Positions 1 to 41,131 of a DNA stretch of 41,131 nt are shown here, one piece after another. The stretch's first letter is position 1. Each line of letters opens with the position of its first letter. This DNA is from an uncultured Eubacterium sp. (GTDB lineage: Bacteria; Bacillota; Clostridia; Lachnospirales; Lachnospiraceae). Location: assembly GCA_947384955.1 (NCBI GenBank), contig CANDJC010000031.1, forward strand, positions 1 through 41,131. Reading direction: 5' to 3'. The translations under genes were made by a program, and so were the position numbers. Under the pieces are notes generated by a model. That model saw only the letters and a program-made list of their open reading frames with translations, had not been told where the DNA came from and made no database searches.

Positions 1-218
1 GGCCAGGGCGAACTAGGTGCCGCGACCGTCCGGGGCCACAGCCTGGATGCAGAATGCCTAGGGATTCTTAACATTCTGGAACCGCCGCAGGAAGACCTGG
101 CAAATCCCCTCTCCCGGCGTCCGAGCAGCCAATCCCCACACACAAAAAAATTCTCATTTTATTCAAGACATCCTCCCCTCAATATGCTACAATAAAAACC
201 AGTACCTCAGAAAAACAA
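1..218. other. Non-coding left edge of the window
   Basis: No convincing gene is visible. The first ~130 bases are GC-rich compared with what follows. One + strand frame is open from the window edge to a stop near 195, but it has no recognisable protein and no visible start, so it is not called. Positions 99-122 read on the minus strand carry a GGACGCCGGGAG motif that recurs at about 40437, in the repeat region at the other end of the window. Confidence 0.5.
165..193 (+). promoter_or_regulatory. Putative sigma-A promoter of the KilA-N gene
   Basis: A -35-like AAGACA (165-170, 4 of 6 consensus bases) and a -10 TACAAT (188-193, 5 of 6) are separated by 17 bp. They lie about 80 bases upstream of the chosen start at 276. 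This is a prediction from sequence only. Confidence 0.45.
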
Positions 219-275
219 GTGATAATTAAAATACTATCAGACAGACGGCTGCCTGGCAGAAATTGGAGGATATAT

Positions 276-1112
276 ATGAAAATCAACGCAAACGGAACAG
301 AAATATCAGTGATATTTGACCAGTCTTTTGAGCAGGATTATATCTCACTCACTGACCTGGCCCGCCGTAAAAATCCATACGAACCAAAAGACGTAGTAAA
401 AAACTGGATGCGGCTTCGTTCAACGATTGAATTTCTCGGCCTGTGGGAACACTTATATAATCCCGAATTTAAAGGGGTCGAATTCGACACCTTTAAAAAT
501 GAAGCTGGTTCCAATTCTTTTACTCTTACTCCCCAAAGATGGATAGAGAAAACAAATGCAGCTGGAATGGTTTCAAAATCTGGAAGAGGAGGCGGCACAT
601 ATGCACATACAGACATTGCGTTTGAATTCGCCTCATGGATATCTCCAGAATTTAAGCTTTATGTAATAAAAGATTATCAGCGCCTGAAACAGGATGAAGC
701 AAAACGTTTAGAAACAGGCTGGAACACGAAACGCGAACTTTCAAAAATTAATTACCGTATTCATACAGACGCTATAAAGGATTTTCTGATAACACCAGAA
801 TTAACAAAAAAGGAACAAGGGTACACTTATTCTTCTGAGGCAGATATATTAAATATAGCTATATTCGGAAAAACTGCTAAGCAATGGCGCAGTGAAACGG
901 GAAACACAAAACTAAATATGAGGGATTACGCAAGTGTTGAACAGCTGATTGTACTGGTTAACCTGGAAAGTATGAATGCTGATTTAATTCGACAGCAAAT
1001 ACCTGCCAGTGACCGGCTGAAAAAATTACGAAATATTGCATATTATCAGTTAAAATCCCTGGAAAACAGCAGTATTACAGAAAAACTAAAGAAAAACATT
1101 CCACAAAAATAA
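276..1112 (+). CDS. KilA-N domain protein (phage-type DNA-binding family)
   Basis: The product has 278 residues. The start at 276 is chosen because a GGAGGA ribosome site (265-270) sits six bases upstream; an in-frame GTG at 219 would add 19 residues without a ribosome site. The first ~150 residues match the KilA-N type: an initial beta-strand pair, an ISLTDLARRKNP segment, a W-x-R-x3-T-IEFL-GLWE helix and a Gly-rich loop (SGRGGGTYAH) followed by IAFEFASWISPEFKLYVIKDYQRL. This domain is typical of DNA-binding proteins of phages and large DNA viruses and also occurs in chromosomal copies. The C-terminal ~120 residues are helical and I cannot assign them. No phage genes flank it, so it looks like an orphan. 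The Fe-S protein gene follows 41 bases downstream and could be co-transcribed, though no functional link is evident. Confidence 0.85.
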   Translation: MKINANGTEISVIFDQSFEQDYISLTDLARRKNPYEPKDVVKNWMRLRSTIEFLGLWEHLYNPEFKGVEFDTFKNEAGSNSFTLTPQRWIEKTNAAGMVSKSGRGGGTYAHTDIAFEFASWISPEFKLYVIKDYQRLKQDEAKRLETGWNTKRELSKINYRIHTDAIKDFLITPELTKKEQGYTYSSEADILNIAIFGKTAKQWRSETGNTKLNMRDYASVEQLIVLVNLESMNADLIRQQIPASDRLKKLRNIAYYQLKSLENSSITEKLKKNIPQK

Positions 1113-1153
1113 CAGCAAATATATATAAGACTAGAAAACGGAGGAACACAGTC

Positions 1154-2443
1154 ATGGGACATCTGACCACAAGAGACGCCTATAAAAATCTGGAAGAACG
1201 CATTAACTGGTTTACACAGGGAGCGCCGCCGACGGAAACGCTTTACAAAATCCTTCAGGTGCTGTATACAGAAAAAGAAGCAAAATGGGCTGCACTGCTG
1301 CCTGTGCGTCCTTTTACACTGAAAAAAGCCGCAAAAATATGGGGAACGACAGAAGCAAAGGCCGAAAAGCTCTTAGACCGCCTCTGTGAAAAAGCGCTTC
1401 TGGTAGATTCCGAATATCACGGACAGCGCCAGTTCGTCATGCCCCCTCCAATGGCAGGATTTATTGAATTTGCCCTGATGCGTACAAGGGGAGATATTGA
1501 CCAGAAATATCTGAGCAGCCTGTACTACCAGTATATGAATGTAGAGGAAGACTTTATCAAAGACCTGTTTTTTGTCACAGAAACAAGGCTGGGACGCGTG
1601 TTTGTACAGGAACCGGTACTGACAAACAGCAAAACAAATCATATTCTGGACTATGAGCGCGCCACGCATATTGTAGAAGAGGCGGAATACATCGGGCTGG
1701 GTACCTGCTACTGCAGACATAAGATGTACCATGCAGGCCATCCCTGTGAAATTGATGCACCATGGGATGTCTGCCTGACGTTTGACAATGTCGCCCGTTC
1801 TCTGGCCGAACACGGAGAATATGCAAGGCTGATTTCGAAAGAAGAGGCGATAGATGCGCTGGAACGCTCCTATGCGAGTAATCTGGTGCAGATTGGAGAA
1901 AATGTCAGAGAGCATCCGGCCTTTATCTGCAACTGCTGCGGATGCTGCTGCGAAGCTCTCCAGGCGGCAAGACGCTTCAGTCCGATGCAGCCTGTGGCAA
2001 CAACGAATTATATCCCGGAAGTATCTATGGAGAAGTGTATCGCGTGCGGAAAATGTGCAAAAGTCTGTCCGATACTCGCTATCGAAATGAAAAAGCCGGC
2101 TGAAAACGGCAGAAAATATCCTGTTATTGATAAAGAAATCTGCCTTGGATGCGGTGTCTGTGCAAGAAACTGTCCGACAGGGGCAATTCATCTCGAAAAA
2201 CGTCCTGTACAGGTTATTACGCCTGTAAACAGCACTCACCGTTTTGTGCTGCAGGCTATTGAAAAGGGCACACTGCAAAATCTGATTTTTGACAACCAGG
2301 CATTTGCAAATCACAGGGCAATGGCTGCGGTTTTTCAGACGATTTTAAATCTTCCTCCGCTGAAACAGGCACTGGCAAGCAGGCAGTTTAAATCCGTCTA
2401 TCTGGACAGGCTGCTTTCTATGCATAAAAAGCAAAGTTCCTGA
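1154..2443 (+). CDS. 4Fe-4S dicluster-binding protein with N-terminal helical region
   Basis: A 429-residue protein. Two classical ferredoxin motifs lie near residues 295-345 (CIACGKCAKVCP and CLGCGVCARNCP), enough for two [4Fe-4S] clusters. Upstream are extra cysteine groups: CYCRHKMYHAGHPC near residue 185 and the dense CNCCGCCCE near residue 260, which could hold further metal or clusters. The first ~100 residues, with a KKAAKIWGTTEAKAEKLLDRLCEKALL segment, resemble a winged-helix-like fold. The family is known from anaerobes as a generic Fe-S binding protein without an established substrate; a role in electron transfer is inferred. It has no signal peptide or membrane segment. A GGAGG ribosome site lies about ten bases before the ATG. 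The gene follows the KilA-N gene by 41 bases and is convergent with the ATPase-like gene. Confidence 0.85.
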   Translation: MGHLTTRDAYKNLEERINWFTQGAPPTETLYKILQVLYTEKEAKWAALLPVRPFTLKKAAKIWGTTEAKAEKLLDRLCEKALLVDSEYHGQRQFVMPPPMAGFIEFALMRTRGDIDQKYLSSLYYQYMNVEEDFIKDLFFVTETRLGRVFVQEPVLTNSKTNHILDYERATHIVEEAEYIGLGTCYCRHKMYHAGHPCEIDAPWDVCLTFDNVARSLAEHGEYARLISKEEAIDALERSYASNLVQIGENVREHPAFICNCCGCCCEALQAARRFSPMQPVATTNYIPEVSMEKCIACGKCAKVCPILAIEMKKPAENGRKYPVIDKEICLGCGVCARNCPTGAIHLEKRPVQVITPVNSTHRFVLQAIEKGTLQNLIFDNQAFANHRAMAAVFQTILNLPPLKQALASRQFKSVYLDRLLSMHKKQSS

Positions 2444-2471
2444 CTGGCTGTATGATAATAAAGAAAACGGA

Positions 2472-2550
2472 GTGTCAGAATTTCTCCGTAATCCTTCATA
2501 AAATACCTGATAAACGGAATTTTATGAAAAACTTACACATATTCTGACAC
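2472..2550. repeat. Nested inverted repeats between convergent genes
   Basis: Two perfect 10-bp inverted repeats are nested. The outer pair is GTGTCAGAAT (2472-2481) with ATTCTGACAC (2541-2550). The inner pair is TTCATAAAAT (2495-2504) with ATTTTATGAA (2519-2528). A short CGGAG...CTCCG hairpin also starts at about 2469. Because it lies between convergent genes, and the minus-strand reading is followed by TTTTC, it may act as a bidirectional terminator. It could also be a small palindromic repeat element. Confidence 0.6.
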
Positions 2551-2584
2551 CCGCTCTGTTTAAACTGATTCCTGTTTTACACGT

Positions 2585-4183
2585 TTATATTTCCGCTTTT
2601 TCTATCCTGCACCGATGCTCCCTGTTCTTCTTCTCATAACTGATTCCAACCAGCAGAATATTTCCTTTATAATCTTTCAGCGCAGACACATACTTTTTAT
2701 CCTTAATCTGACTCACTGCCCCTTCCGCAGTTTTATTCCATTTTAATTCCAGTATCAAAGCCGGTTTTGAAGATGTACGTTTCGGCAGAAAAACCATATC
2801 GGAAAATCCATTGCCAGAAGGCATTTCTCTTATAAGAGTATAGTCTTTGCAGGCACTGTAATAGGCCAGAGCAATCACACTGCTCAGTGAAATTTCATTG
2901 TTATATACCAGACTGGAAGCATTCTGCATATGAACTTCCTGTATCATCTGCGCCACCGTGCTTTCATCCATAGCCAGAGTCGCTTTCAGCAGTTTTTCAG
3001 AATCATTCACCGCCTTCATTACTTCATCCCATCCGTCATTTTTCACTGCACGGATAAAAACACTCCGTACCTCCTCATTTGGAATAAAAACTTCTTTTGT
3101 CTTATTATCATAAGCCAGATATCCCATATGAATCAGCAGCGTGATTACATCATCAGCAGAGTGAAACGAAGTGATATCATTTTGAAAAGATTCCACATCG
3201 ATACAGCATCTCTGGCCTCCCAGCATATTTACAATCAGCTGTCTTAGTCCGTCAAAATTCATCGAGATATACATCATCAGAGATTCATAAGTCTCTGTAC
3301 GTGACCAGTAATTTCCAAACTCTCTGCTGTCTATCGCCTCAATTACAGAATTCGGGCTGTAAACATGCCCGGTTCCTTCAAAAAAATAACCGTCATACCA
3401 CCGCTGCATTTCTTCAAATGACATATTATGCTCGCTGCACAAAGTCTTTACTTCTGATTCAGTAAAGCCTGCATACTCTGCCATCTGCCTCGGACTGACC
3501 ATTGTATGCTCTCTGAAATTATTCAGCGCCGACTGCGTGCCGTATTTCTTAATAGGCAGAATCCCGGTGATATAAGCCAGCTTTAAAAACGCCCCGGACG
3601 GTGTTCCTTTAAATAAACCTCTGAGCAGGTTAATATATTCTTTTTGGAGTGATTCATTATTTTTATCTTCCCGGAATAAGCAGTCCCATTCATCAATAAT
3701 AATAATAAACTGTTCTTTCGTCAGGCTGTTAATTTTTGCAAGTACAGAAGGCAGAGAACTATCCGCTTCCTGAACATATTCTGCATATTCCTTCTTCAGC
3801 TCAGCAATTACCTGTTCCTGAATATAACTTACTATTTTAATAGAAGCATTCCTTTTCATTTCCGCAAGTGCATTGCCATACATCCACTGAATATCCAGAA
3901 AAATGACATTATACTGATTTAAGTGCTCTTTAAAATGTTCATTTTGGCTTATCTTAAAATCCGCAAACAGTTTTTCGGAATTACAGCCTTTACTGTAATA
4001 TGCCGCAAGCATTGTCACAGCCATTGTTTTTCCAAACCTTCTTGGCCTGCTCGAACAAATCAGAGGTCTGTCTTTCCCGATACGGCTATTTGTATATTTT
4101 ATCAGCTCCGTCTTATCCACATACAATTCGGAATTTACAGAAGCTGCGAACTGTTCATTTCTCGGATTTAAGTAGATTCCCAT
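2585..4183 (-). CDS. AAA-ATPase-like / PD-(D/E)XK nuclease-like protein
   Basis: A 532-residue protein of the widespread 'predicted AAA-ATPase plus PD-(D/E)XK nuclease' family, common in gut Firmicutes and Bacteroidetes as multicopy genes. The N-terminus has the usual opening (YLNPRNEQFAASVNSELYVDKTELI) and a Walker A variant, SRPRRFGKT, near residue 50. A Walker B-type segment, FIIIIDEWDCLF, lies near residue 155. The C-terminal nuclease-like domain has a DMVFLP...ALILELKW pattern that supplies the acidic residues and the ELK signature. The biological role of the family is not established; a nuclease or selfish-element function is inferred from the fold only. The ribosome site AAGGAGG lies 12 bases before the ATG, a long spacing. 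The gene is single, with its own promoter. Confidence 0.85.
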   Translation of the reverse strand: MGIYLNPRNEQFAASVNSELYVDKTELIKYTNSRIGKDRPLICSSRPRRFGKTMAVTMLAAYYSKGCNSEKLFADFKISQNEHFKEHLNQYNVIFLDIQWMYGNALAEMKRNASIKIVSYIQEQVIAELKKEYAEYVQEADSSLPSVLAKINSLTKEQFIIIIDEWDCLFREDKNNESLQKEYINLLRGLFKGTPSGAFLKLAYITGILPIKKYGTQSALNNFREHTMVSPRQMAEYAGFTESEVKTLCSEHNMSFEEMQRWYDGYFFEGTGHVYSPNSVIEAIDSREFGNYWSRTETYESLMMYISMNFDGLRQLIVNMLGGQRCCIDVESFQNDITSFHSADDVITLLIHMGYLAYDNKTKEVFIPNEEVRSVFIRAVKNDGWDEVMKAVNDSEKLLKATLAMDESTVAQMIQEVHMQNASSLVYNNEISLSSVIALAYYSACKDYTLIREMPSGNGFSDMVFLPKRTSSKPALILELKWNKTAEGAVSQIKDKKYVSALKDYKGNILLVGISYEKKNREHRCRIEKAEI

Positions 4184-4251
4184 AGTCTGTACATTCCTCC
4201 TTGTTTTGAAACAAATTCTTCCTGAATAGAAGATAAATAGAACATAATTTC

Positions 4252-4279
4252 ATTATAATATGTTTCTCGTTTAAGTCAA
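4252..4279 (-). promoter_or_regulatory. Sigma-A promoter of the AAA-ATPase-like gene
   Basis: Read on the minus strand, TTGACT (4274-4279) and a perfect TATAAT (4252-4257) are separated by 16 bp. The start codon of the 2585-4183 gene is about 70 bases downstream. This also shows that the gene is transcribed independently of the tre operon upstream. Confidence 0.7.
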
Positions 4280-4302
4280 TGCTTTTGAACCGCTGCTTTT
4301 CA

Positions 4303-5958
4303 TTATTTCACATTTCCAAAAACTGTAAATTCATACGGTTCCATTGCATACCTTTCATTCTCAAAAGAAATCTCCCGGCCTTCATCATTCTGCAGCAGCA
4401 CCCGCTGTCTGCTCCACCCGCTGTCTGCCCTGATATCCAGCTTCTTTCCGCTGAGGTTACACAGTACCGTTATATTATCTTCGCCAAGCGTCCTTTCATA
4501 TGCCAGCGCCATATCCGACCCTGTCTCTTTAAAAGAAATCTCTCCCTTTGCGATAACCGGATACTGTTTTCTCATTGCTATCAGCTTCTTATAAAAAGCA
4601 AGAATCGAATCTTCATCCTCCAGCTGAGCCTGTACCGTAATTTCTTTTTGAAAAGCACCGGATACCGGAATCCATGGTTCCGCTTCTGAAAAACCGGCAT
4701 ACTTTTCATCATTCCACTGCATCGGAGTTCTGCTGTTATCCCTGGACCTGGCTGCTAAAACTTCAAGCGCTTCTTCCTTTGTACTGCCCTTATCCAGAAG
4801 AATCTGATAATAATTCAGGCTCTCCACATCCTGGTACTGCTCTATGGAAGTATAATGCGCATTCAGCATCCCTATTTCTTCTCCCTGATAAATATAAGGT
4901 GTCCCGCGCATCAAATGAATCATGCCTGCCAGCATTTTCGCTGATTTTTTCCAGTAAATGCCTTCATCTCCCATTCTGCTCACAATACGCGGCTGGTCAT
5001 GATTGCACCAAAACAGCGCGTTCCATCCGTTCCCTTTCTGCATCCCGGTCTGCCATTCGATAAAAAGCTCCTTCAGCTTCTCATAATCGGTATCCATAAG
5101 CGCCCATTTATCTCCGTCCTTATAATCCGTCTTCAAATGATGAAAATTAAAGCACATCGATAATTCTTTTTCCTGCGGCGCTGAATAGCGGATACAGTGT
5201 TCAAGCGATGTAGAAGACATTTCCCCAACGGTTATAAAATCCGCAATGCCTGCATCCCTGACCAATTCTTTGAGATACTCATGTATATGCGGGCCGTCGC
5301 TGTAAAACCTCCGTCCGTCTCCCTCAAAATCGTCTTCCATCCGCTGCGGTTTTGAAACCAGATTAATTACATCAAACCGAAAGCTGCGAATGCCTTTCTC
5401 CTTCCAAAATCTCAGAATATCCTTCAATTCTTCCCGTACTTCAGGATTATCCCAGTTTAAATCCGCCTGTGTCACATCAAACAGCCTCAGATACCATTTC
5501 TTCAGCGCCGGTACATATTCCCATGCGGGACCGCCGAATTTTGACTGCCAGTTTGTCGGAGGGTGCTCAGGCACACCCTCTTTGAAAATATAATACTTCT
5601 GATATTTCTCTTCACCCGCCAGCGCTTTTTGGAACCATTCATGCTGTGTAGAAGTATGATTAAAAACCATATCCAGCATAATGCCTATTCCCCGTTTTTT
5701 ACCCTGGCTGATTAATTCTTCCAAATCCTCCATCGTACCGAACAAAGGATTGATTTTCCGGTAATCCGCCACATCATACCCGTTATCTCTCTGCGGCGAG
5801 ATAAAAAACGGTGTCAGCCATAAATAATCCACTCCTAAATCCTGCAGATAATCTAACTTCTCAATCACTCCCGGAATATCGCCAAATCCGTCCCCATTTG
5901 TATCGCGGAAAGACTTTGGGTATATCTGATAAATTACTTTATCGCTAAAATCTGCCAT
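4303..5958 (-). CDS. treC: Trehalose-6-phosphate hydrolase (alpha,alpha-phosphotrehalase)
   Basis: A cytoplasmic GH13 enzyme of 551 residues, the usual length for phosphotrehalases, which split trehalose 6-phosphate into glucose and glucose 6-phosphate. All four GH13 regions are present: GIMLDMVFNHTS (92-103), RFD with nucleophile D196, GE with acid E246, and CNHDQPR (318-324) with the transition-state Asp at 321. The N-terminal VIYQIYPKSFRDTNGDGFGDIPGVI is typical of the oligo-1,6-glucosidase/phosphotrehalase group. The substrate is fixed mainly by context: the gene begins 12 bases after the trehalose-type PTS gene, with GAGGAGG as ribosome site, and a treR-type regulator is divergent. An oligo-1,6-glucosidase is the alternative but is less likely here. 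Confidence 0.93.
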   Translation of the reverse strand: MADFSDKVIYQIYPKSFRDTNGDGFGDIPGVIEKLDYLQDLGVDYLWLTPFFISPQRDNGYDVADYRKINPLFGTMEDLEELISQGKKRGIGIMLDMVFNHTSTQHEWFQKALAGEEKYQKYYIFKEGVPEHPPTNWQSKFGGPAWEYVPALKKWYLRLFDVTQADLNWDNPEVREELKDILRFWKEKGIRSFRFDVINLVSKPQRMEDDFEGDGRRFYSDGPHIHEYLKELVRDAGIADFITVGEMSSTSLEHCIRYSAPQEKELSMCFNFHHLKTDYKDGDKWALMDTDYEKLKELFIEWQTGMQKGNGWNALFWCNHDQPRIVSRMGDEGIYWKKSAKMLAGMIHLMRGTPYIYQGEEIGMLNAHYTSIEQYQDVESLNYYQILLDKGSTKEEALEVLAARSRDNSRTPMQWNDEKYAGFSEAEPWIPVSGAFQKEITVQAQLEDEDSILAFYKKLIAMRKQYPVIAKGEISFKETGSDMALAYERTLGEDNITVLCNLSGKKLDIRADSGWSRQRVLLQNDEGREISFENERYAMEPYEFTVFGNVK

Positions 5959-5970
5959 CCTGTGCCTCCT

Positions 5971-7953
5971 CTACTTAAAATCTGCCACTACTGTCTCATT
6001 TTCTTTTACCTTCTTTCCTGTATGAAACTGAATCTCCTGTGCATTCCCCTGTTCAGTAATCACACATACTGTCACATCCGGATGCCCCGCGGCTTTAATC
6101 TTCGCTCTGTCAAACCGAATCAGCGGCGTTCCCGCACGGACCTTCTGTCCCTGCTGCACCAGATATTCAAAACCATCTCCGTTCATATCCACCGTATCAA
6201 TTCCGATATGTAACAAAATCTCCATTCCGTTTGCCAGCTTTAATCCGCAGGCATGCATAGAATCCGGCATCAGAACCGCAACTTCTGCATCCGCTGGCGC
6301 ATACAGTGTTTCATTTTCCGGAATAACCGCCATGCCGTCGCCCATAATTCCTTCTGAAAAAACGCCGTCGCCAACCTCTGCTAACGGAATTGCTTTCCCG
6401 GATAAAAACGCTGTCAGCTTTTCCGGCACTGTTTTCTCTGCTGCTTTTTCCTGCATAACCGAATGTACGATGCCAGCGGCAGCACTCTGCCCCATTCCGG
6501 CAGCTGCAGCTGCCATATCCTCTGTATTATTTATCTTATCCGCCTGCAGGTACCTTTTACCAACAGCTGCTGTCAGCAGAAACGGCACAGCCAGTGCTGT
6601 TGCCATACAGACAGCAAAGGAAAGCATATACTGAGGCTGAATCGACAGGATTCCAGGAAGACCGCCTACGCCTATCGCATTTGCAGTTGTTCCCGTCGCT
6701 ACACAGATAACCGCCGCAATCCCGGAACCAATCATTCCGCATACAAACGGAAATACTCTCTTTAAGTTTACACCAAAGATGGCTGGTTCTGTAACCCCCA
6801 GATAGCAGGAAATACATGCCGGAATATTTACTTCCTGTGCTTCCGGGTCATTTCTCTGCAGCCATATCATTCCTAAAACCGCAGAACCCTGAGCAATATT
6901 GGATAATGCAATCATCGGCCACAGCATCGTTCCGCCATAATCTGCAATCAGCTGCAGGTCAATCGCATTTGACATATGATGCAGTCCCGTAATCACAAGC
7001 GGAGCATAAACAACACCGAATACCGCCCCGAATACTACCTTAAATGTACCTGTAATCCCGGCAAATACCACCGATGATACCGCCGCTCCAATCTTCCAGC
7101 CAATCGGCCCGAGTATAAAATGCGCCGCCATAACGGATAATAACAGACTGCAGAACGGTACAACAATCATAGAAATCACCTGAGGCGTAATCTTTCGGAA
7201 AAACTTTTCCAGATATACCAGTGTAAATGCCGCTAAAATGGCTGGGATTACCTGTCCCTGATACCCAATCATATTGACCTGAAAACCGCCGAAATTCCAC
7301 TTCGGAATATCAGCCGCGGCTGTCGATGCAACCGCATATGCATTCAGCAGCTGACCGGATACCAGCGTCAGTCCGAGTACAATACCGAGCATCTGCGTTG
7401 TTCCCATCTTCTTCGTCACCGACCAGCAGATACCGACCGGAAGCATATGGAATACCGCTTCCCCAATCAGCCACAGAAAACTGTCAAGCCCTGCCGCAAA
7501 CTGGCTGATATCACATAACGTCTTCGTTCCGTCTTCAAATAAATACAGACTGTCAATACAGTTTCTGAAACCAAGAATCAGACCGCCCGTAATAATTGCC
7601 GGAATCAGCGGTGCAAAAATTTCTGCCAGCGCGGTAATCACTCTCTGCAGCGGATTCTGATTCTGCTTGGCCGCCTGCTTTACCGCATCCTTTGATACCC
7701 CTTCAATACCCGCTTCTTTTACAAAATCATTGTAGAAATCAGCTACCGTATTGCCGATAATCACCTGAAACTGCCCCGACTGTGTAAAACTCCCTTTTAC
7801 CACCTTCATCGCTTCAATTGCTTTCACATCCGCTTTCCCCGGGTCTGCCAGAACAAACCTCATTCTTGTCATACAGTGCGAAACTGCTGCAATGTTCTCT
7901 TTTCCGCCCACCAGGCGAAGAAGCTCTCTTGCGTCTTCTGAATATTTCCCCAT
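5971..7953 (-). CDS. treP: PTS trehalose-specific transporter, fused EIIBCA
   Basis: A 660-residue membrane permease that imports trehalose and phosphorylates it to trehalose 6-phosphate, the TreC substrate. Domain order is B-C-A. The EIIB domain (1-90) has the phospho-cysteine C27 in VSHCMTRMRF. The EIIC domain (about 110-460) has ~10 hydrophobic segments and the ITGLHHMSNAIDLQLI and GVTEPAIFGVNL motifs. A Crr-type EIIA domain (about 510-660) carries phospho-histidine H582 in LLHIGIDTV. Having its own EIIA means no separate EIIA-Glc is needed. An alanine-rich linker (AAAAAGMGQSAAAG) joins C and A. The start is supported by GAGGAGG eight bases upstream. It is the first gene of the treP-treC operon and is repressed, by inference, through operators at 7982-8032. 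Confidence 0.93.
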   Translation of the reverse strand: MGKYSEDARELLRLVGGKENIAAVSHCMTRMRFVLADPGKADVKAIEAMKVVKGSFTQSGQFQVIIGNTVADFYNDFVKEAGIEGVSKDAVKQAAKQNQNPLQRVITALAEIFAPLIPAIITGGLILGFRNCIDSLYLFEDGTKTLCDISQFAAGLDSFLWLIGEAVFHMLPVGICWSVTKKMGTTQMLGIVLGLTLVSGQLLNAYAVASTAAADIPKWNFGGFQVNMIGYQGQVIPAILAAFTLVYLEKFFRKITPQVISMIVVPFCSLLLSVMAAHFILGPIGWKIGAAVSSVVFAGITGTFKVVFGAVFGVVYAPLVITGLHHMSNAIDLQLIADYGGTMLWPMIALSNIAQGSAVLGMIWLQRNDPEAQEVNIPACISCYLGVTEPAIFGVNLKRVFPFVCGMIGSGIAAVICVATGTTANAIGVGGLPGILSIQPQYMLSFAVCMATALAVPFLLTAAVGKRYLQADKINNTEDMAAAAAGMGQSAAAGIVHSVMQEKAAEKTVPEKLTAFLSGKAIPLAEVGDGVFSEGIMGDGMAVIPENETLYAPADAEVAVLMPDSMHACGLKLANGMEILLHIGIDTVDMNGDGFEYLVQQGQKVRAGTPLIRFDRAKIKAAGHPDVTVCVITEQGNAQEIQFHTGKKVKENETVVADFK

Positions 7954-7981
7954 AATCAGAACCTCCTCTTTTTTATTTGAA

Positions 7982-8065
7982 CTTGTCTGAACATGTTCGA
8001 TAATTAAGTTATATCATACTTGTTTAAACATGTCAACCCCTTTTTTAAAAAATTGTTTAAACAAG
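7982..8065. promoter_or_regulatory. Three palindromic operators, probable TreR sites
   Basis: Three copies of the 14-bp near-palindrome (C/A)TTGTyTrAACA(T/A)G occur: 7982-7995 (CTTGTCTGAACATG), 8019-8032 (CTTGTTTAAACATG) and 8052-8065 (ATTGTTTAAACAAG, a perfect TTGTTTAAACAA core). The first lies downstream of the treP -10, the second inside the treP spacer, and the third just upstream of the treR -35. This placement suits repression of both divergent promoters by a GntR-type dimer. The core differs from the TTGTATATACAA type I associate with Bacillus TreR, so assignment to TreR is by position. Confidence 0.75.
8008..8036 (-). promoter_or_regulatory. Sigma-A promoter of treP-treC
   Basis: On the minus strand, a consensus TTGACA (8031-8036) and TATAAC (8008-8013) are separated by 17 bp. 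The middle operator palindrome fills the spacer, so repressor binding would directly exclude RNA polymerase. Confidence 0.8.
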
Positions 8066-8068
8066 ATA

Positions 8069-8097
8069 TTGACTTTTTATTTCTTTATTTTTATAAT
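8069..8097 (+). promoter_or_regulatory. Sigma-A promoter of treR
   Basis: TTGACT (8069-8074) and TATAAT (8092-8097) are separated by 17 bp, about 57 bases before the treR start. The third operator ends four bases upstream of the -35, pointing to autoregulation. Confidence 0.8.
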
Positions 8098-8154
8098 ATG
8101 AAATAGCTGAAAACATCAAGAGATGGAAAAACTACTATTCAGAGGTGTAACAAG

Positions 8155-8886
8155 ATGCCAAAAGCAAGATATGAACACATTTATAAAGACTTAAAACAAA
8201 AAATTGAAGCCGATGTTTATGCATATCAGGAACTATTACCATCTGAACATACACTGATTCAGATTTATCAATGCTCCCGCAATACCCTGCGCCGTGCCGT
8301 CGGACTCCTGGTAAACGACGGTTATGTACAGACCATACAGGGAAAAGGCGTCCGCAGCATCTATCAGCCTGTAGCGCAGACCTCCTTTACTATCGGCGAG
8401 ATTGAAAGTTTTCACGAATCAGCCATCCGAAACGGGCATCGGCCCCTTACAAAGGTTGTTCTGTTTACGGAATTTGAAATAAACGAAAAACAGGCTCTGT
8501 ACACAGGTTTTCCGGCCGGAACCAGCATCTATTATATCCAGCGCCTTCATTACTTAGATGACCTGCCGCTGATTCTGAACCATAATTATTTCTTAAAAGA
8601 ATCCGTCCCGGGGCTTACGAAAGAAATTGCGGAAAAATCTATTTACCAGTATCTCGAACAGACACTGCATATGACGATAGTAAACAGTAAACGGATTATG
8701 ACTGTAGAAAAAATGACGCAAATCGATGAAAAATATCTGAAAATGAACGCTGACGATTATAACTGCATGGCAGTCGTCAGCAGCCAGACCTATAACAGTG
8801 ACGGCGTTATGTTTGAATATACCCAGTCCCGGCACCGGCCGGACTATTTTCGGTTTTATGATAATGCAGTCAGAAAGTCTGTATAA
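8155..8886 (+). CDS. treR: Trehalose operon repressor, GntR/HutC family
   Basis: A 243-residue regulator. An N-terminal GntR winged helix (1-70) shows the typical YEHIYKDLKQKIEADVYAYQELLPSEHTL and SRNTLRRAVGLLVNDGYVQTIQGKG. A C-terminal UTRA ligand-binding domain (about 85-240) follows. In this subfamily the effector is usually the phosphosugar, here presumably trehalose 6-phosphate. The gene is divergent from treP-treC and shares a 200-bp regulatory region with three operators, which is the strongest reason for the specific name. A GAGGTG ribosome site precedes the ATG. Confidence 0.9.
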   Translation: MPKARYEHIYKDLKQKIEADVYAYQELLPSEHTLIQIYQCSRNTLRRAVGLLVNDGYVQTIQGKGVRSIYQPVAQTSFTIGEIESFHESAIRNGHRPLTKVVLFTEFEINEKQALYTGFPAGTSIYYIQRLHYLDDLPLILNHNYFLKESVPGLTKEIAEKSIYQYLEQTLHMTIVNSKRIMTVEKMTQIDEKYLKMNADDYNCMAVVSSQTYNSDGVMFEYTQSRHRPDYFRFYDNAVRKSV

Positions 8887-8894
8887 GAAAAAAA

Positions 8895-8934
8895 GCAGAG
8901 GATAGCTGCTGGTAATCCTGCAGTTATCTTCCGC
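8895..8934. terminator. Bidirectional terminator after treR
   Basis: An imperfect hairpin has the core stem GATAGCTGC (8901-8909) with GCAGTTATC (8920-8928), extended by a GAGG/CTTC-type lower stem. A run of A just upstream gives a U-run on the minus-strand transcript, and T-rich sequence follows on the plus strand. It lies between the convergent treR and the small gene at 8965. Confidence 0.6.
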
Positions 8935-8964
8935 TTCTTCTAAGTATTTTTCGTTTCTCTTCTC

Positions 8965-9144
8965 CTATGCCTTCTTCTTACGGTTACGCTGCACGACCGC
9001 ACTTTTAAACGCCTTCATCATGGCTGGAGATAATTCTTCACAATCCTCCTCAAAAACAATCGGATTTTTTTTTGCTTCTTCCACTTCTTTTAACTGTTCT
9101 TCTGTAGGTTTCTGTCCTCTTTCAATAATGAATGTCTTAATCAT
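8965..9144 (-). CDS. Conserved small hypothetical protein (59 aa)
   Basis: A 59-residue charged protein starting MIKTFIIERGQKPTEEQLKE and ending in a basic VVQRNRKKKA tail. The start at 9144 is chosen because AAGGAG lies a few bases upstream; an upstream in-frame ATG at 9171 lacks a ribosome site. The middle is acidic (FEEDCEELSPAMM), so the protein is strongly bipolar. I recall similar short proteins in Lachnospiraceae genomes but know no function. An antitoxin-like role is possible, yet no toxin partner is adjacent. It has its own predicted promoter at 9202-9230. Confidence 0.6.
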   Translation of the reverse strand: MIKTFIIERGQKPTEEQLKEVEEAKKNPIVFEEDCEELSPAMMKAFKSAVVQRNRKKKA

Positions 9145-9201
9145 AATAAAGCTCCTTCTCACTACAAACAAAACCTCTCCTGCTTTCCCTATTGCAGCTA
9201 T

Positions 9202-9230
9202 AGTATATCATCAATGAACTTATTCATCAA
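9202..9230 (-). promoter_or_regulatory. Promoter of the 59-aa gene
   Basis: On the minus strand, TTGATG (9225-9230) and TATACT (9202-9207) are separated by 17 bp, about 58 bases upstream of the start at 9144. Confidence 0.6.
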
Positions 9231-9364
9231 ATGATATCATTCTTTTATTTTACTGGAAATTAAATAGCAAATACTTATGATAACTACATTTATATAATTG
9301 AAACTTATGAAAATCTATGATACTCTGACTATATTAAATATAAAGAAAGGACAAAACAGAACAT

Positions 9365-10285
9365 ATGGAACTGCGTGTACTTCAGTATTTCCTGGCCGTC
9401 GCAAGAGAACAGAGCATCGTAAGGGCAGCAGAATCCCTGCACCTGTCACAGCCCACGCTTTCTACACAGATAAAAGCAATGGAAGAATCGCTTGGAAAGC
9501 AGCTGCTCATCCGCGGGACAAAAGGCTCAAGAAAAATAACCCTCACGGAAGAAGGCATGATTCTCCGGAAGCGTGCGGAAGAAATTTTAAATCTGGTACA
9601 AAAAACCGAACAGGAGATTACCAGCTCAGACCAGTTCATAGCAGGGGATGTATATATCGGAACAGGCGAAACCGATGCTGTCCGCTTTATCGCCAAAACA
9701 GCACGGGAGCTGTACCAGACCTATCCCGGCATTCACTATCATATTTCCAGCGGAAATGCACAGTTTGTCATCGAACAGCTGGAAAAGGGCCTGATAGACT
9801 TTGGAATCGTACTCGGATTCAAAGACTACGGAAAATATCATTACATTGAACTGCCGTTTAAAGATACCTGGGGCGTACTTATGCGCAGAGATTCACCCCT
9901 TGCCGAAAAAGAGTCTGTCCATCCAGAGGATTTATGGGAAAAACCGCTGATTATCTCACAGCAGGACGGTATCTGCGGCACTCTGACATCCTGGATACAG
10001 AAAGAGATTTCCGAACTGGAAATTGCCGCAACCTATAATCTGCTCTTTAACGCTTCTCTAATGGTAGAGGAAGGACTCGGATATGCGGTCGGCCTCGACA
10101 AGATTATCAACACTTCCGGCAGCAGCAGTCTCTGTTTCCGCCCTCTGGCACCCAGAAGAGAAACCAGCATGAGCATCGTCTGGAAAAAATATCAGGTATT
10201 TTCAAAAGCATCCGAAAAATTTATACAGAAAATGAAAGAGATGAGCGACCGGTACATAAATGAAAAAAATCGCTGTTCAGACTAA
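9365..10285 (+). CDS. LysR family transcriptional regulator
   Basis: A 306-residue LysR-type regulator. The winged helix-turn-helix occupies residues 1-60 (MELRVLQYFLAVAREQSIVRAAESLHLSQPTLSTQIKAMEE shows the family's recognition-helix pattern), and the periplasmic-binding-protein-like effector domain spans about 90-300. It resembles the second LysR protein of this window (26358-27245) in overall type. Its target is not clear: the divergent neighbour is the 59-aa gene, and the bipartite motif found upstream of the bgl and flavodoxin operons is not present here with the same spacing. A strong bidirectional terminator follows immediately, so it is monocistronic. Confidence 0.9.
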   Translation: MELRVLQYFLAVAREQSIVRAAESLHLSQPTLSTQIKAMEESLGKQLLIRGTKGSRKITLTEEGMILRKRAEEILNLVQKTEQEITSSDQFIAGDVYIGTGETDAVRFIAKTARELYQTYPGIHYHISSGNAQFVIEQLEKGLIDFGIVLGFKDYGKYHYIELPFKDTWGVLMRRDSPLAEKESVHPEDLWEKPLIISQQDGICGTLTSWIQKEISELEIAATYNLLFNASLMVEEGLGYAVGLDKIINTSGSSSLCFRPLAPRRETSMSIVWKKYQVFSKASEKFIQKMKEMSDRYINEKNRCSD

Positions 10286-10287
10286 AA

Positions 10288-10323
10288 AAGATAAGGCAGC
10301 TGCCTGAAAAGCTGCCTTATCTT
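10288..10323. terminator. Strong bidirectional rho-independent terminator
   Basis: A perfect 14-bp stem AAGATAAGGCAGCT (10288-10301) pairs with AGCTGCCTTATCTT (10310-10323) around an 8-base loop. It starts three bases after the LysR stop and lies just beyond the end of the convergent surface protein gene. Confidence 0.9.
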
Positions 10324-10348
10324 ATACTTATAAGCTTATAAATCTTTA

Positions 10349-12826
10349 TTATTTTTTGGTCTGTTTCGCTGATAACTTTTTATACTGTGTGTTAAACTGA
10401 CTGTTATATAACTTTCTAAACTGTGTATTGAATTCCAGATTAAAGATATCTGCAAATTCTTTTCCGAACGTTTCTCCATACTGCTTTTTCAGCTGTTTCT
10501 TTAATTTTGCCTTCAGCTGCGGCTTTAATTCCGCTTTCAGCTGCTTTTTCAGTTTTACTTTTGACTGAAGCTTTAATTCTGTTTTCAGCTGTTTTTTCAG
10601 AACTGTGTTCAGCTGTGTCTTAATCTGCTTTTTCAGATCTGTCTTTAACTCTTTTTTGAAATTCGTTTTCAGCTGTTTCATTTCGCTGGCAGAGATAACC
10701 GTATTGTCATTGTCAGTAATATTTTCTGAGCTGTCAGAACTGTCCTGACCGCCGGAAGTACCGTTATTGACACTGCTGTCGGATTCGTTATCTGTGCTGC
10801 CGGAAGTATTATCTGTGTTATCAGGAGTATCCGGTGTTTCCGGTTTTACTGTAGTGCCGGTACCGCCTGTACTGCCTGTTCCGCTTCCAGAACCCCAGGA
10901 ACCGCCGGAACTTCCAGAGCCCCAGGAACCGCCTGTGCTGCCGGAGCCGCCGGAACTTCCAGAACCGCCTGTACTGCCGCCTGTTGCCGGAATGCTCTCG
11001 GTCTGGCGATAAGAACATACTGTACAATCCCGGTGTCTGCTTCCGCTTTGGGAAGATGCTGCATTTACGTCAGTTACCCAGCTGCCGTAACTGTGTTCTG
11101 CATAGCTGTCTTTTTCACTGTTAGCTGTAATCGTACATCCTGCCGCACTGCATTCGTGCCAGTGATAGCTGTCGTCATGATTCCATTCTGAAGATGACCA
11201 GCTGTGTACATGAGCGCCGCCCATGCCGTCGCCTGGGTCATTAGCTTCCGCTTTGAACGGGTTAGGAAATGCAATATTAAAATTTGGTTTTAAATTTGGC
11301 AAACCAGAGTTGTTCAGCGCAGTACCTCCCTGTAACTGCTGCCATTTCGCTTCATCACCAGCAAAATTTAATATTTTTAAATTTGTAGGAAATGGCCCTG
11401 GTGTTTTTCCCAATTCTGTTATTCCCGCTGGAAGATACAACTCTGTAAGTGCATTACAAGATGTAAACGCACCAGAACCAATACGGCTTGTTTTATCTGG
11501 CAGGACTACATTTACCAGCTTATAGCATTGAGCAAATACCTGCTCACCCATTCTGACTTCACTAACTGTTTCATTACCAGGCTTAAACCTTATGCTATAT
11601 ATTTCGCTGCATAGTTGGAATGCCCCATCACCCACAGTGGTAATAGTAGACGGAAAATCAATGTATTTCAGCCCACTGCAAGTCATAAAAGCATACGTTC
11701 CAATACTTTTTACACCTTCAGGAATCGTTACAGAAAGCAGATTGGTACAGTTATAAAAAGCATAATCTCCAATATTCTGAACCGAACCAGGTATGCTTAC
11801 AGAAACAATATTCTGCTCAGATGAGTTTTTGTTAAAAGCATAATTTCCTATACTGGTAACGCCATTTTCGACAACAACTGCATTAATCTGCAGCTTTTTC
11901 TCTTCCCACTTTGGACGATCAGTCTGGGTGAAATTCCTCATATCCCCGCTGCCAGAAATCGTAAGTGTTCCTTTGTCTGTCAGAGTCCAGCTAAGGCTGC
12001 CATCGTTCCCTTGCTCAGCTACCGTTTCAACTGCATCTGCACCTGATGTCTCATAATTTTCCGGATATCGTGTAACAATAAATTCTGCTCGATTAACATC
12101 ATCTTTGCTTAATGCACGTCCCCAGTGAACAGACTTGTTATAATTACCTTCTGCAATTATCACACCTGCAGCAGTTTTCTGTAATACAATTACACTGTGA
12201 CTGTTTCCCTCCAGCCGCAATATATCACCCGGCCTCACTATGCTAAACTTATCTTTATCATAAAGCTCCCTTGCCTTCAGTTCCCCAAAAGCCTCATCAC
12301 TTAATATAAAAGCAAATGCAGCACACCCTACTCCTCTTTCTACATTATTGAGTATTTTTCCGCCTTTCCATAAGTAATCCGGGTCTTTGCCTCTTGTACC
12401 ATACGGTTCAAAATTCGTCCAGGTCATTCCTTCAGGATATGTGTTCTTCAAAGCAATCATCTTATTATATACTTCCGAATAACTTAACTCCCCGGCTTTC
12501 TCTGCCGCAGCAAGATTTTCTGCATCTGTCTTCCCATCGTCAGGTTTATTATCCGGCTCAATCCCATCTCCGTCTACAGCCGGCGGAGTAACCGTTTTCG
12601 ATGCCTTCATAACCGGCACACTGACCGGCTCAGTCTGTTCCAATGCTTCCGGCAAAGCAGACTGACTGTCTGGTACATTTAATTCAGATTCTTCCAGCAA
12701 AACAGCCTGACTGTCCAGACGGACCGATGCAGCTGCCGCTGTTGTCCCCATAGAAGATGACAGCATAGCAAAAACTGTCATAAGTGAAATTACCTTTTTT
12801 GTACGTTTCCGTTTTTTAGGATACAT
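10349..12826 (-). CDS. Secreted BspA-type leucine-rich repeat protein with cysteine-peptidase-like domain and basic tail
   Basis: An 825-residue exported protein. Residues 1-33 form a signal peptide (basic KKRKRTKK, hydrophobic core, AAAA). About 115-255 resembles an NlpC/P60- or CHAP-like papain fold: C168 in GVGCAAFAF, H210 in GNSHSVIVL, and EGNYN following. This assignment is by motif only. About 280-510 holds five or more BspA-type leucine-rich repeats (IGNYAFN, IGDYAFYNC, IGTYAFMTC). About 540-620 is a His/Cys-rich segment (HVHSW...HWHEC..C and CTVCSYR). A Ser/Gly-rich linker follows, then ~108 Lys/Leu-rich residues built from repeats such as KKQLKTELK. No LPxTG motif or membrane anchor is seen at the C-terminus, so the basic tail could attach to the wall by charge. 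A GGAGG ribosome site precedes the start. Confidence 0.8.
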   Translation of the reverse strand: MYPKKRKRTKKVISLMTVFAMLSSSMGTTAAAASVRLDSQAVLLEESELNVPDSQSALPEALEQTEPVSVPVMKASKTVTPPAVDGDGIEPDNKPDDGKTDAENLAAAEKAGELSYSEVYNKMIALKNTYPEGMTWTNFEPYGTRGKDPDYLWKGGKILNNVERGVGCAAFAFILSDEAFGELKARELYDKDKFSIVRPGDILRLEGNSHSVIVLQKTAAGVIIAEGNYNKSVHWGRALSKDDVNRAEFIVTRYPENYETSGADAVETVAEQGNDGSLSWTLTDKGTLTISGSGDMRNFTQTDRPKWEEKKLQINAVVVENGVTSIGNYAFNKNSSEQNIVSVSIPGSVQNIGDYAFYNCTNLLSVTIPEGVKSIGTYAFMTCSGLKYIDFPSTITTVGDGAFQLCSEIYSIRFKPGNETVSEVRMGEQVFAQCYKLVNVVLPDKTSRIGSGAFTSCNALTELYLPAGITELGKTPGPFPTNLKILNFAGDEAKWQQLQGGTALNNSGLPNLKPNFNIAFPNPFKAEANDPGDGMGGAHVHSWSSSEWNHDDSYHWHECSAAGCTITANSEKDSYAEHSYGSWVTDVNAASSQSGSRHRDCTVCSYRQTESIPATGGSTGGSGSSGGSGSTGGSWGSGSSGGSWGSGSGTGSTGGTGTTVKPETPDTPDNTDNTSGSTDNESDSSVNNGTSGGQDSSDSSENITDNDNTVISASEMKQLKTNFKKELKTDLKKQIKTQLNTVLKKQLKTELKLQSKVKLKKQLKAELKPQLKAKLKKQLKKQYGETFGKEFADIFNLEFNTQFRKLYNSQFNTQYKKLSAKQTKK

Positions 12827-13289
12827 ACGAAATACCTCCTTAAATTATTCGTTTACAATAACTCCCAGACGGAGTCTTTCTGAACTATATCCTCTCAGGA
12901 AAGCAGCTGCATTTTCTCCAGAATACAGACTGCGCTCGATACATCATAACCCGTAATTTTCAGCAGTATTCATATCCCCCAATATATCACAGGCTTTATC
13001 CTATAAAGATAGAATAGAAATAATGATTACCGAAAATACCCAAGAGCATAAATTTAAGACTATTATGCCATATTTATCCTTAAAATGGAAGACTTTTTAC
13101 TAAATATTACTGATATTTTACAATTTCTTTTCCTAGTATAATTCCAGTCAAACGGCATATTATATTTCTGGTTCAAATCCAGAAAACCCTTTGCATGAGA
13201 TAACATTTCTGTCGCAGGAATAAATAACAACGGCAGCATCCATTTCGGGAATGCTGCCAGTTATTATATTTTTCAAATTTTTATTTTCA
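12827..13289. other. Intergenic region upstream of the surface protein gene
   Basis: This 463-bp gap holds the ribosome site of the surface protein gene (12828-12846), a small ACTCC/GGAGT hairpin near 12860, AT-rich sequence at 13010-13140, and the terminator of the GH43 gene (13223-13265). The promoter of the surface protein gene must lie here, but I could not choose one with confidence. No riboswitch class was recognised. Confidence 0.5.
13223..13265 (-). terminator. Terminator of the ABC-GH2-GH43 operon
   Basis: The stem AATAAC..GGCAGCAT (13223-13239) pairs with ATGCTGCC..GTTATT (13251-13265) and lies about 25 bases past the GH43 stop codon. The flanks are T-rich on both strands. Confidence 0.75.
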
Positions 13290-14636
13290 TTAATCTGCAC
13301 ACTGAATCTCTATCCTGTCAATTACAAAATCCTCAGCACCGCTTCCGGAACTGACTGTGAGCATATTTACTTCTTCCGGCAGTTCTGCATAAAACGAAAC
13401 AGGCTGACAATACTCTGACGGATATACAGGCGCATTGTATGTCTGTCCGTTCACCGTAAGCTCCATCGATGTCACAAACTGGTCATCCAGAAACTGATCT
13501 GCTTTCACATATACATGAATCACCGCGCTGCCCTTTTTAGGAATCTTAATATCCTCTCCCAGACGGATTTCTTCTTTATTATATACATAACGGTTCCTCT
13601 CCCCCGACGGCAGCTTCACCCGTGCATCAGGCGATACAGGCTCCATATCTTTTATCCGGCCGGATTCATCAAATTCAGCATATCCGTATCTGACCGAACG
13701 GCTCCAGCCGCCCGACTGCCATCTTGCCGCATGATAAACAACAATGGTTTCGCTCCCATCCAAAGAAACGGTAAAGCAGTTATGACCAGGCCCCCAGACA
13801 TCGCTATTCTTAGACATAACAGGCGTCTGCTTTTTGGTCCACGCATCGGGGGATTTTACATCTGCATCTGCGGACGCAGTCAGTATTCCCAGACAATAAT
13901 CATCAGTCCAGCTGCCGCTTGCCGAATACACCAGATTAATCGTATCCTTGTGAATGAGAACCTCAGGACCTTCATTTACCAGCGGTTCCCCAGACATTTC
14001 CCAGTCATATTCAGGTTTTGACAATAGAATTTTTTCTTCTTTCACTTCTACAGGCGACACCATTTCTGCCAGATAAATATCCTGTCTAACATTTTCATAA
14101 CCCTCCCAGCCGGACCATATAAAATATCTTCCCGCCGGGAGCTCTAACACCGTACCGTCTATCGCAAATTTATCATCCATCCCCTTCACTGGCTGGCATA
14201 TCCATTCTCCCTCAAAAGGATTCCCGCTTTCATTCATCAGAACATACATAAAGTGCATTTTCTCACCAGGAATACGCGCGGCAAAATATACATACCATGC
14301 ATCATCCAGATAAAAGAGCTCCGGCGCCCAGAGGTCTGACAGCTCCGATGACGGTTCATATAAGACCCGGCTCTCTCCCGCTGAAATTCCAGTGAGGCTT
14401 TCTGAACGCTGTAATGTAATATTGGAGCCTGTCGTTTTCATATAATAATACCAGTCTCCATGCCTGATTACATAAGGATCCGCGCCTTCCTGATCAATAA
14501 CCGGGGATATTACGTCTGTTTCTTCCATAGTCTGTTCCATAGTTTCTTTCTCTGCGCACCCGGCTCCCGCCAGCACAGAAGCGGACATTAAAGTGATACT
14601 GATAATCAGCCTTAATCTTTTGGAAACATTTCGCAT
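13290..14636 (-). CDS. GH43 family glycoside hydrolase, lipoprotein
   Basis: A 448-residue exported enzyme with a lipoprotein-type signal (VLAGAGC, Cys27; the lipobox is imperfect). The five-bladed propeller catalytic domain (about 45-340) has the three GH43 acids: general base D53 (GADPYV), pKa modulator D160 (AIDGTV) and general acid E222 (NEGPEV). Known GH43 activities are mostly alpha-L-arabinofuranosidase, arabinanase and beta-xylosidase; an arabinofuranosidase-like activity is a guess. Residues ~345-448 look like a beta-sandwich (SAVIHVYVKADQF...), probably a small accessory domain. The start overlaps the end of the GH2 gene by 25 bases, so translation is probably coupled. It would trim glycans at the cell surface before uptake by the ABC system. 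Confidence 0.85.
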   Translation of the reverse strand: MRNVSKRLRLIISITLMSASVLAGAGCAEKETMEQTMEETDVISPVIDQEGADPYVIRHGDWYYYMKTTGSNITLQRSESLTGISAGESRVLYEPSSELSDLWAPELFYLDDAWYVYFAARIPGEKMHFMYVLMNESGNPFEGEWICQPVKGMDDKFAIDGTVLELPAGRYFIWSGWEGYENVRQDIYLAEMVSPVEVKEEKILLSKPEYDWEMSGEPLVNEGPEVLIHKDTINLVYSASGSWTDDYCLGILTASADADVKSPDAWTKKQTPVMSKNSDVWGPGHNCFTVSLDGSETIVVYHAARWQSGGWSRSVRYGYAEFDESGRIKDMEPVSPDARVKLPSGERNRYVYNKEEIRLGEDIKIPKKGSAVIHVYVKADQFLDDQFVTSMELTVNGQTYNAPVYPSEYCQPVSFYAELPEEVNMLTVSSGSGAEDFVIDRIEIQCAD

Positions 14637-16426
14637 GTCCCAATCACCCCTCTGTGAAATTTTCTGTTAACCGCCTGTATTTTCTCCAAATCACATTTCG
14701 GCTTTCTGTCATAGGTCAGAAGACCGTTCATTTCCTGCTCCACATCGGTCAGCTGGGTATAACAGTATCCGCACAATCCATCCGATGCAAAAACGGCATC
14801 CATGACACGCTCATAATCTTCTAAAAATTCATCTTCATTTTCAACCGCCGTATAGCCCCATGCATTTTCCCCTGAAAGCTCAAATCCGATTCCTCCGAAC
14901 TCTGTTAACATAATCGGCGTGTTTTGATATTGAAACCCTCTGGCATAAATATCCCACGATGCAGAAGAGAACTTTATCAGTGATTCTTTGGAAGAAAGCA
15001 TTTCTTTATAATATTCAAATTTTTTTGTTTCTTCTTTCTGGCCGTGTGCATAATTATGAATGGCGCAGATATCCGTTTCTGTCATTTCCCATCCGTCATT
15101 GGAGATGACAAGCCTTGTGTCATCCAGCGCATGCAGAAAATGGTACATAGTCTGGGAAAAATGCTGCTGTCTCGGATTCTGATGTATATTCGGTATTCCC
15201 CAGCTCTCGTTAAGCGGCACCCAGGTAATAATGCTTGGGTGATTATAGTCTCTTTCCACAATTTCCGCCCATTCTGCCATCAGCCGGGTTGCTGCGCTGG
15301 AATCATACATAATCGCAGACGCACATTCCCCCCAGACGAGATATCCTAATTTATCCGCCCAGTACAAAAAGAGCGGGTCTTCTGTTTTCTGATGCTTGCG
15401 GCATCCGTTAAAGCCCATCTGTTTTGCCAGTTCAATATCGCGTTTAAAGTCCCTGTCGTCAGGTGCTGTCATAAGCCCCTGCGGCCAGTATCCCTGGTCT
15501 AAAACCAGCCTCTGGTAATATGGTTTGTTATTTAAATACACCCTGCCGTTTTCTGTATGTACCTTTCGAAATCCAAAATAGCTTTCTACATAATCCAGAA
15601 TATTTCCGCCCGCATCTTTCAAAATAAATACCACGTCAAATAAATTGGGCTTTTCCGGAGTCCATGACCATCCAAAATCATGAAAATTGGTTCTGAATAT
15701 ATGATTCTGGATTAAATCTGCATCCAGATGGATTCTCTGGCTATGACATGTTACCATGCCCTCACAGACCAGATTTTCCTGAAAACGAATCGTATAATAC
15801 AGGCAGTCGTCTTTTTCTGTTCCCTGTGTGTCACAGCAGATATTTACCATGCCTTCATCAAATAAGGATGTGAATTTCATGCCGGAAATGTGCTTTTTAT
15901 TCACTGTTTCCAGCCATACAGTCTGCCAGATTCCAGTAGACCCGGTATACCAGATGCCCTTTGGAAACTCCTCCCAGATTTGTTTTCCTCTTGGAATCAG
16001 TTCATTCTCCAGCGGGTCATATACCCTTACTGCCAGAACCTGTTCCCCGTCTTTTAGAAAATCCGTGATATCAGCTGAAAAAGATGTGTGTCCGCCCTCA
16101 TGCTCACATACCATAGCTCCGTTCAGAAAAACCATCGCCTGATAATCCACCGCCCCGAAATGCAGAATTATGCGTTCTTCACTTGTTTTATCTATCTCAA
16201 AATGCCTTTTATACCATACAATCTCATGATTTTTCGAATCGTGGATTCCGCTTAAGCTGCACTGGTATACAAACGGCACCTGAATTTCATATTCAAAATC
16301 CTCTGTTCCAAGATACCATTTCTTTTCTAATCCTTTGTCCGCATCATCAAAACAAAACTGCCATGTTCCGTTTAAATTCTGCCAGTTTTTCCGCACCATC
16401 TGCGGTCTTGGATATGCCTGTCTCAT
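14612..16426 (-). CDS. GH2 family glycoside hydrolase, cytoplasmic
   Basis: A 604-residue enzyme without a signal peptide. It has the GH2 order of sugar-binding jelly roll (about 1-175), immunoglobulin-like domain (about 180-285) and TIM barrel (about 290-590). The acid/base is E407 in WVPLNESWG and the nucleophile E509 in MLTEFGG. Its length is like beta-glucuronidase, but the C-terminal motif reads EMNGLLTYDRKPK where glucuronidases have NxKG, so I expect a beta-galactosidase-like or other exo-beta-glycosidase rather than a glucuronidase. GGAGGT nine bases upstream supports the start. It lies between the second permease gene and the GH43 gene, so it probably hydrolyses the imported oligosaccharide. 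Confidence 0.88.
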   Translation of the reverse strand: MRQAYPRPQMVRKNWQNLNGTWQFCFDDADKGLEKKWYLGTEDFEYEIQVPFVYQCSLSGIHDSKNHEIVWYKRHFEIDKTSEERIILHFGAVDYQAMVFLNGAMVCEHEGGHTSFSADITDFLKDGEQVLAVRVYDPLENELIPRGKQIWEEFPKGIWYTGSTGIWQTVWLETVNKKHISGMKFTSLFDEGMVNICCDTQGTEKDDCLYYTIRFQENLVCEGMVTCHSQRIHLDADLIQNHIFRTNFHDFGWSWTPEKPNLFDVVFILKDAGGNILDYVESYFGFRKVHTENGRVYLNNKPYYQRLVLDQGYWPQGLMTAPDDRDFKRDIELAKQMGFNGCRKHQKTEDPLFLYWADKLGYLVWGECASAIMYDSSAATRLMAEWAEIVERDYNHPSIITWVPLNESWGIPNIHQNPRQQHFSQTMYHFLHALDDTRLVISNDGWEMTETDICAIHNYAHGQKEETKKFEYYKEMLSSKESLIKFSSASWDIYARGFQYQNTPIMLTEFGGIGFELSGENAWGYTAVENEDEFLEDYERVMDAVFASDGLCGYCYTQLTDVEQEMNGLLTYDRKPKCDLEKIQAVNRKFHRGVIGTCEMFPKD

Positions 16427-16453
16427 ATATAAAGTTTACCTCCAAAGCTTAAA

Positions 16454-17290
16454 TTATTTAATTCCGCTGTTCAAAGACATGGACTGCATAAAGCTTTTCT
16501 GTGCCACAAGGTACAGAAGAAACGTCGGTATCAGTGCCAGAATCGCGCCTGCAGTTCCAATGCCCGGATAAGTCATGTACTGGCCCTGAAGCAGCTGCAG
16601 TCCTGGCGTAATCGGCAGTTTATCTATATCTGTCATTACAATAGAAGGCCACAGAAAATCATTCCAGGACCCTGTAAAACTGAATAATGCAACTACCGTA
16701 AGAACCGGACGTGACAGCGGCAGTATAATATGCCAGAAAATCTGAAATCTGTTCGCACCGTCTACAAAAGCTGATTCATCCAGTTCTTTTGGAATCGCAT
16801 CCATAAACTGCTTTACAAGAAACAGATTATAAACGGATGCCGCACCCGGAACAATCACCGCCAGAACGGTATTCGTCCATCCAAGTGTATCTACAATCTT
16901 AAAATTCGGTATCAGATTAATTACGCTTGGAAGCATCATCGTTGCTAACAGGATGTTAAATAACTGACTGCGGAATTTAAACTGCAGACGTGTAAATCCA
17001 TATGCCGCAAGCGATACAATTACGAGAACAAGCAGCATATGTCCGGCCGCAATAATCAGGGAATTCAAAAACCATTGAAAAACAGGTGCAGACTCATTAT
17101 CTACCACTAACTGCAGATAGTTTTCCAGTGTCCATTCCTGCGGAATCAGATGAAATCCAGAACCCTGAATTTCATATTCCGATTTAAACGAAGTCAGAAC
17201 TGCCCAAAGAACAGGAAACATCCAGACAATGCTGACTGCTGCTAACACAATAAAACAAACAATCTTCTTTACATAATCGCCTTTTCCCAT
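16454..17290 (-). CDS. Carbohydrate ABC transporter permease (MalG type)
   Basis: A 278-residue inner-membrane permease with six predicted transmembrane segments. The EAA loop that contacts the ATPase reads ELDESAFVDGANRFQIFWH (near residue 180-200), typical of the CUT1 family. The start at 17290 (MGKGDYVKK) is chosen because AGGAG lies directly upstream and the family N-terminus begins here; the frame is open to 17422 but that stretch overlaps the upstream permease gene. It forms the channel with the 17301-18176 product. No ATPase gene is in the locus, so a shared MsmK-type ATPase encoded elsewhere is inferred. Confidence 0.92.
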   Translation of the reverse strand: MGKGDYVKKIVCFIVLAAVSIVWMFPVLWAVLTSFKSEYEIQGSGFHLIPQEWTLENYLQLVVDNESAPVFQWFLNSLIIAAGHMLLVLVIVSLAAYGFTRLQFKFRSQLFNILLATMMLPSVINLIPNFKIVDTLGWTNTVLAVIVPGAASVYNLFLVKQFMDAIPKELDESAFVDGANRFQIFWHIILPLSRPVLTVVALFSFTGSWNDFLWPSIVMTDIDKLPITPGLQLLQGQYMTYPGIGTAGAILALIPTFLLYLVAQKSFMQSMSLNSGIK

Positions 17291-17300
17291 TTTTTCTCTC

Positions 17301-18176
17301 CTATCTTTCTGCCTTACGGTTTGCGATAAACTGCAGGCCTGAAACAGCCATAATAACCAGCCCAAGCAGAACCGCCATTGCCGCTGCCATTCCTGCTGTT
17401 GAAACGCCTGTTCCAAAAGCATTTTCCTGAATATACATCATCAAAACCCTGGTCGTATTATTCGGCCCGCCCTTTGTTAACATCAGCGCCTGTCCGTATA
17501 CATTGAACTGGGATATTGTAGTCATAACAGTTGTAAATAAAAGCTGGGACCTGATATTCGGAAGTACAATGCTGAAAAACCTGACGATGCTTCCTGCGCC
17601 GTCAATCTGCGCCGCTTCGATTTGGTCTTTCGGAATAGCATTTAATGCTGCCACATAAATAATCAGGTTTCCGCCCGCACACCACCATAACGTAACGCCC
17701 ACAAGTGCAATCCATGCCCACGGCTGCGTTGAAGTAATATTAATGTCTAATCCAAACCACTCTTTAAAAGGCCCGTAAGATAAACTGAGCTGAAATGCCC
17801 AGATAATCATCACTGCTGAAATCGCAAACAGGTTCGGCAGGTAAAGCATGGACTGGAACAGCTTATGGCCCTTTGCTTTTACAGAAAGCATCAGTGCCAG
17901 GCCCAGCGGGATAATGATACAGGCAGGCACTGCCATTACTACAAATAACAGTGTATTTTTAGCACCGTTAAAAAACTGCGTATGATAAATGGATTCTGCA
18001 TCAAAAAGAATTGTTTTAAAATTATCCAGACCGACAAATTCAGGACTGCTGTACAAATCCCAGTCTGTAAGAGAAACAAATACGCCAAATACCGCCGGTG
18101 CTAAAACAAACACGACAAATAAAACCATAAACGGCCCGATAAATATAACCGGCCAGAAATTCATTTTTCTTTTCAT
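17301..18176 (-). CDS. Carbohydrate ABC transporter permease (MalF/UgpA type)
   Basis: A 291-residue membrane permease with six predicted transmembrane helices. The N-terminus (FIGPFMVLFVVFVLAPAVFGVFVSLTDW) and the EAA loop (PKDQIEAAQIDGAGSIVRFF, near residue 185) are typical of CUT1 sugar importers. AAGGAG precedes the ATG. It sits 10 bases before the partner permease gene and 72 bases after the binding-protein gene, from which it is separated by a hairpin. Confidence 0.93.
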   Translation of the reverse strand: MKRKMNFWPVIFIGPFMVLFVVFVLAPAVFGVFVSLTDWDLYSSPEFVGLDNFKTILFDAESIYHTQFFNGAKNTLLFVVMAVPACIIIPLGLALMLSVKAKGHKLFQSMLYLPNLFAISAVMIIWAFQLSLSYGPFKEWFGLDINITSTQPWAWIALVGVTLWWCAGGNLIIYVAALNAIPKDQIEAAQIDGAGSIVRFFSIVLPNIRSQLLFTTVMTTISQFNVYGQALMLTKGGPNNTTRVLMMYIQENAFGTGVSTAGMAAAMAVLLGLVIMAVSGLQFIANRKAER

Positions 18177-18199
18177 GCTTCTTCTCCTTAATAAAAGAA

Positions 18200-18233
18200 C
18201 TGTGATTCTGCTACCGCGAGGGCAGTATCACAG
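18200..18233 (-). terminator. Intra-operon hairpin between binding protein and permease genes
   Basis: CTGTGATtCTGC (18200-18211) pairs with GCAGtATCACAG (18222-18233). It has no U-run on the minus-strand transcript, so it probably acts as an mRNA-stabilising or attenuating hairpin. Such hairpins are common after binding-protein genes, where they favour higher expression of the binding protein than of the permeases. Confidence 0.6.
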
Positions 18234-18248
18234 TCCATCAAAATTACT

Positions 18249-19520
18249 TTATTTTTTCATTTTTTCGTCTGCTATTTTTTGAATCTCATCAAACGTCTGC
18301 GCGCTGTCTGCAGCCCCGGTAATCATATCCCATGCTCTGTTATCATACTCGCCAAACACATAGGTAAGACCTTCTGCCGCATTGATATTAATCGCATTTC
18401 TTCCTTCTTCCGTTGTCAGCAGGAATGACTGAGGCATTGCGAGATATTCCTCATTCTCAAGCATTGCAAGCGCGCTTGGATTTGCTCCTGATTTCACCCA
18501 CTCTAACTGATTCCCCTGCAGCCATTCCATAAAAGAAACCATCCCCTGCAGCTTTTCTTCTGACCGTTCTTCCTTAGAATTAAAAATCGCAAACTGGTCG
18601 ACGCCGCTGCACTGTACAATGTGATTCAAATCCCACTGCGGTACAAAGGTTTCTTTCCATGTGAAGTCTTTAATCCCTTCCATATTACTGAGCATCCATG
18701 TTCCTTCCGGGAGGAAAATCAGCTGCTGATTCATAAACATTTTATTTGCGTCTTCTCCATTCGGCACCATATAGCCTAAATCATTTAATTTCTTTAACTC
18801 CTCAATAACTGCTGCGGAGACATCATTATTTATTGAAATATTTCCTTCGGCATCTAACCATTCTCCGCCCATCTGCAGATAAATATTGCTGTAATTCTGC
18901 ATGCTCCATGTATTTGCATAGCTGTAAATCCCGTCTGCTTTTGCCGCTTCTCCCGCCGCTTCGATTTCTTCGAATGTTACATAACCGTCATCCATGGCAT
19001 CCGGAGCATACTTGTTCATAAGATCTTCGTTATAATACATAATCCATGACCCCATTGTTGCAGGCACGCCATACTGTACTCCGTCAAGACAGCCAACTTC
19101 CCATGCGCTCTCGACATAGTTTTCTTTTTTCACTTCTGTACCTGAAATCATGTCGTCCCATGATATCAGCATTTCCTGGCTTTTATATGTAGGCAGTGCC
19201 TCAGAAGCAACCAGCGCCAGATCCGGGACTCCTTTTCCGTTTCTCCCTGCTGTAGATAATTTGGTGTTAAATGTATCAGCCTGCATAGAAACAAATTTCA
19301 CTTTAAAATCAGGCCCTGTTTCATTGTAAGCATCCACAGTTTTCTGAATACGTTCGCCATCCGGCCCTGTTGCAGATGACCAAAGCAGAATTTCATCGCT
19401 TTTCGTTCCTTCCGAACTCCCTGAACCTTCCGTGCCCTCACTTTTCGAACCGCATCCCGCAAATAAAGTAAGGCTCATTGCTGCTGCCAGTGAATATACT
19501 GCTGCTCTTTTTAATTTCAT
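18249..19520 (-). CDS. Extracellular sugar-binding lipoprotein of an ABC transporter
   Basis: A 423-residue substrate-binding protein. The lipoprotein signal ends with the lipobox FAGC (Cys23), followed by a Ser/Gly/Glu-rich linker (GSKSEGTEGSGSSEGTKS). The mature part begins EILLWSSATGPDGERIQKTVDAYNE, the usual start of a CUT1-type oligosaccharide-binding protein (family 1). Conserved features such as PDLALVASEALPTY and the C-terminal FDEIQKIADEKMKK agree. AAGGAG lies six bases before the start. It is the first gene of the operon binding protein-permease-permease-GH2-GH43; the sugar is unknown but should be a substrate of the GH2 and GH43 enzymes. Confidence 0.93.
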   Translation of the reverse strand: MKLKRAAVYSLAAAMSLTLFAGCGSKSEGTEGSGSSEGTKSDEILLWSSATGPDGERIQKTVDAYNETGPDFKVKFVSMQADTFNTKLSTAGRNGKGVPDLALVASEALPTYKSQEMLISWDDMISGTEVKKENYVESAWEVGCLDGVQYGVPATMGSWIMYYNEDLMNKYAPDAMDDGYVTFEEIEAAGEAAKADGIYSYANTWSMQNYSNIYLQMGGEWLDAEGNISINNDVSAAVIEELKKLNDLGYMVPNGEDANKMFMNQQLIFLPEGTWMLSNMEGIKDFTWKETFVPQWDLNHIVQCSGVDQFAIFNSKEERSEEKLQGMVSFMEWLQGNQLEWVKSGANPSALAMLENEEYLAMPQSFLLTTEEGRNAININAAEGLTYVFGEYDNRAWDMITGAADSAQTFDEIQKIADEKMKK

Positions 19521-19613
19521 ATTTTTTCTCCTTTTTATTTTTTACGCGCGTTTGTTAACTTATTCATTTACGTTCATAGAAAATATCTTCTATTTGTTCT
19601 CTGAACTGTTTCA

Positions 19614-19642
19614 AATATACCATTTTACCCCATTATTGTCAA
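19614..19642 (-). promoter_or_regulatory. Sigma-A promoter of the ABC-GH2-GH43 operon
   Basis: On the minus strand, consensus TTGACA (19637-19642) and TATATT (19614-19619) are separated by 17 bp, about 95 bases before the binding-protein start. Confidence 0.75.
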
Positions 19643-19708
19643 CATATTTCTTTACTATTTTTATTATTTTTCAATATTGTTTACTATTTGATTAACTTTT
19701 CTTTTTTC

Positions 19709-19739
19709 TTGACTTATTGTAATCTATAAAGTATACTTT
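19709..19739 (+). promoter_or_regulatory. Promoter and palindromic operator of the ArsR-type regulator
   Basis: TTGACT (19709-19714) and TATACT (19732-19737) are separated by 17 bp. The -10 is embedded in the perfect 12-bp palindrome AAAGTATACTTT (19728-19739). Two further TATAC-containing AT-rich half-site-like copies lie at about 19758-19785. Together they suggest autoregulation by the ArsR-type protein. Confidence 0.65.
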
Positions 19740-19829
19740 TTAGTAAATTAATTTCAATAATATACAAAAAATAATATACTTTTTTGTGCATTATAATGGT
19801 GGGTTATATTCTAACAGTGAGGTGTATTT

Positions 19830-20741
19830 ATGGAATTATATTTAGACCAAACCGGACTGCAGACTTATAAAGCGCTTGCGTCCGAAACCAGACTTGAAAT
19901 TTTAAAATTACTTGCCAACTCTCCGGCCACAACCAGCGAGCTTGCACAGATACTCGGTTTGAGCAAAGCGATTCTTTCGAAGCATTTAAAGATTTTAGAA
20001 GATGCGAAGCTGATTCATCTCAGCCATAATTATTCTTCCTCCGACAATCGGAAGAAAGTATATACATTAAAGGTAGACCAGATTCAGATTCATTTTCCTA
20101 CCCGTATTTATCTGCCTTTTCAGAAAAAAACCAGTGAAATACGGCTGGGATTTTTCTCTGACTTCTCTGTAAAACCTACCTGCGGGCTTGCCAGTCCGGA
20201 ACATGTGATAGGAGATATAGACGACCCGCGCTCTTTTGTATTAAATGAACGAATCGATGCTTCGCTTCTGTGGTTTTCAGAGGGCTATGTCGAATATAAG
20301 ATTCCAAATTTACTGGATGACAGCCAGAAACTGGAACTGCTGGAGCTTTCTTTGGAAATATCTTCAGAATTCCCTGTCTCCAACAATAACTGGCCGAGTG
20401 ACATTTCCTTTTTTATTAACGATATCGATGCAGGCACATGGACCTGCCCCGGAAACTACTCTGATGTCCGGGGCAAATATACGCCCTCCTGGTGGAACAG
20501 CGATTTCAGCCAGTACGGCCTGTTAAAAAATATACGCATCAATCAGTATGACACTGCCATCGACAGCCACAAAATCTCTGATATACGTTTAGAAGACCTG
20601 CATCTGGCAGACTCTCCGTTTATCAAGCTTCGCATCGGCATAAAACCAGATGCTGTAAACTCAGGAGGGCTTACTATTTTTGGCAGAGATTTTGGAAATC
20701 ATAATCAGAATATCCTTTTATCTGTTTATTATTCTGAATAA
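19830..20741 (+). CDS. ArsR-type winged-helix regulator with large C-terminal domain
   Basis: A 303-residue protein, about three times the length of a classical ArsR repressor. Residues 5-85 form the ArsR winged helix (YKALASETRLEILKLL, TTSELAQILGLSKAILSKHLKILEDAKLI). None of the classical metal-binding cysteine sites is evident. The remaining ~210 residues are beta-rich with many Trp/Tyr and Asp/Gly/Asn turns (GTWTCPGNYSDVRGKYTPSWWNSDF near 210-235), and look like a beta-sandwich that could bind carbohydrate; this is inference. The gene is divergent from the ABC-GH2-GH43 operon across a 309-bp region, so it is the likely sugar-responsive regulator. GAGGTG precedes the ATG. Confidence 0.82.
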   Translation: MELYLDQTGLQTYKALASETRLEILKLLANSPATTSELAQILGLSKAILSKHLKILEDAKLIHLSHNYSSSDNRKKVYTLKVDQIQIHFPTRIYLPFQKKTSEIRLGFFSDFSVKPTCGLASPEHVIGDIDDPRSFVLNERIDASLLWFSEGYVEYKIPNLLDDSQKLELLELSLEISSEFPVSNNNWPSDISFFINDIDAGTWTCPGNYSDVRGKYTPSWWNSDFSQYGLLKNIRINQYDTAIDSHKISDIRLEDLHLADSPFIKLRIGIKPDAVNSGGLTIFGRDFGNHNQNILLSVYYSE

Positions 20742-20776
20742 TAAATAACAAAACAGCTTCCCGGTGCCGCCGCTTT

Positions 20777-21463
20777 TTATTCCGCAGCCTGATTCACACA
20801 ATTCACCGCATTCAGGCTGCGCGGATATCCAATATACGGCAGGCACTGGGATATCACCCGGATTAAAAAATCCTTATCATTTCCAAGGTTCATATTCCCT
20901 TTTGCATGCGCCGTAAGCTGAGGCTCGCATCCTCCCTGCGCGGCCAGAAAACAAAACGTAATCAGCTCCCGCTGTTTCAAATCCAGCCCGCCTCTTGTAT
21001 AATAATCTCCAAAACAGTTTGCAGCAAGCCACCTGTTTATATGCCCCGCCTTCCATGCTTCCTTCATATGCTCTCCAAAAATCTCCGCCTGTGCCAAAGC
21101 CCCTTTTTCCAGCCTGTCTTCCATCGTTGTCCCAGCCTGTGGCGGCAGCGGCAGCCGGACGCCGCGGGCTGTTAAAATTTCATTTGTGACAGACAAAAAA
21201 GGCAGCGCCCTGCCGATTCCAAGATAATCCACAGCCTGGTAAACAATCTCCTTTACCATAACAGGCGTCAGCCCGCCATCCAGCGCTTTCACAAGCATAT
21301 CCCTGTAAACCTCTGTGCCCTGGCATCCAATCAGCGCGGCCAGAACCGCCAGATAACGTGTCTCATCCGCCAGCTCCTGGCCAGGTTCATTTACTGCTTC
21401 TTCAAACGTAAAATGCATTATCCGTTCCATAAATTCCGGGTCTGTTTCATAATAATTCATCAT
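20777..21463 (-). CDS. Carboxymuconolactone decarboxylase family protein
   Basis: A 228-residue all-helical protein with two repeats of the CMD/AhpD-like fold. The first (about 20-105) has ETRYLAVLAALIGCQGTEVYRDMLVKALDGGLTPVMVKEIVYQAVDYLGIGRAL. The second (about 120-220) has KQRELITFCFLAAQGGCEPQLTAHAKGNMNLG. The CxxC-x3-H redox motif of AhpD is absent; single cysteines remain at CQGTE and GGCEP. The reaction is unknown, and the family includes both decarboxylases and peroxidase partners. GGAGG lies eight bases before the first of two adjacent ATG codons. It follows the MATE exporter gene by 52 bases and may share its transcript. Confidence 0.85.
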   Translation of the reverse strand: MMNYYETDPEFMERIMHFTFEEAVNEPGQELADETRYLAVLAALIGCQGTEVYRDMLVKALDGGLTPVMVKEIVYQAVDYLGIGRALPFLSVTNEILTARGVRLPLPPQAGTTMEDRLEKGALAQAEIFGEHMKEAWKAGHINRWLAANCFGDYYTRGGLDLKQRELITFCFLAAQGGCEPQLTAHAKGNMNLGNDKDFLIRVISQCLPYIGYPRSLNAVNCVNQAAE

Positions 21464-21515
21464 TCTATATGCCTCCTGTATTTTTATATTCCTATCGTTT
21501 TATAAACCGCTTTCA

Positions 21516-22841
21516 TCAAATAAGCTGATACCGCTTCCATTTACCGCTTCTAAAGCGGATATAAAATACAGCCGCCCGCGTACACCAGTCCAGGCACATC
21601 GCCAGTGCAATCCCGGTAACTCCCATTCGAAGTACAATTGCAAACAGAATGGAAAACACAAGCCGCACGCCAATGGTAGTCACAATCGACCATACCATCG
21701 TAAATTTTACATCGCCTGCCGCACGCATTCCTTTCCCCAGAGGGTCCGCAAAAGGAAAAGCCAGGCAGTTAAACAGATTGTGAATCAGAACCAGCCATAC
21801 GACAAGTCTCTTCGTTTCCGGTTCCACATCAAAAAAATGCATGACAGCAGGCGTCAGTGCAAATACCGCTGCATTCCATACAACAGAAACAGCGAGTGTG
21901 ATTTTCAGCAGCTTATGGAAATAATACTCTGCCTGTCCGGTGTCCCCGGCACCCATACACTGCCCGATTACCGTAATAAACACCGGGCCCATCGTAACAC
22001 ATACCAGCGCCGCAAGCGACCAGATACTCTGTGCAATCCCGTTTGCGGCAATCTGATAAGTTCCAAACAAAGCCGCGACACTGCTTAACGCTACCTTGAC
22101 AAACTGGAAAATCCCCTGCTCCACGCCGTTTGGAACTGCAACCTGTAAAATACGTTTTAAAAGTCCGCCATTCCAGCTGAAAATCCGCTGTTTTGTATAA
22201 TAAACACCATTTTTTGTTCTAAAACCCAGTACGGTTACTACAATTGCCGAAAATGTCCTCGCTATCAGGGACGGCCATGCCACTCCGGCTACTCCTGCAC
22301 GAAGCACAAATACACCGATAATATTCCCCGTTACGTTAATCAGGTTCGAAACAACTGCAATATACATGGTAACATTCGTCTTTCCAATACTCCGGTAAAG
22401 CGCCGCCCCTGCATTATAAACAGCCAGAGTCGGATAGGAATATGCCGAAATCCGAAGGTATGTCACACAGGCTTCCATAACATCTTCTTCTACTCTGCCA
22501 AAGATGACCCTCATCAGCGGCCTGCCGGCAAGCAGCAGAAAGAGGACAATCGCCGCGGAAAATACTGCAGAAACCATCAGCAGCTGGCTGGCCGCTTCAC
22601 CCGCATCCTCATTCTTCCTGCTTCCAATATACTGACTGACAATCACCGCTCCTCCGGACGCAAGCGCGGTAAACAGAAAGATAAAAATCGTATTGAATGA
22701 ATTTACAAGCGATACACCGGATACCGCAGCTTCGCTGACAAAACTAATGACAAAAGTATCTGCAAGCCCGACTAGAATTGTCAGCAGCTGCTCTAAAAAC
22801 AGCGGGATAATCAGCGCCTTTAAGTCTTGATTGCTAAACAT
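21516..22841 (-). CDS. MATE family efflux transporter
   Basis: A 441-residue membrane protein with 12 predicted transmembrane helices in two homologous halves, characteristic of cation-driven multidrug and toxin exporters. The start MFSNQDLKALIIPLFLEQLLTILVGLADTFVISF and the internal QYIGSRKNEDAGEAASQL are typical. The substrate cannot be told. The ribosome site (TTTAGGAT) is weak. The gene begins 25 bases after the 6-phospho-beta-glucosidase stop and could be read through from the bgl operon. Confidence 0.92.
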   Translation of the reverse strand: MFSNQDLKALIIPLFLEQLLTILVGLADTFVISFVSEAAVSGVSLVNSFNTIFIFLFTALASGGAVIVSQYIGSRKNEDAGEAASQLLMVSAVFSAAIVLFLLLAGRPLMRVIFGRVEEDVMEACVTYLRISAYSYPTLAVYNAGAALYRSIGKTNVTMYIAVVSNLINVTGNIIGVFVLRAGVAGVAWPSLIARTFSAIVVTVLGFRTKNGVYYTKQRIFSWNGGLLKRILQVAVPNGVEQGIFQFVKVALSSVAALFGTYQIAANGIAQSIWSLAALVCVTMGPVFITVIGQCMGAGDTGQAEYYFHKLLKITLAVSVVWNAAVFALTPAVMHFFDVEPETKRLVVWLVLIHNLFNCLAFPFADPLGKGMRAAGDVKFTMVWSIVTTIGVRLVFSILFAIVLRMGVTGIALAMCLDWCTRAAVFYIRFRSGKWKRYQLI

Positions 22842-22866
22842 TTTATTTTATCCTAAATTCCCATAT

Positions 22867-26240
<3,374 letters not shown>

Positions 26241-26288
26241 TTTTGCTTCCTCCTCTTATAGATTTCTGAATCGTTTTTCTATAAGCAA

Positions 26289-26352
26289 ATCATACAAAAA
26301 ATCACAAGAAATGTCTAATACCTATACTGTAATTTTAAAAATGCCTGAATTG
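26289..26352 (-). promoter_or_regulatory. bgl promoter with a bipartite motif shared with the flavodoxin operon
   Basis: On the minus strand a -35 TTAGAC (26313-26318) and -10 TATGAT (26289-26294) are 18 bp apart. Upstream lies CAATTCAGGCAT (26341-26352), then exactly 14 bp, then TATAGGTATT (26317-26326), which runs into the -35. The same arrangement with the same spacing occurs at 29589-29652. A LysR-type activator site next to the -35 is the natural reading. Confidence 0.65.
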
Positions 26353-26357
26353 AATGT

Positions 26358-27245
26358 CTAAATCGAAGCCCCGCTTTCCAGACACTGCCTGACATATGCG
26401 GCAAACCTCGCCGCTGCCGGAGAAAGCGGCTGGTTTTTTTTCCAGACAAGCACACATCCGCTTATGACCTCCGGCTTTAACGGCCTTAAACATAACACAT
26501 CACTGCTGTATGAAAACTCCATAACCACTGCTGCTCCAATACCATTTTCTACCATGACAGACTGGTTATTATGCGAAAGGTTACAGGTAGCAGCAACATT
26601 CATCTGCTCCGCCATGCTTCCGAACCAGTTTTCCAGCTCATTGCGTACAGAAGGCCGTTTCGCTGCAATCAAAGGAACACCGGCAAGGTCATCCGGTGTA
26701 ATTTCTTCTTTCTCCGCCAGAGGAGAATCCTTCCTCAGCAGAATGTACCACTTCTCTTTCAGCGGCATCCGTATAAAATTGTACCTGCTGATTTCCACCG
26801 GTTCCAGCAAAAGCCCCATATCCAGAACCCCGTTTTCCAGCCGTTCCTTTACATCATCAGCGATTGCAGTATAAATATCAAACGTGACATCCTCATACTG
26901 CTGCCGGAAATCCGCAATCATCCTGCAAAGAGGATTCATATTCTTTGTCTCTCCGCAGCCAATCGCAATTTCCCCGGAAACAGTTTCCGCCCCGTGCGTC
27001 AGTTCCTTTTCTGTTTTATCCGCCAGGCTGATAATTTCCTGTGCCCGCCGGTATAAAAGCATGCCTTCTTCCGTAAGCAGGATGCAGTGTCTGCCCCGGC
27101 GGAACAGCTTCACGCCCAGTTCTTCCTCCATCTGCATCAGCTGGCGCGAAAGCGTCGGCTGGGTTACATGAAGAATCGATGCCGCACGGGTAATGTTTCC
27201 TTCCCTGGCTGCTGCAAGAAAATATCTCAAAATCCGAAGTTCCAT
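26358..27245 (-). CDS. LysR family transcriptional regulator
   Basis: A 295-residue LysR-type protein. The N-terminal winged helix (1-60) contains MELRILRYFLAAAREGNITRAASILHVTQPTLSRQLMQMEEELG. The effector domain covers about 90-290, with a typical CGETKNMNPLCRMIADF opening. It is the third gene of the flavodoxin-hydrolase-LysR cluster (16 bases after the hydrolase stop) and lies directly upstream of bglF. A bipartite motif shared by both flanking promoters makes it the best candidate regulator of both operons. Confidence 0.93.
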   Translation of the reverse strand: MELRILRYFLAAAREGNITRAASILHVTQPTLSRQLMQMEEELGVKLFRRGRHCILLTEEGMLLYRRAQEIISLADKTEKELTHGAETVSGEIAIGCGETKNMNPLCRMIADFRQQYEDVTFDIYTAIADDVKERLENGVLDMGLLLEPVEISRYNFIRMPLKEKWYILLRKDSPLAEKEEITPDDLAGVPLIAAKRPSVRNELENWFGSMAEQMNVAATCNLSHNNQSVMVENGIGAAVVMEFSYSSDVLCLRPLKPEVISGCVLVWKKNQPLSPAAARFAAYVRQCLESGASI

Positions 27246-27261
27246 ACGCTTATCCCCCGGA

Positions 27262-28074
27262 TTACCTGTTTATCCTGTCATCCAGCTTTTTCAGCTGAAA
27301 ACTCTCTCCAGGCGCCAGCACAGCGATACGTTCCGGATTGACAGCAAGACTCTTTATCACTTCCGGGCTGCCGTTAAATTCTTTCCATTCAGGAGCGTCC
27401 ACACTGCCCCAGTGCCATAAAATCAGCGGCGTATCCGGATAAGCAGCCGCCATTTTCCAGACTCCTTCCAGCCCGATATGCCATCTGCTGTCAGAAATAT
27501 CAAACAGCATGGCATCCGCGGCAGGCATATGAAGCTGCTCTTCCATCAGCCGGCTGTCTCCCGGTGCCCAGATGCTCCCATCCGGCGTATCCAGCCAGAA
27601 TCCGCAGAAATCCTCCATTTTAAAATCCCGTGTATGATGTTTTGGAGACTCATTCTGCCAGGCATGGTCTGCCGGCGTCAGAGTTATAACCATGTTTCCT
27701 GCCTGAAATGTTTCTTTGATGTCATGACCGATACCGTCAATGCCCAGTTCTTCCTTTAAAAGCCCGGCGACATAATGCGGCGCATGAAATTCCTTCACCT
27801 TTTCTGCCAGTTTTTTACAGGTCGCCCTGCTGTAATGGTCATTGTCACAATGAGTCAGAAGAACTGCGTCCACATACGGGACATCTTCTTCCGTTATCGG
27901 CATGTCAATCAGCAGCGGCATGTCAAACCCGCTTAACACAGGGTCTATCATCACCGTTGTCCCCCTGCTGTTAATCAGCGCTCCCGCATTTCCGAGCCAG
28001 CGGATGTCCGTTCCTTTCTGTGATTGAAACGCTTCTTTTCCAAATGGTTTTGTTTTCGGCGCTATTGCCTGCAT
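27262..28074 (-). CDS. Metallo-beta-lactamase-fold hydrolase (UlaG-like)
   Basis: A 270-residue predicted metal-dependent hydrolase. The metal motif is THCDNDHYS near residue 90, matching the H-x-D-x-DH type with one extra variation, and later His/Asp ligands appear at PADHAW and WAPGDSR. The start at 28074 (MQAIAPKTKPF) is chosen for its GGAGGT ribosome site seven bases upstream; a longer in-frame start at 28131 has none. The substrate is unknown, and relatives include lactonases and phosphodiesterases. It lies 78 bases after the flavodoxin fusion gene and 16 before lysR, so it is probably one transcript. Confidence 0.88.
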   Translation of the reverse strand: MQAIAPKTKPFGKEAFQSQKGTDIRWLGNAGALINSRGTTVMIDPVLSGFDMPLLIDMPITEEDVPYVDAVLLTHCDNDHYSRATCKKLAEKVKEFHAPHYVAGLLKEELGIDGIGHDIKETFQAGNMVITLTPADHAWQNESPKHHTRDFKMEDFCGFWLDTPDGSIWAPGDSRLMEEQLHMPAADAMLFDISDSRWHIGLEGVWKMAAAYPDTPLILWHWGSVDAPEWKEFNGSPEVIKSLAVNPERIAVLAPGESFQLKKLDDRINR

Positions 28075-28152
28075 ATTAATTACCTCCATATTAAAATTTA
28101 TAAAAACCGTTTCTGCGATATATTCTGCCATCCGCCGCGTATGCTCATTTCC

Positions 28153-29514
28153 TTACGAAAGTGACAATCTGACCGTTACATCACCGTTCCCAAAAGCTGC
28201 AAGAAGCTCCTGTTTTGTAACATCCTTAATTTTCCCAAGCCTTGTAAGATTCCATGTATTCGTATCATAATAAATGACCAGTGAATTACCCTGATAAAGA
28301 ATCAAATCTCCAGGGCCGGTCGTAATATTTTCATCATTCACCGGCAGACTTTTTCCCAGCGGCCCGACTTTTTCCATATCCCCGTAATCATGCATGCGAA
28401 TCGTAAGCGGCCCTTCCAAAAGCATTTCCCTCAAAGCCTGCGCAGAAGAATTATCTTCCAGTTCTGCATAAAAATCAGTATTTCCTGCTGTAATTTTCAC
28501 TTTTCCTTCCTCCTCTGCTGCCGTGCTCTGCGTCTGATTCCTGCCAGTAATTCCAAGCCCGTCAATCCACTCATTGACTTCATCCCGCGCATTCCCTACA
28601 GATGCTCCCGGTGTCCAGAAGCCTTCCAGCACTTCAGCACCAGATGCAGATGCCCTCACACTTGCATAGCTTGTCTGCGGTGAACTGCTGCCTGATGTAC
28701 AAAACGGAATAATTTTCTTTCCTGAAAAATCATAGCTATCCAAAAAAGAATGGACTGCCATAGGAATATCACTAAACCAGACTGGATATCCTAAAAATAC
28801 GGTATCATACTCAGACATATTTTCTACACGCGTCTTTAAAGCCGGCCTGGCATTCTGCTCCAGCTCCTTTGAAGCCTGTTCAAGAACCGCATCGTAATCC
28901 TTAGGATAAGCGTTCTCTGTCTCTATCCGAAACTTCATGCCTCCAGTCCTGTCCGCTATCATATCAGCAATCTTTTCAGCATTTCCGCTGCGTGTAAAAT
29001 ACGCAATCAGTATCTTCTCACCTGATTCATCCGGCAGAGACGGTTCCGGTACTGGCTCAGGCTGCTGAACTCCGTTTGATTCCTGGCCTGGCTGCTGCGA
29101 CGTTCCGCCTGTTTCCTCCCCTGGCTGTGCTGCATTTACCTTCACTTTCAGCCATACTGTCCGGTTTCCGCGTTTTGTTTTTACAGCTGCCGTAATCTTC
29201 GCAGTACCGGCAGCTTTAGCACGGATTACTCCATTTTTGCTGACAGAAACAGCTTTTGTATTACTGCTTTTGTATTGAATAGAGTTTACTTTAACCGATT
29301 TTTTACCTGACAGCGCCTTAACCTTTAATTTCACAGATGTATCCGCCTTCATCTGATGTGTTTTCTTTGTTACTTCTTTCTTTCCTATCTGAAGATGAGC
29401 AGAAAAATCTGTCTTTGCTGCTGACTTTGCCGTAAACACAGTTTCAAAAGGCAGTGCCGCCAAAACCATCAGCGCCAGAAACAGCACCAGCAGCCGTTTT
29501 GCTGTTTTTCTCAT
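28153..29514 (-). CDS. Secreted Ig-like / flavodoxin / cyclophilin-like fusion protein
   Basis: A 453-residue protein with a signal peptide (about 1-28: KRLLVLFLALMVLAALPF). Residues 35-130 form a bacterial Ig-like (BIG2) domain (VKLKVKALSGKKSVKV...YKSSNTKAVSVSKNGVIRAKAAGTAKITA). A Pro/Gln/Gly-rich linker (about 132-165) follows. A flavodoxin domain (about 168-325) has the FMN phosphate loop ILIAYFTRSGNAEKIA, FLGYPVWFSDIP and IPFCTSGSSSP. A C-terminal cyclophilin-like domain (about 340-450) has DFYAELEDNSSAQALREML and GDLILYQGNSLVIYYD. Export of an FMN protein with a wall-type Ig domain suggests a role in extracytoplasmic electron transfer, which is inference. AAGGAAGG precedes the start. Confidence 0.85.
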   Translation of the reverse strand: MRKTAKRLLVLFLALMVLAALPFETVFTAKSAAKTDFSAHLQIGKKEVTKKTHQMKADTSVKLKVKALSGKKSVKVNSIQYKSSNTKAVSVSKNGVIRAKAAGTAKITAAVKTKRGNRTVWLKVKVNAAQPGEETGGTSQQPGQESNGVQQPEPVPEPSLPDESGEKILIAYFTRSGNAEKIADMIADRTGGMKFRIETENAYPKDYDAVLEQASKELEQNARPALKTRVENMSEYDTVFLGYPVWFSDIPMAVHSFLDSYDFSGKKIIPFCTSGSSSPQTSYASVRASASGAEVLEGFWTPGASVGNARDEVNEWIDGLGITGRNQTQSTAAEEEGKVKITAGNTDFYAELEDNSSAQALREMLLEGPLTIRMHDYGDMEKVGPLGKSLPVNDENITTGPGDLILYQGNSLVIYYDTNTWNLTRLGKIKDVTKQELLAAFGNGDVTVRLSLS

Positions 29515-29588
29515 AATGTTATCCTTCCTTTCTTCTGTTAATGTCTTTTCTTAATTTCCTTACTTAATCTTATTTTTCTGACCATCTT

Positions 29589-29652
29589 ATTATAAATTCT
29601 AACTTTACAAAAATCCAATACCTATAATAAATAATGATTCATGCCTAAACTG
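29589..29652 (-). promoter_or_regulatory. Promoter of the flavodoxin-hydrolase-lysR operon with bipartite motif
   Basis: On the minus strand a -35 TTGGAT (29613-29618) and perfect -10 TATAAT (29589-29594) are 18 bp apart. Upstream is CAGTTTAGGCAT (29641-29652), 14 bp, then TATAGGTATT (29617-29626). A GCATGC-type dyad (CATGC...GCATG) overlaps the upstream part. The arrangement matches the bgl promoter at 26289-26352. Confidence 0.7.
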
Positions 29653-29702
29653 CATGGCTTATTTACGGAGAATTTCTGTTAAAATAATTCCCTGATTCAT
29701 CT

Positions 29703-29893
29703 ACAATTAAATATTCTCCCTTCTGCAAACGCCTTTACATTATTCTCAATAATAACCGGACAATGCATCAGTTCCTCCATGATTTTCTGCACAGATACCT
29801 TTTCTTTCCAGATTCCATAAGCATGAATGCTGATTCCGCCTTTCCTATCCACAATCCCGGCTTTTTTATATCCATCCAGAGCTCTTTAAATTT
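29703..29893 (-). pseudogene. Remnant of a ROK family protein gene
   Basis: On the minus strand one frame reads AGIVDRKGGISIHAYGIW, then VSVQKIMEELMHCPVIIENN and VKAFAEGRIF before a stop. This matches the central part of ROK repressors/sugar kinases (GIVD..G, the hydrophobic helix before PV.IEN, and the following A.AE). No start, no N-terminal helix-turn-helix and no C-terminal CxCGxxGC motif remain. The fragment begins immediately after the stop of the DUF5688 gene and is about 60 codons long, so it is a decayed fragment. Confidence 0.6.
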
Positions 29894-30898
29894 TCAAAGC
29901 TCCAGCTGTTTCATTTCCTGATTCGCTGTTTCATACAAATAGACCTTGTTCGACAGAGTTTCCGACGGATCGAAAGCTTTGTTCATCTGTTTAATCCGCA
30001 TAAGTATATTTCGAGGCTGTATCGTGCCTTTTTTATGAAGTCTGGCTTCGCAGGTACCCGTAAACGCTATATAATAATCATCTCCGAAAAGCTCTGCTAT
30101 ACGTTTCATTACTCCGGGATAAAACATAGCAATTGCGCCGTTTATCTGCGATGTCGTTGTCACAGTCGGCACAGCAAGCGGCGGAAGAGAAGTTATATCG
30201 CTGTTCAGCGCCATAAACGCACCCTTGTGATAAGGCGGATTCAATAAGTCCATCGGCTTTAAGTACATACGCGGCGGCGCCATGATATATGTATTAATTA
30301 ACGCATTCTCCCACACTTCTTCTTCAGATATCCCCCACGCCTGCATTGATGGTTTCGGTACCTTAACAGACAATACGTCATGTCTTTTACCGTCATTTTC
30401 ATCACTTGCAAGAATATAGAGAACCAGCACCATATCACCGATGCGCCTGTAAATATGGTTTTTCAATTCATACCGGTGGTCATTAAAATTCAGCGGACGG
30501 ATAAAAAGCTTGTCTTTTAACGGGCCATACTCATTTTTTTCGATCAGATCTATAATTCCCAGTTCCATGAATTTTCTGCTGGAATCGATAGAAGAACTAA
30601 ACTGTTCCCACACAGCCGCCCAGCTGCCTTTTTCATACATACGGTACAGCTGCCCGCAGTCAAATCTGCACATCTGTTCTCTCTTGCCCTCATAATGGTA
30701 TAAAATAATATAATCGCCAATTAACACATCCGATTCTGTTTTGTGATACTTGATGTTTGTTTCGCGTATAACAGAAAGCTCCTTCATATCAGACGATGTG
30801 GCTCCATCCTCTAAAAAATCCATTTCGTTATAACCCAGCTCCTGTTTCTTTTCCTCAAGTTTTTTTTGCAGTTCGCTGATAAACTCCTTATATTCCAT
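29894..30898 (-). CDS. DUF5688 family protein
   Basis: A 334-residue protein of a family that I associate with multicopy genes in Lachnospiraceae and related Clostridia. The function is unknown. Visible features are an amphipathic N-terminal helix (MEYKEFISELQKKLEEKKQELG), a central KDKLFIRPLNFNDHRYEL segment, and a C-terminal half with MAPPRMYLKPMDLLNPPYHKGAFM and FYPGVMKRIAELFGDDYYIAFTGTCEARLHKKG. Predicted cytoplasmic, with no signal peptide or membrane helix. GGAGGT seven bases upstream supports the start. It lies next to the spmA 3' part, which is closed off by its own terminator, so it is transcribed separately. Confidence 0.7.
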   Translation of the reverse strand: MEYKEFISELQKKLEEKKQELGYNEMDFLEDGATSSDMKELSVIRETNIKYHKTESDVLIGDYIILYHYEGKREQMCRFDCGQLYRMYEKGSWAAVWEQFSSSIDSSRKFMELGIIDLIEKNEYGPLKDKLFIRPLNFNDHRYELKNHIYRRIGDMVLVLYILASDENDGKRHDVLSVKVPKPSMQAWGISEEEVWENALINTYIMAPPRMYLKPMDLLNPPYHKGAFMALNSDITSLPPLAVPTVTTTSQINGAIAMFYPGVMKRIAELFGDDYYIAFTGTCEARLHKKGTIQPRNILMRIKQMNKAFDPSETLSNKVYLYETANQEMKQLEL

Positions 30899-31148
30899 TT
30901 CTATACCTCCATTTATTTTTGAAATCGTGGAATTTCTTCACAAAATTTCTTATACTTATAATACTTCTTATCTGCAATCAGCATTTCTCATATACTCTTC
31001 GCTTATCACCCATTTCAAATAATCATATCTTCTGCCGCAAAAACCGCCTTCCTTGCTCAAAATATATTCTTTACTTAGTATACCCTAAGAAACAGTTTCT
31101 CTCAATATCTTTTCAAAACTCCTTTCTGTCTCTTGTTAAATACTGCAA

Positions 31149-31175
31149 AAACGGAGGACATCATATCCTCCGTTT
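31149..31175 (-). terminator. Terminator of spmA, overlapping its stop codon
   Basis: A perfect 10-bp stem, AAACGGAGGA with TCCTCCGTTT, encloses a 7-base loop, and on the minus-strand transcript is followed by UUUUUGC. The spmA stop codon (31161-31163) lies in the loop. This leaves no room for a co-transcribed spmB. Confidence 0.85.
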
Positions 31176-31538
31176 CCCATCCATCATCTTACAATATATT
31201 ACCGCCACAGCCGTACTCACCATCGTAGCCACAATCGCAGGCCCTACAATCGCCGCCGGATTCACGCTCCCATACTGGCTCCGGTAAGCAATCATATTCA
31301 CTGGAATCAGCTGCAGCGATGAAATATTCAAAATCAAAAAAGTACACATCTCATTACTAGCCATCCCTTTCGGCACTGTAGAAACCTTCCTATTTTTTCT
31401 CCCACGCAAAACCTGCTTTTCACCGGATACCTCCTGAATCTCCTTCTTTCCTTCTCTGCGTTCCTCCTCCAGTTTTTCCAGTTCTTCTATCGCCCTGATT
31501 CCTGCCGGCGTAGCCGCCCATCCCAGCCCAAACACATT
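31161..31538 (-). pseudogene. spmA: spmA 3' part (C-terminal 125 codons), separated by the inserted element
   Basis: From the AA core dinucleotide (31538-31537) this encodes NVFGLGWAATPAGIRAIEEL and on to a stop at 31161. That is the second half of spore maturation protein A, including the conserved N-x-F-GLG-x-AATP-G motif, a charged loop (LEKLEEERREGKKEIQE) and the C-terminal membrane segment AAIVGPAIVATMVSTAVAVI. It has no start codon with a ribosome site: the nearest in-frame TTG (31550) lies in element DNA and has no Shine-Dalgarno. It is therefore silent unless rejoined to the 5' part at 40050-40340. No spmB gene follows. Confidence 0.88.
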
Positions 31539-31562
31539 GGCTTGTGTCAAGGAAGGACTAAA
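31518..31562 (-). other. attR: right junction of the element in spmA
   Basis: The core is AA on the minus strand (31538-31537). Element side: 15 bp, then the arm TTTAGTCCT on the minus strand (31562-31554). Host side: spmA coding sequence. The arm is the inverse of the one at the left junction and sits at the same distance from the core. A palindromic AAAAATTTTT tract lies just inside (about 31561-31570). Confidence 0.8.
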
Positions 31563-31621
31563 AATTTTTTCACTTTTTAAATTTATACACTATAAAACAT
31601 GAATCGTTCAATAAATACGGA

Positions 31622-33175
31622 TTAACATAATAGCATATCCCGAAATTTCCATGTTACTTCTATCCTGTCAGCTTCATACACATCAATCCTTTCTATCAAA
31701 GTATCAGCAAGCGATTTTGTCAGAATCAGATTTTCTGAAAAATCTTCGCCGCTTAATTCCGGTATACTGTCAGATTTGGCGAATGACGCATCGCTTAACT
31801 TCTTATCCAAAAGATTCAATTTCTGCCGACACTCTGATTCCTGTTCCGATAATGCCTCTTTCTGCATAAAATATTCTTCCTTTTTTAGATTCCCCTCCTT
31901 CCATTGATGGTACAAATTCAAACGGCATGTTTTACAATACCCTGCCTTCATTTCAAGAATCCTCTTTTCTTCCTTAACTTTGGAAAGTTCTGAAAGAATT
32001 TGGTTCTGCGTGCTTTGTAAAGCTCTTTCTTTTTCTGAACTGGCTTCCATCAGCTTCTTTAATATATCCAGAACACTTTTTTCTAACACACTTGTCTGTA
32101 TCTTCATATGCGAGCCACAAGCATCTCCCATATGGCAGGAATAGGAATCAACCCGTTTCCCGCTTCGTATCATGCCATATCCGCAGCAGCCGCACTTCAC
32201 CCTGCCTTTCAGTGCATGAGGATTTTCTTCTTTTTTATATCGTCCTCGTTTCCCACGTACCTGTATTGCACTCTGCGCTGCCTGAAACAAAGCTTTTTCA
32301 ACCAAAGGTTCATGGTCATCTTCAAATTTCATATATTCTGATGTGTCATTCCGTTTCATTACTCCTGGCTTTATTGATGTAATTTTATGGCAGACATATG
32401 TCCCGATATAGACCTCATTCTGTATAATTTCCCGGACTTGTGCCGGTGTCCATAAATTACTTTTATGATTTTTTAGTTTATAATTCTCATTTGCAGACTG
32501 GTTTTTGTACGCTCCAGGTGTTGGAATGGATTCGCTGCTTAATATTTCAGCTATTCCTGATGGAGGTATTCCATCCGCAGCAAGCATGAAAATCTTTCTA
32601 ACCGTCTGTGCGGCCTGTGAATCGGGATTATAAGCTGCCCCTTCCTCTTTATTCCGTCGATAGCCGTATGGCACATCTCCGCCGCTGTAACGTCCCCGTT
32701 CCTGATGGAGATGCTTTACAGATTTTACTTTTCTGGACAAATCTCTGCTATATAGATCATGAATCAAATTTTTAAATCCAATTTCTATTCCAACGGGTTT
32801 CTGGAAGCTGTCATAGCTGTCCGATACAGAGATAAAACGGACTCCCATAAATGGAAAAACCTGTTCGATATAATCTCCCACTTCAATATAGTTCCTTCCA
32901 AATCGTGATAAATCCTTTACCACGATGCAAGCCACTCTGCTTTCCTTCACTTCTTTTAATAATTTTTGGATACCAGGACGATGAAAATTTACTCCGGAAA
33001 ATCCATCATCCAAAAATTCCATAACAGGATATTTTGATAATTCCGGGTGATGTTCTATGTAATATTCCAGTACCTTTCTTTGATTCACAATACTGTCACT
33101 TTCAGACTTGTCAGTTCCAATATCTTCATCATCGTCTGATATGCGAAGATACTTTGCAATGTATCCTTCAAGCAT
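31622..33175 (-). CDS. Large serine recombinase, third of the tandem
   Basis: A 517-residue recombinase. The catalytic domain (about 5-155) has YLRIS with nucleophile Ser13, SDSIVNQ, and the VVKDLSRFGRNYIEVGDYIE helix with active-site arginines. The recombinase DNA-binding domain spans about 165-290. The zinc ribbon (about 305-350) starts VKCGCCGYGM and is followed by SCHMGDACGSH. The coiled coil covers about 355-460. The gene is in the same frame as the upstream recombinase, with only its TAA stop and 18 further codons between them. The ATG at 33175 has AAGG eight bases upstream. It is the closest gene to attR. Confidence 0.9.
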   Translation of the reverse strand: MLEGYIAKYLRISDDDEDIGTDKSESDSIVNQRKVLEYYIEHHPELSKYPVMEFLDDGFSGVNFHRPGIQKLLKEVKESRVACIVVKDLSRFGRNYIEVGDYIEQVFPFMGVRFISVSDSYDSFQKPVGIEIGFKNLIHDLYSRDLSRKVKSVKHLHQERGRYSGGDVPYGYRRNKEEGAAYNPDSQAAQTVRKIFMLAADGIPPSGIAEILSSESIPTPGAYKNQSANENYKLKNHKSNLWTPAQVREIIQNEVYIGTYVCHKITSIKPGVMKRNDTSEYMKFEDDHEPLVEKALFQAAQSAIQVRGKRGRYKKEENPHALKGRVKCGCCGYGMIRSGKRVDSYSCHMGDACGSHMKIQTSVLEKSVLDILKKLMEASSEKERALQSTQNQILSELSKVKEEKRILEMKAGYCKTCRLNLYHQWKEGNLKKEEYFMQKEALSEQESECRQKLNLLDKKLSDASFAKSDSIPELSGEDFSENLILTKSLADTLIERIDVYEADRIEVTWKFRDMLLC

Positions 33176-33229
33176 TTCCTGTACCTTCTTTCTGAACGGG
33201 AATCCCTCTATCCATTTTCTTAATCCATT

Positions 33230-34969
33230 TTATCGTACCTTATCGCGTACCTTATCGGGCAAAAGTCCGCCCGCCCCGTCAGGGGCATGTATTGCAGTAT
33301 AATCTTTGGATACGGAATCCGAGAATGAATAGGTAATTTCAATCCTTTCTGGTGATACTATGATAATCTTTTCAATCAGGCAGTCTAAAATATCTATTGG
33401 AAGGTAATCATCCTTTATTTCTAATACATCCTTCCGATATTTATCTACAAAATCTATAACCCCTGTTTCCATTTTTTTATCATCTAGTATTTTGTTTAAA
33501 ATTTCTTCATATTTTGACTGTTCATCTGTCAGGCTTTTTCGCTTTGCACCAAAATCATTGAAAGATAACCGCCCATCTTTCATATCTGTATAAAGTTCCT
33601 GCTTTCTTTTTTTTAGATATGAAATTTTTTCTTCCAGTTCCTGCTTCTCACTTAAACTGGAAGAACTGTCATCCTTAAAACCCATATCTGCCTTTTGCCG
33701 AATCCACTGATTTTGCCATGCACCAGTCAAACGCATCTGCTGGCCAGCAGACTTCATTACAGCTTCCATGAAAGGAATTTCATGGATATGGGTATTTGTG
33801 CAGGAGGCGTTTACTTTTACAGCAGGAGAATTACAGAAATAGCAGTAGTCCCTTATGCCATTTCTGACCCTGCTTCTTCTAGTCAGTAATCTTCCGCACT
33901 GACCGCAATAAATTTTTTTCCGCAGCGGGTTTTCTATATATGGAATATCCGCATGAACCGCTATTTGTTCCGAATGTCTCTGGCTGCTGATTCTGGCCAT
34001 TTCTGATGCTGTGTCAAATTGTTCCTGTGTAATAAGCGCCTGATGGGTATTTTTTACAATTATCCAGTCTTCTTTCGGCAAAAAACGTAACTTTCCGTTT
34101 TGTTCAAAATAACTGCTTCTTGTTTTACCTTGTACCATATGTCCAAGATAAACTGGATTCGTCAAAATTCCGGCTATGTGTTTCGATTTCCACTTTGTAT
34201 TCTGGCTGCGTTTAAAAGCACTGCACCCATTCATATAACGATATTGTCCGGGAGATGGCAGGGCTAATTCATTCAGATATTTTGCAATCTGCCCGCATCC
34301 TTTCCCGCCAGCGCGCCAGGAAAATATTTTCCGGACAATATCTGCACATTCTGAATCAGCTTCCAGTTTCCTGGAATCCGTTTTACATTTTTTATAACCA
34401 TATGGAAGTATGCCGCTGGCAAGCTCTCCTTTTTTCTGCATTGTTTTTTTTGTCTGTGTAACTTTTTTTGATATATCCCTTGCATAATATTCATTTACAA
34501 TATTTGCCAGTGAGTTCATAAGCATATCACTTTGAAAAGCTTGGTTCTCACTGTCAAAATTATCATTGACAGACACTACCCGTACACCAAGAAACGGAAA
34601 TATTTTTTCAAGATAATTTCCGACTTCAATATAATTTCTGCCTATACGGGAAAAGTCCTTCACAATAATACAATTAATGGCACCGCTTTTTATATCATTC
34701 AGCAAAACATTCCAATTTTCACGATTAAAATTCGTGCCGGTTGTTCCGTTATCAGCGTATATCTGAGTTAATTCAAATTCCCCGGAGTTCTTCTCTATAA
34801 ACTCTTTTAAAAACGCAGTCTGGTTCTCAATAGAATCTTTTCTCTTATACCCATTATCTTCGACCGACAGCCGTACATAAATTCCGGTTAAATACTTGGG
34901 AACAACAGAACCGGCGGTATTTTCTGTAATTATTTTTATATTTTTTTTACTTTTCCGTGCTATTCGCAG
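33230..34969 (-). CDS. Large serine recombinase, second of the tandem, without a normal start codon
   Basis: The intact catalytic N-terminus is encoded (GIYVRLSVEDNGYKR, nucleophile Ser in YVRLS; then KDSIENQ and VKDFSRIGRN). No ATG, GTG or TTG lies in frame between the preceding in-frame stop (just before 34980) and this motif; the first TTG is at 34705, inside the catalytic domain. Possible starts are CTG (34969, shown), ATA (34963) or ATT, downstream of an AAAGGGG sequence. A +1 shift from the first recombinase at its TAA stop would also enter this frame. From CTG the product is 579 residues, with zinc ribbon CGQCG near 355 and a coiled coil near 430-520. It overlaps the first recombinase gene by 23 bases. 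Confidence 0.8.
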   Translation of the reverse strand: MRIARKSKKNIKIITENTAGSVVPKYLTGIYVRLSVEDNGYKRKDSIENQTAFLKEFIEKNSGEFELTQIYADNGTTGTNFNRENWNVLLNDIKSGAINCIIVKDFSRIGRNYIEVGNYLEKIFPFLGVRVVSVNDNFDSENQAFQSDMLMNSLANIVNEYYARDISKKVTQTKKTMQKKGELASGILPYGYKKCKTDSRKLEADSECADIVRKIFSWRAGGKGCGQIAKYLNELALPSPGQYRYMNGCSAFKRSQNTKWKSKHIAGILTNPVYLGHMVQGKTRSSYFEQNGKLRFLPKEDWIIVKNTHQALITQEQFDTASEMARISSQRHSEQIAVHADIPYIENPLRKKIYCGQCGRLLTRRSRVRNGIRDYCYFCNSPAVKVNASCTNTHIHEIPFMEAVMKSAGQQMRLTGAWQNQWIRQKADMGFKDDSSSSLSEKQELEEKISYLKKRKQELYTDMKDGRLSFNDFGAKRKSLTDEQSKYEEILNKILDDKKMETGVIDFVDKYRKDVLEIKDDYLPIDILDCLIEKIIIVSPERIEITYSFSDSVSKDYTAIHAPDGAGGLLPDKVRDKVR

Positions 34970-36581
34970 TTTCCCCTTTCAAATAAATTTCTTCATATTC
35001 CGGCTGAAATTTAAAAACAGCTTCGATTTTATCTTTATCAAAAATCCGAATTTCTTCAGCCAGCCTTAACAGAAGCTCTCTGGAAAGCTCCTGAAATCCC
35101 CGGCACTGAATAAACTGTTCCATCCATTGTACCCGGTCTTCCTTTTCCATTGCCAGCTTTCGAATTTCTTCGTTTAATTCTGTAATCTCATTTTCCAAAG
35201 CATTGATTCCTAAGCGGAAAGCCTCTTTCAGTTCTAAATATTCTTCTTTGTTAACAATTCCTTCCTTATAGTCTTCATATACGTCTTGCATATACTGCCG
35301 CTTTTTTTCAATCTGCTTTTCTTTATCCTGAATGGTATTCTGAAATTTGCCAGAAAGATAACTATGATAAGGGATTTTCTCCATTATTTTAATCATCTGA
35401 TTCAGCTCAAATACTTTCTCTATATGAAGATTTATTATTTTCAGTATGATTTTTTCAAATTTCTCCAGAGAAATCGCTTTCTTATTCCTGCATCCAGTTT
35501 TATTTTTATTTTCTACGCATACCAGATAAACGTATTTTTTACCATTCGCAGGAATGGTCTTTCTGGTCATATTCCCACCGCACCATCCGCATTTTACAAT
35601 TCCGGAAAAAAGATATAATGACTGCTTATCTGGCGCTGCTCTGGTATCTGTATGAAAAATGCCCCGTACCAGCCCAAAATCTTCTTTTGAAACAATCGCC
35701 TCATGGCTGTCCTCACATCGAATCCATTCCTTTTCCTCTTTTTTTGTCCTTTTTCTGATTTTATAATTTGGAGAGCAGGTTTTTCCCTGCAGAAGAACTC
35801 CCGTATAAATTTCATTCCGTAAAATCCGGTTTACTCCATTTGCCATCCATTTTGCATCGGCTTTTTTTCGGAAAGAGCATTGCAGATTTTCTCCATTCAT
35901 ATGTTTATATTCAATAGGTGTAGGAATGCCCAGCTTGTTTAATTTGTCAGCAATCCCTGCCCCGCTCATGCCTTCGATTTTCCATTGAAAAATCATTCTC
36001 ACTACATCTGCTGCCGGTTCGTCAATGATTAGCTGATTTTTGTTTACTGGCGATTTCCTGTAGCCATAAGGTGCGAACGAACCAATATACTGCCCATTTT
36101 TTCTTTTTATATCCAGATGGCTTCTTACTTTAATGGAAATATCCCTGCAGTATGCATCGTTAATCAGATTTTTAAAGGGAATCAGCATTTCTTCCGAAGC
36201 GCTCATGCCGGATGAGGTATCAATATTGTCATTGATAGCAATAAATCTTACTCCCAGATATGGAAATATCTTTTCAATGTACCTGCCCGTTTCTATATAG
36301 TTCCTGCCAAATCTGGATAAATCTTTCACAATTACACAATTTACTCTGCCGGACTTAATATCTTCCAGCATTTCCTGAAAAGCAGGACGCTCAAAACTGA
36401 CGCCTGTATAACCGTCATCTGCTTTTTCCTCATGAATATGAATATCGGGATGCCCTTTAAGAAACTCTTTTACAAGAGCTTTTTGATTTACAATACTGTC
36501 ACTTTCAGCCTTGTCCCCATCTTCCCTCGAAAGCCGGTAATAGGCGTCAGCTATATAGATAGTATTTAAATTTTTACTCAT
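34947..36581 (-). CDS. Large serine recombinase, first of the tandem
   Basis: A 544-residue recombinase. The catalytic domain (8-160) has AYYRLS with nucleophile Ser18, ESDSIVNQ, and IVKDLSRFGRNYIETGRYIEK. The recombinase domain covers about 170-300. The zinc ribbon (about 325-375) has VKCGWCGGNM and later paired cysteines. A long Lys/Glu-rich coiled coil (about 400-500) follows. GAGGTG is a clear ribosome site, so this is the first translated member of the tandem. DUF6870 lies 82 bases upstream in the same direction. Elements of Clostridia with two or three such recombinases usually need more than one for recombination; which one is catalytic here is unknown. Confidence 0.92.
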   Translation of the reverse strand: MSKNLNTIYIADAYYRLSREDGDKAESDSIVNQKALVKEFLKGHPDIHIHEEKADDGYTGVSFERPAFQEMLEDIKSGRVNCVIVKDLSRFGRNYIETGRYIEKIFPYLGVRFIAINDNIDTSSGMSASEEMLIPFKNLINDAYCRDISIKVRSHLDIKRKNGQYIGSFAPYGYRKSPVNKNQLIIDEPAADVVRMIFQWKIEGMSGAGIADKLNKLGIPTPIEYKHMNGENLQCSFRKKADAKWMANGVNRILRNEIYTGVLLQGKTCSPNYKIRKRTKKEEKEWIRCEDSHEAIVSKEDFGLVRGIFHTDTRAAPDKQSLYLFSGIVKCGWCGGNMTRKTIPANGKKYVYLVCVENKNKTGCRNKKAISLEKFEKIILKIINLHIEKVFELNQMIKIMEKIPYHSYLSGKFQNTIQDKEKQIEKKRQYMQDVYEDYKEGIVNKEEYLELKEAFRLGINALENEITELNEEIRKLAMEKEDRVQWMEQFIQCRGFQELSRELLLRLAEEIRIFDKDKIEAVFKFQPEYEEIYLKGETANSTEK

Positions 36582-36663
36582 ATCATCACCTCAATAGTCT
36601 TAAATAACTGATTCGTCCACTATTTTACAAGGTTACTCATTCATATTCATACGCTTCTGCCTG

Positions 36664-36912
36664 TTATAAGGATAAAAAATATTCATTCAATTTCTCTTCC
36701 AAAGTATCTTCCGTGTCTGAAAAACGAATCTTTACAATTACCCCATCGCATAAAAAACAATAAGGGTTTCCTATTTGAGCCAGAAAATCGGAAACTCTTT
36801 CTGACCGTTCTAAAGATGTGTCAATTTTAACGTTTTTGATGTCTGTCAGAGAACTTTTATGAACGGATTGAATATCCACATCTTTTAATTTCTCCAGGTA
36901 TGCGCTGCTCAT
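36664..36912 (-). CDS. DUF6870 family small protein of mobile elements
   Basis: An 82-residue protein with the recognisable pattern VDIQSVHKSSLTDIKNVKID, SLERSERVSDFLAQIGNPYC, and a C-terminal VIVKIRFSDTEDTLEEKLNEYF. I recall this family next to serine recombinases and Tn916/Tn1549-like modules in Clostridia; its function is not established. An AGAGGA ribosome site precedes the ATG. Its place directly before the recombinase operon makes it a candidate recombination directionality or accessory factor, which is speculation. Confidence 0.75.
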   Translation of the reverse strand: MSSAYLEKLKDVDIQSVHKSSLTDIKNVKIDTSLERSERVSDFLAQIGNPYCFLCDGVIVKIRFSDTEDTLEEKLNEYFLSL

Positions 36913-36983
36913 CTTAATTTTCCTCTATGCTTTTTAATTAATATATTTTCTATTGCTTGTCCGATATTCGTTACAGAAATATA

Positions 36984-37020
36984 AAAAACGCCCAGACAGA
37001 TATGGCTCTGCCGGACGTTT
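36984..37020 (-). terminator. Terminator after the GH3 gene
   Basis: On the minus strand an imperfect stem AAACGTCCGGCAGA / TCTGTCTGGGCGTTT with loop GCCATA is followed by TTTTTT. It lies about 100 bases past the GH3 stop and separates the GH3 gene from the DUF6870-recombinase genes. Confidence 0.85.
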
Positions 37021-37120
37021 CTTATCGTGATAATATTCTTTTTTATTTCAACTATATCATTTTTCTATCCTGTTTTTTCCATGAACAGTTTCATTTTAAA
37101 TAAAACCTGGCTTCTGCTTT

Positions 37121-39574
37121 TCAGTACATCTGCTTCGCCTTTTTCTTTTTTGCTCCCGAACGGAAAAATCCTCCGATGATTCTGCCAAGCCCTTTCAAAA
37201 AGTGCCCGTTGACTGCTGCCAGTATTCCTTCTGCCATCTCCATAGTCACCATGCCCCCGGTCATTTTCGCAATCCCCCGGAACGGCATATTGTAAATAAA
37301 CAGCAGGTTTAAGTCCGGTTTTCCTTTTGCTTCTGCCTTTTTGAGCATTTTTGTCAGTATGCTGTATACAAATCTGGCAATCCCACTTTTCGCATAATAC
37401 ATCTGACAGATTGCGTCATTGATATCCAGTGTGCCGTGCCAGTTTCCGTCTGGAATTCCATGTCCCAGAAGCTCTGTAAATTCTAAATCCGAAATGTTTT
37501 TAATATTCCCGCTGTAATAATTTTTCATTTTATCCGCCTGATATGGAAACGGTGCATCTGTTCCTTTCACGCTGACTGTCCCGCTCAGACGGATATCTGC
37601 CACGGATGCACCGATTAAAATATCATACTCCCCGCCTTCTGTTTCAAAACGGTTTGTCTTTCCATTAAAATAACGGAATGCTTTATCATCCAGCAGAATC
37701 GTAACCCTGCGGCTTTCCCCTGCTTTCAAAAATACCTTCTGAAACCCTTTCAGCTCTTTTGCCGGACGGTAAACCATGCCTTTTTGAAGCAGCTCCTTTC
37801 CCGCAGCTTCTCCTTTACATCTGGCAGATACATAAAGCTGCGCAGTTTCAGCCCCGTCCATGCTGCCTGAATTCGTCAGCGTAAATTCTGCTTTCTGCGG
37901 TGTTACGGATAAATCACTGTATGAAAATGTCGTATAGGACAGTCCAAAACCAAATGGAAACAGTACCGGAATATCCGCCGTCTCATAATAACGGTAGCCC
38001 ACATACAGACCTTCCCTGTATTCCGCAGTTCTCTGTTTACTCGGAAAATACGGAGCGCCCGGCACATCCTCGTATTTCAGCGGATAGCTCTCCGCAAGCT
38101 TCCCGGAAGGATTCACCACGCCGGTAACCACTTTTAAAAGCGCGGATGCCCCTGCCTGTCCGCACAGATACCCGTGTACAAGCGCTCGGCATTTATCAAG
38201 CCAGGGCATCTCCACTGCAGAACCGGCGGAAAAAACAGCCACAATATTTTTATTCACTTCATATATTTTTTCCAGTAACCGTATCTGGCTTTCCGGTATT
38301 TTCATATGCTGGCGGTCAAGTCCTTCGGATTCTGAGATTTCATCCAGCCCGATATATAACAGCACCGCCTCCGCTCCTTTTGCCAGCCCACACGCTTCCC
38401 GTTCCAGAGCCGTATCGGTCGGTCCCACACGGTGATAGCCTCTGGCAAATCCGATACATTCCAAATCAAACTTCTGAATCACTCCGGCTGCACTGTCAAG
38501 CCTGGTCGGATTTACAACCGAAGAACCTGCTCCCTGATATCTTGGATTTTCTGCAAAATCTCCAATCAGCGCCACTTTTGTACCTTTTTTCAGCGGCAGG
38601 ATATTTCCTTCATTTTTCAGCAGCACAGCAGACTGCTCACTGGCTTTTTCAGCCATTGCATGATGTTTTTCGATATCAAATTTCTGCCCGCGCTTCTTTG
38701 ACACTTCCTTTGTAGTGGAAAATATTACATCCAGCAGTTCATCTGCCATCTGGTCAATCCATTTTTCACTGATTCTTCCTGCTTTCACAGCCTCCAGCAG
38801 TTCAAAATCGGAATCACCCCCGGTTGTCGGCATTTCCATATGGGAACCTGCCGCAACACCCGCTGTATGGTCGTTGCTTCCGCCCCAGTCCGACACGACA
38901 AAACCATGAAATCCCCATTCATCCTTTAAAATATCCCTTAACAGATGTTTATTCTCATTCGCGTAAATCCCGTTAATTCGGTTATAGGAAGACATGACTG
39001 CATGCGGGTCAGCCTCTTTCACCGCAATCTCAAATGCTGTCAGGTAAATCTCCCGCAGCGTCCGCTCATCCACAACCGAATCAGATGCCATACGGCGCAG
39101 TTCCTGAGAATTTGCCGCAAAATGCTTCGGACATGCAGACACGCCAAAACTTTGAATGCCCCGTATATATCCGGCAGCCATTTTTCCTGTCAGATAAGGG
39201 TCCTCGCTAAAATATTCAAAATTACGCCCGCACAATGGAGAACGCTTGATGTTCATCCCCGGCCCCAGCAGTACATCCACATCCTGGCAGGCCGCTTCTT
39301 CTCCAAGACACCTGCCAAGCTCCTCGCCAAGCTCCGGGTCCCAGGAATTCGCTATTGCAGCCGCTGTCGGAAAACAAGTCGCAGGCACGGAACCGTTCAG
39401 TCCAAGCTGGTCTCCCGCACCTTCCTGCTTTCGTATCCCATGCGGCCCGTCAGCCATAGCCATATTTGGAATACCAAGCCTTTCGACACTTCTGGACTGC
39501 CAGAAATCTTTTCCGGAAAAGAGATAACATTTTTCTTCCAATGTCATTTTTGAAATCAGTTTCTGATATTTCAT
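37121..39574 (-). CDS. GH3 family beta-glucosidase-type enzyme, cargo of the element
   Basis: An 817-residue cytoplasmic enzyme (no signal peptide). The GH3 N-terminal barrel covers about 20-270 with nucleophile D229 in FVVSDWGG, and PKHFAANSQELRR supplies substrate-binding Lys/His. The C-terminal alpha/beta domain spans about 310-540 and has the acid/base region ESEGLDRQHM near 410-425. A fibronectin-III-like domain (about 560-665) and a helical C-terminal extension (about 680-817, basic KKKKAKQ end) follow. The domain order is that of bacterial beta-glucosidases acting on oligosaccharides; the exact sugar is unknown. AAGGAG supports the start. A carbohydrate enzyme is unusual cargo for a small recombinase element, and a related decayed fragment lies just upstream. 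Confidence 0.92.
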   Translation of the reverse strand: MKYQKLISKMTLEEKCYLFSGKDFWQSRSVERLGIPNMAMADGPHGIRKQEGAGDQLGLNGSVPATCFPTAAAIANSWDPELGEELGRCLGEEAACQDVDVLLGPGMNIKRSPLCGRNFEYFSEDPYLTGKMAAGYIRGIQSFGVSACPKHFAANSQELRRMASDSVVDERTLREIYLTAFEIAVKEADPHAVMSSYNRINGIYANENKHLLRDILKDEWGFHGFVVSDWGGSNDHTAGVAAGSHMEMPTTGGDSDFELLEAVKAGRISEKWIDQMADELLDVIFSTTKEVSKKRGQKFDIEKHHAMAEKASEQSAVLLKNEGNILPLKKGTKVALIGDFAENPRYQGAGSSVVNPTRLDSAAGVIQKFDLECIGFARGYHRVGPTDTALEREACGLAKGAEAVLLYIGLDEISESEGLDRQHMKIPESQIRLLEKIYEVNKNIVAVFSAGSAVEMPWLDKCRALVHGYLCGQAGASALLKVVTGVVNPSGKLAESYPLKYEDVPGAPYFPSKQRTAEYREGLYVGYRYYETADIPVLFPFGFGLSYTTFSYSDLSVTPQKAEFTLTNSGSMDGAETAQLYVSARCKGEAAGKELLQKGMVYRPAKELKGFQKVFLKAGESRRVTILLDDKAFRYFNGKTNRFETEGGEYDILIGASVADIRLSGTVSVKGTDAPFPYQADKMKNYYSGNIKNISDLEFTELLGHGIPDGNWHGTLDINDAICQMYYAKSGIARFVYSILTKMLKKAEAKGKPDLNLLFIYNMPFRGIAKMTGGMVTMEMAEGILAAVNGHFLKGLGRIIGGFFRSGAKKKKAKQMY

Positions 39575-39619
39575 CCTTTCTCTCTCCTTCGCATAGTTTA
39601 TATAAACCCGGCCTCCTGC

Positions 39620-39830
39620 TTAACAGAAGGCATATTCATTATTTTTGCAAGCCTGACGCATAGCTGAAACAAGCGTTACAGAACCTGTATTTGTAATTGC
39701 ATTCGACTCATGCTGCATAAATCCAAGCATCGCGTCATTTCCATTGCGGACAAAATCATCTGTATTCTGATACCCAATCGATATCCGCATCTATCGTAAA
39801 CGTTTCTTCCGCCAGTACGCTGTGCGCATC
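39620..39830 (-). pseudogene. Decayed C-terminal fragment of a second GH3-like gene
   Basis: On the minus strand, two frames together give an interrupted protein: AEETFTIDADIDWVSEYR in one frame, then DDFVRNGNDAMLGFMQHESN and ITNTGSVTLVSAMRQACKN in the next, ending at a stop near 39620. The SAMRQACKN segment resembles the end of large secreted GH3 enzymes, where it normally continues as (I/L)-x-YTVVNS. The frameshift and premature stop mark it as dead. It lies just upstream of the intact GH3 gene. Confidence 0.45.
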
Positions 39831-39986
39831 GGAACGGATGGTTCATTTACTGTCTGAACTGTCATCGTGATTTTACGAAAAACGCGGCCGCTGTCTTTCT
39901 TTTGATAGCTATATTATACATCCTATTTATCAGATTTTCTAATTTAAACTCTCTATTGTCTATAAAAATCTGCAGACATGAAAAAA

Positions 39987-40033
39987 TAGGACTAAATAAA
40001 GCCCTTTCATTAAAGGTTCTTTATTTAGTCCTA
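39987..40033. repeat. Two-tier perfect inverted repeat at the left end of the element
   Basis: TAGGACTAAATAAAG (39987-40001) pairs perfectly with CTTTATTTAGTCCTA (40019-40033), and the intervening bases contain a second small hairpin, CCTTT-CATT-AAAGG. The right arm of the repeat includes the attL arm TTTAGTCCT (40024-40032). It may be an extra recombinase or accessory-factor site, or a terminator that stops transcription entering from spmA. Confidence 0.8.
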
Positions 40034-40068
40034 TAATAACAGAGTCCTTCGCTATAAAATTCTCCGCA
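40024..40068 (-). other. attL: left junction of the element in spmA
   Basis: The core is AA on the minus strand (40049-40048). Host side: spmA codons ending in GCG (40052-40050). Element side: 15 bp, then the arm AGGACTAAA on the minus strand (40032-40024). Combined with attR this gives a reconstructed attP of TTTAGTCCT, 15 bp, AA, 15 bp, AGGACTAAA. Confidence 0.8.
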
Positions 40069-40340
40069 ATATACTGATTCGCCACATGCCCCTTCGGAAT
40101 CCGAGGAAACAAAAACCGTAAAAACGGCTTCAGACCCCTCACAGCCCCCTGAATAATCCCCGCCTTTTCCGCAATCCTCATAAGCCCGACCCACAGCGAC
40201 ATCACCCCTGTCATCGTAATACACAGCGTCACTGCCTCCTTCGAAGAATCCACTGCTGCCTGTGTCACTTCCGGCAGCGTTCCGTTCAAAGCTGCATACA
40301 CAATTCCTGCTGTAATCATAAATCCCCATAAATAATTCAT
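40050..40340 (-). pseudogene. spmA: spmA 5' part (N-terminal 97 codons), interrupted by the element
   Basis: Encodes the first 97 residues of spore maturation protein A: MNYLWGFMITAGIVYAALNG, a second membrane segment (AVTLCITMTGVMSLWVGLMRIAEKAG), the FLFPRIPKGH motif and YIAENFIA at the junction. The frame runs on into the element for 29 codons (KDSVIIGLNKEP...) and stops at 39960, giving a truncated 126-residue product. AAGGTGA precedes the ATG. In Bacillus, SpmA acts with SpmB in spore core dehydration and is made in the mother cell under sigma-E. A CATATAGT at 40374-40381 (minus strand) resembles a sigma-E -10, but no good -35 was found. Confidence 0.88.
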
Positions 40341-40441
40341 AAAAATTCACCTTTTTCTCAGTATTATCCTTATACTATATGTAAAAAGATATCTGAAAAG
40401 ACATGGGGAAGTGATGGTTTCGGGGTGTTTCTTTCGGGACG

Positions 40442-40720
40442 CCGGGAGGGGGTATTTTTTCCTTCTTATGTTCCGCTTCCAAAAAGCAGGAAGTTCTAAG
40501 TTTTCTGCGGAAAGGTTTTGGGAACGGACGGACCGGCGCCTGATGCCCTGGCGTTACTGGCTGCTGGATGCAGTGGCATTGGCAGGCGCCTTTTGGGGAC
40601 TTCAGGGTTTTTTTAAGGATACAGGCTGTGTGTCCCCAAATCCTGGGTATTGAGCAGAAAACTAAAAACTTCCAGCTTTTTTCCAGAGTCACATAAGAAG
40701 GAAAAAATACCCCCTCCCGG
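40442..40720. repeat. 279-bp MITE-like element with perfect 29-bp terminal inverted repeats
   Basis: The left terminus (40442-40470, starting CCGGGAGGGGGTATTTTTTC) is perfectly repeated in inverse at 40692-40720. Inside, a weaker inverted repeat continues for ~40 bases (AAAAAGCAGGAAGTTCTAAG versus the inverse of 40650-40690). Open frames on both strands here are by-products of the palindrome. No transposase is present, so it would be a non-autonomous or palindromic intergenic element. Confidence 0.7.
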
Positions 40721-40728
40721 CTGATACT

Positions 40729-40765
40729 GGCAAAATTTACACTGGCAGAATTTACGATATGGCAG
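40729..40765 (-). repeat. Minisatellite-like units in inverse orientation
   Basis: GGCAAAATTTAC (40729-40740) and GGCAGAATTTACG (40744-40756), followed by ATATGGCAG, match the reverse complement of the GTAAATTCAGCC unit repeated at 40942-41038. They lie directly beside the 279-bp element. Confidence 0.5.
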
Positions 40766-40941
40766 TCAGCTCAGATTATGTTGACTTAAAAGATAATAAG
40801 ATAAGAAACAGCCGAAACTGAAATTAGACGTAACAAAATATTTCGCATATAGCAGCATATAACAACTTTCATTGAATTTATACGAGTAAAATTTATAGTA
40901 CAGTATATTTTGTACACTTTATCACTTTAAAAGAATCTTAG

Positions 40942-41038
40942 ATAACTTAAATTCAGCCTCTATAACGTATATTCGCCCCCATAACGTAAATTCAGCCTTC
41001 ATAACCGTAAATTCAGCCTCCGTAACGTAAATTCAGCC
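40942..41038 (+). repeat. Tandem minisatellite, five units of 17-21 bp
   Basis: Units start at 40942, 40962, 40981, 41001 and 41022, with consensus ATAACGTAAATTCAGCCTC. The second unit is the most diverged (TATATTCGCC) and the fourth has one extra C. There are no spacers, so it is not a CRISPR array. No gene overlaps it. Confidence 0.8.
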
Positions 41039-41046
41039 AAAACCAG

Positions 41047-41131
41047 CCGGGCGGAGAAATTTTTTCCTTCGGATGCGACTCTGGAAAAAAGCTGGAAGTT
41101 CTTAGTTTTCTGCTCAATACCCAGGATTTGG
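41047..41131 (+). repeat. Further copy of the MITE arm, cut by the window end
   Basis: Starting CCGGGCGGAGAAATTTTTTC, this segment matches the inverse of the right arm of the 279-bp element for about 75 bases (CTGGAAAAAAGCTGGAAGTT, then TTTTCTGCTCAATACCCAGG and ATTTGG), with a few differences. It forms a long inverted repeat with about 40634-40720 around the minisatellite region. Confidence 0.75.

Follow-up and report, generated by a model that had tools for sequence, protein, structure and literature searches.

The spmA gene of the window, the 41,131-nt stretch of DNA analysed here at its full length, is split on the minus strand by an 8,511-bp insert between codons 97 and 98. The insert is very probably an integrative mobile element with its attB at spmA codon 98, whose joined ends would build a promoter and whose excision would rebuild spmA (Table 1). 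Deleting 31539-40049 leaves 669 nt that encode, in frame, 222 aa plus a stop (...NQYIAENFIANVFGLGWAATPAG...), and this computed join agrees with a sequence-only reading of the same DNA, which had claimed that this removal restores a 222-residue SpmA. An intact second spmA, named in that reading as evidence against itself, was not found in the genome, whose two SpmA matches are the two halves of the split gene.

Table 1. Coordinates of the split spmA gene, the inserted element and its ends
Feature	Position	Strand	Basis
spmA 5' part, codons 1-97 (M...YIAENFIA)	40050..40340	-	78-89% aa identity to matching residues of 8 uninterrupted congeners
spmA 3' part, codons 98-222 + stop (N VFGLGWAATPAG...KRRI)	31161..31538	-	reading frame and congener comparison
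Inserted element, 8,511 bp including one copy of shared AA (TT on +)	31539..40049	-	deletion join and att pair test
attL; element arm 31539-31562 = TTTAGTCCTTCCTTGACACAAGCC, -35-like TTGACA at 31545-31550	31513..31562	-	
Core dinucleotide at attL, TT on + / AA on -	31537..31538	.	att pair test
attR; element arm 40024-40047 = GGACTCTGTTATTATAGGACTAAA, -10-like TATTAT at 40033-40038	40024..40073	-	
Core dinucleotide at attR, TT on + / AA on -	40048..40049	.	att pair test
Terminator-like hairpin just inside attR	39986..40034	-	16-nt perfect arms, inner hairpin, then T run
Cargo: glycoside hydrolase family 3 (GH3) protein, 817 aa	37121..39574	-	PF00933, PF01915, PF14310
Conserved box (GAATATNGGACAAGCA-N-AATATATT) ahead of DUF6870	36938..36971	-	related form in distant group
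DUF6870 protein, 82 aa	36664..36912	-	domain scan
LSR3, large serine recombinase, 544 aa	34947..36581	-	domain scan
LSR2, large serine recombinase, open frame 569 aa	33230..34939	-	domain scan
LSR1, large serine recombinase, 517 aa, 59 nt from attL arm	31622..33175	-	domain scan

Among the 13 genomes of the genus searched, 12 have a SpmA match (none was found in G003), and eight of these carry an uninterrupted gene of 202-225 aa (G001, G004-G008, G010 and G012). At the join, IAN(V/I)FGLG is read in all eight, and the codons of G001 and G004 are exactly those predicted, GCG AAT GTG TTT GGG. The claim of a precise insertion at a conserved codon of a sporulation gene is borne out by this comparison, with no uninterrupted congener departing from the predicted join. 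The gene is interrupted in G000, G002 and G009, while G011 has a spmA remnant with an element end; a CATATA-type -10, judged by eye, lies ahead of many spmA genes in the genus. Since in-frame repair is expected of any conservative site-specific insertion, it is by itself no argument for developmental control. Five cut points tried at the junction gave an identical rebuilt protein, so that the exact cut is not readable from this locus alone. We placed it at AA because the third position of the codon before AA depends on the host (GCG in the window, GCC in G009 and GCA in G410), whereas the arm of the element that follows AA is similar; G009 has the same attR end as the window's element next to different spmA codons.

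The ends were compared in eight attL/attR pairs, five at spmA codon 98 and three at codon 183, with the codon-107 pair of G002 left out; as the G411 and G416 elements are near-copies, these pairs stand for seven distinct elements. In every pair, TTTAGTCY/GGACTAAA arms of 24+24 nt lie about a shared AA or TA, the outer octamers are inverted with 0-1 mismatch, the excision join is in frame, and a symmetric 50-nt attP around the central dinucleotide could be reconstructed. Moreover, the rebuilt junction sets a -35 and a -10 17 nt apart, with <=1 summed mismatch to consensus, in seven of the eight pairs, a quality reached by 0.03% of random 50-mers; the G414 junction forms a poor promoter with five mismatches. 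The hairpin inside attR has a folding energy of -24.9 kcal/mol (z -7.15).

All three LSRs, which lie within the insert, contain resolvase, recombinase and zinc-ribbon domains. In LSR2 of the window, a standard start codon is missing at the place where the compared relatives carry one. LSR1 (dN 0.11 / dS 0.95) and LSR3 are under purifying selection against G414, in a set of comparisons where several dS values are saturated; strong constraint is seen, but recent insertions would give the same picture, and dating by dN/dS was set aside. DUF6870 lies directly upstream of LSR3 in 23/30 related loci, and several of the remaining seven loci begin only within LSR3; this position makes DUF6870 a candidate directionality or regulatory factor. 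We rejected its assignment to a known directionality factor, as its model (mean pLDDT 75) has no PDB match at E<=0.001 and its name is absent from the literature searched. The conserved box ahead of it matches no assignable sigma factor, and no mother-cell promoter could be assigned in the element. A prophage origin was also rejected: no phage structural or replication family appears among the proteins of the five larger insert ORFs scanned (the three LSRs, DUF6870 and GH3). Searches with LSR1 gave no close relative in IMG/VR, only distant ones at about 22-35% over matched stretches, and phage and plasmid records matched it below 60% identity (at most 33% and 35% among the best 10 of 400 and of 289, respectively). 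The window's genome contains two more end motifs, for which the stretches examined gave no LSR match.

On the genes and ends that it carries, the element is a member of a Lachnospiraceae family that is recognised by DUF6870, usually three LSRs and TTTAGTCY...GGACTAAA ends. Family members occupy spmA codon 98 or 183, an M23-peptidase gene (two elements) or a CspBA-like protease gene, and G002 has an end pair at spmA codon 107. Their cargo ranges from GH3 in the window's genome to a phosphoribosyltransferase and a purine-type permease in G410 and to ParA, ParB and RepA_N proteins in G407; the G410 element is without LSR2, that of G414 has a shortened LSR2, and no GH3 or LSR was found in the 3.9 kb examined on the element side in G009. 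Target labels change three times in the LSR1 tree (17 rows) and four times in the LSR3 tree (15 rows, without G414), which weakly favours LSR1 as the target setter.

L025 and L045, from different genera and both at spmA codon 183, share a 13,452-bp stretch at 99.9% identity, and four IMG/VR contigs of the wider family carry joined ends (three LSRs and DUF6870 in two of them, two LSRs in another, a recombinase fragment in the last), together indicating that the family moves. Three of these junctions are 50 nt long, the fourth being 51 nt and without the -10; such joined ends presumably represent circles. Joined ends were found in 0/397 family genomes, the window's own included, and in 0/28 chosen genomes, with patterns that miss the G409 and G414 forms and, in the 397-genome search, also the G410 form, so that these searches gave no sign of excision of the spmA elements. 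No terminal repeat was found in L119 (whole contig) or in three small human-gut contigs.

The case for an integrative element draws on features read directly from the DNA, namely the ends, their symmetry, the dinucleotide, the frame, the split promoter halves, the horizontal spread and the joined ends of the wider family in IMG/VR; the recombinases of this strain are presumably active, and one of them presumably acts on spmA. Recombination of attP with attB at the AA dinucleotide would split spmA and separate the -35 from the -10 of a promoter that is complete only with the ends joined, which would leave the integrated element silent from that promoter, while the hairpin inside attR may keep transcription from the spmA promoter out of the element. 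Conversely, an LSR with a directionality factor, for which DUF6870 is a candidate, would excise the element, leaving spmA in frame and releasing a circle; the joined attP of this circle would carry TTGACA-17-TATTAT reading into the element genes. The integrated element need not be silent, since a further promoter-like site (TAGAAA-17-TATAAT, 39941-39913) lies inside it, where four internal promoter-like sites were found against 2.4 expected.

The sequence-only reading had seen in this arrangement the hallmark of skin-type intervening sequences, but any serine-integrase element with its attB in a gene gives the same geometry, and with the varied cargo, the mobility and the M23-peptidase target this claim is not established. 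It could still be that the mobile element is also excised on schedule in the mother cell, so that spores form with a rebuilt SpmA and the element is retained in the germ line, which we regard as possible although short of an even chance. Two genes of kinds that the family enters, spmA-spmB and cspBA, belong to the sigma-E (mother-cell) regulon in C. difficile, dacB-spmAB is under sigma-E control in B. subtilis, and nearly all known intervening elements are in mother-cell genes according to excerpts of PMC6957869. Timed excision is also consistent with a single-copy spmA, with the SpoIVA ATPase domain in 19/19 genomes and SpmB in 16/18 genomes searched, and with an excess of synonymous spmA changes, 51 to 1 non-synonymous over 191 codons, when G414 (interrupted at 98) is compared with G416 (interrupted at 183), the differing C-terminal tail being left out. 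Against it, no sporulation-type promoter is assignable in the element, SpmB was not found in the interrupted genome G009 (18 genomes searched), two elements sit in an M23-peptidase gene that has no assigned role, G007 and G012 have an uninterrupted spmA together with 3' remnants, and the transfer is so recent that spmA halves could be intact merely because the insertions are young.

A close parallel is gin in gerE of Bacillus cereus ATCC10987, which, in the excerpts of PMC5595907, is likewise non-phage and in a mother-cell sporulation gene (for spmA, by the C. difficile and B. subtilis regulons), with three serine recombinase genes, an inverted-repeat attachment site, a predicted AA cleavage dinucleotide and recent horizontal spread. 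The same excerpts describe gin as 28.6 kb long, with girC located separately from girAB and with GirX as a directionality factor that has been tested, whereas the spmA element has its three LSRs in a row behind DUF6870, another target, and timed excision only as a candidate property. More speculatively, and less likely than not, the triple-recombinase family may be specialised on mother-cell genes (several codons of spmA, a cspBA-like protease), parked there without harm to growth and excised in the doomed mother cell, where the circle-only promoter would drive the element's own genes and couple sporulation to mobilisation.

It is unlikely that the insert is a plain gene-disrupting transposon or relic, in which case spmA would be dead here, the element fixed, and spores absent or poorly heat resistant. 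The missing start codon of LSR2 and the lack of joined ends in the genome's own assembly would fit such a relic, and the remnants and multiple 3' pieces at the spmA locus in G002, G007, G408, G409, G011 and G012 indicate that elements there decay. Both spmA halves are nevertheless open and conserved, LSR1 and LSR3 are intact and constrained, and excision of gin takes GirC and GirX only (PMC5595907, in excerpt). An assembly artefact joining unrelated DNA, conceivable for a draft assembly in 271 contigs whose contamination is estimated at 4.67%, is extremely improbable, being contradicted by other genomes with the same junction architecture, with the halves on one contig in G410 (30.9 kb) and G409 (164 kb).

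On the mobile-element reading, the genes in which serine-recombinase elements sit now include spmA, entered at up to three different codons, and a gene for a CspBA-like protease, with the same few sites entered repeatedly across gut Lachnospiraceae. The titles, abstract openings and passages of the literature consulted name no spmA integration site, in keeping with the earlier statement that spmA is not known to have been described as a host gene. The family offers material for asking why such elements choose mother-cell genes, a recombinase set whose att sites are defined, and a promoter in two halves that would come together only on excision. As spmA-spmB has a role in core dehydration and heat resistance (PMC3789822, in excerpt), affected gut strains may make less heat-resistant spores if excision fails.

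Other serine-recombinase elements that split a sporulation gene and are repaired by excision are skin in sigK, SP-beta in spsM, vfbin, and yin in yabG (excerpts of PMC4191935, PMC5025042, PMC10747680 and PMC5595907). These are prophages or prophage-like, with a single recombinase and demonstrated excision (PMC5595907, in excerpt), whereas the spmA element is not prophage-like and its excision is a prediction. In the domain make-up of its LSRs and in its symmetric attP of about 50 bp it agrees with LSR-driven integrative elements and TnpX-like transposons. From the Tn4451/Tn4453 TnpX transposons it differs in its usually three recombinases, its fixed chromosomal target in spmA and the terminator-like hairpin inside one end. 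Finally, ICEKp1 is a Klebsiella ICE with another integrase layout and no sporulation gene, but, as excerpts of PMC13023037 describe, its ends joined after excision give promoter activity for the integrase gene, and a terminator lies near the element end.

The spmA gene of the window is split by an 8,511-bp element encoding three large serine recombinases (LSR1, LSR2 and LSR3), a DUF6870 protein and a GH3 protein. The sequence-only reading had proposed that precise removal repairs the frame, and had taken a second intact spmA elsewhere as the sign of a relic. Computed deletion of the insert gave an uninterrupted SpmA of 222 codons, and a search of the draft genome (G000; 5.06 Mb in 271 contigs, the window being contig C31) returned no further SpmA match. 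The SpmB gene lies apart from spmA on contig C39 and SpoIVA was also found, so the host retains at least these sporulation genes.

Features of the split spmA locus and related sites
Feature	Contig or locus	Positions	Strand
spmA 5' part	C31 (window)	40340-40050	minus
spmA 3' part	C31 (window)	31538-31161	minus
Stretch removed in the computed deletion	C31 (window)	31539-40049	
Second promoter-like site, deeper in the element	C31 (window)	39941-39913	
LSR2 frame, non-standard codon at the relatives' start position	C31 (window)	33230-34939	
Box ahead of DUF6870	C31 (window)	36938-36971	
Inverted repeats and short tandem-like repeats (CGTAAATTCAGCC units) at the contig end upstream of spmA, judged by eye	C31 (window)	40440-41131	
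Element-end motif TTAGTCCGTGCTTGACA	C50 of G000	17850-17866	
Element-end motif TTAGTCCGTGCTTGACA	C102 of G000	3906-3922	
Further LSR-like gene, 29% identity	C185 of G000	6600-8102	
Uninterrupted spmA alongside 3' spmA remnant	L130 (G012)	4858-7305	

An SpmA match was obtained in 12 of the 13 genomes of the genus searched, G003 giving none. The gene is uninterrupted in eight congeners (G001, G004-G008, G010 and G012), all of which carry the predicted join IAN(V/I)FGLG, as the earlier reading had expected of relatives; the exact codons predicted for the window after excision are present in two of them. In G009, spmA is interrupted at the same codon as in the window, G002 has a 5' end plus detached 3' pieces, and G011 a remnant bearing an element end. 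Uninterrupted spmA also stands alongside 3' remnants in G007 (L127, L128, L129) and in G012, where the remnant is found 1.8 kb downstream, on the far side of an element end. Certain elements may supply a substitute 3' end and in this way preserve an unbroken spmA.

We compared the element pairs for which both ends were available, five at codon 98 and three at codon 183, leaving out the codon-107 pair of G002; since the G411 and G416 elements are near-copies, these eight pairs represent seven distinct elements. All have a single layout, namely host, dinucleotide, 24 nt, then 24 nt, dinucleotide and host, the core dinucleotide being AA for the codon-98 elements and TA for those at codon 183. In 8/8 pairs the outer octamers, TTTAGTCY and GGACTAAA, repeat each other in inverted orientation with at most 1 mismatch. 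This layout is the established one of a serine-integrase attP (the joined ends). An attP of such form is described in PMC5595907. The cut was placed at AA because the third base of the preceding codon varies by host and the element arm is constant; AA is likewise the predicted cleavage dinucleotide of gin, the three-LSR non-phage element in gerE of Bacillus cereus ATCC10987 (PMC5595907).

The left arm carries TTGACA and the right arm TATAAT or TATTAT, spaced by 17 nt once joined. Summed mismatches to TTGACA/TATAAT in the joined ends are 0 in G407, G408, G411 and G416, 1 in G000, G409 and G410, and 5 in G414, while 0.03% of random 50-mers of like composition reach one mismatch or fewer. In the integrated window element the two halves lie 8.5 kb apart, and the predicted promoter is present only while the ends are joined. 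A strong hairpin followed by a T run (z -7.15) lies directly inside attR, in the orientation that would halt transcription arriving from spmA; in the circle form it would come first in the transcript. For the transposon Tn4451, promoter formation at the circle junction is named in a paper title (Lyras and Rood, 2000). A promoter formed at the circle junction is also described for the Klebsiella element ICEKp1 (PMC13023037). The system is a variation on known kinds: a gene-intervening layout similar to that of gin, and a predicted promoter from joined ends as in Tn4451, going by that title. Among the open-licence papers listed, no title or abstract opening names spmA as an integration site, and the word spmA is absent from the main texts of PMC5595907, PMC10747680 and PMC6957869.

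One search with LSR3 returned 30 related loci, 11 of them (L021-L029, L045, L048) at 69-82% LSR3 identity, and spmA is interrupted in 9 of the 11 genomes behind these: at codon 98 in G407, G409, G410, G414 and G417, at codon 183 in G408, G411 and G416, and near codon 107 in G415, where the end belongs to a different group. The two remaining genomes, G412 and G413 (L026, L027), have a whole spmA and an element close to the window's in another gene, whose intact copy in G000 (C61, L140) is a Pfam M23 peptidase. In 13 of the remaining 19 loci APYGEKVKAYL, or a sequence close to it, comes after the end motif; this C-terminus matched the CspBA germination protease model by itself at E 0.019 only and with the 5' side from L040 at E 2e-13, so that the csp label depends on one fragment assembled from two loci. 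In a wider family sample SpmA was matched in 244/397 genomes, and spmA is mostly uninterrupted among the matches listed. The third site, near codon 107 (ATPAG|LKAME), was seen in G002 (L131, L132), G415 (L135), G012 (L130), G408 (L022) and G409 (L117); its elements have distinct arms, TGTCACTAACTTGACA / TTATTATAATGACAG and variants, yet keep TTGACA and TATAAT-like halves.

The element family moves. Loci L025 (Hominisplanchenecus murintestinalis) and L045 (Petralouisia muris) have 13,452 bp in common at 99.9% identity, both with spmA interrupted at codon 183, and yet their spmA 5' parts match that of the window at 62% and 75% identity. Joined ends occur in four IMG/VR contigs, beside three LSRs and DUF6870 (L118, L119), two recombinases (L120) or a recombinase fragment (L121); they are what free circles would give, circularity itself being putative. 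Joined ends were found in 0 of the 397 family genomes and 0 of 28 chosen genomes. Cargo differs among hosts: the window has the GH3 protein, G410 a phosphoribosyltransferase together with a xanthine/uracil-type permease, and G407 the proteins ParA, ParB_N and RepA_N. Behind the element end, G414 encodes a prismane-family protein plus a HAD hydrolase, and G409 a transport permease domain plus a GH2 protein. In G407 and G414 the ends lie on separate contigs, so cargo was assigned by position next to attR.

The excision join is in frame for every tested end pair (8/8). The sequence-only reading had called precise removal from a conserved codon of a sporulation gene the hallmark of skin-type intervening sequences; frame repair is, however, automatic for such insertions, and we regard excision timed to the mother cell as possible but on balance doubtful. 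In favour of such timing, PMC3789822 places spmA-spmB and cspBA among the sigma-E genes of C. difficile, spmAB is under sigma-E control in B. subtilis (PMC517825) and mother-cell genes host almost all known intervening elements (PMC6957869). The gin element is a close working model. The spmA genes of G414 and G416, which are interrupted at separate codons, show 22+14+15 synonymous changes against 1 non-synonymous in a comparison of 191 codons that excludes the divergent C-terminal tail; their spmB genes show 48 and 2 over 164 codons. Recent transfer may nevertheless explain intact spmA halves. Also against such timing, no sporulation promoter was recognised in the element, LSR2 of the window copy lacks a standard start, some genomes hold remnants and extra 3' spmA pieces, and G009 gave no SpmB match.

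Near the two further element-end motifs of G000 (L106, L107), which have GA in the position of the core dinucleotide, the stretches examined gave no recombinase match. The box GAATATNGGACAAGCA...AATATATT ahead of DUF6870 has a spacing that fits no standard sigma-A promoter; it is conserved at the equivalent position of 17 related loci, and a related form persists even at 47% LSR3 identity.
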